A stretch of 64,000 nt of DNA, taken from the NCBI RefSeq assembly GCF_000723405.1, contig NZ_CCAE010000008.1, positions 1-64,000 of the forward strand, given 5' to 3'. This stretch comes from Hydrogenophaga intermedia. Its GTDB lineage: Bacteria; Pseudomonadota; Gammaproteobacteria; Burkholderiales; Burkholderiaceae_C. Below are positions 1 through 64,000 of this stretch, piece by piece (positions within the stretch are counted from its first letter, which is position 1; each line of letters opens with the position of its first letter). The notes under the pieces are model-generated. The model saw nothing but the letters and a program-made list of their open reading frames with translations. It was not told where the DNA came from and searched no databases. Position numbers and translations under genes: made by a program.

Positions 1-26
1 TGAACCGCCCCGGGATTTGAGGAGGC
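1..26 (+). repeat. IS3 left terminal inverted repeat
   Basis: The first 13 bases match the reverse complement of 1312-1324 perfectly, and 22 of 26 positions match when extended. This is the expected transposase-binding end. Confidence 0.9.
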
Positions 27-50
27 TCTTTTCTCTGAGAGGATTGAGCC

Positions 51-377
51 ATGAACAAGAAGTCGAACAAGTTCTCACCCGAAGTGCGCGAGCGCGCGGT
101 GCGCATGGTGCAGGAGCATCGGGGCGAGTACCCCTCGCTGTGGGCGGCCATTGAATCGATTGCAGCCAAGATCGGCTGCGTGCCGCAGACCCTCAACGAG
201 TGGGTCAAGCGCGCCGAGATCGACTCGGGTGCGCGCGAGGGCATCACCACCAACGAATTGCAGCGGCTGAAGGAGCTCGAGCGCGAGAACAAGGAGCTGC
301 GCAAGGCCAACGAGATCCTCAAGCTGGCCAGCGCGTTTTTCGCCCAGGCGGAGCTCGACCGCCGTCTGAAGTCCTGA
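51..377 (+). CDS. IS3-family transposase OrfA (helix-turn-helix)
   Basis: This 108-residue protein is the DNA-binding half of the IS3 transposase. The N-terminal part ([13 protein letters not shown] and [20 protein letters not shown]) is the transposase_8 type helix-turn-helix. Residues about 68-95 ([19 protein letters not shown]) form a leucine-zipper coiled coil used for multimerisation. The ending [14 protein letters not shown] is the classic point where OrfA ribosomes shift by -1 into orfB. OrfA alone normally acts as a regulator, and the OrfAB fusion is the transposase. The start ATG at 51 follows a GAGG-containing leader. Confidence 0.92.
335..341 (+). promoter_or_regulatory. candidate -1 ribosomal frameshift site
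   Basis: The heptamer GTTTTTC is read G-TTT-TTC in orfA (Ala-Phe-Phe) and lies just before the orfA stop. OrfB is in the -1 frame relative to orfA, so tandem slippage here would give the OrfAB fusion. The position and the encoded AFFAQAELD context match other IS3 elements. Slippage itself is inferred. Confidence 0.6.
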
Positions 378-1285
378 AGGGCTTCATCGATCAGCATCGA
401 CAGGCCTACGGGGTCGAGTCGATCTGCAAGGTGCTGCAGATCGCCCCGTCTGGCTACTGGCGCCACGCCGCTGCGCAACGCAACCCTGCCCTGCGATGTC
501 AGCGCGCCCAGCGCGACAGCACCTTGACGCCACACATTGAGCGCGTGTGGCACGCCAACATGCAGGTCTACGGCGCCGACAAGGTCTGGAAGCAGATGAA
601 CCGCGAAGGTATCGTGGTGGCGCGCTGCACGGTCGAACGGCTCATGCGCCGCCTGGGCCTGCAGGGCGTGCGCCGTGGCAAGGTGGTGCGCACCACCATC
701 AGCGATGCCAAGGCGCCGTGCCCGCTGGACCGGGTCAATCGCGTCTTCAAGGCCGATCGGCCCAACCAGCTCTGGGTCTCGGACTTCACCTACGTCAGCA
801 CCTGGCAGGGCTGGCTGTACGTAGCCTTTGTGATCGACGTGTACGCGCGGCGCATCGTGGGCTGGCGCGTGAGCAACACGATGCGCACGGACTTTGTTCT
901 GGATGCCTTGGAACAAGCGCTCTACGACCGCCAACCCGAGCGCGACGGCAGCCTGGTGTGTCACTCCGACAGGGGGTCGCAATACGTCAGCATCCGCTAC
1001 ACGGAGCGACTGGCCCAAGCGGGCATCGAACCCTCAGTGGGCAGTAAGGGCGACAGCTACGACAACGCGCTGGCCGAGACCATCAACGGGCTGTACAAGG
1101 CCGAGCTGATTCACCGCCGGGCACCCTGGAAGACCAGGGAATCGGTGGAGCTGGCCACCCTGCAATGGGTGTCCTGGTTCAACCATCAAAGATTGCTGGA
1201 GCCCATCGGCTACATCCCACCGGCCGAGGCTGAGGCAAACTACTGGCGGCATCTCGCCAATCAGGACTCCATGGCGGAGGCCTGA
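374..1285 (+). CDS. IS3-family transposase OrfB (DDE integrase core)
   Basis: This is the catalytic half of the transposase. An HTH_21-type segment ([15 protein letters not shown]) is followed by the rve integrase core. The DDE triad is visible as WVSDFTYV (Asp codon at 782-784), CHSDRGSQY and [12 protein letters not shown]. The C-terminal [20 protein letters not shown] is also typical. The frame is open from 200, and no convincing independent ribosome site precedes the domain, so it is probably made only as an OrfAB fusion. The start given is the first possible codon after the overlap and is nominal. Confidence 0.9.
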
Positions 1286-1298
1286 CTTAAACCAACCG

Positions 1299-1324
1299 GC
1301 CTCCACGAAAGCCGGGGCGGTTCA
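1299..1324 (-). repeat. IS3 right terminal inverted repeat
   Basis: Mirror of the left end. It ends in GGGGCGGTTCA, after which the interrupted minus-strand gene resumes. Confidence 0.9.
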
Positions 1325-1490
1325 TCATGTCCACCGCTGCGGCGTTGCTCAGGGTCTCTCCGGTGCGGCGCTTGTGCTGGCGCATGAAGGTCTTGAGGGC
1401 GCCGAAGGTGGAGTTGCGGAAGGTCAGCTCGCGGGTGATGAGGGGCTCTTGCGAGACGTTGGGCGTTGGGGATGGGTTCAGTGCTTGCAT
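1325..1490 (-). pseudogene. 5' fragment of a small hypothetical gene cut by the IS element
   Basis: A minus-strand frame starts at ATG 1490-1488 and encodes about 55 native residues (TFRNSTFGALKTFMRQHKRR, then LSNAAAVDMM) before it runs into the IS3 right end at 1324. The apparent continuation NRPGFRGGRLV is IS sequence. The basic helical segment resembles small phage or plasmid DNA-binding proteins, but I do not recognise the family. The 3' part should lie to the left of the window, beyond the insertion. Confidence 0.55.
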
Positions 1491-1584
1491 TGGTTCAGGT
1501 GGATGGAAATGACGAAGCCCCCGGGCATCCGGGTTGGACGCCTGCGGGGGCTCGGGTGGGGTGGTGGAGCGCGGCTGGTCGGCT

Positions 1585-1879
1585 GGGTCTCCTAATGGGT
1601 ACTCTTTATTCAGCGCGATTCTTGGCGCATCGGAGTTGTGCTGTCACAGGCAGTCTGGCTGCGTCCCCTCCTGATGGGGAACTTTTATTCTTGGTGCCCT
1701 GCGACGGCTGCGGTCTCCTAATGTGGGGGTTAAACCCAGTTCCGCGCTGAGGCCCTCATCGGGTCACAGGAGCCACCACGACGAATCGCCGCACCCTCCC
1801 CTGCCTGCTCACGCGACGATGGCGCCACGGGCCTGCAAAGCGGTCCGGGTGGGGGTCTCCTAATGTGCACCTTTTATCC
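1585..1879 (+). repeat. four spaced direct repeats (TCTCCTAATG...CTTTTAT)
   Basis: Four imperfect copies lie in the same orientation at about 1585-1611, 1662-1690, 1712-1737 and 1853-1879. The shared core is GGTCTCCTAATG, then a short G-rich spacer, then CTTTTATTC; the third copy diverges in its second half. Spacing is irregular (77, 50 and 141 bp). The last copy lies inside the primase fragment exactly where similarity to the family stops. They could be the multiple end repeats of an IS21-like element remnant or protein-binding iterons. I cannot decide from sequence alone. Confidence 0.7.
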
Positions 1880-2088
1880 ACGGCAAGCGCCTGGAACATG
1901 CCCGTGAGGAGGGTGTCCATGCGGGAACCTCTCATGGATCGTGAGGGGGTTGATTCGGAGCCGTCACCGGGCTCCCAGTGCTCGCACTTGTGGCAGTAGC
2001 CGTGGCCGTCCGTGTAGCGGCCCAGTGCGTCAGAGGAGCCGCACGCGGGGCACGGCTCGTGGTGCATGAACTCCGATTCGGACTTCAC
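1756..2088 (-). pseudogene. truncated T7-type DNA primase (zinc-binding domain only)
   Basis: The N-terminus carries a four-cysteine zinc motif (CPACGSSDALGRYTDGHGYC, then HKCEHW) typical of the primase domain of T7 gp4-like primase-helicases. It continues with a plausible GMFQALAVDKR stretch. Family likeness ends at the fourth direct repeat, and the remaining frame is Arg-rich and looks non-native. A complete enzyme is roughly five times longer, so this is a stump lacking the TOPRIM and helicase parts. The start is GTG at 2088, overlapping the KilA-N stop as GTGA; ATG at 2067 is an alternative. It is a phage replication remnant. Confidence 0.7.
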
Positions 2089-2897
2089 AGGCGGGCCTGG
2101 ACTTCGCGGGCCGTGGCCTTGCAGGGACGCATCCCGGCGACCATCGTGAAATCACCGTTGAGGTAGTGGTGGATGAGCTTCAGCTTGCCCACCGTGGTCA
2201 CCACGAAGTCCCGCTTCCCGGTCACCCAACCCTCGCGGAGTTCGTTCTTGCCGCGATAGGCCCGGTACGCCGCGAGGGCATGGGGACGGTAGAGGTACCC
2301 GAGACTTTCCAGGTCGGCTCGGTAGCGGGCCATGTGGATGCCGGGCAGGGACCGGATGAAGTTATGCAAGCCCTCCTCATCGGCGCACATCAGTTCGCCG
2401 GCACGGGCCACAGGCTTCATCTCCTCGATGGCCTTCTGTTGGGCCTCGATCTTTGCTTCTTGCTCGGCGGCCAGGAGGAGCGCCTCGCGGAAGGTCTTGG
2501 GAATGAGGGGTGTCTGGACCTCCGGCAGCTTCACCACGGCCGACTCAGCGGGCCTCGTGATGACCAGCTCAGCGGCGCCCTTGATGATGTCCTCGATCAT
2601 CGCGTCACACCACACGGAGAATCGCACGTCCAGCCAGCGGGAGAACGGCACGGCGACCTTGGGGTGTCCCCAGGTGCCTCCACCGTTGCCACGGCGGGCT
2701 TCGATGAATTGAGCCGATTTCGGCGCATTTGCCGCGAGGGCCAGGAGGTATTCCTGGGTCTCCTGGTTGGCGAAGAACTTCCGCACGTCCTTGCCGAAGT
2801 GCTGCGCGGCCTTGGTCATGTTGAACCAGCCGTCAGCGCGGAACTGAAAGGCCACGCCGTTGTAGTCGCGGGTGATGAGAGCGGTCGAGGAGTTCAT
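2085..2897 (-). CDS. KilA-N domain phage protein
   Basis: This 270-residue protein has an N-terminal KilA-N DNA-binding domain (ITRDYNGVAFQFRADGWFNM, FFANQETQEYL, RRGNGGGTWGHPKVAVPFSR, DVRFSVWCDAMIEDI). A central Glu/Ala-rich helix (LLAAEQEAKIEAQQKAIEEM) follows, and the C-terminal half looks like the antirepressor-type partner domain seen in phage KilA-N/Ant proteins. The chosen ATG at 2897 has GGAA 7-8 nt upstream; a longer frame runs to 2942 through the terminator hairpin and is unlikely. The stop overlaps the primase start, so the two were probably translationally coupled in a phage early-gene block. Confidence 0.82.
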   Translation of the reverse strand: MNSSTALITRDYNGVAFQFRADGWFNMTKAAQHFGKDVRKFFANQETQEYLLALAANAPKSAQFIEARRGNGGGTWGHPKVAVPFSRWLDVRFSVWCDAMIEDIIKGAAELVITRPAESAVVKLPEVQTPLIPKTFREALLLAAEQEAKIEAQQKAIEEMKPVARAGELMCADEEGLHNFIRSLPGIHMARYRADLESLGYLYRPHALAAYRAYRGKNELREGWVTGKRDFVVTTVGKLKLIHHYLNGDFTMVAGMRPCKATAREVQARL

Positions 2898-2907
2898 TGG
2901 GGATTCC

Positions 2908-2949
2908 AAAAAGAAAAACCCCCGGGAACCCTTCATGGGCACCGGGGGC
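2908..2949 (-). terminator. rho-independent terminator upstream of the KilA-N gene
   Basis: On the minus strand an imperfect GC stem (CCCCCGG..GCCC pairing with GGG..CCGGGGG, loop ATGAA) is followed by TTTTTCTTTTT. It lies between the 87-codon gene and the KilA-N gene and would terminate or attenuate transcription coming from the recombinase side. Confidence 0.75.
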
Positions 2950-2969
2950 CTCGGGGAATCCGGGCTGAC

Positions 2970-3227
2970 TCAGGCGGCGGTGTTCAGTTGGCGCACCTGA
3001 TGCGACATGTCGAACAGCTTGGCCTTGCCGGCGTAGTAGCGGTCGATGCGCCACTCCTTCAGGATTTCAAGCGCCAGCTCGAACACCTCATGATCGAGGT
3101 CGTAGATGCGGTGGATGTTGAAGTCGCCCTCGGACTCCAAGGCAAGCACAAGGCTTGCGAGCGTGACGGCGGCATTGCTGGTGGGATCAGCGGCGATCAG
3201 CTTGCGTGCGTTCTTGATGGCATTCAT
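2970..3227 (-). CDS. hypothetical protein, probably phage-derived
   Basis: This small acidic, mostly helical protein has 85 residues and starts MNAIKNARKLIAADP; a GTG at 3239 would add MEPT. The sequence TLASLVLALESEGDFNIHRI is followed by LELALEILKEW-like amphipathic helices. I recognise no family. It sits between the recombinase and the KilA-N gene on the same strand and ends just before a strong terminator, so it looks like a genuine last gene of a short transcript. Confidence 0.55.
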   Translation of the reverse strand: MNAIKNARKLIAADPTSNAAVTLASLVLALESEGDFNIHRIYDLDHEVFELALEILKEWRIDRYYAGKAKLFDMSHQVRQLNTAA

Positions 3228-3334
3228 GGTGGGCTCCACAACGATGATGGGGATGATGAAGTCGCAACAACTCCGCCATGTTGACCTACGTCAGTGCCGC
3301 ATTTCACGACAGATTCGTGACGGACTTGATTTCG

Positions 3335-3973
3335 TCACCCGACCGAGGGCGCTGTCTCCGCCCTCCTCGCCGCCACCACCCTGGCAACCGTTGAGCGACT
3401 CGCGCCCGTGGTTGCAATCACATCGGCCCACGACATCCCCATGTCGAGCAACGTGGCAATACGCGAGTACCGCTCTAGGTCCGGCTGCTTGCCCTTAAAC
3501 CGCCGCTCAGCGGTGGCCTTGGCGATCCCTTGGGCCTGCCTGCGGCGGCGGTCCTCGTAGTCCTTGCGGGCGACCACCGCCAGGACATCCAACAGCATCC
3601 GGTTCACGGCATCCAGCAGGGCTTGCGTGGTGTCGTCCGTGCTGGCCCGAGCGGCATCCCAGGAGGTCGGGAGGTCGAGGGCGACCACGCGAATGCGCTT
3701 GGCCGCGAGATGCGCCTTCAAGGCTTCCCAATCAGCCTGCGTGAGGCGACTCAGACGGTCCACCTGTTCCACCAGCAGGACATCGCCGGGGCGGGCATCG
3801 TTGATAAGGCGGAACAGCTCAGGCCGATCGAGCTTGGCCCCGGACTCGTTCTCGGTGTACCAAGCGGCCACCTCCAGTCCGCGCTCGGCGGCGAACGCCT
3901 CCAGGTCAGCGCGGGCACGGGTGGCGTCTTGCTCCTCGGTGCTGGCGCGGAGGTAGGCACGGATGAATGGCAT
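3335..3973 (-). CDS. small serine recombinase (resolvase/invertase family)
   Basis: The N-terminal resolvase domain begins IRAYLRASTEEQDATRAR; the serine of RAS(T) is the nucleophile that attacks DNA. Further family motifs are GAKLDRPELFRL and VLLVEQVDRLSRL. The E-helix region (MLLDVLAVVARKDYEDRRRR) and a C-terminal helix-turn-helix (MSWADVIATTGASRSTVARV) complete the 212-residue layout of resolvases and invertases. Immediately upstream are a sigma70-like promoter and three repeats that could be its res/crossover sites, so it probably represses itself. The upstream arrangement fits a cointegrate resolvase or a mobile-element recombinase better than a phage invertase, but its native substrate is unknown. 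Confidence 0.92.
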   Translation of the reverse strand: MPFIRAYLRASTEEQDATRARADLEAFAAERGLEVAAWYTENESGAKLDRPELFRLINDARPGDVLLVEQVDRLSRLTQADWEALKAHLAAKRIRVVALDLPTSWDAARASTDDTTQALLDAVNRMLLDVLAVVARKDYEDRRRRQAQGIAKATAERRFKGKQPDLERYSRIATLLDMGMSWADVIATTGASRSTVARVVAARRAETAPSVG

Positions 3974-3983
3974 GTCAGAGTCC

Positions 3984-4057
3984 CATCAGTCTCGTTTAGA
4001 TGGTCCTCATAATGCCAGTCTGCTTTAGATTGTCAAGAGATTTATACGAGACTGATG
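3984..4057. repeat. candidate res/operator cluster of the serine recombinase
   Basis: A perfect 12-bp inverted pair CATCAGTCTCGT (3984-3995) and ACGAGACTGATG (4046-4057) flanks the promoter. A third related copy, CCAGTCTGCTTTAGATTGTC (4015-4034), is a direct repeat of 3986-4005 (about 16 of 20 identical) offset by 29 bp. Multiple subsites of about 28 bp directly upstream of a resolvase gene are the hallmark of a res site. The number and order of subsites here are inferred by eye. Confidence 0.65.
4008..4036 (-). promoter_or_regulatory. sigma70-type promoter of the recombinase gene
   Basis: The minus strand reads TTGACA (4036-4031), then 17 bp, then ATTATG (4013-4008), a near-consensus pair correctly placed 35 bp before the start codon at 3973. 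It lies within the recombinase repeat cluster, so binding of the recombinase would block it. Confidence 0.75.
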
Positions 4058-4133
4058 CGGGCGACTCCTACGCGGTCTCGCAGAGGCATACCCAAAGAGA
4101 ACCGATGGGCACCGAAAGTCAGCAGGTCGCACT

Positions 4134-4505
4134 TCATTGAGACGAACGCGGACGGCGAGTCAGTTTGGTCAACCGACGCCACAGAGCTGCACAGTTCAAC
4201 AGGCAGGCCGCAACGAACAATACGGCAACACCCGCAGAGATAGCCGGGCGGGCATGTGCTTGCTGAAGGAAATTGACGATGCCAAGCGCTGCGGTGAGGA
4301 GACCCCAAGTGGCATTCAGCACGAGCACGCTCCGGACTACAACACGATCCGCGTTCTCCAAAAAGCCCCAGAGCGCAAGATTGAACACCACCATGTGCAT
4401 GATGGTGATGATTGGTACCCGAATGCCCAGGAACGCCGAACTGAGGTTGATGAGCGCAAGTACCGTGAACAGTACCCAGTTCGTAAATTTTGCGATTCGC
4501 TCCAT
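4134..4505 (-). CDS. small multi-spanning membrane protein, unknown function
   Basis: This 123-residue protein has four hydrophobic segments: WVLFTVLALINLSSAFLGI, IITIMHMVVFNLALWGF, VLVLNATWGLLTAALGIVNF and ISAGVAVLFVAACLLNCAAL. A short basic C-terminal tail (RRLTKLTRRPR) suggests a cytoplasmic C-terminus. I recognise no domain. The regular helix pattern and clean start and stop argue it is real. Between it and the TIR gene upstream on the same strand lie about 235 bp that include a symmetrical C6/G7 run near 4635-4648. Confidence 0.6.
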   Translation of the reverse strand: MERIAKFTNWVLFTVLALINLSSAFLGIRVPIITIMHMVVFNLALWGFLENADRVVVRSVLVLNATWGLLTAALGIVNFLQQAHARPAISAGVAVLFVAACLLNCAALWRRLTKLTRRPRSSQ

Positions 4506-4741
4506 GCGCGGCGAGCATGAGGCTCGCTCATTGCGATTCAGTGAACGCCATCCATCCCGCTTGGTCTCCGAACGGATCCAGGTTGCCCCACCCGGGCAAT
4601 AGACACGATCCGACGTGCGCGGCTGGGTGACAGACCCCCCAGGGGGGGGAATCGCCGCGCGTCTGGATCGAGGAGGCTCTCAAATTTTTGGTCCATTTTC
4701 AGACCGTCGCAGAGGGACCGTGGCCGCCCCACGCCCTCGCA

Positions 4742-5584
4742 TCAAGCCAATGCGTCGTTCATGTCAACCGAGAAGCCGGCCGCTCGGAGTTCCTTCGCCA
4801 ATTGCAGCTTCCATGCCCCGGCGTCATCAAGGGCGATGTAGAGCACCCCGGCGTAGTCAGAAGGAATCTCAACACCCGGACGATACAGCGCACACACACG
4901 CTTGCGGCCAAGGCGTCCATTGAAGAAGCCAAGTTCAAAGATGACGTTTTGCCGGGCCCGAGCAGAATAGTTGCTCGGAGCCACCGTCTTCGCTCCGCCG
5001 AGGTCATCATCAGTCAGTAAGACAACTGCAAAGCCAACATCGCTGTAAGCCTCGAACTTTTCAACAATCGTTCGCCCCTCGTTGGCCTGCTCTCTGAGCA
5101 CGATGACCTCTTGGTGAAGCCGTTCAAGGAACCGTGCGGTCTCGTGTAGTGCCCCCTCGTCGTGCCCGTGAACCAGGAAGATTCGGTGTCCTCCCGATTC
5201 ACGTTGGGGCGCGACCGCATGCCCCTCCGTGAGTGTGACTTCGGTTTCAAGCAATTCAATCAGAGCATCGACTTTTGCAAGCTGACTTTGAAGGGAAGTC
5301 GCGCGATGCCCTTCCCACCAGCTTTCGTCAGCGTTCATAGGAAATGATCCGAACCGCCCCACGTTGGTGACAGAGGTCACGTTCGGAGAGGTTGTGCCGA
5401 ACGCCTTCTCCAGGTAGTTTCGAGCCAGGAGCGTCCATCGTGAATAGACGTCTTCGGAGATTGGCCTTTTCACCAGCATCTCCGCGCCGCTACCGCGAAG
5501 CTTTGAAAGCAGTTGAAGCCCCACCGAGGGGGCAACCTCTGGGCCAAATAGCTTTGAGGGGGTACTCTTACTTTGGCTCGCCAC
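4742..5584 (-). CDS. TIR-like nucleotide-binding effector (CAP12/Pycsar TIR type)
   Basis: Residues about 133-275 form a TIR fold of the group used as effectors in CBASS (Cap12) and Pycsar defence: RIFLVHGHDEGALHE, VIVLREQANEGRTIVEKFE, FAVVLLTDDDLGG, ARQNVIFELGFFNGRLGR, ending in an LAKELRAAGFSVD helix. Relatives cleave NAD+ once triggered and kill the infected cell. The glutamate of TIVEKFE (about residue 175) is the likely catalytic residue. The first 125 residues are not a known sensor to me; a Trp-rich stretch (MNADESWWEGHR) and a predicted helix (LAKVDALIELLETEV) are visible. The start is GTG at 5584 with GGGAG upstream. No cyclase lies beside it, so it is not a complete CBASS or Pycsar operon as seen here. 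Confidence 0.82.
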   Translation of the reverse strand: MASQSKSTPSKLFGPEVAPSVGLQLLSKLRGSGAEMLVKRPISEDVYSRWTLLARNYLEKAFGTTSPNVTSVTNVGRFGSFPMNADESWWEGHRATSLQSQLAKVDALIELLETEVTLTEGHAVAPQRESGGHRIFLVHGHDEGALHETARFLERLHQEVIVLREQANEGRTIVEKFEAYSDVGFAVVLLTDDDLGGAKTVAPSNYSARARQNVIFELGFFNGRLGRKRVCALYRPGVEIPSDYAGVLYIALDDAGAWKLQLAKELRAAGFSVDMNDALA

Positions 5585-5713
5585 CTTGGCTCCCGTGAGA
5601 CTGAATTGCGCGTCTGCCCGATACGCTCCGATGCATTCTAGGGAGTTCAGGAGTGGAGTCCCTTACGATGTTCTCTCTGGCACCCTTGGGGTCATAAGCG
5701 CAGGGACTAACCA

Positions 5714-6424
5714 ATGTCGGACCAACACCAGAAGGCCGCAGCGCCTACACGCGCACGCCTCGAAGGCCCCTCCAGGCTTGAGCGGGTCGCAGGCGGTCCG
5801 CTCGTCGAGGTCGGTCTGACGGCCGCTACCGCTGCGGCGGGAGCCGCTGTAGCCACCATGGCGGCGACCACCCTACTGCCTCTGCTGCCCATCCTTGCCA
5901 AGTCACTCGCTGCGGGAAGGCAAGAGCGGCGCATCGCTCGGAACCTCGCGGCTATAGAACAAGTGCTGATCCAGCATGACGACAAGTTGGAGCGCCTGTC
6001 CGATGAGCAATACGCGCTCATCAATGAAATCGTCCTGGCGGCCATGGGGTCCACCAACGACACCAAGCTGGCCTACCTCCAAAATGCCGTACAGAACGCA
6101 CTTGCACTTTCCGAGCTGCCGCCTCAAGAGGCCGTCGTTCTTGGCCGCCTCGCCCGGGAGCCATTTGGGGAGGCCGGCGCGGTGCACCCGTCGGGCATCC
6201 CCGCGCCTGACGCGCTCACGCCTCCTTTCGCGCATGGCGCCAGCTCAGAACGCATTCGCGTCCAAACCCCCAGAGGTAAATGGTCCCGTCGGAGCGGCGC
6301 ATGTCGAACTCCCAAAACGAAAGCGTGGGGTCGCGGTGGAGGTGCGCCCCCCAGGTACCGCGAGCTGCGTAGAAGGAGCCACGGGAGATTTCGATGGTCA
6401 GCGTCGAAGTGGTCATGGTCATGA
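5714..6424 (+). pseudogene. hypothetical protein with N-terminal hydrophobic segment, apparently 3'-damaged
   Basis: The first 155 residues look native. A hydrophobic segment (LTAATAAAGAAVATMAATTL plus LLPLLPILAKSLAAG) is followed by a basic stretch and a coiled-coil region (AIEQVLIQHDDKLERLSDEQ, ending SELPPQEAVVLGRLARE). From about 6190 the frame becomes Pro/Arg-rich and low in information, as expected from out-of-frame or replaced sequence, and a minus-strand frame there reads more convincingly. I therefore treat the gene as truncated at its 3' end. It is divergent from the TIR gene, with about 130 bp between them, so the two could share a control region. Confidence 0.5.
6216..6422 (-). 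CDS. small hypothetical protein
   Basis: This frame of 68 codons (MTMTTSTLTIEISRGSF..., LHRDPTLSFWEFDMRRSDG, TIYLWGFGRECVL) has a balanced composition rich in aromatic residues and beta-strand patterns, unlike the overlapping plus-strand frame. I recognise no family. It may be a fragment of a larger gene brought in with the accessory region. Confidence is low because it is short. Confidence 0.35.
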   Translation of the reverse strand: MTMTTSTLTIEISRGSFYAARGTWGAHLHRDPTLSFWEFDMRRSDGTIYLWGFGRECVLSWRHARKEA

Positions 6425-6682
6425 TGGTCAGTCGGTCTTGAAGTCCGTGCAGATCGCACGAGGCGGATCATCAGGAGCACCTCGCGGGCTTCCGTGAATG
6501 CCCCCTCACCGCCCTACCCCGACTTGACACTCACGGTATCGCAACGATCTCCGTTAGCATGGGGTTCGCTGTGGCACTTCCTTGTATCACTTGCGACGCA
6601 AACGACCATCGTAAGTTGTTGATTTAATTGGTTTTTTCTGACGACTTGGCGATGTCAAGGCTCGTCACCTTTTTCTTTCCTC
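6425..6682. other. AT-richer boundary between accessory patch and core genes
   Basis: No gene is visible. Around 6600-6640 the sequence becomes unusually AT-rich for this window (GTTGTTGATTTAATTGG, then a T6 run). It separates the phage/IS remnants from conserved genes starting at 6683. No tRNA end or clear direct repeat marking an att site is visible inside the window; the matching left boundary would lie outside. Confidence 0.45.
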
Positions 6683-7036
6683 ATGCCCTCGCGCGATCCC
6701 TCTTCCATCGCAGACTGGCACGCCCATGTCTACTTCGATGCCGCCACGCGCGACACCGCATGGGCCCTGCGTGAGTTGATCGGCGTCGACCTGGCCGAGC
6801 GCGTGCAGATCGGCCGCTTCCACGAAAAGCCCGTGGGCCCGCACCCGATGTGGTCCTACCAACTGGCTTTTGGTGCCGGCGAATTCGCGCAGGTGGTGGG
6901 CTGGCTCACGCTGAACCACGGCGCGCTGGACGTGTTCATCCACCCCAACACCGGCGACGAGTTGCGCGACCACCGCGACAGCGCGCTGTGGCTGGGCAAG
7001 TCCCACACGCTGGACCTGAACGCGCTGCAGGCTTAA
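6683..7036 (+). CDS. DOPA 4,5-dioxygenase family protein
   Basis: This 117-residue protein matches the small DOPA-dioxygenase-like family. It has an N-terminal WHAHVYFD, a central GRFHEKPVGPHPMWSYQ and a C-terminal HGALDVFIHPNTGDELRDHR. The conserved histidines in WHAHVYF and FHEKPVGPH are the expected metal or substrate ligands. Fungal relatives cleave L-DOPA to betalamic-type pigments; the role of the bacterial ones is mostly unknown. The start ATG was chosen because the family begins close to this motif. It is convergent with the flavoprotein gene, with a 4-bp overlap of the ends. Confidence 0.85.
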   Translation: MPSRDPSSIADWHAHVYFDAATRDTAWALRELIGVDLAERVQIGRFHEKPVGPHPMWSYQLAFGAGEFAQVVGWLTLNHGALDVFIHPNTGDELRDHRDSALWLGKSHTLDLNALQA

Positions 7037-8406
7037 GCCGCCGCGCGCAGGTGGCGCAGCGCCGCCTCCCCCGCCCACACGCCACTGGCCATCGAGGCCG
7101 TGAGCAGGTAGCCACCGGTGGGGGCTTCCCAGTCGAGCATCTCGCCGGCCACGAACAGCCCGGGGCGTTCGCGCGCCATCAGGCCGTCGTCAAGCGCTTC
7201 CAGGCGCACGCCGCCCGCGCTGCTGATGGCCTCGGCCACGGGGCGGGGGCGGATGAGCTTGAGCGGCAGGGCCTTGATGGCCGCTGCGAGCCGCGCGGTG
7301 TCGTGCATGGCCTCGCGGTCCAGGCATTCGTGCAGCAGCGCGGGCTTGATGCCGTCGAGCCCGAGCCGGCCTTTGAGGTGGCTGGAGAGGCTGCGCGAAC
7401 CGCGCGGGTGCGACACGTCGGCCTGCACGCGTTCGGGCGTGCGGTCGGGCAGCAGGTCGATCCACAGCGTGGTTGAACCGTCGCGCGCGATGCGGTCGCG
7501 CAGCGCGGCCGACAGCGCGTAGACCAGGCTGCCTTCGATGCCGGTGGCGGTGGCGACGAACTCGCCGCGCTGCCAGTGCCGCGCGTCGGGCGGCCCGTCG
7601 AGCGCGAGCGCGACGGTCTTGAAGGGTTGGCCAGCCCAACGTTCGGTGAACACGGCACTCCAGCCCTCCGCCACGCCGTGCACGGACGAGCCCGCGACAT
7701 CGAAGCCGCAGTTGGCGGCTTGCAGTTCGGCCACGTCGAGGCCCGCGTCGCGCAAGCACGGCACCCAGGCGCCGTCGGAGCCCAGGCGGGGCCAACTGGC
7801 GCCGCCCAGGGCCAGCAACACGACGCTGGCCTGCACCACGCGTTCGCCATCGGGCGTGGCGAAGCGCAAGGCGCCGCCATCACCAAAACCCAGCCAGCGG
7901 TGGCGCATGTGGAAGCGCACCGGTTCACCGCCCGGCTCGGGATGGCGCAGCCGGTGCAGCCAGGCGCGCAGCAGCGGCGCGGCTTTCATGTCGGTGGGAA
8001 AGACGCGCCGCGAGCTGCCGACGAAGGTGGCAATGCCCAGGCCCTCGGCCCAGTCGCGCAACTGCTGCGGCCCGAAGCGTTCGAGCATCGGCCGCAGCAC
8101 GCCTGCGCGGTCGCCGAAGCGCGAGACGAAGGCCTCGAAGGGCTCGGCATGCGTGAGGTTGAGCCCGCCCTTGCCCGCCAACAGCAGCTTGCGGCCCACC
8201 GAGGGCATGGCGTCGTACAGGTCCACGGGCACGCCCGCGCGCGACAGCACCTCGGCCGCCATCAGGCCGGCCGGGCCACCACCGACGATGGCCACGCGTG
8301 CGCCGGCGCGGATCCGATCCGGCGCCGGGCCGCCCCAAGCCGGATCCGCCCCCTCGGGGGGCAGCGACCCGCGCAGCGGCGGAGCTTGGGGGTTCACACT
8401 TTCCAT
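7033..8406 (-). CDS. HI0933-like flavoprotein (TIGR03862-type NAD(P)/FAD oxidoreductase)
   Basis: An N-terminal Rossmann FAD site (VAIVGGGPAGLMAAEVL) is followed by the family signature VGRKLLLAGKGGLNLTHAE. It continues with VLLALGGASWPRLGSDG and ends in GLFVAGEMLDWEAPTGGYLL, a second FAD-contact motif. This is the layout of HI0933-like flavoproteins, whose substrates are unknown. The ATG at 8406 overlaps the helicase gene by 13 bp, but the first 35 codons coincide with an intergenic repeat; GTG at 8295, directly before AIVGGG, is a plausible true start. The frame continues open upstream only as a shadow of the helicase. Confidence 0.85.
   Translation of the reverse strand: MESVNPQAPPLRGSLPPEGADPAWGGPAPDRIRAGARVAIVGGGPAGLMAAEVLSRAGVPVDLYDAMPSVGRKLLLAGKGGLNLTHAEPFEAFVSRFGDRAGVLRPMLERFGPQQLRDWAEGLGIATFVGSSRRVFPTDMKAAPLLRAWLHRLRHPEPGGEPVRFHMRHRWLGFGDGGALRFATPDGERVVQASVVLLALGGASWPRLGSDGAWVPCLRDAGLDVAELQAANCGFDVAGSSVHGVAEGWSAVFTERWAGQPFKTVALALDGPPDARHWQRGEFVATATGIEGSLVYALSAALRDRIARDGSTTLWIDLLPDRTPERVQADVSHPRGSRSLSSHLKGRLGLDGIKPALLHECLDREAMHDTARLAAAIKALPLKLIRPRPVAEAISSAGGVRLEALDDGLMARERPGLFVAGEMLDWEAPTGGYLLTASMASGVWAGEAALRHLRAAA
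8325..8397. repeat. GC-rich intergenic hairpin repeat (comamonad type)
   Basis: The stretch contains CCGCCCCCTCGGGGGGCAGC and then GCGCAGCGGCGG and GGGGG. A recognisable second copy lies at 22137-22192. The inner CCCCCT..GGGGGG forms a hairpin. It lies at the 3' end of the helicase gene and the 5' end of the flavoprotein gene. Confidence 0.5.
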
Positions 8407-11400
8407 TCGAAAACACGCCCCTGCGAATTGATGAACGCCAGCCGCAGCGGCTCGCCGGGGTGGATGGCCGACACCGCCGCACGGTAGGCGGCCATCTGCT
8501 CGCGGTGGGCCAGCACGGTGTGCGGAGCCTCGTGGGTCTTGAAGTCGAGCACCCACCAGGTGCCGCTGGCGCGGTCGCGCAGCAGGCGGTCGAGGCGGCG
8601 CACCTGGCCTTCGTGCAGCAGTTCCACTTCGTTGCCCCACTGCTCGACACGGGCGTCGTCCCAGGCCCAGGCGGCCTCGCCGCGCACGATGCGCCGTGCC
8701 GCGTCGAGGGCCTGGGCGGCGGTGGCGGGGTCGAGTTCGTGCAGGTCAGCGACGGCGCGCTGGTGCGTGGCGCCCCAGTCGAACCCGCGCGCGGGTGTGG
8801 GGCACCACTGCAGCAACTGGTGCACGGCGCGGCCGAAGCGGGTCTGGGCGTCGGCTTCGATCACCACCACTTCAGGCACGGGCTCTGGCAGGGCGTGCAG
8901 GGTGGGCAGCGCGTGCAGTTCGAAGGGCTCGGCCGCGGTGTGCACGGCGGGCCGGCAGGCATCGGGTTGGTCGAGCGGCTGCGCGAGCGGCGAGAGCCGC
9001 TGCCACCACGAGGTGCCGGCGCTCGCGCGCCCGGGTTCGAAGCTGGACGCCACCAGTCGGTTGCCGGCGCGCGTCATGGCGACGTAGAGCGCGTTGAGTT
9101 CTTCGAGCGAGCGCGCGCGGCGCTCGGCGTCGAGCAGTTCCTGGGCGCACAGCGGCGCGCGCTTCTCGCTGGCCAGGAAGACGAAGCGGCGCGGCTGCGG
9201 CGCCTCGCCTGGCCAGTCCACCAGCACGCCCATGGACTCGGCGCGCGCGGGCGCAGCGTCGGTGTCGAGCAGCAGCACGGTGTGCGCCTCCAGGCCCTTG
9301 GCGCCGTGGATGGTGAGCAGGCGCACGGCGCCGGGCGTGGCCACGGGCGGCATGGGCGTGCCGCCGGCCTTGAGCGCGCGCACGAAGCGGTAGGCGGTGA
9401 GGAACCGCCCGCCCTCGTGGTCGAGCGCGTGCGCCAGCAGGGCCTGCAACTGGGCCTGCGTGGCGGCGCGCTGCGCGGGTGGCACGGCCTGCGCGAAGCG
9501 CGCGAGCAGATCGGCCTCGCGGAAGACGAGGGAGAGCGCGTCGTGCGGGGGCAGGTTCAGCAGCGCGTCGCGCCAGCCTTGCCATCGGGTAGCGGTGTCG
9601 CGCCACAGTGGCGCGGCGTCGCTCGCCTGCGCGGCCTGCTGCAGCACGGGCCACCAGCGCGCACCGGGGCCTGCGGCGCGCACGGCGCTGGCCAGCGCGG
9701 CCAGATCGTCGTCCCCCCAACCGCCGATGGGCGAGCGCAAGGCGCGCGCCAGGCTCAGGTCGTGGCCCGGCGAGACCAGGGCGTCGATCAGCGCGATCAC
9801 GTCCTGCACGGCGGGCGCGTCGGCCAGATCGAGCTTCTCGGGCTGTTCGCTGGCGATGCCGCGCTCGCGCAGGGCCTCGTGCATCCAGCCCAGGCGTTCG
9901 CGCTTGCGCGCGAGCACCATCACGTCGTCGGCTTGCACGCGGCCTGCGGCCACCTCATTGGCGATCCAGTCGGCCGCCTGGCGCGCCTCGAGTTCGCTCA
10001 TGGCGTCGTCGGCCAGGTGGCGCGGCGTGGTCAGGCTGTCGCGCCAGGCCTCGGGGTCGGCGTCGGCGGCCCCGGCGCGTTCGTTGAGGCGTTCGCGGGC
10101 GCTGCGCGGCACCACAGGCAGGGCCAGCACGGCGCCGGCCTCGGTGCTGGCGGTGGTGTGCGGGCGGAAGGCCGCACCCACCGTCTCGCCGTATTCGCCC
10201 GCGCCCACGGCCTGCTGCATGGCGGCGTTCACCGCGTCCACCACGGCGATGGCGCAGCGGCGGGTGTGGTCGCAGGCCAGCAGCGAGCCACCCAGGCCCT
10301 GCACCACGAAGGCCTGGGCTGCGCGAAACACCTGCGGCTCGGCGCGGCGGAAGCGGTAGATGGATTGCTTGGGGTCGCCCACGATGAAGACGCTGGGCGC
10401 CTCCCCGGGCCCCGCGCCCGCGTAGGCGGAGAGCCAGCCATACAGGGCCTGCCACTGCAGCGGGTTGGTGTCCTGGAATTCGTCGATGAGCAGGTGGCGC
10501 ACGCGCGCGTCCAGGCGCTGCTGCAGCCAGCCGGAGAGTTCGGCGTCGCCCAGCAGGCGGCGCGCGGCGCCTTCGACGTCGTTCATGTCGACCCAGCCGC
10601 GCTCGCGCTTGAGCTCGGCCAGCGTGCGCAGCAGCACGCGGGTGAGACGCGACAGGCGCTGGTGGTGCACCCAGGCGCGGTGCTGGCGCTCGGCGAGCAA
10701 GGCCTCTTCGATGCGCGCGTGCGCGGCCTGCACGGCGGGCAGCGCGTCGGGCTGTTCGCCGAGTTTGCGCGGCGTGCCCTTGGCGGTGGTGAGCGCATCG
10801 ATCGCGGCGCGGCCATTGCCCTCGGTGACAGCGGTTTCCAGCGCGCGTGCGGCGGTCTCGGCCTTCTTGAGTTTGGCGAAACCGCCCAGCGCCTGGGCAG
10901 CGGCCAGCAGCTCGGCTCGGAAGCGTTCGCCGCGCACCAGCCAGGCGACGGGGTCATCGCCCGCGCCGGCCCAGTCGGGCATCTGCTCGGCCAGCGACTG
11001 CACCGCGCCATCCACCGCGCCCACGGCGTCGGCCCACAGGAACTCCACGCGCTTGGAAGCGGCGTTGCGCAAGGCGGTCAGGGTCTGGTGGCGGCCGATG
11101 TCGGCCACGCTGGCGAAAAAGTCCTCGCGCGTCGCGTCGTCCTGCGCGAGTTCGGCGTAGAAGCGCGGCCACAGGCGTTGCAGGATGGCGCTGTCGTCCT
11201 CTTGCAGCTCGTACTGCGGCGGCAGGCCCAGTTCCTCCAGCACCGACAGCGGCGCGCCGCGCAGCAGCGCCGCGAACCAGCTGTGGAAGGTGCGCAGTTG
11301 CACCGGTCGGCCATGCCGGCGCAGCCGCTCGCGCAGGCCGCGTGCGGCGGGCACCAGCTCACGCGCGGCGGCGTCGGGCAGGCCGCGCATCACCAGCCCG

Positions 11401-11681
11401 GCGCACAGTTCGTCATCGCTTTGCGTGGCCCACTCGGCCACCACCTGCTGCAGCCGCTCGCGCATTTCGCCGGCGGCCTTCTTGGTGAAGGTGATGGCCA
11501 GGATGTCCTGCGGTTGCGCGCCGTCGAGCAGCGCGCGCAGGACGCGCGAGACCAGCATCCAGGTCTTGCCCGCGCCCGCGCAGGCTTCCACGGCCACGCT
11601 GCGCGACGGATCGCAGGCGCGCGCGTAGAAGGCTTGAGGCCCCACGGATTGGCCATCGACGCGGTAGGCGAGCCCGGTCAT
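8394..11681 (-). CDS. UvrD/RecB-like helicase-nuclease (AddA-like)
   Basis: This 1095-residue protein contains a superfamily 1A helicase: Walker A EACAGAGKTWMLV, motif Ia ITFTKKAAGEMRERL, Walker B HLLIDEFQDTNPLQW, motif III VGDPKQSIYRFR, LTIHGAKGLEAHTV and ALYVAMTRAGNRL. A C-terminal RecB-type PD-(D/E)XK nuclease follows (GRAVHQLL, VRRLDRLL, WVLDFKTHE, HREQMAAYR). It should unwind and resect double-strand DNA ends together with the gene upstream, which supplies the second nuclease. The start ATG at 11681 overlaps the stop of that gene as ATGA, so the two subunits are coupled. The pairing supports AddA-like rather than solitary UvrD. Confidence 0.92.
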   Translation of the reverse strand: MTGLAYRVDGQSVGPQAFYARACDPSRSVAVEACAGAGKTWMLVSRVLRALLDGAQPQDILAITFTKKAAGEMRERLQQVVAEWATQSDDELCAGLVMRGLPDAAARELVPAARGLRERLRRHGRPVQLRTFHSWFAALLRGAPLSVLEELGLPPQYELQEDDSAILQRLWPRFYAELAQDDATREDFFASVADIGRHQTLTALRNAASKRVEFLWADAVGAVDGAVQSLAEQMPDWAGAGDDPVAWLVRGERFRAELLAAAQALGGFAKLKKAETAARALETAVTEGNGRAAIDALTTAKGTPRKLGEQPDALPAVQAAHARIEEALLAERQHRAWVHHQRLSRLTRVLLRTLAELKRERGWVDMNDVEGAARRLLGDAELSGWLQQRLDARVRHLLIDEFQDTNPLQWQALYGWLSAYAGAGPGEAPSVFIVGDPKQSIYRFRRAEPQVFRAAQAFVVQGLGGSLLACDHTRRCAIAVVDAVNAAMQQAVGAGEYGETVGAAFRPHTTASTEAGAVLALPVVPRSARERLNERAGAADADPEAWRDSLTTPRHLADDAMSELEARQAADWIANEVAAGRVQADDVMVLARKRERLGWMHEALRERGIASEQPEKLDLADAPAVQDVIALIDALVSPGHDLSLARALRSPIGGWGDDDLAALASAVRAAGPGARWWPVLQQAAQASDAAPLWRDTATRWQGWRDALLNLPPHDALSLVFREADLLARFAQAVPPAQRAATQAQLQALLAHALDHEGGRFLTAYRFVRALKAGGTPMPPVATPGAVRLLTIHGAKGLEAHTVLLLDTDAAPARAESMGVLVDWPGEAPQPRRFVFLASEKRAPLCAQELLDAERRARSLEELNALYVAMTRAGNRLVASSFEPGRASAGTSWWQRLSPLAQPLDQPDACRPAVHTAAEPFELHALPTLHALPEPVPEVVVIEADAQTRFGRAVHQLLQWCPTPARGFDWGATHQRAVADLHELDPATAAQALDAARRIVRGEAAWAWDDARVEQWGNEVELLHEGQVRRLDRLLRDRASGTWWVLDFKTHEAPHTVLAHREQMAAYRAAVSAIHPGEPLRLAFINSQGRVFEWKV

Positions 11682-14326
11682 GGTTCGCCCTCCCCATCGC
11701 CTGCCACATCGCCCGCCACCGGCTGCCAGAAGTCCTTGCGGCACAGGCCGCGCGCCGCGCAGAAGTCGCAGGCCGCACCCTCGCCCAAGGCCAGCATGGC
11801 AGCACCGCCGGCCACGCGCTCGAGGTCGTTCACCAGGCCCTGCACGATCGCGTCGCGCGCCATCAGCACCTCGGTCTGCTCGATCAGCTTGGCCGGTTCG
11901 TCGCGCTCGCCGCGCGCGTCGACGATGCTGAGGTAGGCCGCGCGCAGGCGCCGCGCGGGCAGCAGCGCGGCGTAGAAACCCAACTGCGTGTCCTCCAGCG
12001 GCTCCTTCACGCGCGCCTCGGTGCGGGCGCGGCTCTCGGTCTTGTGGTCGATGACGAAGCTCTCGTCGCCTTCGGCGTTCTCATCCAGGTCGCGTCGCGC
12101 GTCGATGCGGTCGAGGCGGCCGTGCAGGGTCCAGCGGCCCGCGCGCTGCTCGCGCTCGGCCTCGGCCGCCACGAAGCGCCAGCCCTCGGCCTCGTGCGGC
12201 CACAGCCAGTGCAGGTAGGCCTCGCGCAGCGCGGGCCACTGCGCGCGGTAGGGCAGGAACCCGCCGGCCTGCACGTCATCGCCCAGGCCCATCTCCATGG
12301 CCACCACGCCGGCCAGCGCATCCATCGCGGCGCGGTCGGCGTCTTCGCCGGGGCGCTCATCACCGCGCGCCTCGTGGAAGCGCTTGAGCACCTCGTGCAG
12401 CCAGTTGCCCAGGTCGCCCTGATCGGGCTCGGCGTCGAGTTCGTCCACCTCGTCCAGGCGCAACTGGCGGCGCGCGAAGAAGCGGTAGGGGCAGGTGCGC
12501 AGGTCGTCGTAGGCGCTGGCCGACAGGCGCTCGGGCAGCAGCGCTGGCGCGCTGGCGCGCGGTCGGGGCGTGCCGCCCGCCGCCACCAGCCGCGGGTCGA
12601 GCAGGGACTCGGCGGCGCTCTCATGGCAACCGTCGATGAAGGGGCTGGGCAGCAGCGCTTCGCCGGCATCGTGGCGGCGCCACAGCGCGTCCACCGGCGC
12701 ACCCGCGAACAGGTGCGCCCAGGCCGAGGCCGCCGCGCGCGCCAGGGCCTCGCGATCGGGCAGGCCCAGCAGCTCGCGCTGCACGGCGGTCCAGGCGCTG
12801 TCGGGCTCGGGGCTGGCGCTCAGGTGGCGCTCGTCGCAACCCGGCGCCACCACGGCCGCCACGCGGCGCCCCAGGCGCTGCTGCAAGGGCAGCACGATGA
12901 CCTGCGGCGCGCCGGCCACGGTGGGCTGGAACACCGCGCCCTCCAGCACGTCGCGCACCCAGGCGCCAAAGGCCGCGAGCGACCAGCGCGCAGCCCCACG
13001 TGGCCCGGCGGCGGCTTCGCCCAGGCCGTCGAGCTCGTGCGCGCCCTCGCCCAGGCGCAGCACGCCGATCAACTGGCGGCCGGCTTCGTCCGCCTGCAGT
13101 GGCGCCCACTGGCCGCTGCGCTCCAGCGCCTGAGCGGTGTCCTTGAGCCAATGCAGCAAGGGCCGCGCGGCCTGCAGTTCCGCGCGTTGCGCGTCGATGT
13201 CGGCCTCGCGCCAGTCCATGGACACAGCGGCCCAGCGCGCCACGCCCTTCTGCCGAAGCCGGCGCTCCAGCGCCTCCACCGCCTGCGGTGGGAAGGCCGG
13301 CGCAAGCTTGAGCCAGTCGAGCACCTCGTCGGTGCTCGCGCGGGCGTCGGCCGCTCGCAGCAGCGCCATCAGGCTGGCGGCGGCGCGCGTGGTGGACAAC
13401 TTCCAGCCCGTCTCGTCGCGCAGCCGCACGCCCGCGCCCACGAGCAGGGCGCTGGCGCGGCGCGTGAGCAGGCGGTCGTTGGCGATCAGCGCCACCGGCG
13501 CGCGCCCGGCGTTGAGGTGCGCGATGGCGCAGGCGGCGGCGGCCCGCGCCTCGGCCTCGAAGTCCTCGCAGGCCCACACGCGTGGCGCGGCCTCGGCCGG
13601 CGCGGACCAGGCCAGCCGCCCGGCCCGCGGGCCCCAATGGGCGAGCAAGGCTTCGCCCAGCGGGTCAGTGTGGTGGCCCGGCAGGCTGAGCAGCAGATCG
13701 GCGTCGGCCCCCGGCGCGGCAAAGGGCGACCACAGCGCGTCGGTGATGTAGGCGGAACTGCCCGCCCAGGTGACGGCCAGGTTGGCCACCAGCGACTCCC
13801 ACTGCGCGCTGGCCGAGCCACCCGCCGCCGCCAGCGCGGCACGGCGTTCCTCGGCCCAGGCCGCGCGACGCTCGGGCGCCTGCGCGGCGGCCAGCGGCGC
13901 CAGTTGGCGCGCGGCGTCGACCAGGCGGGCCACCAGCTCGCGCCGCAGGCCCGTGTCCTGCCGCGCGGGCACCACGCGCTCGATCCACGCGGCGGCCACC
14001 AGCGCGTCGCGCGCCATGTCGTGGCTGATGTCGTCGGAGCCTGGTTGCCAGGGCGCCAGGGCCGCGGCCCAATCGCGCGGCGTGGTGAAACGCGGCGCCA
14101 GGCCCGCGGCCTGCCGCTGCCGCGCGGCCCAGGCGCGGCGCGCCTCGATCGCCAGCGCAGCGTAGGGCAGCAGCACCACCACGCGCGACATTGGCACGCC
14201 GGCCTCGCGCGCCGCCCGGGCGAGACCGTCGAACGGGGCCTGCCACACACACGACAACGCGTCCGCCTGCACGGCGCCGCCCACAAGGGCTGACTCGGCG
14301 TGAGGTCTCGCGGGGGCTGGCGTCAT
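11678..14326 (-). CDS. AddB-like PD-(D/E)XK nuclease with probable Fe-S staple
   Basis: This 882-residue partner of the helicase has a degenerate helicase-like N-terminus ([36 protein letters not shown]) without a good Walker A motif. The C-terminal nuclease has [23 protein letters not shown] and [10 protein letters not shown]. Four cysteines in the AddB spacing, one in [11 protein letters not shown] and three in [10 protein letters not shown], probably hold a 4Fe-4S cluster that staples the nuclease. ATG at 14326 was chosen because the protein family begins shortly after and longer frames run into the trxA promoter. It is divergent from trxA. Confidence 0.88.
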
Positions 14327-14343
14327 GAAAAGGGGGTTTCTGT

Positions 14344-14349
14344 CACAAT
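14344..14349 (+). promoter_or_regulatory. candidate -10 element of trxA
   Basis: CACAAT occurs in the context TTTCTGTCACAATGCGGCGG, closely resembling the TGTCATAATCCGCC before rho and GCGTCACAATCGGCG before ppx. No strong -35 is visible. The trxA start codon lies about 100 bp downstream. Confidence 0.4.
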
Positions 14350-14449
14350 GCGGCGGCCTGCAAAAAGGGAGCCGACGTCGTCGCCCGGCCTGCCGCATGC
14401 GCCGCACTGTAACCTCCCCCCGCTCACTGAAAACCCAAGGACGAACCCC

Positions 14450-14782
14450 ATGGCCAGCGACCTGATCAAACACGTTTCCGATGCCAGCTTCAAGGCCGAT
14501 GTGCTGGACAACAAGGCCCCGGTGCTGGTGGACTTCTGGGCCGAGTGGTGCGGTCCCTGCAAGATGATCGCCCCCATCCTGGACGAAGTCGCCGGCACCT
14601 ACGACGGCAAGCTGCAGATCGCCAAGCTCAACGTTGACGACAACCGTGACGTGCCCGCCAAGTTCGGCATCCGCGGCATTCCCACGCTGATGCTGTTCAA
14701 GGACGGCCAGCTCGCCGCCACCAAAGTGGGCGCGCTCAGCAAGGCACAGCTCACCGCCTTCATCGACCAGCAACTGGCCTGA
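14450..14782 (+). CDS. trxA: thioredoxin
   Basis: This is a standard-length thioredoxin (110 residues) with the redox site [12 protein letters not shown], the cis-proline motif [11 protein letters not shown] and the terminal helix LTAFIDQQL. It reduces protein disulfides in the cytosol using thioredoxin reductase. The start is ATG 14450, placed so the protein begins [11 protein letters not shown] as in close homologues; in-frame codons upstream belong to the leader. It is followed by a strong hairpin and then rho, a common neighbour order in beta- and gammaproteobacteria. Confidence 0.98.
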
Positions 14783-14788
14783 TCCCCC

Positions 14789-14810
14789 GGCCCGGGCGCG
14801 AGCCCGGGCC
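14789..14810 (+). terminator. perfect 9-bp GC hairpin after trxA
   Basis: GGCCCGGGC-GCGA-GCCCGGGCC forms a perfect stem with a GNRA tetraloop 7 nt after the trxA stop. No U-tract follows, so it may be an mRNA-stabilising 3' end or an incomplete terminator rather than a classic intrinsic terminator. Confidence 0.5.
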
Positions 14811-14860
14811 CCGAGCCGCGCGCGGGCTCGACGACAGGATGCACTCGCAGCGATTCCTGT

Positions 14861-14866
14861 CATAAT
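14861..14866 (+). promoter_or_regulatory. candidate -10 element of rho
   Basis: CATAAT lies in TTCCTGTCATAATCCGCC, about 114 bp before the rho start, leaving a long leader as is usual for autoregulated rho genes. The -35 is weak. Confidence 0.45.
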
Positions 14867-14979
14867 CCGCCGCAATGCGGGCAGCAAGCCCGCCTCTCCC
14901 CCGCGCGACGTCCGTCATCCGGACCACAGCGCCCACCTCCCCGCTCTTCCCCAATCGCCTCCACCCTGGAGTGACGTCG

Positions 14980-16242
14980 ATGCACCTGAACGAACTCAAG
15001 GCCCTGCACGTTTCCGAAGTGTTCAAGCAGGCCGAAGCGCTCGAAATCGAGAACACCGGCCGCATGCGCAAGCAGGAGCTGATGTTCGCCATCATCAAGA
15101 AACGCGCAAAAACCGGCGAGCAGATCTACGCCGACGGCGTGCTCGAGGTCCTGCCCGACGGCTTCGGTTTCCTGCGCGCGCCGGACACCAGCTACACGGC
15201 CAGCACCGACGACATCTACATCTCGCCCAGTCAGATCCGCCGCTTCAACCTGCACACCGGCGACATGATCGAGGGCGAGGTTCGCATCCCCAAGGACGGC
15301 GAACGCTACTTCGCGCTCAACAAGCTCGACAAGATCAATGGCCTGGCTCCCGAGGAGAACAAGCACAAGATCATGTTCGAGAACCTGACGCCGCTGTTCC
15401 CCAAGGAACAGATGCGCCTGGAACGCGACATCAAGAGCGAAGAGAACATCACCGGCCGCGTGATCGACATCATTGCGCCCATCGGCCGCGGCCAGCGCGC
15501 GCTGATCGTGGCGCCGCCCAAAAGCGGCAAGACGGTGATGATGCAGCACATCTGTCACGCCATCACTGCCAACCACCCCGACGTGGAACTCATGGTGCTG
15601 CTGGTGGACGAGCGCCCCGAGGAAGTGACCGAGATGCAGCGCACCGTGCGCGGCGAGGTCATTGCCTCCACCTTCGACGAGCCCGCCGCGCGCCACGTGC
15701 ACGTGGCCGAAATGGTGATCGAGCGCGCCAAGCGCCTGGTCGAGCTCAAGAAGGACGTGGTGATCATGCTCGACTCGATCACCCGCCTGGCCCGTGCCTA
15801 CAACAACGTGTTGCCCTCCTCCGGCAAGGTGCTCACGGGCGGCGTGGACGCCAACGCCCTGCAGCGGCCCAAGCGCTTCTTCGGCGCGGCGCGCAAGGTG
15901 GAAGAAGGCGGCTCGCTCACCATCATCGCCACCGCCCTGGTCGACACCGGCTCACGCATGGACGAGGTGATCTTTGAGGAATTCAAAGGCACCGGCAACT
16001 GCGAGATCCACCTCGACCGCCGCCTGTACGAAAAGCGCGTCTTCCCCTCCATCCAGCTCAACCGCAGCGGCACCCGCCGCGAAGAGCTGCTGCTGCAACC
16101 CGAGATCCTGCAGAAGACCCGCATCCTGCGCCAGTTCATGTACAACATGGACGAGATCGAGGCCATGGAGATGGTCTTGAAGAGCATGAAGGCCACGAAG
16201 AACAACTCCGAGTTCTTCGACATGATGCGGCGCGGGGGCTGA
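14980..16242 (+). CDS. rho: transcription termination factor Rho
   Basis: Rho is the hexameric RNA-dependent ATPase that ends transcription. The 420-residue protein starts [19 protein letters not shown] and has the RNA-binding cold-shock-like domain ([25 protein letters not shown]). Its ATPase core shows Walker [13 protein letters not shown], Walker [17 protein letters not shown], the Q-loop [20 protein letters not shown] and the C-terminal RRGG. The start is ATG 14980 with GGAG 8-9 nt upstream. It sits between trxA and rpmE. Confidence 0.98.
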
Positions 16243-16256
16243 TCCGGCCTTCACGC

Positions 16257-16262
16257 TATAAT
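16257..16262 (+). promoter_or_regulatory. -10 element upstream of the L31 gene
   Basis: A perfect TATAAT occurs 15 bp after the rho stop and 75 bp before the ribosomal protein start. No good -35 is visible at 17 bp, so its strength is uncertain. Confidence 0.5.
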
Positions 16263-16336
16263 CTCTGGTTTTATTGGCGGCAAGTACGTTGGAAGGGTTC
16301 CGGCGCGGCTGTCGCAACCGACCTGAAGGAATCGCC

Positions 16337-16591
16337 ATGAAAGAAGGCATTCACCCGAACTACCGCGAGGTCTGCTTCCTGGACCTGTCGAACAACTTCA
16401 AGTTCGTCACCCGTTCCTGCGCGAGCACCAAAGAAACGATCAAGATGGACGATGGCCGCGAACTGCCGCTGTTCAAGCTCGATACCTCCAGCGAATCGCA
16501 CCCGTTCTACACCGGCACGCAGAAGAGCGTGGACAACATGGGCGGCCGCGTCGAAAAATTCCGCAACCGCTACGCCAAGACCGCCAAGTAA
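16337..16591 (+). CDS. rpmE2: 50S ribosomal protein L31 type B
   Basis: This 84-residue L31 paralogue has the type B features: MKEGIHPNYREVCFLDLSNN, then SHPFYTGTQKSVDNMGGRVE, and a C-terminal FRNRYAK. The CxxC zinc motif of type A L31 is missing, as expected for the zinc-independent form. The start is ATG with AAGGA 6 nt upstream. It has its own promoter element and a strong terminator, so it is a monocistronic unit. Confidence 0.96.
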   Translation: MKEGIHPNYREVCFLDLSNNFKFVTRSCASTKETIKMDDGRELPLFKLDTSSESHPFYTGTQKSVDNMGGRVEKFRNRYAKTAK

Positions 16592-16611
16592 TCCTGGCGC
16601 TGGCCCAAGAA

Positions 16612-16639
16612 AGCAGCCGCAAGCCGGCTGCTTTTTTTT
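16612..16639 (+). terminator. rho-independent terminator after rpmE2
   Basis: The stem AGCAGCCG/CGGCTGCT with a 5-nt loop is followed directly by eight T residues. This is the textbook arrangement, 20 bp after the stop codon. Confidence 0.92.
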
Positions 16640-16699
16640 GCCCGAATCTTCCCGCGCACGCCGTTTGCCCCCCGTGCGCCGCTTGTATAGTCCCCAGCC

Positions 16700-18406
16700 G
16701 TGAATCGCCCGACGCCCGCCATCGTGAGCCAGTCGGCCGTGCGCCGATTGCCGCGCCTGGCCCTCATCCTGTTCTGCGTGGCCTATGTGCTGCCCGGCTT
16801 TCTGGGCCGCGCGCCCTGGAAGAACGCCGACGTGGGCGCCTTCGGTGCGATGGCGGAGCTGGCCCGGGGGGGGGACTGGTGGCACCCCGGCGTGCTGGGC
16901 CTGCCGGTGGAAGACGCCGCGCTGCTGCCCTACTGGCTGGGCGCGCTGTTCATCCGCGCCCTGCCCTTTCTGCCACCCGATTTCGCGGCCCGACTTCCCT
17001 TCGCCGGGCTGCTGGCCCTCACGCTGGCGTGCACCTGGTACGCGGTGTACCACCTGGCCCGTCAGCCCGCAGCGCAACCGGTGGCCTTCGCCTTCGGCGG
17101 CGAGGCCCACCCCGCCGACTACGCGCGCGCCCTGGCCGATGCAGGCCTGCTGGCCCTGGTCGCCTGCCTGGGACTCGCCCAGCTCTCGCACGAGACCACC
17201 CCCGACGTACTGCGCCTGACCGCCACGGCGGCCATGCTGCTGGGCGCCGCCCGCCTGTCCTACCCCGGCCTGCCGCATCCCTGGCGCGGCCTGGCGTGGT
17301 GGACGGCCGGCTGGCTGGCCCTGGCCCTCAGCGGGTCGGCCGGCCTGGGGCTGGTGCTGGGCACCGGCTGGCTGGGCCTGCTGTGGCTGGCACCCCAGCC
17401 GACGCCCACCGAAGCCCCTGGCGACAGCGGGCGCGCCCTGCTGGGCATCGCCACGGCCGTGGGCGCGCTCATCGCGCTGGGCAGCGGCTGGACCGGCGCC
17501 CTGGGCCCAGCCGACGCGCCGCAGGCCCTGGCCCGCCTGCCGCTGGACAGTTGGGGGCGTCTGCTGCTGTGGTTCACCTGGCCCGCGTGGCCACTGGCGT
17601 TGTGGACGTTGTGGCGGTGGCGCCGCCAGTGGCGCCAGGCCCATGTCGCGCTGCCGCTGTGGGCTGCCCTGGTGGTGGTGGCGCATTCGGCGTTGGCGGC
17701 CGAGCGCGACCGCGCCCTGCTGCTCGCCCTGCCGGCGCTGGCCGTGCTCGCCGCCTTTGCCCTGCCCACGCTGCGGCGCAGCGTGTCCTCGCTGATTGAC
17801 TGGTTCACCCTGCTGTTCTTCTCGTTCTGCGCCCTGGTCATCTGGGTCATCTGGGTGGCCATGATGACGGGGGTGCCGGCCAAGCCGGCGGCCAACGTGG
17901 CGCGGCTGGCCCCGGGCTTCGTGCCCGAGTTCTCCTTCTTGCTGTTCGCGCTCGGCGCGGCGGCCACACTGGCCTGGCTGTGGCTGGTGTCCTGGCGAGT
18001 GGGCCGTCACCGCGAGGCCATCTGGAAGAGCCTGGTGCTGCCGGCCGCGGGCAGCACGCTGTGCTGGCTGTTGCTGATGACCCTGTGGTTGCCGCTGCTC
18101 GACTTCGGTCGCAGCTACGGGCCGATCTCGCGGCGCATTGCCGAGCTGGTGCCCGCCAACAGCTGCGTGCTGGCCGACGGCCTGTCGCAGGCGCAGATCG
18201 CCGCGCTGCGCCACCACGGCGGTCTGCAACTGGTGCGCACGGGCGACGGCGGGGGCGCCGACTGCCGCAGCCTGATCGCCACGCCCCAGAGCCAGGCCAG
18301 CCTGCACCAGCGCGTGAACCTCACGCAATGGGCGTTCAAGGCCAATGTCTGGCGCTTGAACGACAGCAAGGAAAGCCTGGTGCTGTACCTGCGCGTGAGC
18401 GGCTGA
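16700..18406 (+). CDS. GT-C family membrane glycosyltransferase, ArnT-like
   Basis: This 568-residue integral membrane protein has many hydrophobic helices. The first periplasmic loop, directly after helix 1, carries GRAPWKNADVGAFGAMAELA, matching the substrate-binding loop of ArnT/PMT-type transferases where the acidic residue is catalytic. A soluble C-terminal domain (SCVLADGLSQAQIAALRHHG, ending LVLYLRVSG) follows. Such enzymes move sugars from polyprenyl phosphate to lipid A or proteins; the acceptor here is unknown. The start is GTG at 16700, only about 10 bp after a TATAGT box, so the leader would be very short. It is convergent with phoR. Confidence 0.8.
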   Translation: MNRPTPAIVSQSAVRRLPRLALILFCVAYVLPGFLGRAPWKNADVGAFGAMAELARGGDWWHPGVLGLPVEDAALLPYWLGALFIRALPFLPPDFAARLPFAGLLALTLACTWYAVYHLARQPAAQPVAFAFGGEAHPADYARALADAGLLALVACLGLAQLSHETTPDVLRLTATAAMLLGAARLSYPGLPHPWRGLAWWTAGWLALALSGSAGLGLVLGTGWLGLLWLAPQPTPTEAPGDSGRALLGIATAVGALIALGSGWTGALGPADAPQALARLPLDSWGRLLLWFTWPAWPLALWTLWRWRRQWRQAHVALPLWAALVVVAHSALAAERDRALLLALPALAVLAAFALPTLRRSVSSLIDWFTLLFFSFCALVIWVIWVAMMTGVPAKPAANVARLAPGFVPEFSFLLFALGAAATLAWLWLVSWRVGRHREAIWKSLVLPAAGSTLCWLLLMTLWLPLLDFGRSYGPISRRIAELVPANSCVLADGLSQAQIAALRHHGGLQLVRTGDGGGADCRSLIATPQSQASLHQRVNLTQWAFKANVWRLNDSKESLVLYLRVSG

Positions 18407-18416
18407 CCCCGCCGGC

Positions 18417-19739
18417 TCAACCCGGCGGTGTCGTGCGCACCCGCGTTGGCGGCAGCGCGATGGTGAAGGTCGAGCCCTGCCCCACGGTGCTCTGCACGTC
18501 GATGCGCCCGCCGTGGCGCTGCGCCACGTGCTTGACAATGGCCAGGCCCAGGCCGGTGCCGCCGGTTTCGCGCGAACGGCTGCGGTCCACCCGATAGAAG
18601 CGCTCGGTCAGGCGCGGCAGGTGCTCGGCGGCGATGCCGGGACCGGCGTCGGTTACGTAAAACTCGGCCACGCCCTCATCGTTGATGCGCCAGCCCGGCT
18701 CGATGAGGCCGCCGCCGGGGGTGTAGCGCACGGCGTTGCTCATGAGGTTGGACATGGCACTGATGAGCTCGGTCTTGGCCCCGGACACCCAGAACGAGGC
18801 GCTGCCCGCTGACGGTTCGATGCGGTGCGGCGTGCTCGCGATCGCCTGACTCAGGCCGCGCGCTTCCTGCACCGCGTGCTCCAGCAACTCCTGCGTTCCA
18901 CACCATTCGCCCTGCCCCGGCGCGGGGCTGCCCTCCAGGCGCGAGAGCGTCAACAGGTCGTTCACCAGTGTCTGCATACGGTGCGCCTGCTGGCTCATAA
19001 GTCCCAGATACTGCTGGCGCTCCTCGTTGCTGAGCTCCAGGCTCTGCATGGTCTCGACGAAGCCGCTGAGGACAGTGAGCGGCGTGCGGATTTCGTGCGA
19101 TACGTTGGCCACAAAGTCTCGCCGCATGGCCTCGGCGAGTTGCACCGCGGTGATGTCGCGCGTGATCATGAGCTTGCGCTTTTTGCCGTAGGGGTGGATC
19201 TGCAGTGAGATCTTGGCCGGCTGCGAGGGGCGCGGGCCGACGCCGTCGATGGTGATCTCGTGTCCGAAATCGCCGGCCGACAGATAGGCGTTGAAGGCAG
19301 GATGGCGCACCAGGTTGCGCACGTACTGGCCCAGGTCGCGCTGAGGGTCGAAGCCGAGCTGGTTGGACGCCGTGAGGTTGGCCCATTCGATGCGGCCCGC
19401 TGCGTCCAGCAGCACCACGCCGTTGGGCGAGGCCTGGATCGCCGCAAGAAAGTCTTCCAGCCGCGCATCGCTGTTGGCGGCCTTCTTCTCCAGCTTCTTG
19501 ATGAGCTTGCGGCAGCGGTCGAGCAGTTCGCCCCAGAAGCCTTCCAGCTCGGGCATGCGCGAGACGTCGGCCTTGTTGAGCCAGCGCAGCACGCGCTGCG
19601 CACGCAGGCCGTCGCGCACCGCCCAGATGCCACACCCGACGAGTGCGCCCACGAATGACAAGGCCGCCTTGTCGGCGGCCCAACCGATCGCTGCTCCCGC
19701 AGCCACCAGGAGCAGCAGTTCGAGGAACCTCCGGCTCAC
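18417..19739 (-). CDS. phoR: phosphate regulon sensor histidine kinase PhoR
   Basis: The membrane N-terminus (LELLLLVAAGAAIGW, then AALSFVGALVGCGIW) is followed by a PAS domain (FLAAIQASPNGVVLLDAAGR). The H-box is FVANVSHEIRTPLTVL with the phospho-accepting His. The ATPase has the N-box NLMSNAVRYTP, G1 DAGPGI, F-box ERFYRVD and G2 GGTGLGLAIV. It phosphorylates PhoB when phosphate is scarce, a signal received through PstSCAB and PhoU. The start is GTG at 19739. It is the last gene of the pst-pho block, following phoB by 58 bp. Confidence 0.97.
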   Translation of the reverse strand: MSRRFLELLLLVAAGAAIGWAADKAALSFVGALVGCGIWAVRDGLRAQRVLRWLNKADVSRMPELEGFWGELLDRCRKLIKKLEKKAANSDARLEDFLAAIQASPNGVVLLDAAGRIEWANLTASNQLGFDPQRDLGQYVRNLVRHPAFNAYLSAGDFGHEITIDGVGPRPSQPAKISLQIHPYGKKRKLMITRDITAVQLAEAMRRDFVANVSHEIRTPLTVLSGFVETMQSLELSNEERQQYLGLMSQQAHRMQTLVNDLLTLSRLEGSPAPGQGEWCGTQELLEHAVQEARGLSQAIASTPHRIEPSAGSASFWVSGAKTELISAMSNLMSNAVRYTPGGGLIEPGWRINDEGVAEFYVTDAGPGIAAEHLPRLTERFYRVDRSRSRETGGTGLGLAIVKHVAQRHGGRIDVQSTVGQGSTFTIALPPTRVRTTPPG

Positions 19740-19797
19740 TGGATAACCTGCGCGCGGCGCGCTGCGGTGCGAGCCCCTTCGGGCGGCCGTGCGGGAC

Positions 19798-20529
19798 TCA
19801 TGTGGCCGAAAGCGTCGACCCTTGCGTGGTGCGAGCGGGGCTGTTCATGGCGGTGAGGCGGTAGCCGGCGCCACGCACCGTCTCGACCATGGTCGATGCC
19901 TCACCCAGAGACTCTCTCAATCGTTTGACGTGAACGTCCACGGTGCGCTCCTCGATGAAGACATGGTCTCCCCAGACCTTGTCGAGCAGCGTACCACGGG
20001 AGTGCACGCGCTCCGCGTGCTTCATGAGGTAGTGCAGCAGTTTGAACTCTGTGGGGCCCACCTTGAGTTCGCGTCCGCGAAAGCTTACGCGGTAGGTGGC
20101 CGCGTCGAGCGTGAGTTCGCCCACCTGCACCGAGTCGTTCACGATCTCGGGCGCACGGCGACGCAACACCGCGCGGATGCGCGCGAGCAGTTCCTGTGTG
20201 GAGAACGGCTTGGTGATGTAGTCGTCGGCACCGGCGTCCAGCCCCTGCACCTTGTCGCTCTCGTCGCTGCGCGCGGTGAGCATGAGGATGGGCACGCTTT
20301 TCGTGCGCTCGCTCTTGCGCCACTGGCGCGCGAGCACGGCACCACTCTCGCCGGGCAGCATCCAGTCAAGCAGGATCACGTCGGGCAACACGGCGTCCAC
20401 TTCGCGCTGCGCGGCGGCGCCATCGAACACGATGGTGGGCGCGAAGCCGTTGTGCCGCAGGTTGACGGCGATCAGTTCGGCGATCGAGGGTTCGTCCTCG
20501 ACGACCAGGATCCGGGGCAGTTTTCTCAT
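19798..20529 (-). CDS. phoB: phosphate regulon response regulator PhoB
   Basis: A receiver domain (ILVVEDEPSIAELI, phospho-Asp in VILLDWMLPGESG, ILMLTARSDE, DDYITKPFSTQEL) is joined to an OmpR-type winged helix (LKVGPTEFKLLHYLM, VHSRGTLLDKVWG, ERTVDVHVKRLRESL). It binds Pho boxes such as the one upstream of pstS. The start codon overlaps the phoU stop as ATGA, so it is translationally coupled. Confidence 0.98.
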   Translation of the reverse strand: MRKLPRILVVEDEPSIAELIAVNLRHNGFAPTIVFDGAAAQREVDAVLPDVILLDWMLPGESGAVLARQWRKSERTKSVPILMLTARSDESDKVQGLDAGADDYITKPFSTQELLARIRAVLRRRAPEIVNDSVQVGELTLDAATYRVSFRGRELKVGPTEFKLLHYLMKHAERVHSRGTLLDKVWGDHVFIEERTVDVHVKRLRESLGEASTMVETVRGAGYRLTAMNSPARTTQGSTLSAT

Positions 20530-21227
20530 CCGGCAACGGACTCCACTTTGTCGACGGGCGTGTGACGGACGTCTTCGCCCTTGACGATGAAAATGATCTG
20601 TTCGGCGATGTTCTTCGCATGGTCGCCGATGCGTTCGATGGACTTGGCCAGGAACAGCAGGTCCAGACTCGGCGAGATCTTGCGCGCATCTTCCATCATG
20701 TAGGTGATCAGCTTGCGCAGGAAGCCGTTGTACTCCTCGTCGATCTCGTCGTCCGCCTTGATGATGGTGACCGCCATCTGCGTGTCCAGGCGCGCAAAGG
20801 AGTCGAGCGATTTTCTCAGCAGCGAGGCGGCCAGGTCGGCGGCCAGGCGCAACTCGGAGATCGGCAGGTTGCGCGGCGAGCCGGTCTCGATGATGGACTT
20901 GACCATGCGCGCCATGCGGGCCACTTCGTCGCCCGCGCGCTCCAGGTTCTGCGTGGTGCGCGAGATGGCCATGAGGAAGCGCAGGTCGCGCGCCGTGGGT
21001 TGGCGACGGCCGATCGTCGAGATGATCTCGTGGTCGATCGACACCTCCATCTGGTTGATGCGGTTCTCGTTCTCTTCCACCTGAAGGGCGGATTCGAGGC
21101 TCATGTTGACCAGCGCGTAGATCGCCTGGTGCAGTTGCGATTCGACGAGACCGCCCATCTCCAGCACATTGGTGGAGATGGAATTGAGTTCGGCGTCGAA
21201 CTGGCTGGACAGGTGCTTGTCGCTCAT
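20526..21227 (-). CDS. phoU: phosphate signalling protein PhoU
   Basis: This 233-residue all-helical protein has two PhoU repeats. Each holds a metal-binding E/D...D motif: RTTQNLERAGDEVARMARM in the first and LLFLAKSIERIGDHAKNIAE in the second. PhoU links the Pst transporter to PhoR and shuts off the regulon when phosphate is plentiful. The start is ATG 21227 (MSDKHLSSQFDAEL), with GGGAGAC upstream. Confidence 0.98.
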   Translation of the reverse strand: MSDKHLSSQFDAELNSISTNVLEMGGLVESQLHQAIYALVNMSLESALQVEENENRINQMEVSIDHEIISTIGRRQPTARDLRFLMAISRTTQNLERAGDEVARMARMVKSIIETGSPRNLPISELRLAADLAASLLRKSLDSFARLDTQMAVTIIKADDEIDEEYNGFLRKLITYMMEDARKISPSLDLLFLAKSIERIGDHAKNIAEQIIFIVKGEDVRHTPVDKVESVAG

Positions 21228-21255
21228 GCGTGTGTCTCCCGGGGTGTGGCGCGGA

Positions 21256-22083
21256 TCAGCCGAAGCGGCCGGTGATGTAGTCCTCGGTCGCCGTCTTGGT
21301 CGGCTTGAAGAAGATCTGCTCGGTGGCACCGAACTCGATCAGCTCACCCAGGTACATGTAGGCGGTGTAGTCGCTGCAGCGCGCGGCCTGCTGCATGTTG
21401 TGCGTGACGATGGCGATGGTGTAGTCGGACTTGAGTTCATGCACCAGTTCTTCCACCTTGCCGGTGGAGATAGGGTCGAGCGCGGAGGTGGGCTCGTCGA
21501 GCAGCAGCACCGAAGGCTTGACCGCCACGCTGCGCGCGATGCACAGGCGCTGCTGCTGACCGCCGGACAGCGACAGGCCGCTCTGGTTGAGCTTGTCCTT
21601 CACTTCCTTCCACAGCGCGGCCTTGGTCAGCGCCCATTCCACGCGGTCGTCCATCTCGCTGCGCGGCAGGTTCTCGTAGAGGCGCACACCGAAGGCGATG
21701 TTGTCGTAGATCGACATGGGAAACGGCGTGGGCTTCTGGAACACCATGCCGATGCGCGCGCGCAGCAGGTTCAGGTCCTGCTTGGCGTCGAGGATGTTCT
21801 GGCCGTACAGCTTGATCTCTCCCTCGGCGCGCTGGCCGGGATACAGGCTGTACATGCGGTTGAGCGTGCGCAGCAGCGTGGATTTGCCGCAGCCCGAGGG
21901 GCCGATGAAGGCCGTGACGCGCTTTTCCTGGATGTCCAGCGTGACGTTCTTGAGGCCCTGGAACTTGCCGTAGAAGAAGTTCAGGTTGCGCACCTCGAGG
22001 GCGTTGCGCACCTCGCCCTGGGTGGCCGGTGACTTGCTCGCGGCCATGTTGTCGGGGCGGATGGCGAAGGCGGTGTCGGACAC
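21256..22083 (-). CDS. pstB: phosphate ABC transporter ATP-binding protein PstB
   Basis: A complete ABC ATPase: Walker [16 protein letters not shown]-loop [13 protein letters not shown], signature [14 protein letters not shown], Walker [14 protein letters not shown] and switch [32 protein letters not shown] is diagnostic of PstB. I chose GTG at 22083 because AAGGA lies 7 nt upstream; the longer TTG start at 22113 lacks this, and ATG at 22047 is a later option. It energises uptake through PstCA. Confidence 0.97.
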
Positions 22084-22136
22084 GATGAGTTCCTTGAATG
22101 AAGCTGTGATCAAGAGGTGCCGCGGAACCGGCTGTG

Positions 22137-22192
22137 CTGGGCCGCAGGCACCGCCCCCTTGAGGGGGTCGCGCGAAGCGCGGCGGGGGTGTT
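22137..22192. repeat. second copy of the GC-rich intergenic hairpin repeat
   Basis: It contains CCGCCCCCTTGAGGGGGTCG followed by GCGAAGCGCGGCGGGGG, the same architecture as 8325-8397. It fills the gap between pstA and pstB. The CCCCCTTGAGGGGG hairpin might attenuate readthrough into pstB. Confidence 0.55.
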
Positions 22193-22197
22193 TCATG

Positions 22198-23052
22198 TCA
22201 GGTCTTCACTTTGTCGCGGAAGAAGACGCGCGCCAGGATATTGAGTGCGAGCACGGTCAGCGTGATGATCAGCGCACCAGCCCAGGCCAGGCGGACCCAG
22301 TTGTCGTAGGGGCTCATCGCGAACTGGAAGATCACCACCGGCAGGTTGGCCATGGGGCCACCCATGTCGGTGCTGTAGAACTGGTTGCTCAGCGCGGTGA
22401 ACAGCAGCGGCGCCGTTTCGCCGCTGATGCGCGCCACCGCCAGCAGCAGGCCGGTCATCACACCGCTCTTGGCCGCGCGCAGCGTGACCATGAGCGAGAC
22501 CTTCCAGCGGGGCGCACCGAGCGCGAAGGCCGCTTCGCGCAGGCTGCCCGGCACCAGGCGCAGCATGTTCTCGGTGGTGCGCACCACCACGGGAATGGCG
22601 ATCAGCGCCAGCGCCAGGCTGCCGGCGTAACCCGAGAAGTTGCCCACCGTGGCCACGGCGATGGAGTACACGAACAGGCCCAGCACGATGGACGGGGCTG
22701 ACAGCATGATGTCGGTAACGAAGCGGGTGAACTCGGCCACCTTGCTGTTGTCGCCGTACTCGGTGAGGTAGATGCCGGCCAGGATGCCCACCGGCGTGGA
22801 CACCAGCACCGACAGGCCGACGATCATCAGGCTGCCCAGCAGGGCGTTGCGCAGGCCACCGCCTTCGGAGCCCGGGGCGGGCGTGTCGGCGGTGAAGACG
22901 TTCAGGTCCAGGCCGGCGACGCCATTGGAAAACAGGACCCACAGGATCCAGAGCAGCACGACCAGACCGAGGACCATGGCGCCCATGGACAGGGTCAGGC
23001 CGATGAGGTTGGTGGTCTGGCGGCGTTTGTAGAGCGCTTGATTCATTTGCAT
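22198..23052 (-). CDS. pstA: phosphate ABC transporter permease PstA
   Basis: This 284-residue inner-membrane permease has six hydrophobic helices and the binding-protein-dependent transport motif [20 protein letters not shown] that docks Pst[19 protein letters not shown] and [17 protein letters not shown] are typical PstA stretches. It starts at the first of two near-adjacent ATG codons (MQMNQAL). It follows pstC by 19 bp. Confidence 0.97.
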
Positions 23053-23071
23053 GGTATGGGCCCGCTCTTGC

Positions 23072-24100
23072 TCAGACGCCTTTGGCTTTTTCGGCGCGGA
23101 TGATCATCCACTTGGCCAGCGCCAGCACCACGAAGGTGATGCAGAACAGCAGGAAGCCCAGGGCGAACAGGGTGTTGAAGTGCAGGCCCTCGGCTTCGCC
23201 GAATTCGTTGGCCAGCACCGAAGCAATGGAGGTGCCGGGCGAGAACAGCGAGGTGGGCAGCCGGTTGGCGTTGCCGATCACGAAGGTGACGGCCATGGTT
23301 TCGCCGAGTGCGCGGCCCAGGCCGAGCATGATGCCGCCGATGACGCCCTTCTGCGTGTAGGGCAGCACCACCTTGGCGACCACCTCCCAGGTGGTGCAGC
23401 CCAGGCCGTAAGCGGATTCGCGCAGGATGGGCGGCGTGATCTCGAAGACGTCGCGCATCACGGCGGCGATGAAGGGCAGCACCATGAACGCGAGGATGAT
23501 GCCGGCGGCCAGGATGCCCAGACCGTTGGGCGCGCCGCCAAACAGCCAACCGATGAGGGGCATGCCCATCATGAGTTCGCGCACGGGCATCTGGAAGTGG
23601 TCGGCGAACACGGGCGCGAACACGAACAGGCCGAACATGCCGTAGATGATGGATGGCACGGCCGCCAGCAGTTCGATGGCGGTGCCCAGCGGGCGGCGCA
23701 GCCACACGGGGCAGGTCTCGGTCAGGAAGAGCGCGATGCCGAAGGCCAACGGCACACCGAAGAGCATGGCGATGCCCGCGCTGAGCAAGGTGCCGACGAT
23801 GGCGATGGCCGCGCCGTACTGCTCGTTGACGATGTCCCACTCCACCGTCCAGAGGAAACTCAGGCCGAAGGTCTTGAACGTGGGCCAGGCGTTGATGAAC
23901 AGCGAAACGATGATGCCCGCCAGGGCGACGAGCACCAGCAGCGAGAAGGCCTGCGTGAGGCGGTGGAAGACGAAGTCCTGCCATTGCTGGCGGCGCGCGA
24001 CGGCCATCATGGCGCTGTCGCTGCGCTGATCGCGCTGGCCACTGTGTGAAGTGCTCGTGGAGGCCATGCTCGGGTCTGCGCTGCTGGTGGTGGTGTTCAT
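23072..24100 (-). CDS. pstC: phosphate ABC transporter permease PstC
   Basis: This 342-residue permease has a long polar N-terminus (Ser/Thr-rich, about 40 residues) and six membrane helices. [20 protein letters not shown] and the EAA loop [20 protein letters not shown] identify PstC. It forms the channel with PstA. It is separated from pstS by about 110 bp holding a hairpin. Confidence 0.97.
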
Positions 24101-24150
24101 CGGACCCCCTTCGGGCCTGGTGTGACAGACTGTATGACAGACATCGGACT

Positions 24151-24188
24151 GAAGAAACCCACCGGCCGGCCCGGCCCACCGGTGGGTT
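24151..24188 (-). terminator. hairpin between pstS and pstC
   Basis: On the minus strand, AACCCACCGG and CCGGTGGGTT pair perfectly over 10 bp around a GC-rich loop, and TTTCTTC follows. It should partly stop transcripts after pstS, giving more binding protein than transporter. Confidence 0.7.
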
Positions 24189-24209
24189 CGTCGGGCGCTC
24201 AGGCGCCGA

Positions 24210-25241
24210 TCAGCGGGCGATCTGCGACCAGACCTTGTCGCGGATCTGGCTGGTCACCGCGTCGGGCAGCGGCACGTAGTCCAGCTCCACGGCGGCCTGC
24301 TTGCCGTTCTTGAAAGCCCAGTCGAAGAACTTCAGCACCTCGGCCGACTGCGCCTTGTCGGTGGGCTGCTTGTACATGAGGATGAACGAGGCGGTGCTGA
24401 TGGGCCAGCTCTCCTTGCCCTTGGCGTTCACCATGGACACGCCCATGCCGGGCACGCTCATCCAGTCCACGCCAGCGGCGGCAGCGGCGAAGCTCTTGTC
24501 GTCCGGCTGCACGTACTGGCCGTCGGCGTTCTGCAGCGACATGTGCGGAATGTTGTTCTTCTTGGCGTAGGCGTACTCGACGTAGCCGATGGAGCCGCGG
24601 GTGCGGCTCACGTTGGCGGCCACGCCTTCGTTGCCCTTGCCACCCACCGAAGTGGAGGCCGGCCATTTCACGGCAGCGCCCTTGCCCACCGAGTCAGCCC
24701 AGTCCTTGCTCACGGAAGCCAGGTAGTCGGTGAAGTTGAAGGTCGTGCCCGAACCGTCCGCGCGGTGCACCACGGTGATGGGGGTGTTGGGCAGGGTCTT
24801 GCCGGGGTTCAGCGCCGTGATCTTGGCGTCGTTCCAGGTGGTGATCTTGCCCAGGAACATTTCGGCCAGCACCGGGCCGGTGATGCGGATGGCGCCGGGG
24901 GCGAAGCCTTCCAGGTTGAACACGGGCACCGTGCCGCCGATGATGGCGGGGAACTGCACCATGCCGTCCTTGTCGAGGTCTTCACCTTTCACGGGGGCGT
25001 CGGAGGCACCGAAGGCCACCGTCTTGGCGCGGATCTGGCGCAGGCCGCCCGACGAGCCGATCGACTGGTAGTTCAGGCCGGTGCCCGTCTGAGCCTTGTA
25101 CATCTCCGCCCACTTGGCATAAATGGGGAACGGGAACGTGGCGCCAGCGCCGGTGATGTCGGCAGCGTGTGCGGTGCCGAGCGCGACGGTGGCCATCGCG
25201 GCAGCGGCCAGGGCTTTCAGAAGGGTGCGTTTGCTGTTCAT
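24210..25241 (-). CDS. pstS: periplasmic phosphate-binding protein PstS
   Basis: A Sec signal peptide ([19 protein letters not shown], cleavage near AHA-AD) precedes a PstS fold with phosphate-binding loops [35 protein letters not shown] and [16 protein letters not shown]. The 343-residue length is normal. It delivers phosphate to PstCA. It is the first gene of the pst-pho run and has a Pho box 56-73 bp upstream of its start. Confidence 0.98.
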
Positions 25242-25296
25242 GCAGAGAGTCCTCAGGGGTTGCAGAGAAGGGACGAGCGGACTTTATGGAGGCTGT

Positions 25297-25314
25297 GTGA
25301 CAACTGCGTGACAT
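25297..25314 (-). promoter_or_regulatory. Pho box upstream of pstS
   Basis: The minus strand reads ATGTCAC-GCAG-TTGTCAC: two 7-mers close to CTGTCAT separated by 4 bp, as in the PhoB consensus. CATAAA sits about 10 bp downstream as a -10, the normal spacing for a PhoB-activated promoter in which the box replaces the -35. The box also lies 120 bp upstream of the divergent ppx. Confidence 0.85.
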
Positions 25315-25434
25315 CAAATGCGCGTCACAAAATTGGCCTTCCATGCCACGGCTCCTGCCGCCCGCTCCGTAGGCATGCGTCACAATCGGCGCCTCCCGCC
25401 CAGCGGCACGTCGCCCGCACGCCCCCATTTCTCC

Positions 25435-26922
25435 ATGCAAAACGGAACCCTCCTCGCCGCCGTGGACCTCGGCTCGAACAGCTTTCGCCTGGAGATCGGC
25501 CGCTACCACGCCGGCCACATCGAGCGGGTGGAGTACCTGAAGGAGACGGTTCGCCAGGGCAACGGGCTGGACGAGGAGAAGAACCTCAACCCCGCCGCCA
25601 TGGAGCGCGGTTGGGAATGCCTGGCCCGCTTCGGCGAACGGCTGCAGGGTTTCAAGAAGCAGCAGGTGCGTGCCGTGGCCACGCAGACCCTGCGCGAGGC
25701 CCGCAACCGCGAACAATTCCTCAACCGCGCGCAGCAGGTGCTGGGCTTTCCGATCGAGGTCGTGTCCGGACACGAAGAGGCGCGGCTGATCTACCAGGGT
25801 GTCTCGCGCCTGCTGCCGCATTCCGACGAGCGTCGCCTGGTGGTGGACATCGGCGGACGCTCGACCGAGATGATCATGGGCCAGGGCTACACGGCCGAGG
25901 TGCTCGAGTCGTACCGCCTGGGCAGCGTGGCCTGGTCCTCGCGCTATTTCCCGCGCGGGCAATTCACTGCGGCCACGCTCAAGACGGCCGAGGTGGCGGC
26001 CAAGGCCGTGCTCGACGAGGCGATGGACAAGTTTCCGCCCACGCAATGGCACGTGGCCTACGGCTCCTCGGGCACGGTGGGCTCGATCGCCGACATGCTG
26101 GGCGCCAACGGCTGGGCCATGGGGTTGATCACGCGCTCCGGGCTGGACTGGCTCACCGAGCGCTTGCTGCGTGCAGGCCACGTGGACAACCTGCGCCTCG
26201 ATGGCCTGAAGGACGACCGGCGACCGGTGCTGGCGGGCGGCCTGTCGGTGCTGCGCGCGATCTTCGACCTCTATGGCCTGGACCAGATGCTGCCCGCGCA
26301 GGGCGCGCTGCGCCACGGTGCGCTGTACGACCTGATCGACCGCGAGAGCGACGGCGGCGACGTGCGCGAGCGCACGGTGCGCTGGCTGGCGCAGCGTTTT
26401 TCGGCCGACGAGGCACAGGCGCGCCGTGTGGGGGAGGTGGCCAACGCGCTGTTCTCGCAGGTGGCGGCGCCCGATGAGCAGGACACCCGCTACTCACAGA
26501 AGCTGGCCTGGGCCGCACAACTGCACGAGATCGGCTCGCACATCTCGCACGAGCGCAACCACCACCACGGCGCCTACATCCTGGACAACGTGGACGCGCC
26601 GGGCTTCTCGCTGCGGGAATTGCACCGCATGAGTCTGCTGGTGCTGGGCCAGCGAGGCAAGCTGCGCAAGCTGGAAGAAGCCCTGCAGGACGAGCTGTTC
26701 GCCAAGCAGCTCATCTGCCTGCGCCTGGCCGTGCTGCTGTGCCACGCGAGGCAGTTGCCGGAGTACCAGTCCATGCGCCTGGGCTACAAGACAGGCGCGT
26801 TCAAGCTGGCGACGCCCTCGGGCTGGGCGCGGCGCTTCCCACAGTCGGCCTGGTTGCTGGGGGAGGAGATCCAGGCCTGGCAGAAGGTGTCGTCCTGGAA
26901 GTTCACGGCGGACGTGCGCTGA
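25435..26922 (+). CDS. ppx: exopolyphosphatase / Ppx-GppA phosphatase
   Basis: An ASKHA-fold phosphatase that removes terminal phosphates from polyphosphate (some members also act on pppGpp). The 495-residue protein has LAAVDLGSNSFRLEIGRY, the catalytic-glutamate region VSGHEEARLIYQGV, the phosphate-2 loop LVVDIGGRSTEMIMG and the C-terminal HD-like helical domain (QLHEIGSHISHERNHHHGAY). ATG 25435 was chosen because the family begins just before AAVDLGSNS; the upstream in-frame codons overlap the promoter region. It is divergent from pstS, with the Pho box between. A CACAAT -10-like box is at 25381-25386. Confidence 0.95.
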   Translation: MQNGTLLAAVDLGSNSFRLEIGRYHAGHIERVEYLKETVRQGNGLDEEKNLNPAAMERGWECLARFGERLQGFKKQQVRAVATQTLREARNREQFLNRAQQVLGFPIEVVSGHEEARLIYQGVSRLLPHSDERRLVVDIGGRSTEMIMGQGYTAEVLESYRLGSVAWSSRYFPRGQFTAATLKTAEVAAKAVLDEAMDKFPPTQWHVAYGSSGTVGSIADMLGANGWAMGLITRSGLDWLTERLLRAGHVDNLRLDGLKDDRRPVLAGGLSVLRAIFDLYGLDQMLPAQGALRHGALYDLIDRESDGGDVRERTVRWLAQRFSADEAQARRVGEVANALFSQVAAPDEQDTRYSQKLAWAAQLHEIGSHISHERNHHHGAYILDNVDAPGFSLRELHRMSLLVLGQRGKLRKLEEALQDELFAKQLICLRLAVLLCHARQLPEYQSMRLGYKTGAFKLATPSGWARRFPQSAWLLGEEIQAWQKVSSWKFTADVR

Positions 26923-26940
26923 GCCGTCATACGGCTTTCA

Positions 26941-26955
26941 TATAAACTGTTTATA
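26941..26955. promoter_or_regulatory. palindromic operator-like site before the histone-like gene
   Basis: TATAAAC-T-GTTTATA is a perfect 7-bp inverted repeat, followed by a partial third copy (GGTTTATAC). A TATACT -10 candidate lies at 26961-26966, 31 bp before the start codon, so a repressor bound here would block it. The short hairpin AGCCGT-CAT-ACGGCT at 26922-26936 just upstream may end ppx transcripts. Confidence 0.6.
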
Positions 26956-26996
26956 CGGTTTATACTCATCGCCCCTCATACCCCCAGGAGCGATCC

Positions 26997-27440
26997 ATGG
27001 CCCCGGCCAACGACAAATCCGCCAGCAAGAAGCCCAAGCTCGTTCGCGACAGCTTCACCATTCCGAAGAACGAATTCGCCGCGATCGAGACACTCAAAGC
27101 CCGTGCGATCGCCCTGGGCACCAGCGTCAAGAAGAGCGAACTGCTGCGCGCCGGCCTGATGGCGCTGCAGGGCCTGAGCGACGCGGCCTACAAGGCCGCC
27201 GTGGCCGCCGTGCCCACGCTCAAGACCGGTCGCCCGGCCGCGAAGCCCGTGGCGGCGCCGGTCGAGAAGAAGGCCGCGGCCAAGAAGCCGACAGCGAAGA
27301 AAGCGGCGACGACGAAGGCTGCGAAACCCACGGCCAAAGCCGCACCGAAGGCACCGGCCAAGCCCGCCGCGAAGCCCGCCCGCAAGGCCCCCGCGAAGAA
27401 GGCCGCGCCCCGCAAGGCGCCCGCCACCAAGACCGCCTGA
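26997..27440 (+). CDS. histone H1-like Lys/Ala/Pro-rich nucleoid protein
   Basis: The 147-residue protein has two parts. An N-terminal region of about 75 residues (VRDSFTIPKNEFAAIETLKA, KKSELLRAGLMALQGLSDAA) looks like a small ordered, perhaps ribbon-helix-helix-like DNA-binding domain. The C-terminal half is a low-complexity tail of Lys, Ala and Pro repeats (AAKKPTAKKAATTKAAK) like eukaryotic H1 and bacterial AlgP/HctB. Such tails bind DNA non-specifically. GGAG lies about 7 nt before the ATG. It is convergent with sixA. Confidence 0.8.
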   Translation: MAPANDKSASKKPKLVRDSFTIPKNEFAAIETLKARAIALGTSVKKSELLRAGLMALQGLSDAAYKAAVAAVPTLKTGRPAAKPVAAPVEKKAAAKKPTAKKAATTKAAKPTAKAAPKAPAKPAAKPARKAPAKKAAPRKAPATKTA

Positions 27441-27447
27441 GCCGGCC

Positions 27448-27945
27448 TCAGAGCATCTCGGGCGTCTGCACCGTGACGACCACGGTCTCGTTCGAGCCGT
27501 TGCGCTCGCGGTGGCGCAGCCACCACAGGGCGCCCTTCTTCACCGAGCAATCGTCCTCGGTGAAGCCCATCAGGCGAGCGATTACCTGCCCCAGCGTGGG
27601 CTGGTGCCCCACCACCACCACCGGCCCCTTGCCCGCAGGCCACTGCACGAGCTCCAGCAGCGCGTCAACCGGGGCCTCGGGGGCGATCGCCTCGCTGATC
27701 TTGTAGCGCCGGCCCAGCGCCATCACCGTCTGTTCGCAGCGCACGGCCGGGCTGCTCCACACCCGCGCGCCTTCGGGCAATTGCCGGTCCAGCCAGGCCG
27801 CCACGCGCGCGGCCTGCTTCTCGCCGCGCGGGGTGAGCCGGCGCGCCAGATCCTCCCGATCGCCCGGCACGCCCTCGGCCGGGTCGGGGTGGTCCTGCGC
27901 TTCGGCGTGGCGCCACAGGATCAGGTCCATGCCACGCACCGTCAT
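27448..27945 (-). CDS. sixA: SixA-like histidine phosphatase
   Basis: This histidine phosphatase of about 165 residues has the active-site LILWRHAEAQ (the second catalytic region is VVVVGHQPTLGQVI) and VWSSPAVRCEQTVMAL. SixA enzymes dephosphorylate phosphohistidine on phosphotransfer proteins. The start ATG at 27945 is preceded by GGAAGGGG; ATG at 27930, directly before DLILWRH, is an alternative. It follows ppk by 4 bp and is the last gene of that operon. Confidence 0.85.
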   Translation of the reverse strand: MTVRGMDLILWRHAEAQDHPDPAEGVPGDREDLARRLTPRGEKQAARVAAWLDRQLPEGARVWSSPAVRCEQTVMALGRRYKISEAIAPEAPVDALLELVQWPAGKGPVVVVGHQPTLGQVIARLMGFTEDDCSVKKGALWWLRHRERNGSNETVVVTVQTPEML

Positions 27946-27949
27946 CGCC

Positions 27950-30019
27950 CTACCCCTTCCCACCGTGTCGCGCCATCAAGCTGGCCTGGGCCGACTGCAG
28001 GTGGTTGCGATGGCGCCCGGAAGCGGCCGGCACATAGCGGCCATCGGGCTGCAGCAGCCAGGCGTCGCGCGTGTCGTGCAGGTAGGCGTTGAGGCATTCG
28101 TCCACGATGCGCTGGCGCAGGGCCGGGTCGGTCACCGGCCAGGCCAGCTCCACGCGGCGCAGCATGTTGCGGTTCATCCAGTCGGCGCTGGACAGCCAGA
28201 CCTCCTCGTCGCCATCGACACGGAAGTGATACACGCGCGAATGCTCCAGCAGCCGACCGATGACCGAGCGCACGCGCACGTTGTCGGTGAAGCCCGGCAC
28301 GCCGGCCGGCAGCACGCAGGCGCCGCGCACGATGAGGTCGACCTTCACGCCCTGCTGCGACGCCGCGGCCAGCGCGCGCGCCAGCGACTCGTCGGTGAGC
28401 GCGTTCATCTTGAGCGTGATGCGCGCGTCCTGCCCGCGCGCGGCGGCCTCGCCGGCGGCGGCCACCTTGTCGAGCATGGCCTTGTGCAGCAGGAAGGGCG
28501 CGATGAGGGCCTTGTTCAGCTTCGCCAGCCGGTTCTGGCTGGCCAGGTGCAGGAAGACCTGGTCGACGTCGGCCGTGAGCGATTCATCGGCCGTCAGGTA
28601 GCTCAGGTCGGTGTAGACGCGCGCGGTGCCCGGGTTGTAGTTGCCGGTGGACAGGTGCGCGTAGCGGCGCAGGCCCTGGGGCTCGCGGCGCGTGATGAGC
28701 AGCATCTTGGCGTGCGTCTTGAGCCCGACCACGCCGTACACCACCTGCGCCCCGACGGATTCGAGGCGCTCGGCGTAGTTGATGTTGGCCTCCTCGTCGA
28801 AGCGCGCCTTCAGTTCAACCACGGCCGTCACTTCCTTGCCGCGGCGCACGGCCTCACGCAGCAGGTCCATCAGCTCGCTCTTGGCGCCGGTGCGGTAGAT
28901 GGTCTGCTTGATGGCCAGCACGTCGGGGTCCTCCACCGCTTCGCGCAGGAAGGACAGCACGGCGTCGAAGCTCTCGTAGGGCTGGTGGATCAGCACGTCA
29001 CCCTGCTGCAGCCGCTCGAAGAAGGACTGCCCCGGCGTGAGCTGCTGCGGCCAACCGGGCAGGTAAGGCTCGAAGCGCAGCTCGGGTGCGTCGACCTTGT
29101 CGATGAGCTGGTTCAGGCGCACCAGGTTCACCGGGCCGGGCACGCGGTACAGGCAGGCCTCGGGCAGCGCGAACTGCTCGAGCAGGAAATCGGACAGGAA
29201 GGTGGAGGCGCCGGCGGAGACCTCCAGGCGCAACGCCTGCCCGTAGTGGCGCTGCTGCAGTCCCTTGCGCAGGGCGGTGCGCAGGTTCTTCACCTCTTCC
29301 TCGTCCACCGCCAGGTCGGAGTGGCGCGTGACTCGGAACTGCGAGAACTCGGTCACCTGGCGCCCAGGAAACAGCTCGCCCAGGTGGGTGCGGATGAGGC
29401 TGGAGATGGAGACGAAGTGGATCTGCTTCGACCCCTTCACCGACGGCAGGCGGAAGAAGCGCGGCAGGATGCGCGGCACCTTGACGATGGCGATCTCGTT
29501 CTCGCGGCCAAAGGCGTCCTTGCCGGTGAGGCGCACGATGAAGTTGAGCGACTTGTTGGCCACCTGCGGGAAAGGGTGGGCCGGGTCCAGCCCCACAGGC
29601 ATCAGCAGGGGCTGCACCTCGTTGTGGAAGATCTCGCGCACGTGGCGCCGCTGGCGGGCGTTGCGTTCGCTGTGCGCCACGATCTTGATGCCCTTCTTCT
29701 CCAGCGCGGGCAGCAGCTCGTCGTTGTAGATGGCGTACTGCTGGGCCACCAGTTTGTGCACTTCGGCGGACAAGGCCTCGAAGGTCTGGGCGGTGTAGAG
29801 GCCACGCGTTTCGTGGGCCTTGGCCGCCGCCAGTTGCGGCGCCATGCGCACCTCGAAGAACTCGTCGAGGTTGCTGGAGACGATGCTGAGGTAGCGCAGA
29901 CGCTCCAGTTCGGGCACGTCCTGGCGACGCGCCCAGTCCATCACGCGCTCGTTGAACGCGAGGATGCTGTGGTCGCGGTCGAGAAGGGAAAAACGCGGGG
30001 CGGTGGGTTGGCCGGTCAT
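27950..30019 (-). CDS. ppk1: polyphosphate kinase 1
   Basis: PPK1 makes inorganic polyphosphate from ATP. The 689-residue enzyme has the N domain (LLDRDHSILAFNERVMDWA, YLSIVSSNLDEFFEVRM), the head domain, and two phospholipase-D-like catalytic domains. The autophosphorylated histidine is in GLKTHAKMLLI and the second catalytic histidine in SRVYHFRVDG. The ATG overlaps the stop of the phosphatase gene upstream as ATGA. With ppx and the Pst system close by, phosphate uptake, storage and mobilisation are clustered. Confidence 0.97.
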   Translation of the reverse strand: MTGQPTAPRFSLLDRDHSILAFNERVMDWARRQDVPELERLRYLSIVSSNLDEFFEVRMAPQLAAAKAHETRGLYTAQTFEALSAEVHKLVAQQYAIYNDELLPALEKKGIKIVAHSERNARQRRHVREIFHNEVQPLLMPVGLDPAHPFPQVANKSLNFIVRLTGKDAFGRENEIAIVKVPRILPRFFRLPSVKGSKQIHFVSISSLIRTHLGELFPGRQVTEFSQFRVTRHSDLAVDEEEVKNLRTALRKGLQQRHYGQALRLEVSAGASTFLSDFLLEQFALPEACLYRVPGPVNLVRLNQLIDKVDAPELRFEPYLPGWPQQLTPGQSFFERLQQGDVLIHQPYESFDAVLSFLREAVEDPDVLAIKQTIYRTGAKSELMDLLREAVRRGKEVTAVVELKARFDEEANINYAERLESVGAQVVYGVVGLKTHAKMLLITRREPQGLRRYAHLSTGNYNPGTARVYTDLSYLTADESLTADVDQVFLHLASQNRLAKLNKALIAPFLLHKAMLDKVAAAGEAAARGQDARITLKMNALTDESLARALAAASQQGVKVDLIVRGACVLPAGVPGFTDNVRVRSVIGRLLEHSRVYHFRVDGDEEVWLSSADWMNRNMLRRVELAWPVTDPALRQRIVDECLNAYLHDTRDAWLLQPDGRYVPAASGRHRNHLQSAQASLMARHGGKG

Positions 30020-30936
30020 GCGCCGATTATGGTTTGGCCGCGCGCTTTTTCACCCTGCGCGACGCCTTCGGGCAAGGCGCCCGGCGCCCAGTGCACCAGC
30101 TCCAGGCGGCCGTCCAGGTGCTCCACCAGGGCCGACAGGCTTTCCACCCAGTCACCGTCGTTGCAGTAGAGCGTGCCGTCGATGTGGCGCATCTCGGGCC
30201 GGTGGATGTGGCCACAGACCACCCCGTGGTAGCCGCGCGAGCGGGCCTCGGCCGCCACGGCGCGCTCGAAGTCCATCACGTAGTTCAGGGCCTTCTTGAC
30301 TTTGTGCTTGAGGTACTGCGAGAGCGACCAGTACGGCAGGCCCATGCGCGCGCGCAGCGAGTTGAGGTGGTTGTTCAGGCGCAGCAACAATTCGTAGGCG
30401 TTGTCGCCCAGGTAGGCCAGCCACTTGGCGCACTGGATCACGCCGTCGAAGTGGTCGCCGTGCACCACCCACAGGCGGCGGCCGTCGGCCGTGGTGTGCA
30501 CCGCCTCGTTGTGCACCTCGATGCCGCCGAACTGGTTGCCGTCGAACTGGCGGGCGAATTCGTCGTGGTTGCCGGGCACGAAGACCACGCGGCAGCCCTT
30601 GCGCGCGCGGCGCAGGAGCTTTTGCACCACGTCGTTGTGCGACTGCGGCCAGAACCATTTGCGGCGCAGTTGCCAGCCGTCGATGATGTCGCCGACCAGG
30701 TACAGGGTCTCGCTGGGGTGCTGCTTCAGAAACTCCAGCAGCGGACGCGCCTTGCAGCCGGCGGTGCCCAGGTGCAGGTCGGAGATGAAAACGGCCCGGT
30801 AGCGGGCGCGCTCCGGGCCGTCGGGGGCGTCATCGGCGTCGCCGTGATCGACGTCGATGGGCAAGGCTCCTCCCCCGCCCGCCTGCAGGCGAGATCTTGC
30901 GGCCCAGCCACCCAGTGCATCAAAAGCGGTTCGCAT
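30016..30936 (-). CDS. LpxH-like metallophosphoesterase (COG2908 type)
   Basis: A calcineurin-type fold with all metal ligands: AVFISDLHLGT, LYLVGDIIDGWQL, VVFVPGNHDEFAR, LWVVHGDHFDGVI and GVVCGHIHRPE. The nearest named family is UDP-2,3-diacylglucosamine diphosphatase (lipid A synthesis), but this COG2908 branch is not the orthodox LpxH and its substrate is uncertain. The start is ATG 30936, overlapping the upstream stop as TGATG; the frame upstream of that is a shadow of the acyltransferase gene. The length is 306 residues, with a non-conserved acidic N-terminal extension of about 45 residues. Confidence 0.85.
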   Translation of the reverse strand: MRTAFDALGGWAARSRLQAGGGGALPIDVDHGDADDAPDGPERARYRAVFISDLHLGTAGCKARPLLEFLKQHPSETLYLVGDIIDGWQLRRKWFWPQSHNDVVQKLLRRARKGCRVVFVPGNHDEFARQFDGNQFGGIEVHNEAVHTTADGRRLWVVHGDHFDGVIQCAKWLAYLGDNAYELLLRLNNHLNSLRARMGLPYWSLSQYLKHKVKKALNYVMDFERAVAAEARSRGYHGVVCGHIHRPEMRHIDGTLYCNDGDWVESLSALVEHLDGRLELVHWAPGALPEGVAQGEKARGQTIIGA

Positions 30937-31721
30937 CAGGCAGCCCCTCCCAACAGGTGTTTTCGGTAACGCGGCGGCAGGTCGCCCAGCCGCATCAGCA
31001 TGGGCAGATCGGCGGTGTTGAAGTCCGGATCCCAGGCCGGCGGGCCGAGCACCTTGGCGCCCAGGCGCAGGTAGCCCTTGATGAGCGCGGGCGGCTCCAC
31101 GTCCAGCGAGTCGTCCAGCCGGTCCACCGGCAGCGGCAGGCGCGGGCGCACGTGCCAGTCGATGGGCGCGAGGTGGTGTTCCCGCACCTGGCGCCAGAGG
31201 CTGGCGGCCAGGCGGCCGTCTTGGTGCATGGGGATGCTGGCGCAGCCGATCATCACGTCCAGCCCGTTGCGCTGCATGAAGGCACCGAGCGCGCCCCACA
31301 GGGCGAGGATCACGCCGCCCTGGCGGTGCTCGGGGTGCACACAGCTGCGCCCCAGTTCCACCATGCGCTCGCGCACCTGGCGCAGGCGGGTGAGGTCGAA
31401 CTCGGTGTCGCTGTAGGTGCTGCCCACGCGGCGGGCCTGCGCGGGCGTGAGCACGCGGTAAGTGCCAATCACCGCGTCTGTGTTGGCGTCGCACACCAGC
31501 AGGTGCTCGCAATAGTCGTCGAAGAGATCGATGTCGTGGCCGGGCAGCGGCGTAGACAGGCGGGCACCCATTTCGCCCGCGAACACGTCGAAACGCAGTC
31601 GCTGCGCGGCGCGCACGTCGTCCAGGTGGCGCGCCCAGCGCACCTGCAAACCACCCGTGCGCTCGAACGCCGGGAGGGCCATGGGCAGCGACGTCGCTGC
31701 AATGATCTGGGTCTTGTCCAT
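30936..31721 (-). CDS. GNAT-type N-acyltransferase, OlsB-like
   Basis: A 261-residue Acyltransferase_5 family protein: LRFDVFAGEMGARL, DLFDDYCEHLLVCD, VIGTYRVLTPAQA and ELGRSCVHPEHRQGGVILAL. It is related to OlsB, which adds a 3-hydroxyacyl chain to ornithine in ornithine-lipid synthesis, and to other autoinducer-synthase-like acyltransferases. Lipids of this class replace phospholipids under phosphate starvation, which fits the neighbourhood. No Pho box is obvious. It is the first gene of the operon with the LpxH-like gene, ppk1 and sixA. Confidence 0.82.
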   Translation of the reverse strand: MDKTQIIAATSLPMALPAFERTGGLQVRWARHLDDVRAAQRLRFDVFAGEMGARLSTPLPGHDIDLFDDYCEHLLVCDANTDAVIGTYRVLTPAQARRVGSTYSDTEFDLTRLRQVRERMVELGRSCVHPEHRQGGVILALWGALGAFMQRNGLDVMIGCASIPMHQDGRLAASLWRQVREHHLAPIDWHVRPRLPLPVDRLDDSLDVEPPALIKGYLRLGAKVLGPPAWDPDFNTADLPMLMRLGDLPPRYRKHLLGGAA

Positions 31722-31808
31722 GGCCCTTCATGCTGCGACGCACCCGTGGCACGCACATGGCAAGCAGGTGACGGTTGCGTGAAACGACACGGCGCCCGGG
31801 CTGACACA

Positions 31809-32351
31809 ATGGCGCCCGTGCCCACCCCGCTGCCCCTCATTCCTCACCCCGCTTCGCCGCCGATCGCGCTCAGCATCGCCGTGAGCGTGAGCGCCGAGCC
31901 GCGCGAACTGGTGCTTCACTACCGCGTGTACGGCGACATCGACGCGGTGCGCTGGCCCGAACCCCAGGGCGGCGGCATGGCCGATGGCCTGTGGCGCCAC
32001 ACCTGCCTGGAGGCCTTCATCGCCCAGGCTGGCCAGGGCGCCTATCGCGAGTTCAATTTCTCCCCCTCGGGCCAGTGGGCCGACTACGCCTTCAGCCGCA
32101 CGCGCGTGCGCGACGCGCAGACCAGCGCGCCCTACGCTCCCCTGATCGAGCGGCGCGACACCGCCGACGGTGTGGATCTGGTGGCGGTGCTGGAGCGCCG
32201 GCACCTGCCGCCCGGGGCCTGGCAACTGGGCCTGAGCGCGGTGGTCGAAGACGTCCGCGGCCAGGTGTCGCACTGGGCGCTGCACCATCCCCGGCCGGCC
32301 CCCGACTTCCACGACCCCGCGGGCTGGACACTGCGCCTGCCCGCCGATTGA
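31809..32351 (+). CDS. DOMON-like domain protein
   Basis: The 180-residue protein fits the DOMON-like beta-sandwich family found beside murein genes: LVLHYRVYGDIDAVRWPEP, DGLWRHTCLEAFI, YREFNFSPSGQWADYAFS and WALHHPRPAPDFHDPAGW. The function is unknown; DOMON folds bind haem or sugars. A CACAAT -10-like box overlaps the ATG, so the true start may be slightly downstream or the mRNA may begin very close to it. It precedes the NamZ-like gene by 20 bp, suggesting a joint role in cell-wall sugar handling. Confidence 0.8.
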   Translation: MAPVPTPLPLIPHPASPPIALSIAVSVSAEPRELVLHYRVYGDIDAVRWPEPQGGGMADGLWRHTCLEAFIAQAGQGAYREFNFSPSGQWADYAFSRTRVRDAQTSAPYAPLIERRDTADGVDLVAVLERRHLPPGAWQLGLSAVVEDVRGQVSHWALHHPRPAPDFHDPAGWTLRLPAD

Positions 32352-32371
32352 CCTTCTCCCTGCCCACGCCC

Positions 32372-33577
32372 ATGCAATTCGGCATCGAACGCTTCCTGAA
32401 CGACCCTGCGCTGCGTGCGCCCCTGGCCGGGCGGCGCGTGGCCGTGCTGGCACACCCGGCCTCGGTCACGCGCGATCTGACGCACAGCCTGGACGCCCTG
32501 GCCACCCTGCCCGATGTGAAGCTCAGCGCGGCCTTCGGCCCGCAGCACGGCCTGCGCGGCGACAAGCAGGACAACATGGTCGAGTCGCCCGACTACACCG
32601 ACCCGCGCCTCGGCATTCCGGTGTTCAGCCTGTACGGCGAGGTGCGCCGCCCCACCGACGCCATGATGGACAGCTTCGACGTGCTGCTCGTCGACCTGCA
32701 GGACCTGGGCTGCCGCATCTACACCTTCATCACGACGCTGCGCTACGTGCTGGAAGCCGCCGCGCGCCTGGGCAAGGCCGTGTGGGTGCTGGACCGCCCC
32801 AACCCCGCTGGGCGCCCGGTGGAAGGCACCACGCTGCGCGAGGGTTGGGAGAGCTTCGTGGGCGCGGGCCCCATGCCCATGCGGCACGGGCTCACCATGG
32901 GCGAGCTGGGCCAGTGGTTCATCGCCACGCTGGGCCTGTCGCTGGAATACCGCGTGATCACCATGGCCGGCTGGCGACCCGACGAGGCGCCGGGCTTCGG
33001 CTGGCCGATCGGCGAGCGCAGCTGGGTAAACCCGAGCCCGAACGCACCCAACCTGTCGATGGCGCGCGCCTACGCGGGCACCGTCATGCTGGAAGGCACC
33101 ACGCTCAGCGAGGGTCGGGGCACCACGCGGCCACTGGAGCTGTTCGGCGCGCCCGACATCGACACGGCGCGGCTGCTGGCCGACATGCGCCGCATTGCAC
33201 CGCAGTGGTTGCGCGGTTGCATGCTGCGCGAATGCTGGTTCGAGCCGACATTTCACAAGCACGTGGGCCAACTGTGCGCCGGCGTACAGATCCACGTGGA
33301 AGACCCCGCGCACTACGGCCACGCGGATTTCCAGCCCTGGCGCCTGCAGGCCCTGGCGTTCCGGGCCATTCGCGTGCAACGGCCAGACTACCCGCTGTGG
33401 CGCGACTTCCCCTATGAGTACGAGCGCGACCGGCTCGCCATCGAGCTCATCAACGGCGGGCCGCTGCTGCGCGAATGGGTGGACGACGTGAATGCGCCGC
33501 CCGAGGCACTGGACGGCGCCGCGCGGGCCGATGAGGCCGCCTGGACCGAGGCGCGCCGGCCTTACCTGCTGTACTGA
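32372..33577 (+). CDS. NamZ-like exo-beta-N-acetylmuramidase (DUF1343)
   Basis: A 401-residue protein of the DUF1343 family, whose characterised member NamZ removes terminal N-acetylmuramic acid from peptidoglycan fragments. Diagnostic stretches are VAVLAHPASVTRDLTHSLDA, FGPQHGLRGDKQDNMVES, LLVDLQDLGCRIYTFITTL, VLDRPNPAGRPVEG and LSEGRGTTRPLELFGAP. No Sec signal peptide is visible, so it probably acts in the cytoplasm on recycled fragments. It forms a pair with the DOMON-like gene. Confidence 0.92.
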   Translation: MQFGIERFLNDPALRAPLAGRRVAVLAHPASVTRDLTHSLDALATLPDVKLSAAFGPQHGLRGDKQDNMVESPDYTDPRLGIPVFSLYGEVRRPTDAMMDSFDVLLVDLQDLGCRIYTFITTLRYVLEAAARLGKAVWVLDRPNPAGRPVEGTTLREGWESFVGAGPMPMRHGLTMGELGQWFIATLGLSLEYRVITMAGWRPDEAPGFGWPIGERSWVNPSPNAPNLSMARAYAGTVMLEGTTLSEGRGTTRPLELFGAPDIDTARLLADMRRIAPQWLRGCMLRECWFEPTFHKHVGQLCAGVQIHVEDPAHYGHADFQPWRLQALAFRAIRVQRPDYPLWRDFPYEYERDRLAIELINGGPLLREWVDDVNAPPEALDGAARADEAAWTEARRPYLLY

Positions 33578-33581
33578 GCGC

Positions 33582-34072
33582 TCAGTCCAGCCACTTCTGC
33601 AAAAACTGGGCGCTGCCCATCGCCGGGTCCAACTGGTACCCGGCGAAGCCCACGCGTTCATACAGCCGCATGGCCGGGGCATTGCCCGACAGCACCTCCA
33701 GCGTGAGCTTGCAGGCCCCGCGCTCTCGCGCGATGCGCTCCACCTCGCCCAGCATGGCCTCTGCGATGCCGCGCCCCCTGTGGCTGTCGAGCACCGCCAC
33801 ATCGTGCACGTTCACCAGCGGCAGGCATTTGAAGGTGGAAAAACCCTCGATGCAGTTGACCAGGCCGACGGCGGCCTCGCCATCGAAGGCCAGCACGCTG
33901 AAAGCGTGCGGTCGGCTCGCCAACTCGGGCACCAGCCGCTGGCGGGCGAATTCGCTCAGGGGTTCTCCGCCGCCGGCCGGATCGCTCGCGTAAGCATCCA
34001 GCAAGGCCACAATGGCTCGCGCATCAGCGGGGCGGGCGTAGTCGGCGCGCCGCACCGAGTACACGGCGGCCA

Positions 34073-34073
<1 letters not shown>
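33582..34073 (-). CDS. GNAT-family acetyltransferase
   Basis: A 163-residue GNAT fold with acetyl-CoA loop VLDSHRGRGIAEAMLGEVER, beta-4 LVNVHDVAV and a C-terminal APAMRLYERVGFAGYQ. The substrate is unknown. The ATG overlaps the glmM stop as TGATG, so it is coupled to glmM. It is convergent with the NamZ-like gene, 4 bp apart. Confidence 0.85.
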
Positions 34074-35407
<1,334 letters not shown>

Positions 35408-35484
35408 GTCTTGTTCTCCTCGGGTCTGGCTTGTTTTGTGTGACCTTTGGATTATCACGGCCCGGCGGGCTCGCGCGGCCAGCG

Positions 35485-36309
35485 TCAGCGTGCGGCCTGC
35501 CACACCTTGAGGGCCTCGACCGTGGCGCGCACATCGTGCACGCGCAGCACGCGGGCGCCGCGCTCGGCCGCCAGCAAGGCGGCGGCCACGCTGGCGACCA
35601 CGCGATCGGCTGGGTTCTGCAGGCCCGTGACCGCGCCGAGCGAGGACTTGCGCGACCAGCCCGCGAGCAGCGGATAGCCCTCCTCCAGCAGCTCGGCCTG
35701 GCGCGCGAGCAGGCTGAAGTTCTGCGGCACCGTCTTGCCAAAGCCGTTGCCGGGGTCCAGCACGATGCGCTCGCGCGCCACGCCGAGGTCGCGCAGAGCC
35801 TGGGCGCGTTCGCGCAGGAAGCCGCGCACCACCGGCAGCACATCACCTTCCAGCGGCGCCACCTGCATGGTCAACGGGTCGCGGTGCATGTGCATCAGGC
35901 ACACGCCGGCGCGCGGGTGGGCGGCCACCGCGCCGAGCGCGTCACCCTGGCGCAGTGCCCAGATGTCGTTGACGATGTCGGCGCCCAGGTCCAGCACGGC
36001 GCGCATCACCTCGGGCTTGTTCGTATCCACCGACAGCGGCACACCCAGGTGCAGGGTCTCGCGCAGCACCGGCAGCACGCGCGCCAGTTCTTCGTCCAGC
36101 GGCACGGGTTGGCTGCCCGGGCGCGTGGATTCACCGCCGATGTCCAGAATGTGCGCACCCTCGGCCACCAGTTGTTCGGCGTGGGTAATGGCGGCGCGCG
36201 TGGTGGCGTGCTGGCCGCCGTCGGAGAACGAGTCGGGCGTGACGTTCACGATGCCCATCACGCGGGGCTCGCTCAGGTCGATGTCGAAGCGGGTGGTGGT
36301 CCAGCGCAT
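35485..36309 (-). CDS. folP: dihydropteroate synthase
   Basis: A TIM-barrel enzyme joining p-aminobenzoate to pterin in folate synthesis. The 274-residue protein has [68 protein letters not shown] and [18 protein letters not shown] 36309 ([12 protein letters not shown]) was chosen; the longer frame runs back into the ftsH terminator. It is separated from ftsH by that terminator, so expression depends on readthrough or a local promoter. Confidence 0.97.
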
Positions 36310-36336
36310 GGCGAGCACGTTAAGCACTTTGGAAAA

Positions 36337-36370
36337 GGAAAAAGAAAACGGGGCCAATCATGGCCCCGTT
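36337..36370 (-). terminator. rho-independent terminator after ftsH
   Basis: AACGGGGCCA and TGGCCCCGTT form a perfect 10-bp stem with a 4-nt loop; on the minus strand it is followed by TTCTTTTTCC. It lies 22 bp after the ftsH stop and before folP. Confidence 0.9.
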
Positions 36371-36391
36371 CGGGTGGTGATGCTTGCGCGA

Positions 36392-38308
<1,917 letters not shown>

Positions 38309-38468
38309 CTGCTGCTCCTGGGTGCGCATGCGCGCAAGTGCACGCATATGCAAGGCATTCTAGGACTTTCAAGTCCCCCTGCCGTTTGTCGGTGACGTGG
38401 AAATGTCAATGGAAAGCTTAGGTTTTTCCCATCCGGGCCGCCGGTTCACGTAAGGGAAGACGGACGGT

Positions 38469-39140
38469 TCAGGTCTTCAGACCCATGCCGACCAGGAAGG
38501 TTTCGGACGATTTGTCCCGGCTGGCCTTGGGCTTGACGGGCTTGACCACCCGGAAGGTCTGGCGGAACAGCGCCAGCATGGGATCGTAGGCGCCGCCGTG
38601 GAAAAGCTTGACCACCAGCGCGCCGTCGCGCTTGAGGTGTGCGCGGGAGAATTCCACCGCCAGCTCGATCAGGAGCTCGATGCGCGCGGCATCGGCGTCG
38701 GCCACACCCGAGAGGTTGGGCGCCATGTCCGACACCACCAGGTCGAGCTGGGCCACCCCGCGTTCGGCCAACGCGGCCTCCAGGGCGGCCAGCACCTCGG
38801 CCTCGCGGAAATCGCCCTGGATGAATTGCACGCCCTCCACCGGCTCCATGGGCAGCAGGTCGAGCGCCACGATGGTGCCGTTGAGCTGGCCGACGGCCGC
38901 GCCCTGGGGACTGAGGCGGCGGCGCAGGTACTGGCTCCAGGCGCCCGGGGCGCTGCCCAGGTCGACCACGGCCATGCCCGGCTTGATCAGGCCCAGGGTT
39001 TCGTCGATTTCCTTGAGCTTGTAGGCGGCCCGGGCGCGGTAGCCGTCCTTCTGGGCCAGGCGCACGTAGGGGTCGTTCACGTGCTCGTTGAGCCAGGCCT
39101 TGTTGACCTTCTTGCTCTGGGTGCGGACCTTGATGCCCAT
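38469..39140 (-). CDS. rlmE: 23S rRNA (uridine-2552-2'-O)-methyltransferase
   Basis: RlmE (FtsJ) methylates U2552 late in 50S assembly. The protein has [20 protein letters not shown], the [13 protein letters not shown] helix with a catalytic Lys, SAM motif [17 protein letters not shown], the catalytic [13 protein letters not shown], and LVVKLFHGG with the second catalytic Lys. ATG 39140 was preferred over 39176 because the latter overlaps the divergent gene start and adds non-conserved residues. It precedes ftsH, a conserved pairing. Confidence 0.96.
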
Positions 39141-39174
39141 GCGCTGTTCGGGGGTGGTAAACGATAATTCTCCC

Positions 39175-39645
39175 ATGCCCTACATTTCGCTCACGCCCGC
39201 CCAACGCAAGGTCCACCGCGCCGAGGCCCACCACCTCGACCCCGTGGTCCACATCGGCAACGACGGCCTCACCCCCGCCGTGCGCAAGGAAGCCGATGCC
39301 GCGCTCAAGGCGCACGGCCTCATCAAGATCCGCGTGCTCAACGACGACCGCGCCGCGCGCGAGACCATGCTGGCCGAGTTGGCTGATGCGCTCGACGCCG
39401 CGCCGATCCAGCACATCGGCAAGCTGCTGGTGCTCTGGCGCCCCCTGCCCGAGAAGGCGCGTACCGCCGACGAAGACCGCAAGCCCGGCCCGCGCGAGGT
39501 GAAGGTGCTCAAGTTCGGCAAGCGCCCGGGCCAGAAGCCGGAGGTCAAGGTGGTGAAGGTGCTGGGCAACCAGCGCATCACGCCCGGCGGCAAGCTCAAA
39601 CGCGCCAAGGTCCGCAAAACAAGTATCAAAAAGAACGCCGGCTGA
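39175..39645 (+). CDS. yhbY: YhbY-type CRM-domain RNA-binding protein
   Basis: The CRM domain ([69 protein letters not shown]) binds 50S precursors in E. coli. The basic tail of about 60 residues ([20 protein letters not shown] to [10 protein letters not shown]) is longer than in E. coli and typical of Burkholderiales. It is divergent from rlmE, another 50S maturation gene, with 34 bp between start codons. Confidence 0.95.
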
Positions 39646-39713
39646 GGCCCCGCCGAACGCTTGCGCGCCTCACCGGCTTGAACTCCCGCCCCTCGCCACC
39701 CATCTGAGTCGCC

Positions 39714-41783
39714 ATGAACGTTCGCCAAGACCCTGCCCAGCTCAATCCCCTGCTCGACTTCAGTGGCCTGCCGCGCTTTGACGCGATCACGCCGGAGTCC
39801 GTCGGGCCCGCCATCGATGAATTGCTGGCCCAGGCCAATGCCGCGCTCGACGCCGTGACGGCCCCGGGCTTTCCCACCGAGTGGGCGGCCATGGCCAGCA
39901 CGCTGGACGTGTCCACCGAGCGCCTCTCGCGCGCTTGGGGCGCCGTGAGCCACCTCAACAGCGTGGCCGACACGCCCGCGCTGCGCGCGGCCTACAACGC
40001 GGCCCTCCCCAAGGTCACCGAGTTCTGGACCCGACTGGGCGCCGATGAACGGCTCTACGCCAAGTACAAGGCCATGGACCCGGCCTCGCTCAACGCCGAG
40101 CAGGCCCGCGCGCACCACAACGCACTGCGTGGCTTCGTGCTGGGCGGTGCCGAGCTGCAGGGCACGGCCAAGGAGCGTTTTGCCGCCATTCAGGAGCGCG
40201 CCGCCGAGCTGGCGCAGAAGTTCAGCGAGAACGCCCTCGATTCCACCGACGCCTTTGCGCTGTACGTGGAAACCGAGGAACTGGCCGGTGTGCCGGATGA
40301 CGTGGTGCAGGCCACCGCCGCTGCCGCGCGCGCCGAAGGCCGCACCGACCACAAGCTCAGCCTGAAGATGCCGGTCTACCTGCCGGTGATGCAGTTCGCC
40401 CGCTCGGGCGCGCTGCGCGAAAAGCTCTACCGCGCCTACGTCACCCGCGCCAGCGACCAGGCGCCGGCCGAGCTGGCCCGCTTCGACAACACGGCCCTGA
40501 TGGTGGAGCTGCTGGCCCTGCGCCACGAAGAGGCGCGCCTGCTGGGCTACCGGCACTTCGCCGACGTCTCGCTGGTGCCCAAAATGGCCGAGTCGCCCGA
40601 GCAGGTGACAGCCTTCCTGCGCGATCTGGCGAAGAAGGCCCGCCCCTTCGCCGAGCAGGACCTGGCCGACCTGCGCGCCTTCGCCGCCGATCACCTGGGC
40701 ATCGCCGACCCGCAGGCCTGGGACTGGCCCTACATCGGCGAAAAACTGAAGGAGGCGCGCTACGCCTTCAGCGAGCAGGAAGTCAAAACCTATTTCACGG
40801 CGCCGAAGGTGCTGGCCGGCCTGTTCCAGATCGTGGAGACGCTGTTCGAGGTGGCGATCCGCCGCGACAACGCGCCGGTGTGGCACCCGGGCGTGGAGTT
40901 CTACCGGATCGAACGCGGTGGCCAGCTCGTGGGCCAGTTCTACCTGGACCCCGGCGCGCGCACCGGCAAGCGCGGCGGTGCCTGGATGGACGACGTGCGC
41001 GCCCGCTGGCTGCGCCCCGACTCGCGCACCCTGCAGACCCCCGTGGCCCACCTGGTGTGCAACTTCGCCGACGGCGTGGGTGGCAAGCCCGCCCTGCTCA
41101 CGCACGACGACGTGACCACCCTGTTCCACGAGTTCGGGCACGGCCTGCACCACATGCTCACGCAGGTGAACGAGCGCGACGTCTCGGGCATCAGCGGTGT
41201 GGAGTGGGACGCCGTGGAACTGCCCAGCCAGTTCATGGAGAACTTCTGCTGGGAGTGGGACGTGCTCAAGCACATGACGGCCCACGTGGACACCGGCCAG
41301 CCGCTGCCGCGCGCGCTGTTCGACAAGATGCTCGCCGCCAAGAACTTCCAGAGCGGCCTGCAGACCCTGCGACAGGTGGAGTTCGCCCTGTTCGACATGT
41401 TGCTGCACGGCGAGCCCACCCCGCCAGCCGACGGCGCGGCCATCCTCACCCTGCTCAACCGCGTGCGCGCCGAGGTGGCGGTGCTGATGCCGCCGGCCTA
41501 CAACCGCACGCCGCACACCTTCAGCCACATCTTCGCGGGCGGCTATGCGGCCGGCTACTACAGCTACAAATGGGCCGAGGTGCTCAGCGCCGACGCCTAC
41601 GCCGCCTTCGAGGAGGCCGCGGCGCGCGATGGCCACAACACGCTCGACGTTGCGACGGGCCGGCGCTACCGTCAGTCGATTCTGGAGGCCGGCGGCAGCC
41701 GCCCTGCGATGGAATCGTTCAAGGCCTTCCGCGGTCGCGAACCGTCGATCGACGCCCTGCTGCGGCACCAGGGCATGGCCTGA
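39714..41783 (+). CDS. prlC: M3 family oligopeptidase A-like metallopeptidase
   Basis: A cytosolic zinc peptidase that trims short peptides. The 689-residue thimet-oligopeptidase fold has the zinc site TLFHEFGHGLHHML, with the third ligand in ELPSQFMENFCWEWDVL. GGAWMDDVRARW and the substrate-closing HTFSHIFAGGYAAGYYSYKW complete the family signature. The N-terminal NPLLDFSGLPRFDAITPE is characteristic of PrlC/OpdA. It starts at ATG 39714, 69 bp after yhbY. Confidence 0.96.
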   Translation: MNVRQDPAQLNPLLDFSGLPRFDAITPESVGPAIDELLAQANAALDAVTAPGFPTEWAAMASTLDVSTERLSRAWGAVSHLNSVADTPALRAAYNAALPKVTEFWTRLGADERLYAKYKAMDPASLNAEQARAHHNALRGFVLGGAELQGTAKERFAAIQERAAELAQKFSENALDSTDAFALYVETEELAGVPDDVVQATAAAARAEGRTDHKLSLKMPVYLPVMQFARSGALREKLYRAYVTRASDQAPAELARFDNTALMVELLALRHEEARLLGYRHFADVSLVPKMAESPEQVTAFLRDLAKKARPFAEQDLADLRAFAADHLGIADPQAWDWPYIGEKLKEARYAFSEQEVKTYFTAPKVLAGLFQIVETLFEVAIRRDNAPVWHPGVEFYRIERGGQLVGQFYLDPGARTGKRGGAWMDDVRARWLRPDSRTLQTPVAHLVCNFADGVGGKPALLTHDDVTTLFHEFGHGLHHMLTQVNERDVSGISGVEWDAVELPSQFMENFCWEWDVLKHMTAHVDTGQPLPRALFDKMLAAKNFQSGLQTLRQVEFALFDMLLHGEPTPPADGAAILTLLNRVRAEVAVLMPPAYNRTPHTFSHIFAGGYAAGYYSYKWAEVLSADAYAAFEEAAARDGHNTLDVATGRRYRQSILEAGGSRPAMESFKAFRGREPSIDALLRHQGMA

Positions 41784-41827
41784 ACCACCGCCGACCCCGC
41801 CGACCAAGACAACAACGAGTGAGCCAC

Positions 41828-42475
41828 ATGAAGAGGATCATTGCCGCCACCCTCGCCACCGCCGGCCTGCTGGCCGCACTGCCCGCCGCGGCCCAGGGCG
41901 TCTACCGCATCGTCGGCCCCGACGGCCGCGTCACCTTCTCCGACCAGCCCCCGCCCGCCGCGAACGCGCGCCCGCAGACCGGTGCCAGCAGCTCCGGGTC
42001 GGCCTCCGGCGGCGCCCAGTTGCCGTTCGAGTTGCGCCAGATCGCGTCGCGGTACCCGGTGGTGCTGTACACCGGCGAGAACTGCGCGCCCTGCAACAGC
42101 GGACGCAACCTGCTCGGCTCGCGCGGCATTCCGTACACCGAGAAAACCATCAACACCACGGAAGACGCCGAAGCCCTTCGCCGGCTGAACAGCGACGCCA
42201 CCCTGCCCCTGCTCACCATCGGCGGGCAGAAGTTGCGCGGCTACCTGGAAACCGAGTGGACGCAGTACCTCGACGCGGCGGGCTACCCAAAACAATCGGC
42301 GCTGCCGCCGGGCTACCGCCAGCCAGCGCCCACGCCGCTGGTGGCCGTCAAGCCGGTGCCGGGCATGCCCTCGGCCACAGGTGCCCCTGCGGCCGGCACG
42401 CCCGCCACCGCCGCACCGCCGGCCGAGATCCCGGTGCAGCCGCCGGCCGACAACCCGGCCGGCATCCGTTTCTGA
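41828..42475 (+). CDS. secreted DUF4124 plus glutaredoxin-like protein
   Basis: A Sec signal peptide (KRIIAATLATAGLLAALPAA, cleavage near AAA-QG) is followed by a DUF4124 beta-domain (VYRIVGPDGRVTFSDQPPP). A glutaredoxin fold follows with active site YTGENCAPCNSGRNLL and cis-Pro ATLPLLTIGGQKLRGY. The tail is Pro/Ala-rich and disordered. The 215-residue protein is likely a periplasmic thiol-disulfide protein; the CxxC spacing is intact. Start ATG 41828; GAG lies upstream. The gene follows prlC by 44 bp and is convergent with rpiA. Confidence 0.85.
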   Translation: MKRIIAATLATAGLLAALPAAAQGVYRIVGPDGRVTFSDQPPPAANARPQTGASSSGSASGGAQLPFELRQIASRYPVVLYTGENCAPCNSGRNLLGSRGIPYTEKTINTTEDAEALRRLNSDATLPLLTIGGQKLRGYLETEWTQYLDAAGYPKQSALPPGYRQPAPTPLVAVKPVPGMPSATGAPAAGTPATAAPPAEIPVQPPADNPAGIRF

Positions 42476-42495
42476 GGCCTGTCTGAGTCGCGCGC

Positions 42496-43167
42496 TCAGA
42501 AGTTCAGCGTCTTCACCCCGCCCGACGTGCCCAGCAGGCACACGGCGGCCTTCTGGTGGGCGAATACGCCCACCGTCACCACCCCGGGCCACTGGTTGAC
42601 CTCGCTCTCGAAGGCGAGCGGGTCGGCAATGCTCAGGCCGGTCACGTCCAGGATGTGCTGGCCGTTGTCCGTCACCAGCGGCCGACCATCCTTCAGGCGC
42701 ACACGCGCCTGGCCGCCCAGGGCCGCGAACTGGCGCACCAGCCGCGCCGTGGCCATGGGGATCACCTCCACCGGCAGCGGGAACGCGCCCAGCGTTTGCA
42801 CCAGCTTCGATTCGTCGGCGATGCAGACGAAGCGGCGCGACTGGGCCGCCACGATCTTCTCGCGCGTGAGTGCGGCGCCGCCACCCTTCACCATGTGTCC
42901 GCGCGGGTCGATCTCGTCGGCGCCGTCGATGTAGACCGAGAGCTCGCCCACCTCGTTGGCCTCGAGCACGGGGATACCGATGGCCTCGAGCCGCGCGGTG
43001 GAGGCTTCGGAACTGGACACGGCGCCGGGCACGCGGTCCTTCACCGTGGCCAGGGCCTCGATGAACTTGTTCACCGTGGAGCCCGTGCCCACGCCGACCA
43101 CCTCGCCAGGCGTCACGTATTGAAGGGCGGCCTGGCCCACCAGCGTTTTGAGTTCGTCCTGGGTCAT
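42496..43167 (-). CDS. rpiA: ribose-5-phosphate isomerase A
   Basis: RpiA interconverts ribose-5-P and ribulose-5-P in the pentose phosphate pathway. The 223-residue protein has the phosphate loop [33 protein letters not shown], the active-site [20 protein letters not shown] with its catalytic Asp residues, and [20 protein letters not shown]. It is divergent from pyrD, with 42 bp between starts. Confidence 0.98.
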
Positions 43168-43209
43168 TTGCGAGAATCCGGGGTTGGTCGAAAAACGGCG
43201 GATTATCCG

Positions 43210-44292
43210 ATGTCATTCCTTCCCTACGGCGCGGCGCGCCCCTTTCTCTTCGGCCTGGACCCGGAGGCCGCGCATGAGCTGACCCTGGGCGCCATCGCCC
43301 GCTTGCAGCGCTCCCCGCTCACCTGCCTGTACAGCCAGCCGCGCGTGAGCGACCCTTTCACGCTCGCGGGCCTGCAATTTCCCAACCGCGTGGGTCTTGC
43401 CGCCGGCCTGGACAAGAACGCCCGCTGCATCGACGGCCTGGCGGCCATGGGCTTCGGCTTCGTGGAGGTGGGCACGGTCACGCCCAAGGGCCAGCCCGGC
43501 AACCCCAAGCCGCGCATGTTCCGCATTCCCGAGCGCAAGGCCCTCATCAACCGCCTGGGCTTCAACAACGAGGGCCTGGACGCCTTCCTGGCCAACGTGC
43601 AGCGCGCGCGCTTCCGCCACGACGGCGGCGCCACGCCCATGCGCCTGGGCCTGAACATCGGCAAGAACGCCAGCACGCCGATCGAGCGCGCCACCGAGGA
43701 CTACCTGACCTGTCTGGATGGCGTGTATCCGCACGCCGACTACGTCACCGTCAACATCTCCAGCCCCAACACGCAGAACCTGCGCAGCCTGCAGAGCGAC
43801 GCCGCGCTGGACGCGCTGCTGGGCGCGGTGATGGAACGGCGCGAGCAACTTGCCCAGCGCCACCAGCGCCGCATCCCGGTGTTCGTGAAGATCGCGCCCG
43901 ACCTGGACGAATCGCAGATCGGCGTGATCGCCGAGACCCTGCGCCGCCACGGCTGCCGCGCCGACGGCCAGGCCAGCGGCGAACTGGGCGTGATCGCGAC
44001 CAACACCACGCTCTCGCGCGACGCCGTGAAGGGGCTGCGCCATGCGGACGAAGCCGGTGGCCTGTCTGGCGCGCCGGTGCTGGAGGCCAGCAACCGTGTG
44101 ATCCGCGCGCTGCGCACAGCGCTGGGCAGCTCGTTTCCCATCATTGGCGTGGGTGGTGTGTTGAGCTCGCGCGATGCACTGAGCAAGATCGAGGCGGGCG
44201 CGGACCTGGTGCAGATCTACACCGGCCTGATCTACCAAGGACCGGCGCTGGTGTACGAATCGGCCAGGGCCATCGCCGCGCTCAGGAAGTGA
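43210..44292 (+). CDS. pyrD: dihydroorotate dehydrogenase (quinone), class 2
   Basis: An inner-membrane-associated FMN enzyme of pyrimidine synthesis that passes electrons to ubiquinone. The 360-residue class 2 protein has an N-terminal amphipathic helix ([17 protein letters not shown]), then [49 protein letters not shown], the catalytic-base segment [17 protein letters not shown] and [20 protein letters not shown]. It overlaps the 3' end of the FAD oxidoreductase gene by 11 bp, tail to tail. Confidence 0.98.
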
Positions 44293-45397
44293 GCGTCTCG
44301 CGCACCTGTTCGCCGATCGCCAGGCAACTCGTGAGCCCGGGCGACTCGATGCCGAACAGGTTGACCAGCCCAGGCAGACCATGCTGCGCCGGGCCCTGGA
44401 TCAGGAAATCGGCCGCCGGCTCGCCGGGGCCGCTGATCTTGGGCCGCATCCCCGCGTAACCGGGCTGCAGCGCGCCGTCGGGCAGCGCGGGCCAGTAGCG
44501 GCGCACGGCCGCGTAGAAGCCCTCGCCGCGCGCGGGATCGACCAGCAGGTCGTCGGCCCGGTCCACCCATTGCACGTCTGGGCCGAACTTGGCCTGCCCG
44601 CCCAGATCGATGGTGAGGTGCACCCCCAGGCCGGCCAGGTGCTGGTCGGGCTCGGGCGCAGGGTAGATCAGCCGCTGGAAAGGGGAGCGGCCAGTGAGCG
44701 TGAAGTAGCTGCCCTTGGCGAAGCGCGGTGTGGGCACGCTGCCCGGGGGCAGCGCGGCGATGCGGCCGGCCAGTTCGCAAGCGTGCAAGCCGGCGCTATT
44801 GACCAGCGTGCGGGCCAGCAGCCGCGTGCCGTCCCCGCAGACGATCAGCCAGTCCTCGCCCTGGCGCTCGATCCCACGCACCGCGCTGTGGCACACCACC
44901 ATGCCACCAGCCGCCTCCAGATCGCCCTGCAGCGACAGCATGAGCGCGTGGCTGTCGATGATGCCGGTGGACGGTGACAGCACCGCCCCCAGGCACTCCA
45001 GCGCGGGCTCCCGCGCCTTCGCCTCGTCGCGCGACAGCACGACCAGGTCGTGCACGCCATTGGCCGCCGCGCGCGCCACGGTGCCCGGCAGCGCCGCGAG
45101 TTGCGAGGACGTACTGGCCACGATCAGCTTGCCGCAGCGCTGATGCGCGATACCGCGCTCGGCCGCGTAGGCGTAGAGCGCATTTTTGCCCTGCACGCAC
45201 AGCCGCGCCTTCAAGGAGCCGGGCGGGTAGTAAATGCCAGCGTGAATGACCTCGCTGTTGCGCGAGCTGGTGCCGGTGCCGATGCCTGTCTCACGCTCCA
45301 GCACGAGGACCTCACGCCCGGCCTGCGCCAGCGCACGGGCCACGGCCAGTCCCACCACGCCCGCGCCCACCACCACGGCATCGACGCGCTCGGCCAT
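44282..45397 (-). CDS. FAD-dependent oxidoreductase, L-2-hydroxyglutarate dehydrogenase-like
   Basis: A 371-residue DAO-family flavoprotein: N-terminal FAD motif [18 protein letters not shown], then the L2HGDH-type signature [44 protein letters not shown] and the C-terminal [18 protein letters not shown]. Human and E. coli relatives oxidise L-2-hydroxyglutarate to 2-oxoglutarate. The ATG at 45397 (a GTG immediately precedes it) overlaps the protease stop as TGATG, so it is the last gene of the HprK/PqqD operon by position. Whether it works with that system is unknown. Confidence 0.85.
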
Positions 45398-46167
45398 CAC
45401 CGCGAGCCCGTCATCAACTCGCGCACCCGTGCCGACGGAATCGCATAGGCAATGCCCGAGGGCTGGCTCAGGGCCGACTCGCGCGTGCCCTTGATCAGCA
45501 CCATGTTCATCATGCCGACCACCTCACCGGTCTCCGGCTTGAACAGGGGCCCGCCGCTGTTGCCCGGGTAGGCCACCGCGTCGAGCTGGAAGATGTCGAA
45601 GGTGCCGTCGCGCGCGCCGCGGATCGCCGGACCTCGCAGTCGGTCCGCATCCGGGCTCGGGGGCACCGAGGTCGCGATGCTGGACACCATGGCTCGGTGG
45701 ACCACGTGCGCGTAGCCCAGCACATTGCCGATGGGAAAGCCCATGAAGGCGAGGTCATCGCCCTCGCGCACGGCCGAGGAATCGCCCAGCGGCGCCAGCG
45801 GCCCGGGTGGGCCATCGATGCCCAGCAACGCGATGTCGCCGTGGCGCTCGGTGCCCAGCACGCGGGCCTGGCGCATCGACCACGTGCCGTCGCGCTGCCA
45901 CACCTGCACAACCAGTTGCGCGGGCGGCGCGCCTTCTTCCGGCGCGGGCAATACGTGCGCGCAAGTCACCACCTGAGACGCTCGCCCCGCCAGGAAGCCG
46001 GTGCCGCGCAACTGGAAGCGCGGGCTGTCGGTGTCGCGCCAGGTGCCCACCAACACCACAGACGGCTTCATGCGCGAGACGGTGTCGGCCAGCGCGGCAC
46101 GGGCCGCGCTCACGGCGCCCCACAGGGGCAGTGAGCCGATCATCCCCAGCCAAAGGCGACGCTGCAT
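45397..46167 (-). CDS. exported trypsin-like serine protease
   Basis: A signal peptide ([20 protein letters not shown]) precedes a trypsin-like peptidase domain with the full triad: His in VVTCAHVLP, Asp in [13 protein letters not shown] and Ser in [26 protein letters not shown] is typical of DegP/HhoA-like trypsin_2 domains, but no PDZ domain follows, so the 256-residue protein is a bare protease. It starts 2 bp after the nucleotidyltransferase stop and is therefore in the same operon. It could process the secreted protein encoded at the head of the operon (inference). Confidence 0.85.
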
Positions 46168-46169
46168 GC

Positions 46170-47276
46170 TCAGGCCTCCGTCGGCTTTGGCGCACGCGCC
46201 GCCATCAGCGCCTTGCGTGCCAGGTGGCCCGCCAGCAGCCAGGGAGGCATGCGCAGCCAGTGCCCGCGCACATACAGTCCGGCGCGCGCCAGCGCGGTCC
46301 AGCGGTCCGACAGCGACGCGTGATCGGGGCGCAGCGCGCGGAGGTACATCGCGTCGAGCAAGCGCCCGCGCCAGGCTGGCGCCGAGTGCTGATGCACCTT
46401 CAGGGCCCAGTCGCGCACCTCGGGCGGCAGGGGCGTGCTCAACAGCTCATCCAGGTACACCAGCGCCTGCGCGAGCGGGCGCTCCCAGCGCAACGCCGCG
46501 GCGCGCTGCGTCAGCGTCGGCCAGAAGTCCGCGTCCTGCGCGAACTCGAGCACCAGCAATTCGATATCCAGCAGGCCGCGGCAACCGAGTTCCAGCTCAC
46601 CTTCCGCATAGAGGTGCGCGGCGCTGTGCAGCACCATGTCCGTGGGGCTGAGCGCGTACACCCCTGGGTTGCCCGGAATCGGGCGAATGTCCGCCAGCAT
46701 GGCCGAAGGATCGGCCCGCAGGCGACCCGACAGCGGCACCAGCGCGTGGTGCACGTCCAGCACCGTGCCGCGGCGCAGGTGGCGCATGGGCGGCAGCTCG
46801 TGCATCCAGGTGCGGTAGTAACGCTGGTCGTAGGGGTTGTTGTTGGTGCTTACCCAGCCGCTGAGCATGAGGGCTGATTCCACGTGGGCCAGCCGCTCGC
46901 GCGGCACGAGGATGTCGATGTCCGACACCATGCGCCCTTCGCCCACGCGCAGGTCCTGCAGCACGTAGGCCGCGCCCTTGAGCAGCACGAGCGGCAACCC
47001 GGCCGACTCGAACACGCGCAGCAGTTGCCCGGTCTCGTGGCGCAGTTCCTCGTGCTGGCGCTGCGCGAGCAGGCGCATCGATTGCAGGTGCCGTGCCACC
47101 TCGGGCGGCACGTCGGCCCAGCGGCCCGCCGCCTCGATGCGTTCCGCCGCACGCGCGAGCACATCGGCACGTCGGCCCTGGCGCACCAGCAGGTCCCACT
47201 GTCCCGGCGTGAGCGTGCCCAGGCGCTCGGGTTCGCGCAGCGGCAGCAGCAGCAGATCGAGCGCGGGCAGCGTCAC
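46170..47276 (-). CDS. nucleotidyltransferase-family protein (NTP_transf_5 type)
   Basis: The 368-residue protein carries a minimal nucleotidyltransferase core: LPLVLLKGAAYVLQDLRVGE, then GRMVSDIDILVPRERL with the D-x-D metal ligands, and a third acidic strand in GTVLDVHHALVPLSG. A helical C-terminus (LLDIELLVLEFAQDADFW) follows. Homologues in lasso-peptide clusters modify the peptide tail by phosphorylation-type chemistry, and others occur beside HprK-like genes. The start is GTG at 47276, overlapping the kinase stop as GTGA, so it is coupled to the kinase. Confidence 0.82.
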   Translation of the reverse strand: MTLPALDLLLLPLREPERLGTLTPGQWDLLVRQGRRADVLARAAERIEAAGRWADVPPEVARHLQSMRLLAQRQHEELRHETGQLLRVFESAGLPLVLLKGAAYVLQDLRVGEGRMVSDIDILVPRERLAHVESALMLSGWVSTNNNPYDQRYYRTWMHELPPMRHLRRGTVLDVHHALVPLSGRLRADPSAMLADIRPIPGNPGVYALSPTDMVLHSAAHLYAEGELELGCRGLLDIELLVLEFAQDADFWPTLTQRAAALRWERPLAQALVYLDELLSTPLPPEVRDWALKVHQHSAPAWRGRLLDAMYLRALRPDHASLSDRWTALARAGLYVRGHWLRMPPWLLAGHLARKALMAARAPKPTEA

Positions 47277-48193
47277 GACGACCTCGTCAGCGAATCGAAC
47301 CAGGTGGTTGCGTCGTCGAGCTGGCTATAGCTCAGGTCGAAGGCCTCGCAGCCGTCGACGAGGTCGGCCAGGCACTCGAAGCCGCGCGGGCCATGCACAT
47401 GGTGGTTGAAGCTGTTGGAGGCCAGCTCCACCAGCGTCTGCGGCTTCGGGCGTGGCACAGCGCGCAAGGCCGCGCCTCTCTCGAAACGCGGAAAGACGAT
47501 CCAGCGTGGCGTGGCCGGCAGCGCCGCCTGGCGCAGGCTGGACTCGTTCACCCGCAGGTGCGCCACCATGCCCTTTAGTGTGTCGTGGGCCACGGGGCCG
47601 AACACCGCGTCCGGCAGGCGCTGGCGCATCAGCGCGATCGACTCGTTCTTGAGGCTGACGGGCCGCGGAGAGGCGCTCAGTTGCCCGCTCGCCGGGTCGA
47701 TCAGCGCGAGCTCGTCCGACATCAGGCGCCAGCCCTGCTGCATGAGCCAGGCGCACAGCGTGCTCTTGCCCGAGCCCGGCGGTGCGGGCAAGAGTACGGC
47801 ACGGCCGTCACGCTCCAGCACGGCCGCGTGCAGCGTGAGCCAGTGGTGGCAATGGCTGGTGACGCACCAGTTCAGGCCCCACTCGAAGAAGGCGAAGGCC
47901 TCGCCACGCGCCAGCGGCGTGAACGGTCGCTGGCCATCGACGTCGAGCTCGCAGCGCAGGCCCGTCCAGCCCAGGCGCGGCAGGATGCTCAGGTGGAAAT
48001 CGCAGAACACCTCGTCATCGCCAAAGTGCTCATGCAGCGCGTACATCCGCTCGATGCCTTCGCGCACCACGGGAATGGGGCTGCGCACGCGCACGGTGAA
48101 GGGCGGCACCGACAGGGCCAGGCCGTCGCTGTTGAGCCGGGCAGACAACTCGGCAGGAGAAAGATCGGCGATGCGCCCGCGAAGCGCGCTCAC
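47273..48193 (-). CDS. HPr-kinase-related protein (HprK-rel-A type)
   Basis: A 306-residue P-loop kinase related to the C-terminal domain of HPr kinase/phosphorylase: strand-loop HHWLTLHAAVLERDGRAVLL, Walker A PAPPGSGKSTLCAWLMQQG (residues about 137-155), then GWRLMSDELALID, which corresponds to the acidic metal-binding strand. The N-terminal 110 residues are a separate domain. Related kinases phosphorylate a serine of lasso peptides. GTG 48193 was chosen because it overlaps the PqqD-like stop as GTGA, like the other junctions of this operon; the longer frame is a shadow. Confidence 0.85.
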   Translation of the reverse strand: MSALRGRIADLSPAELSARLNSDGLALSVPPFTVRVRSPIPVVREGIERMYALHEHFGDDEVFCDFHLSILPRLGWTGLRCELDVDGQRPFTPLARGEAFAFFEWGLNWCVTSHCHHWLTLHAAVLERDGRAVLLPAPPGSGKSTLCAWLMQQGWRLMSDELALIDPASGQLSASPRPVSLKNESIALMRQRLPDAVFGPVAHDTLKGMVAHLRVNESSLRQAALPATPRWIVFPRFERGAALRAVPRPKPQTLVELASNSFNHHVHGPRGFECLADLVDGCEAFDLSYSQLDDATTWFDSLTRSS

Positions 48194-48486
48194 GAAGGTA
48201 TCCGTTCGATGAAGCCCATGTGCTCGAACTGCGCGAGGTGCTGATTCACGCCGTCGATGTCCTCGGGTTCTGGAGCGGCCTGAAGCAGATGCTGCGCGAG
48301 CGCCTCGGCGTCGGCGGGTTGCCCGTCCAGCAAACGTTCGATGAGTTCCGCCGCTACCGGGGACACAGCGCTGAGGCTGCCGTCTGCGGCGTCGTAAACA
48401 ACGCCCCCCTCGGGCCATCGCCGCAAAAGCAGCGCCTGTGCGCGCCGACAGACCCAGGCGAGCCGGCCGCCTGGCTCCAAGGTCAC
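48190..48486 (-). CDS. PqqD-like peptide-recognition protein (HPr-rel-A system)
   Basis: A 98-residue PqqD-fold protein: LLRRWPEGGVVYDAADGSLS, AVSPVAAELIERLLDG and IDGVNQHLAQFEHMGFIERI. PqqD proteins present precursor peptides to modifying enzymes (RiPP recognition elements). GTG 48486 overlaps the upstream stop as GTGA, and the next gene is coupled the same way. It matches, from memory, the family described as the PqqD-like partner of HprK-rel-A. The large upstream extension of the frame is antisense to nothing and lies within the secreted-protein gene, so it was discarded. Confidence 0.8.
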   Translation of the reverse strand: MTLEPGGRLAWVCRRAQALLLRRWPEGGVVYDAADGSLSAVSPVAAELIERLLDGQPADAEALAQHLLQAAPEPEDIDGVNQHLAQFEHMGFIERIPS

Positions 48487-49094
48487 AGAAACGCGGGACC
48501 GTAGACCATGTCGAAGTAGGCCATGGTCTGGCTCAGCGTCCAGGTGGTGCCCGCGAAGGGCTGCCAGACACCCTGGCCGTTCCAGATGGCGCGGCACTGC
48601 GACTGCGTGAGCATCACGCGCGACGGATCGTTCTGATAGGCCTTGGCCGTGAGAAACGCGGCAACGACGTGGCGGGCCAGCGCGGCATTGCCCTGGTTGC
48701 CACCGTTCTCGAGCACCTGCTGCAGGGTCTTGTTGGTGTAAACACCGCCCGGATTCTGGGTGAAGCCCGTTTCCGTCGACAGGAACTTGGTGGTGGTTTT
48801 GTACTTGTTCGGCAAGCCGCCGTCGCGGTTCTTCCAGTAACCGTGCGACTGGCACTCGTAGTCGGTCTTGAGTTCGCGACGCGCGCTCACCTTCATCTGC
48901 GCGGCGCGCAGCGACGAGAAGGTGGAGGGTTTGATGCAGGTGTGGTCGCCGGCGAGCACGGTGTTGCTCTTGAGCGCGGCCAACACGGGCGCGGCGCTCA
49001 GGCCCGCGCGAACCAGGTGCCGGCGCGAGAGACCGGACGCCGGCGCCTCGGCTTCCTGCACGACGACATCTTCAGAATGGTTCATATCGGACAT
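48483..49094 (-). CDS. exported protein with twin-arginine-like leader and SHGYWKN motif
   Basis: The 203-residue protein has an acidic N-terminal extension (HSEDVVVQEAEAPASG), then SRRHLVRAGLSAAPVLAAL, a twin-arginine-like export signal. The mature part has three cysteines and ECQSHGYWKNRDGG, a motif seen in secreted surface proteins, then ETGFTQNPGGVYTNKTLQQV and SQCRAIWNGQGVWQPFAG. The function is unknown. AAGGAGG stands 8 nt before ATG 49094, a strong ribosome site. It is the first gene of the PqqD/HprK/nucleotidyltransferase operon, making it the most obvious candidate substrate. Confidence 0.7.
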   Translation of the reverse strand: MSDMNHSEDVVVQEAEAPASGLSRRHLVRAGLSAAPVLAALKSNTVLAGDHTCIKPSTFSSLRAAQMKVSARRELKTDYECQSHGYWKNRDGGLPNKYKTTTKFLSTETGFTQNPGGVYTNKTLQQVLENGGNQGNAALARHVVAAFLTAKAYQNDPSRVMLTQSQCRAIWNGQGVWQPFAGTTWTLSQTMAYFDMVYGPAFL

Positions 49095-49217
49095 GGGAAC
49101 AACCTCCTTCGGCCTGACTGCCAACCCCGCGAGCTTGGCCGCACACATACGGGGTATTGTAGATCGGTCTGTAGCAAAAAGTAATCGTCTGGACGGCCGG
49201 CGGGCAGGTTTTCGGGC

Positions 49218-50612
49218 TCACTGCGCGCCCTTGCCGGTCAGCACCACTCCGACCGTCTCGAACAGGACCACCAGGTCCAGGAACAGGGAGTGGTTTTTCA
49301 CGTAGTACAGGTCGTACTGCAGCTTCTCGGCGGTGTCTTCCACCGTGGAGCCGTACTGGTACCGCACCTGAGCCCAACCCGTCACGCCCGGCTTGACGCT
49401 GTGGCGCACAGCGTAGAACTGGATTTGCTGGGTCAGTTGGTCGACGAAGAAGCCGCGTTCGGGGCGCGGGCCAACGAGGCTCATGTCGCCCTTGAGCACC
49501 GAGAACAACTGCGGCAACTCGTCCACCCGCAGCTTGCGAATGACTTTGCCCACGCGTGTCACGCGGCTGTCGCCGGCGGTGGCCCAGCGGGGTACGCCGT
49601 CCTTTTCGGCGTCGGTCCGCATGCTGCGGAACTTGACCACGTGGAATGGCCGGTTGCCCAGGCCGATGCGTTCCTGCCGGTACAGCATCGGGCCGGCGCT
49701 CTCGAGCTTGATGGCCAGGGCGGCCACCGCCATGATGGGCAGCGAGATGAGGATCAGCACCGAGGCGCCGAGGATGTCGAACACCCGCTTGATGGTGGTG
49801 CGCACGATGCCCTGGTTGAAGCCGTCGCCGAAGATCAGCCAGCCCGCCGACACGGCGTCCAGGCGGATCTGGCCGAGGTTCTGTTCGTAGAAGGTGGCGA
49901 TGTCGGTGACGCGCACGCCGCCCAGCTTGCAATCGAGCAGCGCGCGCATGGGCATGCTGCCGCCGCGGCGCTCGGTGATGGCCACCACGATTTCATCGAT
50001 GCGCTTGTTCTGCACCAGGTCGGTCAAGGCCAGGTCGGTGGTCACCACCTTGCCCGCCGGCACCTGCTGTTCCTGCTCGTTGGGGCCGGCCAGGTAACCG
50101 CAGAGCTCGGCGTTGGCGCCCGGCATCTCCAGGGCGCGCCCCACGGCCAGCGCGCGCGCGCCCGTGCCGAACACCAGCACCCGGCGCTTGGGAATGGCCT
50201 TGGGCAGGTACTCGCCCACCAGCACCTGGTAGAGCAGCAGCACGGCCGTGACCATCATGATCAGCACCACCGACCAGGTGCGGCCGTAGAACGCTTCCAG
50301 CGGCATCAGCAGCAGCACGGCAACAACGAGCGCCGTGGTCATGCTGAACGACACCAGCGAGCGCGCCAACGCCTGCCGGGTCGACAGGATGGTGCGGCGG
50401 TCGTAGAAGCCGAGGGCGGCGTTGATGGCCAGGAAGCCGAATCCCATCAACAGGCCGCGGGTCGCGCCGCGCGCGATCTGCGCCGAGGTAAGGTCTTCGG
50501 GCTTGGACAACGCGATCAGCGCGCCCACGAACACGCCGGCCACCAGCGTCACGTCGAGCAGGAGCTGTATGAGTGTGTGTCGGTCGAAGTAGTGGTTGAA
50601 GAGTCTGATCAC
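49218..50612 (-). CDS. polyprenyl-phosphate sugar phosphotransferase (EpsB_2/WcaJ-like)
   Basis: The 464-residue enzyme starts exopolysaccharide repeat units by loading a sugar-phosphate onto undecaprenyl phosphate. Four N-terminal membrane helices (LLLDVTLVAGVFVGALIAL and following) and a CoA-binding-like Rossmann domain (RVLVFGTGARALAVGRALEM) precede the C-terminal catalytic domain. The latter is marked by IKRVFDILGASVLILISLP, GPMLYRQERIGLGNRPF, KFRSMRTDAE, RKLRVDELPQLFSVLKGDMS and LVGPRPERGFF. It most resembles the PEP-CTERM-associated EpsB branch, though no exosortase is visible here. Confidence 0.9.
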   Translation of the reverse strand: MIRLFNHYFDRHTLIQLLLDVTLVAGVFVGALIALSKPEDLTSAQIARGATRGLLMGFGFLAINAALGFYDRRTILSTRQALARSLVSFSMTTALVVAVLLLMPLEAFYGRTWSVVLIMMVTAVLLLYQVLVGEYLPKAIPKRRVLVFGTGARALAVGRALEMPGANAELCGYLAGPNEQEQQVPAGKVVTTDLALTDLVQNKRIDEIVVAITERRGGSMPMRALLDCKLGGVRVTDIATFYEQNLGQIRLDAVSAGWLIFGDGFNQGIVRTTIKRVFDILGASVLILISLPIMAVAALAIKLESAGPMLYRQERIGLGNRPFHVVKFRSMRTDAEKDGVPRWATAGDSRVTRVGKVIRKLRVDELPQLFSVLKGDMSLVGPRPERGFFVDQLTQQIQFYAVRHSVKPGVTGWAQVRYQYGSTVEDTAEKLQYDLYYVKNHSLFLDLVVLFETVGVVLTGKGAQ

Positions 50613-50716
50613 GCGAGGTTCTCCGGACGCGGCCAGGTCGGTGTCCTACGGGTACCCCCTAGTGCATCCTGCCCATTCATCCGAGGATAGTGGGCTGGCC
50701 ATGTCAACACAATCGC

Positions 50717-52660
50717 TTACATCCTGCTTTTGTGTGAAGTATTTCGCTCGAACGCCAGACCAAGGCCCAGCGTGATCCACCAGCACCAGGCCACGCGGGG
50801 CACTTCGGTCACGCTGATGAGCATGCCCAGGGCCGCGATGGCGACCACGGCGCACAGCCAGGCGCCCGCCAAAGGCTCTCGGGCCAGCAGGCCCCGCCAG
50901 ACCGAGTGCGTTGTCCAGGCGAGCCAACCCAGCAAGGCCGCCAGTGCGAAGGCGCCGCGCTCGACCAGCACTTCAAGGTAGAGGTTGTCCGCATGCCAGG
51001 GCTCGAAATGGCCCTGCGCGGCGGGCAGCCAGTGGGCCGGCCCCTGCCGGAAATCGGGGTTGAGCAAGCGCTGCCGGCCATGCGGGTCGAGGAGTTCCAG
51101 GCGCTCGATCTCGACCACCGCGCCCGGCGTCAGCACGGACACGGAAAAGAAGCCTTCGCGCCAGCGGGCCAGCGCCGCATCGGGCGCGAGCGAGTCGCCG
51201 AAGAGATCGATCTCGCGCACGACGGGCCCGCGCGCGGTGTCCGTGGCGTGGCGGATGAAGCGCCACTGGCAGCGGCGGTCGTAAAGGAGGTGGCGCTCGC
51301 AAACGCTGACCAACAGCCGCAAACCGGGCTGCGCTTCGTAGGACAGGCGCACGCGCCAGGTGCCGGCTTCGAAGTCGGACAAGCGCTGCACCGCGCCGAA
51401 ACGCAGGCCGTCCAGGCCGGCGTGGCTGGGGCCGTGCAGCCGCATGCGGGGGCCGCCTTCCCCGTCGGCCCATGTCAAACGACCCGGGGTTCCCGAGTCC
51501 GGCCGTTCGCCCATGCGCGCGGGCAGCCGGCCAGCGCCGATGCCCAGCATCAGGTCCGCCCCACCGCCGAGCGTCGAGGCCACCGAGCGCCAGTGGTCGA
51601 AGCGGTGCGTGAAGTCCTGGCCTGAGCGCGCCAGCCGGTTCGCGATGGCCGTGGCACCCAGCACCACCCAGGCCAGTTGAGCCAGCACCACCAGCACCAC
51701 CAACGCGTTGCCCAGGCGCGGCGCGCCCGCGCTTTCGCCGGTCGCCGCGAGCGGCGAGCGGCGGTGCAGGACGTACGCCAGCACCGAACCGATCAACACC
51801 GCGCCATACAGCCCACGCGACTGGGTCGTCAGCACCACGTGGCAGGCCAGCACGAACAGCGCCGCCGCGGCCCACCATGCCCGCGCGGTGCGCGCGCGCA
51901 GCCACCACCAGGCAGCCAAGGGCACGGTCAGACTCAGGTAGGCGTCGATCGCGCCGCCTCCCACATGCATTTCCCAGAACCAGGCCGTGGTGCGATAGCC
52001 CGACCACACGTCCAGCAGGCCCGCGTACAGCAGCCGCTCGGCCACCACCAGCGTACAGACCGTGGCCAGCCCCGCCAGGCTGCCGCGCCACCAGGCGACC
52101 ACCCAGCGCCGCCGGGACGCCGCACCGGCGCCACTTGACCACAGCGGCAGCAGCAGCGCCGCCCAGATCAGCGCTTTACTCGATCGCCAGGTGTTCGCAG
52201 GCGACTGGTAGTCAGCGAAGGGGAACGCGGCCCAGGACGGCCAGGCGCCGCCATCGACCCAGGCCCTGGCACCGCCCACAGCGGCCACCCCCAACAGCGC
52301 GGCCGACAGGGCCAGCACACGGCGGTCGAGCACCCGATCGGCTGCGTCCCGATCGCCTTCTCGCAGGGCGCCAGCGACCCACACACCCCAACTGCCGGCG
52401 GCCACCGCCAGCACCAGAAGGTCGAACTCGTCGAGCATCAGCCAACCCGTGTGCACGGCCTGGCTGGCCCAGGGCAGCACAGCCGGCAGCACATACGCGC
52501 CCCAGAGCGGCCGCCAGGCCGTGAGGGCGATGAGCGCCAGCACCGCCGCGCCCAGCCCCAGGGGCAGGATCGGGTGCGCCCAGGCACCGGCCAGGGCCGC
52601 GACGGCAGCGCTCAGGGCAAGGGCAGCAGCGGCCGGCGTCTTCAAGGCTCTAACGGTCAT
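50717..52660 (-). CDS. O-antigen ligase/polymerase-like membrane protein with extracytoplasmic insert
   Basis: The 647-residue protein has about ten hydrophobic segments in the N-terminal 340 residues, including the Wzy/WaaL-like region LTTQSRGLYGAVLIGSVLAY. A soluble insert of about 230 residues (residues about 350-570, e.g. LSDFEAGTWRVRLSYEAQPG) of beta-sandwich, carbohydrate-binding appearance follows. The end returns to HADNLYLEVLVERGAFALAA, the conserved H..N.YLE..VE.G motif of O-antigen ligases, and two helices. It probably polymerises or transfers the polysaccharide. Start ATG 52660 (MTVRALKTP) or 52669. Confidence 0.78.
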   Translation of the reverse strand: MTVRALKTPAAAALALSAAVAALAGAWAHPILPLGLGAAVLALIALTAWRPLWGAYVLPAVLPWASQAVHTGWLMLDEFDLLVLAVAAGSWGVWVAGALREGDRDAADRVLDRRVLALSAALLGVAAVGGARAWVDGGAWPSWAAFPFADYQSPANTWRSSKALIWAALLLPLWSSGAGAASRRRWVVAWWRGSLAGLATVCTLVVAERLLYAGLLDVWSGYRTTAWFWEMHVGGGAIDAYLSLTVPLAAWWWLRARTARAWWAAAALFVLACHVVLTTQSRGLYGAVLIGSVLAYVLHRRSPLAATGESAGAPRLGNALVVLVVLAQLAWVVLGATAIANRLARSGQDFTHRFDHWRSVASTLGGGADLMLGIGAGRLPARMGERPDSGTPGRLTWADGEGGPRMRLHGPSHAGLDGLRFGAVQRLSDFEAGTWRVRLSYEAQPGLRLLVSVCERHLLYDRRCQWRFIRHATDTARGPVVREIDLFGDSLAPDAALARWREGFFSVSVLTPGAVVEIERLELLDPHGRQRLLNPDFRQGPAHWLPAAQGHFEPWHADNLYLEVLVERGAFALAALLGWLAWTTHSVWRGLLAREPLAGAWLCAVVAIAALGMLISVTEVPRVAWCWWITLGLGLAFERNTSHKSRM

Positions 52661-52951
52661 GAAGACCAAAATGTATCAATTTGAAACAACCGTTTTTCTC
52701 AAGCCGAGGGCTGGCCGTCCCACGGTCTGTCGAGGAGAAACCCGGGCGTTTTCACACGGTTTCGATTTCGCTGGAACTCACATTCTGAATCGATGGCGTC
52801 ATCAATTCGTGAAATGATTCACGCGCCGCCAAAATACCCTACTCGGTGTTCAACGGCGGAACCGCCCTCCCCGTCCCGCTTTTTCCAGAACCTCAGTGGC
52901 CTTCTGTCGGTGTCGTGTGGCCCGACGCAGAGATTGTTTGACCCGTCATCC

Positions 52952-55051
52952 ATGAACACCTACTTTCTCGAGGTTCAGCAGCGCAGGACCATGCTCACGA
53001 CACTTCTCGCCGCCACCTGCCTTGTGGCCGCTTGTGGCGGTGGTGGGGGCGGCGGTGGACTGGTGAGCGACACGCCATCCCAGGTGTCGAGCGACTCGGC
53101 GCCGACGCCGCTGCCCGCGGCCCCCGTTGGTCCCGGCGGCCTGGCTTGCGCCTCGGGGGCCATTACCTGCGTGGAGGTGACATCCGGCAGTGCCCAGAGC
53201 AACGTGCCCATCACCTTCGGCCAACCGTTTCGTGTCGGTGACCTCTCCACCAGCCAGGGCCTGCGCGCGCAGGACAGCGCCGGCAACACCGTACCGTTGC
53301 AGATGGACGAGGTGTCCACCCAACCCAACGGCTCGGTGCGCTTTGCCGTGCTCAGTGCCTCCGTGCCCAGCCTGCCGGCCAACAGCGCACGCATCATCAA
53401 CATCTACCCCGCCGCCAAGACCACGCCCAACGTGTCGCTGCCCGCCGCGCCCGCGTGGAACCTGCAGATCACGGCCCGCCTGTCCGACGGCACCACCCTG
53501 ACGGCCAATCCGCAGGCGCAGTTGCAGCAGCAGATCGCCAATGGCAGTGGCCGCCGCCTGCACGGCCCCGTCGCCAGTGAATTCAACGTGGTGTCGCCGC
53601 TGAACGACCGCCTCACGGCCCGGCTGCACGTTCGCCTCTACAAAACCGGCCAGATCCGCACCGACGTGGTGATGGAGAACAACTGGGCCCTCAAGTCCAG
53701 CCCCGCCAACGTCACCTACTCGCTCACCGTCACCGCCAACGGCCAGACCCTGCTGTCGCAGCCGTCCTTCACTCATTCGAGCAAGGCGCGCTGGCACCGC
53801 GTGGTGTGGAGCGGCGGCAACCCGAACGTGCGTGTGCGCCACCACATGCCCTACTTCCTGGCCAGCCGCGCCACCTGGAACTACAACCTGGGCCTAAGCA
53901 TTCCCGACAGCGTGCTGTCCGAAGAGGCCCGTTCGCTGGCGAACTCCAACACCAATCCCATGGGCACGGCCAAGCTGACGACCGACATGCCCGGCACCGG
54001 CGGACGCGACGAGATCGCCCCGCTGCCGCGCTGGACCGCCCTGTACCTCATCACCCAGGACGACCGCGCCCGCGCCTCCATGCTGGCCAATGCCGACGCC
54101 GCCGCCAGCGCCCCCGTGCACTACCGCGACGAGGCCACGGACCAGCCGATCAGTGTCGTCCGCCACCCCGGCATCGCCTTGCGCTACGGCAACTCCAGCC
54201 CCGCCGTCCCCAACGGAGGCTCCAGCAACTGGACGCCCGACATCGCCCACCAGGGCTCCTACGCCTACATCCCGTACCTGGTCACCGGCGACGCCTTCTA
54301 CCTCGACGAGATGATGTTCTGGGCTGCCTGGAACATCGCCGCCAACGACCCCATCTACCGCGAACGCGACAAGGGCCTTCTCATGCCCGAGCAGGTGCGT
54401 GGCCAGGCGTGGGGGCTTCGCTCCATCGCTGAAGCCGCCTTCGCGGCGCCGGACTCGCACGCCATGAACAGCTACTTCGACACCATGCTGTCGAACAACA
54501 TGGCCTGGTTCCTCAATACCTACGGCCCCGGCCGCTCGGGCAGCCTGTTCTCGCCCATGGGCGCGCTGATCTCGCAATACAACAACAACCAGACGCCCTC
54601 GTACGAATCGGACTTCTTCGCCACGGTGATGGCCTGGCTGGCCGAGAACAACGTGACCAACGCCGCCACCGTGCTCAACAGCGTGGGCCGCATGCAGATC
54701 GACCGCTTCCTGGCCAGCACGCAATCGGCCGGTTTCTGCACCAGCCACGCCGCGGGCTACTGGCTGCAGACCATGAGCGGCGGCAGTTACGTGAACAGCT
54801 GGAGCGAGTTCTTCCGCCTCAACTACGGCTCGGCCAGCTGCGGCAGCACGGCCCTCGCGGGCGACCCGGCCTACCCCGACTGGGCCGGTGGCTACGCGGC
54901 CGTCGCACGCGGCATGCTGGCCGCGGCCAGCAACGCCAACGCCAACAACGCCGCCAGCGCCTACGCGCGCTGGAAGGGCTTCACGCCGCTGCTGGACTCC
55001 GGCGCTCGCGGTTTCTCCAGCGACCCGTCCTACGCGATCGTGCCGCGCTGA
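52952..55051 (+). CDS. lipoprotein with YetA/PcRGLX-like fold, possible polysaccharide lyase or hydrolase
   Basis: A lipoprotein signal (MLTTLLAATCLVAAC, lipobox LVAAC) is followed by a Gly8 run and a Ser/Pro linker. The N-terminal beta domain (NVPITFGQPFRVGDLSTSQG, NTVPLQMDEVSTQPNGSVRF) resembles the N-terminal RIFT barrel of YetA/exo-rhamnogalacturonan lyase proteins. The C-terminal 400 residues look like an alpha/alpha toroid (GSYAYIPYLVTGDAFYLDEM, RGQAWGLRSIAEAAFAA). It may trim the exopolysaccharide. Start ATG 52952 (MNTYFLEVQQRRTML), with 52991 as alternative. Its 3' end overlaps the convergent deacetylase gene by 22 bp. Confidence 0.65.
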   Translation: MNTYFLEVQQRRTMLTTLLAATCLVAACGGGGGGGGLVSDTPSQVSSDSAPTPLPAAPVGPGGLACASGAITCVEVTSGSAQSNVPITFGQPFRVGDLSTSQGLRAQDSAGNTVPLQMDEVSTQPNGSVRFAVLSASVPSLPANSARIINIYPAAKTTPNVSLPAAPAWNLQITARLSDGTTLTANPQAQLQQQIANGSGRRLHGPVASEFNVVSPLNDRLTARLHVRLYKTGQIRTDVVMENNWALKSSPANVTYSLTVTANGQTLLSQPSFTHSSKARWHRVVWSGGNPNVRVRHHMPYFLASRATWNYNLGLSIPDSVLSEEARSLANSNTNPMGTAKLTTDMPGTGGRDEIAPLPRWTALYLITQDDRARASMLANADAAASAPVHYRDEATDQPISVVRHPGIALRYGNSSPAVPNGGSSNWTPDIAHQGSYAYIPYLVTGDAFYLDEMMFWAAWNIAANDPIYRERDKGLLMPEQVRGQAWGLRSIAEAAFAAPDSHAMNSYFDTMLSNNMAWFLNTYGPGRSGSLFSPMGALISQYNNNQTPSYESDFFATVMAWLAENNVTNAATVLNSVGRMQIDRFLASTQSAGFCTSHAAGYWLQTMSGGSYVNSWSEFFRLNYGSASCGSTALAGDPAYPDWAGGYAAVARGMLAAASNANANNAASAYARWKGFTPLLDSGARGFSSDPSYAIVPR

Positions 55052-56118
55052 GGCGAGAGGGCTTCAGGCTGGAGCGGCGCGGCCGGGCTCACCGGCGTGG
55101 CGGCGAGCGCATCGCGCCACAGATCCGTCAGGGTCGAGAACTCGCCGCCCAGCCGATCGCGAAAGTGCGCGCAGACCCGATCAATGCGACGCAGGAACTC
55201 CTGAAGGTCCTGGTCGTTGCGCACGTAGGGCGTGTGTCCCGGAGCCAACGAAGGCGAGTGATAGGTCAGGCTGAAGACCCGCACCCCCTGCGCGTACAAC
55301 GCCTCCATCAGACGGATCTGCGTGTCCGCATCGAAGCCTTCAGGACTCAGGCGCGCACGCCACAGCACGCCCAGCCGGCTCAGCACCGACTGCACGCGAA
55401 CGCGCTGCAGCAGCGGGTTGTCCCACAGCCCCGCGAAGCGCTGCCCGGCCCACCAGGCACGTCCGCCGTAACCCACCGTCAGCGGTACCTCCAGCAGCTC
55501 GCGCGACTCGTTCATGAAGAACGGGTGCATGGACGTACCGAGGAAGTTGGGGCCGTGCACGCGCTCGAAACTGGTGGCGGGCACGAAGCTGCAGTCGATG
55601 CGGTAGCCCAGGCGCTGGATCACGCCCAGCGTGCCGGCCCCGACGCCATAGCGCCCGGCCTTGAAGATGAGGGGCCGCTGCCCGAAGGCCTGAGCCACGG
55701 CGTCCGTGCTCGCCTCCAGCTTCGCGGCCTCCAGTTCTGGCCGCAGGTTGCCGTGGAATGAGTTGTAGTCGTTGACCTCGTCCTCGAACGGTGGCGTCAC
55801 CCAGGGGTGGCAGTGCGTACCGAAGTGCGCTCGGCCCGCATCGACCAGGCGGCGCAGGTAGGCCGCCGCTGGCGCCGAACGCGCCACGGCGTGATCGAGC
55901 ACGTAGGTCGGCACGATGCCGTACTTGTCGAACACCGCGTGCGCGTGGTCCTGCGCCGGAATCGACGCCGTGCCCACTGCGTCGCGGTCGAAGGGTCTGG
56001 ACCAATCGAACTCCTCCTCGGTGTCCACCACCACGAGCAGGATGGGCCGCCCAGACGAGCGTTGTGCAGGCACCGGGCGCCAGTCCGGGTGCGTGATCGG
56101 GCGGTAGCCGGCGACCAT
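55030..56118 (-). CDS. polysaccharide deacetylase family protein
   Basis: A 362-residue NodB-fold protein of the WalW/COG0726 type. The first motif is ILLVVVDTEEEFDWSRPF with the metal-binding Asp, and the H-x3-H motif appears as HFGTHCHPWVTPPF. Further conserved parts are RPLIFKAGRYGVGAGTL and VFSLTYHSPSLAPGHTPY. It probably deacetylates a polysaccharide in the cell envelope, although no signal peptide is evident. The start is ATG 56118. It follows the methyltransferase by 26 bp on the same strand. Confidence 0.85.
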   Translation of the reverse strand: MVAGYRPITHPDWRPVPAQRSSGRPILLVVVDTEEEFDWSRPFDRDAVGTASIPAQDHAHAVFDKYGIVPTYVLDHAVARSAPAAAYLRRLVDAGRAHFGTHCHPWVTPPFEDEVNDYNSFHGNLRPELEAAKLEASTDAVAQAFGQRPLIFKAGRYGVGAGTLGVIQRLGYRIDCSFVPATSFERVHGPNFLGTSMHPFFMNESRELLEVPLTVGYGGRAWWAGQRFAGLWDNPLLQRVRVQSVLSRLGVLWRARLSPEGFDADTQIRLMEALYAQGVRVFSLTYHSPSLAPGHTPYVRNDQDLQEFLRRIDRVCAHFRDRLGGEFSTLTDLWRDALAATPVSPAAPLQPEALSPQRGTIA

Positions 56119-56144
56119 CGTGAGGGCGGCTGGGCGCGGTGGTA

Positions 56145-56924
56145 TCAGACCCGGCGCGTGCCGTGCACGGTGACCGTGCGGTAGTAGGCGCCGAGCGAGG
56201 GCATGGACGAGGCGATCGCCGCATCGAAGCGATCCGCCGCGTTCACCATCCAGTTGCTGGGCCGCGCGCGCACGGCCTTGGACACCACCGCTGCCGGGAA
56301 GGCGAAGAGGTCGGTGTACAGGTGCTTGGGCGCGAAGTAGCGGTCCAGGATGTCAAGCTCCTCGCGCGCCAGTGGCTTCTCGTCGGGCGTGCGCGCTTTC
56401 GGCGTGAGCGCGCGCACCAGGCGCGCCACCGGGTTGAGCAGCAGCGGTTCGACGAACAGGATCTCGCCGCCGGGCTTGGTCACGCGCGCGATTTCCTTCA
56501 CCGCGCGCTCGAACTCCAGGTGGTGCAGGATGGCCGTGCCGAACACCAGGTCAAAGGTGGCGTCGGGGAACTGCAACTCGTGCGCATCCATCAGCTTGAA
56601 CTCCACCGGCAGGCCCTTGGCCTCGGCCACCTGACGCCCTTTGTCGAGCTCACGGTCGGAGATGTTGATGCAGGTGAGCTGGGTGGGCTTGAGGTTCCAC
56701 TTGAGGTAGTGGGCCTCCCAGGCCTGGCTGCCCACCTCGAGCACGCGGGTGTTGGTGTGGCGCGTGTGCACGGCGCGGATCAGCTCGTCGCGGCGGCGCC
56801 GCGCGGGCCCCATCTGCGTGTACGCCATGACCGCTTCCAGGCGGTCCCGCTCCAGCTCGTCGTTGTCGTATATCTCGGCCTCGCGGCTGACGCGCTGGGC
56901 GTCGTGTGAAGTCGGGCTCGTCAT
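56145..56924 (-). CDS. class I SAM-dependent methyltransferase
   Basis: A Methyltransf_11-like protein of 259 residues: motif I is degenerate (RVLEVGSQAWEAHYLKW instead of GxGxG), followed by LTCINISDRELDKGRQV, FKLMDAHELQFPDATFDLVF, TAILHHLEFERAVKEIARV and TKPGGEILFVEPL. The hydrophobic C-terminus suggests a membrane-associated substrate. Its place in the polysaccharide operon suggests methylation of a sugar or lipid carrier. It is divergent from the NRPS-PKS gene, so a role in that pathway cannot be excluded. Confidence 0.8.
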   Translation of the reverse strand: MTSPTSHDAQRVSREAEIYDNDELERDRLEAVMAYTQMGPARRRRDELIRAVHTRHTNTRVLEVGSQAWEAHYLKWNLKPTQLTCINISDRELDKGRQVAEAKGLPVEFKLMDAHELQFPDATFDLVFGTAILHHLEFERAVKEIARVTKPGGEILFVEPLLLNPVARLVRALTPKARTPDEKPLAREELDILDRYFAPKHLYTDLFAFPAAVVSKAVRARPSNWMVNAADRFDAAIASSMPSLGAYYRTVTVHGTRRV

Positions 56925-57290
56925 GCGGACGCCTCCAATTGAATTGCGCAGGGGCCGGCGTTCATTGGCCAGCGTAACCCGGTGAAACTAGCACAGCGTT
57001 TGACATTTGCGTACCTTCGATGCACACCAAAACGTGCAATATCTCCACGAAATGGCGATGCATCAGATGTCAATCATCAACACAATTGCCTTACCGGTAC
57101 TCGCATCCAGCCGCCAACGGGGCGCTACGAACCGCTTGGCGCCTGACACCCCATACCGCCACCGGTACCGTCAAAAAGTTCACAACCGAGCGGCAACGGG
57201 AATTGGCTGGCGGGAACGCCGTGGTTACAGTCGGTTTCGACTGGCGTTATTTTGTATTAGATTCACCGGCTCTGGTTCTACGAGGTGAGG
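56925..57290. other. regulatory region between the methyltransferase and the NRPS-PKS gene
   Basis: This 366-bp stretch has no convincing gene and is less GC-rich than its surroundings. Visible elements are a TTGACA at about 57000-57005 without a good -10, two ACCGGTAC sites (around 57094 and 57159), and an AT-rich GTTATTTTGTATTAGATTC near 57246-57264 that could supply a -10 (TATTAG) about 30 bp before the start. A ribosome site GAGGTGAGG directly precedes ATG 57291. Confidence 0.45.
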
Positions 57291-60200
57291 ATGGACACGA
57301 AAGCTCGAACGGAACCATCGGCACGGCGCGTGTCCCGTTTGGGTGATTGGCTCGTCCTTGCGGCGCAGGCCTGGCCCGAGCGGCCCGCCCTGGAAACCGC
57401 CGACGGTCAGACCCTGACGTACCGCGAACTGCTCGCGCGCGTCGAGGACGGCGCGCGCCGCTGGAGCGGCGCGGGCGTGCGCCGTGGCGAGCGCATCGCC
57501 ATCGCCGCCACGCGCTCGCCCGATTCCATCGTCCACATCCTCACCGCCGCCCACCTGGACGTGGGCTACGTGCCACTGGACCTGGCCTACCCCGCCGAGC
57601 GCCTGGTCGCCATGTTGGAGGACGCCCGCCCGCGCGCCGTGGTGGGCGAAGACCAGGCCCTGGCCCAACTGAGCGAGAGCGTGGGTGAACTGCCCACGCT
57701 CGAGCACCCTGCCCCCGCCACGACGGACCTGCACGCGGCCGAGCCCGACCTGGCCTACGTGCTCTTCACCTCCGGCTCCACCGGCCGCCCCAAGGGCGTG
57801 GCCATGGGCGAGCGCCCGCTGCGCCACCTGATCGACTGGCACGTCGCGCACGCACGCCTGGGCCAGGCCGCGCGCACCCTGCAGTTCGCGCCGCTGTCTT
57901 TCGACGTGCACTTCCAGGAGATCTTCTCCACCGTGGCCACCGGCGGCACGCTGGTGTTGGTGCCAGACATCCAGCGCCGCGACCCAGGCCTGCTGCACCG
58001 CGCGCTGATCGAGCGGCGCATCGAGCGCATCTTCGTGCCCTACGTGGCGCTTCAAATGATCGCCGACGCCTCGCGCGACGAGGCCCCGCCCCACCTGCGC
58101 GAGGTGGTCAGCGCCGGTGAGCAGTTGCAGGTGAGCCCCGCCATCCGCTCCATGTTCCTGCGGCTGCCCGGCGCCGAGTTGCACAACCACTATGGCCCCA
58201 CCGAAAGCCACGTCGTCACCGCGCACGACCTCACGGGCGACCCGGCGCAGTGGCCCGAGATCCCGCCCATCGGCAAGGCCCTGCCCCATGTGCAGGTGAT
58301 GCTGCGCGAGGCGCACGACGATGGCGAAGGCTTCACCGTGGGCGAGCTGCTGCTGGGTGGCGAGACATTGGCCAACGGCTACCTGGGCCGCGCCGACCTG
58401 AGCGCCGAGCGCTTCCGCACCGACGTCGCTCCCGGCCAGACCTGGTACGTCACCGGCGACCTGGTGCGCCGCGACGAGCACGGCGCGCTCACCTACCTGG
58501 GCCGCGCCGACCAGCAGGTCAAGGTCGATGGCTTTCGCATCGAGCCCGGTGAGATCGAACTCGCACTGATGGCGCACGAGAGCGTGAAGGAAGCCGTGGT
58601 GACCGCGCCCGAACTGCCCGGCGCGGGCCGCCAGCTCGTGGCGCACGTGGTGCTCAACCCCGGTGTGGCCGGCGATGCGGCCAGCCTGGCGCCCCAGTGG
58701 CGCCAGTACCTGCGCGCGCGCATGCCCGAGTACATGGTGCCGGTGCGCTACGTGGTGCTCGATCGCCTGCCCGTCACGCCCAGCGGCAAGATCGACCGGC
58801 GCAACCTGCCGCTGCCCGCGGTGGACGCGAGTCCGCTGGACACTGGCAACCCGCTCGAACTCGCGCGTCGCCTGTGGTGCGAACTGCTGGGCGTCGAGCG
58901 CATCGCCGACGACCAGAACCTCTTCGACCTGGGCGCCAAGTCGCTGCTCGTGATGCGCTTCGTGGCCCGCGTGCGCGAGGCCGGCGTGCACACCCTCGGT
59001 GTGGCCGACGTGTACGACCGCCCCACCCTGGCCGGCATTGCGCAGGCCATGGCCGGCACGGACAACGCGCCGCGCCGCCAGCGTCGCGCGGCACCTGCCA
59101 ACGCCACCGGCGGCATCGCCATCGTGGGCATGGCCGTGCGCGTGCCGGGCTCGCCCGACCTCGAATCCTTCTGGCAGAACCTGCTCGACGGCCGCGAGGG
59201 CATACGCCACTTCCGCCCCGACGAACTCGACCCCTCGTTGCCCGATGAGCTGCGCGCGCGCCCGAACTTCGTGGCCGCGCACGGCGCGCTCGACGACGTC
59301 GAGCGCTTCGACGCCGCGCACTTCGGCGTCTCCGCGCGCGAGGCCGTGATGCTCGACCCGCAGCAGCGCCTGATGCTGGAGCTCAGCATCACCGCGCTGG
59401 AGCACGCGGGCATCGATCACACGCGCACCCACGACCGCGTGGGGGTGTACGCGGGAACCGGCAACAACGCCTACGCGCTCGCGCTGCGCCAGGAGAACCC
59501 CGAACTCATCCGCCAGGTAGGCGAGTTCGCCACCATGCTGGCGAGCGAGAAGGACTACGTCGCCACGCGCATCGCCAACCGCCTCAACCTCAAGGGCCCC
59601 GCGCTCAGCATCCACACCGCCTGCTCCACCAGCCTGGTGGCCGTGGCGCAGGCCTGGCACGCGCTGGCCAGCGGGCAATGCGACATCGCGCTGGCCGGTG
59701 GCGCCAACGTGCACGCGCCGCAGGCCACGGGCTACCTGCACGTGGAAGGCGGCATGGAATCGGCCGATGGCCACTGCCGTCCCTTCGACGCGCAAGCCAG
59801 CGGCACCGTGTTCGCCAGTGGCGGGGGCATGGTGGTGCTCAAGCGGCTGGACGACGCCATCGCTGCCGGCGACACCATCTACGCGGTGGTGCGCGGCGTG
59901 GGCATCAACAACGACGGCGGCGACAAGGCCAGCTTCACCGCGCCCAGTGTCACGGGGCAGCTCGAGGCCATCCGCATGGCGCTGGAGCACGCCGACATCG
60001 ATCCGCGCAGCATCGGCTACGTCGAGGCGCACGGCACCGCCACCGCGCTCGGCGACCCGATCGAGATCAGCGCGCTCAGCAAGGCCTGGGCCGAGGACAC
60101 GGCTGACACGCAGTTCTGCGCCATCGGCTCGGTCAAGAGCAACATCGGCCACCTGGCCGCCGGCGCCGGCGTGGTGGGCCTGGCCAAGGCCGCACTCGCA

Positions 60201-63200
60201 CTGCAGCGTGGTGTCATCCCGGCCACGCTGCACTACACGCAGCCCAACCCGCAGATTCACTTCGAGCGCACGCCCTTCCAGGTGGTGGCGCGCAATACGC
60301 CCTGGACCGAAGGCCATGGCGAGGCGCCGCGCCGCGCGGCCGTCAGTTCTTTCGGCGTGGGCGGCACCAACGCGCACGTGGTGATCGAAGCCGCCCCTGC
60401 CTCTGCTCCCGCCTCGACGGAAAGCGCCAGCGGCGGTCAGCGCTGGGTGCTGCCGCTCTCCGCCCGCACCGCCGACGAGGCCCTGGCCCGCGCCCGCGCT
60501 CTGGCCGAGCACCTGCAGGCCCACCCCGAACTGCCGCTGCCCACCGTGGCCGCCACGCTCATGCGCGGGCGCCGCGCGATGGCGCATCGCCTGAGCGTGG
60601 TCGCCACCTCCACCGCGCAGGCCATCGAGGCGCTGCGCGCGGCGAAGTCCCCCACGGCCGCGCTCGCCGCGCCGCGTCTGGTCTTCCTGTTCCCCGGCCA
60701 GGGCTCGCAGCACCCCGGCATGGCGCGCCAGTTGTTCGACGAGGTCCCCGCCTTCGCCGAGGCCCTGCAGCGCTGCACCGAGGCGCTCAAGCCCCTGCTC
60801 GGCGGCACCGACCTGCTGCCCTGGCTCGTGCAAGCCGACCCGGCCGACGAAGCCATCGCGCGCCAACTCGCCGACACGCGCCACGCGCAGCCCGCGCTGT
60901 TCGCCATGTCTTATGCGCTGGCGAGCTGGCTCGACAGCCTGGGCGTGAAGCCCGCCGCCCTCATCGGCCACAGCATCGGCGAATACGCCGCCGCCTGCCA
61001 CGCCGGCGTGCTCTCGCTCGACGACGCGCTGGCCGCCGTGGTCGCGCGCGGCCAGGCCATGGCCGACCAGCCGCCCGGCGCCATGCTCGCCGTGCGCCTG
61101 GGCGCCGACGAACTGCGCGCGCGCCTGCCCGCCACCATCGACATTGCCGGCATCAACGCGCCCACGCTCACCGTGGTCGCCGGCCCCTTCGACGCCGTCG
61201 AATCGCTCGCGAAAACCCTCGAAGCGGCCGACGTGCACTGCACGCGCCTGCGCGTCTCGCACGCCTTCCACAGCGCCAGCATGGACGGCGCGCTGCCGCG
61301 CGTGCAGGCCGCGCTCTCCAAGGCCCGCCTCAGCGCGCCGCGCCTGCCCGTCTACTCCTGCGTCAGCGGCGCACCGCTCACCGCGGCCGAAGCCACCGAC
61401 CCCGCCTACTGGGCGCGCCAGGTGCGGGCGCCGGTGCGCTTCAGCCAGGCGGTGAACGCCGAACTCGCACAGGGCGATTGCGTATTCCTCGAAGTCGGCC
61501 CCGGCCAGGCCTTGTCGGCCCTGGTGCGCCAGCACCGCGGCGCGCAGAACGCCGCGCCACGCAACCTGGCCCTGCTCGGCCCCGCCAACCAGCCTGGCGA
61601 GCCGGCCGCGCACGCGCTCGCCGCCATCGGCGCGCTGTGGAGCGCGGGCGTGGACATTTCCTGGCCCGTGGCCGCCAGCGCCCCGCGCGCGGCCCTGCCC
61701 ACCTACCCCTTCGGCGGCGAGCGCCACTGGTTCACACGCCGCGCCCCCGCCACACCCCTTTCACCGACCGGTGCTTCCGCACCTCAGCAGGCCCCCATCG
61801 CCATGAGCCGTCTACCCGCCGTCGAAGCCGAACTGCAACGCATCCTCAGCGATGTCTCCGGCATCCCCGCCGACGAGATCACCCCCGAGGCCACCTTCGT
61901 GGACCAGGGGCTGGACTCGCTCTCGCTGACGCAGGCCACGCTGGAGATCGAGCGCGTGTTCGGCGTCAAGCTGCGCTTTCGCCGCCTGCTGGAAGACCTG
62001 GACAACACGCGCAAGCTGGCGACGCTGCTCGACGCCGAGATGCCGCCCGAGCGCTTCGCGCCACCCGCGCCTGTCGCGGTGGCCGCCGCACCAGTCGCAG
62101 CCGAGGCCACCGCCCAGCCGCTGACCATGGTCGCGCCGCAAGCCATGGCCCTGCCCGCCTTCAACGCCGCCCCGTTGGCCGCCGGCCAGGGCGGCGCGCT
62201 GCACACACTCATCCAGCAACAGATGCAGCTCATGGCGCAGCAGCTCGCGCTGCTCGCGGGCACTCCGGTGGCCGCAGCGCCCGCCACCACCGCGCCGGTC
62301 GTGGCCTCCGCCGCTGCGGCCAGCGTGGCCGCCCCCGTGGCCCGCGCCAACGCCCCTGCCCCGGCCCCCGCGCCCGCTGCCAGCGCCGACACCAGCGAAC
62401 AGCCCTCCATCAAGTCCCTGGTCGAGAAGCCCTTCGGCGCCTCGCCCCGTCTCACGCTGCAAGCCGGCCAGGACTTCACGCCCGCGCAACACCGCTGGAT
62501 CGACGACTTCATCGCGAAGTACAACGCGCGCACCGCGAAGTCCAAGTCCTTCAGCCAGGACAACCGCAAGGTCATGGCCGACCCGCGCGTGGTCACCGGC
62601 TTCAACCCGATGTGGAAGGACCTGGTCTACCCCATCGTCGTGGACCGCTCCAAGGGCGCCAGCCTCTGGGACCTGGACGGCAACGAGTACATCGACCTGC
62701 TCTCCTGCTTCGGCGCCAACATGCTCGGCTACCAGCCCGATTACCTGTTGCAGGCCATGCACGAGCAGCTCGACCGCGGCCTGGAGGTCGGCCCGCAGCA
62801 CCCGCTGTCGGCCGACGTGGCGCACCTGATTTCCAAGTTCACCGGCATGGAACGCGTGGGCTTTTGCAACACCGGCTCCGAGGCCGTGATGGGTGCCATG
62901 CGCATCGCGCGCACCGTCACCGGCCGAAAGAAGATCGCGATCTTCAGCAACTCGTACCACGGCATCTTCGACGAGGTCATCGTGCGCGGCACCAAGCAGC
63001 TGCGCTCGCTGTCAGCCGCGCCGGGCATCCTGGCCAACGCGGTCGAGAACATCCTGGTGCTGGACTGGAACAGCGAAGAATCGCTGAAGGTGCTGCGCGA
63101 GCAGGGGCCGCAGCTCGCGGCCATCATGACCGAGCCGATCCAGAACAAGTACCCCAACATCCGCCCGCGCGAGTTCGTGCGCTCGCTGCGCGAAATCGCC

Positions 63201-64000
63201 GACGCCAGCGGCTGCGCGCTGATCTTCGACGAGGTCGTCACCGGTTTTCGCGTGGCACGCGGCGGCGCGCAAGAGTTCTACGGCGTGCGCGCCGACATCT
63301 CCACCTTCGGCAAGGTCATCGGCGGTGGCCTGCCCTTCGCGGCCATCGCCGGCAACGCCAACTGGCTGGACGCGCTGGACGGCGGCCACTGGCAGTACGG
63401 CGACAACTCCTACCCCGAAGCCGGCGTCACCTACTTCGCCGGCACCTTCGTGCGCCACCCGCTGGCCCTGGCCGCGGCCAAGGCCTCGCTCGAGCACATC
63501 GACCGCGCGGGCCCGGCCTTCTACAGCGAGATCAACAGCCGCACCCAGCGCATGATCGACCGCCTCAATGCCGGCTTCGCCCAACGCGGCGCACCCTGCA
63601 ACGCGGTCAACTGCGCCTCCATCTGGCGCCTGCACTGGGACGACGGACAGAAGAACGTCAGCCTCTTCTACTACCTCATCCGCCACCTCGGCCTGCACGT
63701 CTACGAACAGTTCGGCCACTTCGTGACCGAGGCCATGACGGAGGAGATCACCACCCGCATCGCCGACACCATCCTCAAGGCGCTTGACGAGCTGATGGCC
63801 CTGGGCTTCATCACCCGCCGCGACGGCGGCTCGCCCGGCGGCGGCCTGCCCCTGGACGCCGCGTCGAACACCCCGGCCACGTCCGCCCCCACCGAGGCCG
63901 CTCTCGCCCCCGGCCAGACCGAGCGCTGGCTGGTCGGCGCCTTCGACGACAACGCGCGCCGCGCGCTCAACGAATCCTTCTGCGTGAGCCTGCAGGGCAC
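57291..64000 (+). CDS. hybrid NRPS-PKS megasynthase (A-PCP-KS-AT-ACP-AMT-C...), 5' part
   Basis: One uninterrupted frame of 2236 codons is open at the window edge. The domains in order are as follows. Adenylation (about 20-500): FTSGSTGRPKG, NHYGPTESH, YVTGDLVRR, VKVDGFRIEPGE, PSGKIDRRN. PCP: LGAKSLL, Ser about 551. Ketosynthase (about 607-1030): Cys about 778 in HTACSTSL, His in EAHGTATALGDP and KSNIGHLAAGAG. Acyltransferase: FPGQGSQHPGM, Ser about 1228 in GHSIGEYAAA, and HAFHSASMD, a malonyl-type motif. ACP: GLDSLSL, Ser about 1543. An Ala/Pro linker of about 120 residues. PLP aminotransferase (about 1720-2160): Lys about 2008 in TFGKVIGGGLPFA. The start of a condensation domain: TERWLVGAFDDNARRALNES. 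No ketoreductase is present, so the beta-keto group should become a beta-amine before condensation. GAGG lies 5 nt before the ATG. Confidence 0.95.
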   Translation, partial: MDTKARTEPSARRVSRLGDWLVLAAQAWPERPALETADGQTLTYRELLARVEDGARRWSGAGVRRGERIAIAATRSPDSIVHILTAAHLDVGYVPLDLAYPAERLVAMLEDARPRAVVGEDQALAQLSESVGELPTLEHPAPATTDLHAAEPDLAYVLFTSGSTGRPKGVAMGERPLRHLIDWHVAHARLGQAARTLQFAPLSFDVHFQEIFSTVATGGTLVLVPDIQRRDPGLLHRALIERRIERIFVPYVALQMIADASRDEAPPHLREVVSAGEQLQVSPAIRSMFLRLPGAELHNHYGPTESHVVTAHDLTGDPAQWPEIPPIGKALPHVQVMLREAHDDGEGFTVGELLLGGETLANGYLGRADLSAERFRTDVAPGQTWYVTGDLVRRDEHGALTYLGRADQQVKVDGFRIEPGEIELALMAHESVKEAVVTAPELPGAGRQLVAHVVLNPGVAGDAASLAPQWRQYLRARMPEYMVPVRYVVLDRLPVTPSGKIDRRNLPLPAVDASPLDTGNPLELARRLWCELLGVERIADDQNLFDLGAKSLLVMRFVARVREAGVHTLGVADVYDRPTLAGIAQAMAGTDNAPRRQRRAAPANATGGIAIVGMAVRVPGSPDLESFWQNLLDGREGIRHFRPDELDPSLPDELRARPNFVAAHGALDDVERFDAAHFGVSAREAVMLDPQQRLMLELSITALEHAGIDHTRTHDRVGVYAGTGNNAYALALRQENPELIRQVGEFATMLASEKDYVATRIANRLNLKGPALSIHTACSTSLVAVAQAWHALASGQCDIALAGGANVHAPQATGYLHVEGGMESADGHCRPFDAQASGTVFASGGGMVVLKRLDDAIAAGDTIYAVVRGVGINNDGGDKASFTAPSVTGQLEAIRMALEHADIDPRSIGYVEAHGTATALGDPIEISALSKAWAEDTADTQFCAIGSVKSNIGHLAAGAGVVGLAKAALALQRGVIPATLHYTQPNPQIHFERTPFQVVARNTPWTEGHGEAPRRAAVSSFGVGGTNAHVVIEAAPASAPASTESASGGQRWVLPLSARTADEALARARALAEHLQAHPELPLPTVAATLMRGRRAMAHRLSVVATSTAQAIEALRAAKSPTAALAAPRLVFLFPGQGSQHPGMARQLFDEVPAFAEALQRCTEALKPLLGGTDLLPWLVQADPADEAIARQLADTRHAQPALFAMSYALASWLDSLGVKPAALIGHSIGEYAAACHAGVLSLDDALAAVVARGQAMADQPPGAMLAVRLGADELRARLPATIDIAGINAPTLTVVAGPFDAVESLAKTLEAADVHCTRLRVSHAFHSASMDGALPRVQAALSKARLSAPRLPVYSCVSGAPLTAAEATDPAYWARQVRAPVRFSQAVNAELAQGDCVFLEVGPGQALSALVRQHRGAQNAAPRNLALLGPANQPGEPAAHALAAIGALWSAGVDISWPVAASAPRAALPTYPFGGERHWFTRRAPATPLSPTGASAPQQAPIAMSRLPAVEAELQRILSDVSGIPADEITPEATFVDQGLDSLSLTQATLEIERVFGVKLRFRRLLEDLDNTRKLATLLDAEMPPERFAPPAPVAVAAAPVAAEATAQPLTMVAPQAMALPAFNAAPLAAGQGGALHTLIQQQMQLMAQQLALLAGTPVAAAPATTAPVVASAAAASVAAPVARANAPAPAPAPAASADTSEQPSIKSLVEKPFGASPRLTLQAGQDFTPAQHRWIDDFIAKYNARTAKSKSFSQDNRKVMADPRVVTGFNPMWKDLVYPIVVDRSKGASLWDLDGNEYIDLLSCFGANMLGYQPDYLLQAMHEQLDRGLEVGPQHPLSADVAHLISKFTGMERVGFCNTGSEAVMGAMRIARTVTGRKKIAIFSNSYHGIFDEVIVRGTKQLRSLSAAPGILANAVENILVLDWNSEESLKVLREQGPQLAAIMTEPIQNKYPNIRPREFVRSLREIADASGCALIFDEVVTGFRVARGGAQEFYGVRADISTFGKVIGGGLPFAAIAGNANWLDALDGGHWQYGDNSYPEAGVTYFAGTFVRHPLALAAAKASLEHIDRAGPAFYSEINSRTQRMIDRLNAGFAQRGAPCNAVNCASIWRLHWDDGQKNVSLFYYLIRHLGLHVYEQFGHFVTEAMTEEITTRIADTILKALDELMALGFITRRDGGSPGGGLPLDAASNTPATSAPTEAALAPGQTERWLVGAFDDNARRALNESFCVSLQG

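Follow-up and report, generated by a model that had tools for sequence, protein, structure and literature searches.

The DNA analysed here encodes an intact hybrid NRPS-PKS that is under selection, and in which a built-in beta-aminotransferase (AMT) follows an amino-acid starter module and a polyketide extension module. The synthase starts at the right-hand end of the window (i.e., the whole stretch of 64,000 nucleotides, positions 1-64000 of contig C8 in a draft genome of 5,288,135 bases and 124 contigs), and its predicted product unit is 3-amino-3-(pyrrolidin-2-yl)propanoyl-Gly, perhaps -Gly-Gly. Since the synthase lies among exopolysaccharide (EPS) genes in the genus, it may make a component of the cell surface and not a classic secreted antibiotic. 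Such a polysaccharide-related role is plausible though unproven, and the linkage is not seen in all carriers.

Domain architecture of the AMT synthase

The synthase ORF (plus strand) starts at 57285 with GTG, has an in-frame ATG at 57291, covers 57285..64000 of the window and, read past the window on contig C8, continues uninterrupted to a stop at 69938 (4217 aa). The initial annotation proposed the domain order A-PCP-KS-AT-ACP-AMT-C for a hybrid synthase extending beyond the window, and both the order and the continuation were borne out. A stop or frameshift just beyond 64000, which that annotation named as one of the findings that would speak against it, was looked for and is excluded by the 4217 open codons. 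Pfam matches, motif positions and domain comparison together give the complete order A-PCP-KS-AT-ACP-AMT-C-A-PCP-C-[dead A]-PCP, so that the modules to the right of 64000 read as A, PCP, C, a degenerate A and PCP.

Pfam matches two AMP-binding, two Condensation and four PP-binding stretches as well as a single KS, AT and class-III aminotransferase in the polypeptide, whereas neither a ketoreductase (KR) nor a thioesterase (TE) is matched anywhere in the 4217 residues at E values up to 0.001; the earlier statement that a KR is absent thus stands. The starter adenylation domain A1 is found at 57336..58814 (residues 18-510; domain comparison and pocket code) and, having been described as free-standing, proved to be fused within the synthase polypeptide. 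It is followed by PCP1 at 58830..59069 (motif GAKSLL, domain comparison), the KS at 59109..60404 (Pfam; motifs CSTSL, HGTATALGDP, and NIGHLAAGAG) and the AT at 60669..61574 (Pfam; motifs GHSIGEY and, read in the printed protein, HAFH, which we take to mark the malonyl type). The ACP at 61785..62009 (motif, domain comparison) precedes the AMT at 62397..63818 (residues 1705-2178), a MycA-like class-III PLP aminotransferase by Pfam, structure-database match and alignment, with its catalytic lysine within FGKVIGGG. The condensation domain C1 spans 63885..65234 (Pfam; motif SHLIFDG), its part in the window ending at 64000. Beyond the window, in contig C8 numbering and on the same plus strand, lie A2 (65277-66749), PCP2 (66780-67019), C2 (67050-68420), the dead A domain A* (68505-69584; profile comparison), and PCP3 (69600-69839), which is the last domain of the polypeptide. 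The C-domain motifs are HLIFDG and HHVVWDG, and a motif search found the carrier-protein serines present.

The synthase is no chance frame, because seven further genomes of the genus hold orthologues of its AMT within long ORFs (4227-4801 aa), at 99, 96, 92, 88, 81, 79, and 79% identity. The 88% orthologue belongs to Hydrogenophaga sp. L057 (by coordinates the same as G484 of the genus set, and also listed as G399), and relative to L057 the dN/dS ratio is 0.10-0.26 for A1, KS, AT, ACP, AMT, C1, A2, PCP2, C2, and the last PCP (0.17 for the latter). PCP1, with 0.65, is above the rest of the synthase.

Degeneration of the terminal adenylation domain

In the terminal A region (residues 3741-4100), Pfam finds no AMP-binding stretch and A3-A5 motifs are not recognisable; a profile made from four such dead regions aligns to A domains with a probability of 99.5 (E 2.2e-23). 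With a dN/dS of 0.41 relative to L057, A* also evolves faster than the other large domains. The synthase could on these grounds be read as a decaying pseudocluster, of which the dead third A marks a lost function. We consider this very improbable, as the frame is open over all 4217 codons, the other catalytic domains and the terminal PCP are under purifying selection, and the change recurs in the terminal A only. Moreover, the identical architecture including A* is kept in six annotated congeners (L057, G477, G463, G452, G476, and G499, the last with an extra N-terminal C), and a seventh, G501, has an AMT synthase frame of similar length. The extra condensation domain of the G499 synthase (3017972-3032347; L165-L166) is placed ahead of the starter A and may point to an acylated or otherwise extended start there.

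Among relatives, the terminal A is intact and Gly-like in all five cases in which its code was read (G033, G241, G368, G290, and G091), it is degenerate or eroding in the present genome, L057, L060, L061, and G005, and it is missing in some other relatives. An AMT tree of 57 rows was used, comprising the window's sequence, 39 of 80 relative loci and 17 of 23 other family carriers; terminal-A states were assigned by hand to 23 of these rows, 11 of which have a degenerate or absent terminal A, with at least eight state changes on the tree. From this we infer a repeated loss of a redundant glycine-loading domain, with A2 possibly serving both carriers.

Predicted chain assembly

The view that assembly starts from an amino acid is supported and can be refined by the predicted pocket codes, the first being Pro-like and the next Gly-like. 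The A1 pocket reads DVQFVAHVVK, and its core VQFVAHVV differs by one conservative change (I to V) from the consensus VQ(Y/F)IAHVV listed for modular L-Pro/methyl-Pro A domains in PMC3874040; PMC5730197 gives the identical modular Pro consensus. The starter code of the relative G290, VQFIAHVV, fits this published consensus exactly. The A1 code is thus predicted to fit the modular proline code. For A2, the pocket DILQ[L/C]GMVWK is ambiguous at position 299, which hinges on a one-residue gap, and is predicted to fit glycine; published glycine codes are DILQVGLIWK for DhbF1 (PMC4169593) and DILQLGMIWK (PMC12283262).

According to these codes, A1 would load L-proline (or methylproline) onto PCP1, and KS-AT-ACP would add one malonyl unit, leaving a beta-ketone because no KR is present. 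The AMT would then turn the beta-ketone into a beta-amine, giving 3-amino-3-(pyrrolidin-2-yl)propanoyl-ACP. C1 and A2 would couple this beta-amino acyl unit to glycine, and PCP3 would either receive a second glycine from A2 or stay empty. Finally, a cysteine hydrolase (HY1) with a nucleophile-less partner (HY2), both encoded next to the synthase, would release the chain or hand it to an acceptor. Taken as one claim, the chemistry up to the glycine adduct and the HY-dependent release is probably correct. The PLP lysine is retained in all 19 aligned AMTs, and the nearest solved relatives of the AMT are from mycosubtilin synthase (6kfu, E 2.8e-112; 6kfm, E 6.7e-112), followed by a stand-alone aminomutase (E 3.7e-55); the description of the enzyme as a hybrid NRPS-PKS with a built-in beta-aminotransferase is supported.

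Chain release and the second arm of the locus

Directly after the synthase, beyond the window on contig C8, are two alpha/beta hydrolase genes on the plus strand, HY2 (69976-70782) and HY1 (70788-71648). Their best matches are the exosortase-associated models hydr1_PEP and hydr2_PEP, all below the NCBIfam cut-offs (HY1 51.6 and its second copy HY1' 93.2 bits vs 168.45; HY2 75.4 bits vs 202.75). Among matches over 120 bits, which include duplicates of one genome (L062 = G241, L079 = G033), the elbow residue of HY1 is cysteine in 30/30 sequences, with a histidine also present in 30/30, and the nucleophile position of HY2 is arginine or glycine in 28/28. Release or transfer of the chain is here probably the work of an active cysteine enzyme together with a pseudo-enzyme. 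In the best 80 of 581 relatives, both kinds occur together at 21 loci (20 Proteobacteria and one Corallococcus); for 59, some of them on short contigs, the flanking sequence fetched did not show the two together, and no HY gene is called beside the G290 synthase. Release by HY is therefore not general to the family.

A second pair, HY1' (72273-73250) and HY2' (73172-73936), lies on the minus strand at the end of a second arm (73933-124792, minus strand, contig C8), which is convergent to the synthase. This arm is made up of a TE, six PKS modules, of which five carry reductive domains, EamA, C-A-PCP, KS-AT-KR-ACP and C-A-PCP, and a PPTase gene is located at 125113-125814 (plus strand). The genes of the arm recur in L057 at 32-75% identity and in the same order except for the EamA genes, accompanied by another pair of hydrolases and a PPTase. 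In both genomes, an HY pair of its own closes each arm. A PKS/NRPS second arm is also kept in G477 and G452 (a KS-AT-MT module in G477 was not called by the annotation script), and in G463, G499, and G476 it is replaced by an NRPS while the AMT synthase stays, which makes the AMT synthase the constant arm. The arm-2 NRPS of G499 starts with a fatty-acyl-AMP-ligase-like region that is below cut-off (408 vs 775 bits), and that of G463 with about 220 residues followed by an ordinary A domain. The PKS arm as an independent cluster was rejected, since it occurs with the synthase in L057/G484, G477, and G452, where its gene order differs in the EamA genes only, though an NRPS takes its place in G463, G499, and G476.

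Both arms might build one molecule, i.e., a constant diamino head that HY1/HY2 would link to a variable lipid-/polyketide-peptide tail. Arm 1 does not vary, and arm 2 is PKS/NRPS in G000, G484 (= L057), G477, and G452 and NRPS in G463, G499, and G476, an HY pair ends each arm in the present genome and L057, and the last intact A domain is predicted to be Gly-like in both arms. However, nothing indicates transfer between the arms, the synthase of G241, G368, and G033 has no second arm within the 60 kb fetched, and among 37 other genomes searched, a set that excludes G477 and G452, only G399 (= L057) holds a close relative of the PKS-arm TE (67%), followed by one at 42%. A joint product is rather unlikely.

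A YoeB/YefM-like toxin-antitoxin pair (71639-72141, minus strand) is located between the convergent arms and is also found in G477 (93-94%); none is called between the arms in L057 or G452. Just past the second-arm PPTase of L057, nucleotide-sugar dehydrogenase-like and cupin-like genes were recognised by eye (L143:2305-4521), and the cupin-like protein resembles a protein adjoining the G241 synthase.

Polysaccharide genes and the possible role of the product

Upstream of the synthase, positions 46170..56924 hold a block of genes that congeners retain next to the synthase or not far from it. It is read as EPS-related because of an EpsB_2-type polyprenyl glycosylphosphotransferase gene (49218..50612, minus strand; 501.2 bits vs a cut-off of 393.35), and further contains genes for an NTP_transf_5 protein, an HprK-related kinase A, a PcRGLX-like protein (plus strand) and a methyltransferase, as well as two minus-strand genes (50717 and 55030) without a family match. 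The NTP_transf_5 and HprK-related kinase A genes (46170-49148) adjoin one for a 221-aa protein with, by eye, a twin-arginine-like start, and have relatives near EpsB in the L057 contig and G463, as well as in the part of G477 that was fetched. The 752-aa PcRGLX-like protein (52793-55051) has a weak N-terminal match to that family and two relatives in G463, one by the synthase and one by EpsB.

In G477, the block occupies the same position as in the present genome. In G463 and G499, relatives of two block genes adjoin the synthase, followed by a gene that by eye resembles a sugar dehydrogenase; EpsB lies 32 kb and 11 kb upstream, respectively. On the other side, eight of eight tested genes exceed XrtA/PEP-CTERM cut-offs in G499, 18-29 kb past the last arm-2 gene, and in G463 the XrtA chain-length gene does so 24 kb beyond arm 2; EPS genes hence flank the locus on both sides in these two congeners. 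Over the genus (67 genomes for the AMT, 60 of these for EpsB), an XrtA/PEP-CTERM-type chain-length gene over cut-off is present in 21/67 genomes, i.e., in 8/8 synthase carriers and 13/59 non-carriers (hypergeometric 3.1e-5, kinship uncorrected), and EpsB of the present type in 16/60, including all six synthase carriers among these (1.6e-4, kinship uncorrected). The chain-length gene is on a contig other than that of the synthase in the present genome (C32), G477, G484, and G501.

The HY best matches and the XrtA-type genes of G499 give the locus a likeness to XrtA/PEP-CTERM EPS loci as modelled in NCBIfam, from which it differs in the HY scores (51-93 bits vs cut-offs of 168-203). An XrtA system at the locus itself was set aside, as neither an XrtA exosortase nor ligase_PEP_1 is over cut-off in the present genome, whose best exosortase match (C21) is below it. 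As a universal feature, the EPS linkage was rejected: many carriers have no marker nearby, and immediately upstream of the L057 synthase lie unrelated genes, with the EpsB block at a distance of about 31 kb.

The chance that the synthase makes an ordinary secreted secondary metabolite of lipopeptide- or alkaloid-like type, with the EPS genes as mere neighbours in a variable chromosomal region, is somewhat less than even. The second arm, with its PKS modules, its EamA and MFS transporter genes and its PPTase, resembles a classic metabolite cluster, and the presence of the synthase is patchy (8/67 congeners). The fetched flanks of 64 of the best 80 of 581 relative loci contain no EpsB-type gene, and 17 of 24 family carriers, a few of them on short contigs, have no Bac_transf gene at 16 kb or less from the AMT. 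In G129, G290, and L058 the synthase is near pyrD and an FAD oxidoreductase gene, and in L060 near the latter, possibly an insertion place.

The reading as a free metabolite is opposed by the frequency of polysaccharide genes at the loci, with kinship uncorrected in each of these counts. An EpsB-type gene is present in 16 of the best 80 of 581 relative loci and, among the 44 of these searched with PF02397, in 11 vs 0.59 expected, where the observed side was counted with our own EpsB profile made from such loci and the window's gene. A Bac_transf gene at 16 kb or less from the AMT, a distance chosen post hoc, is found in 7/24 family carriers vs 0.5 expected. EpsB and a sugar dehydrogenase adjoin the synthase in all five members of one Lysobacteraceae clade (L067, L068, L069, L071, and L080); of two other Lysobacteraceae, L131 has EpsB and L099 does not. 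The flanking on both sides in G463 and G499 and the 8/8 XrtA co-occurrence point in the same direction.

Given both the exchangeable arm and the polysaccharide genes in the region, we judge a product tied to the surface or to polysaccharide to be roughly as probable as a free metabolite. The more specific proposal is that of a widespread NRPS-PKS class devoted to the cell surface, in which a cationic beta,gamma-diamino acyl-glycine (here from proline) would be moved, where present by the cysteine hydrolase/pseudo-hydrolase pair, onto an exopolysaccharide or lipid-linked precursor, in this genus with an exchangeable second arm; this is tentative, and we regard it as doubtful in its full extent. 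Precedent for A-domain chemistry on surface polymers is provided by AlmE, which activates glycine to modify lipopolysaccharide (PMC11253843). Should the link to polysaccharide hold true, enzymes usually filed under antibiotics would make up a family of surface-polymer tailoring enzymes in several phyla. Even without it, the family predicts diamino acyl-glycines, a simple and unexplored product type, as well as an unusual pair of off-line release proteins, and its terminal A domains form a natural series of intact, dead, and lost states.

Occurrence and comparison with known systems

To our knowledge, no product is known for the family of beta-aminotransferase synthases with an amino-acid starter. 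The present synthase is of the iturin/mycosubtilin/microcystin kind in that a class-III PLP AMT with its catalytic lysine is fused right after KS-AT-ACP, with no KR before the AMT. In MycA (mycosubtilin, iturin family), which provides the closest solved AMT (6kfu and 6kfm), a class-III AMT likewise comes after a KS module, but the starter is a fatty acid taken up by an acyl ligase; unlike MycA, the present synthase starts with a Pro-type A-PCP and continues with Gly, without the acyl ligase-ACP starter of the iturin type. Iturin-type synthases release their chain by a cis TE domain, whereas the polypeptide described here ends in a PCP, with HY1/HY2 encoded next door. McyE (microcystin) carries its built-in AMT after KS-AT-ACP, has no amino-acid starter module, and belongs to another product class.

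The AMT query matches 24/399 family genomes (E up to 1e-60), and 8/67 genomes of the genus carry the synthase. From a scan of genome contigs, the best 80 of 581 relatives were kept, which include Burkholderiales, Lysobacteraceae, Rhodanobacteraceae, Bacteroidota, Myxococcota, and Planctomycetota. Among these 80, the AMT is called in 67 and the full A-PCP-KS-AT-ACP-AMT in one frame in 46; among the loci without a full one-frame call are some on short contigs and others with split genes or mis-called frames. The start architecture is not new, being this widespread and having been tabulated in 2013 (PMC3870968), where a table entry lists the A-CP-KS-AT-CP-PLP1 start, the same as that of the present synthase, for Pedobacter heparinus C6XWU5 and Thiorhodococcus drewsii G2E5C9, with glycine predicted for the Pedobacter cluster. 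The word "polysaccharide" has no occurrence in that survey, and its relevant passages do not treat the HY pair, the proline code or terminal A decay. Neither an assigned product for the family nor an NRPS in EPS/exosortase loci gave a match in open-licence PMC text.

Beside the AMT synthases of G129 and G290, a second NRPS is encoded (1533953-1542484 and 1410715-1419189, respectively), the A-like start of which, with HDYGLVS at A4, looks by eye like a fatty-acyl ligase.
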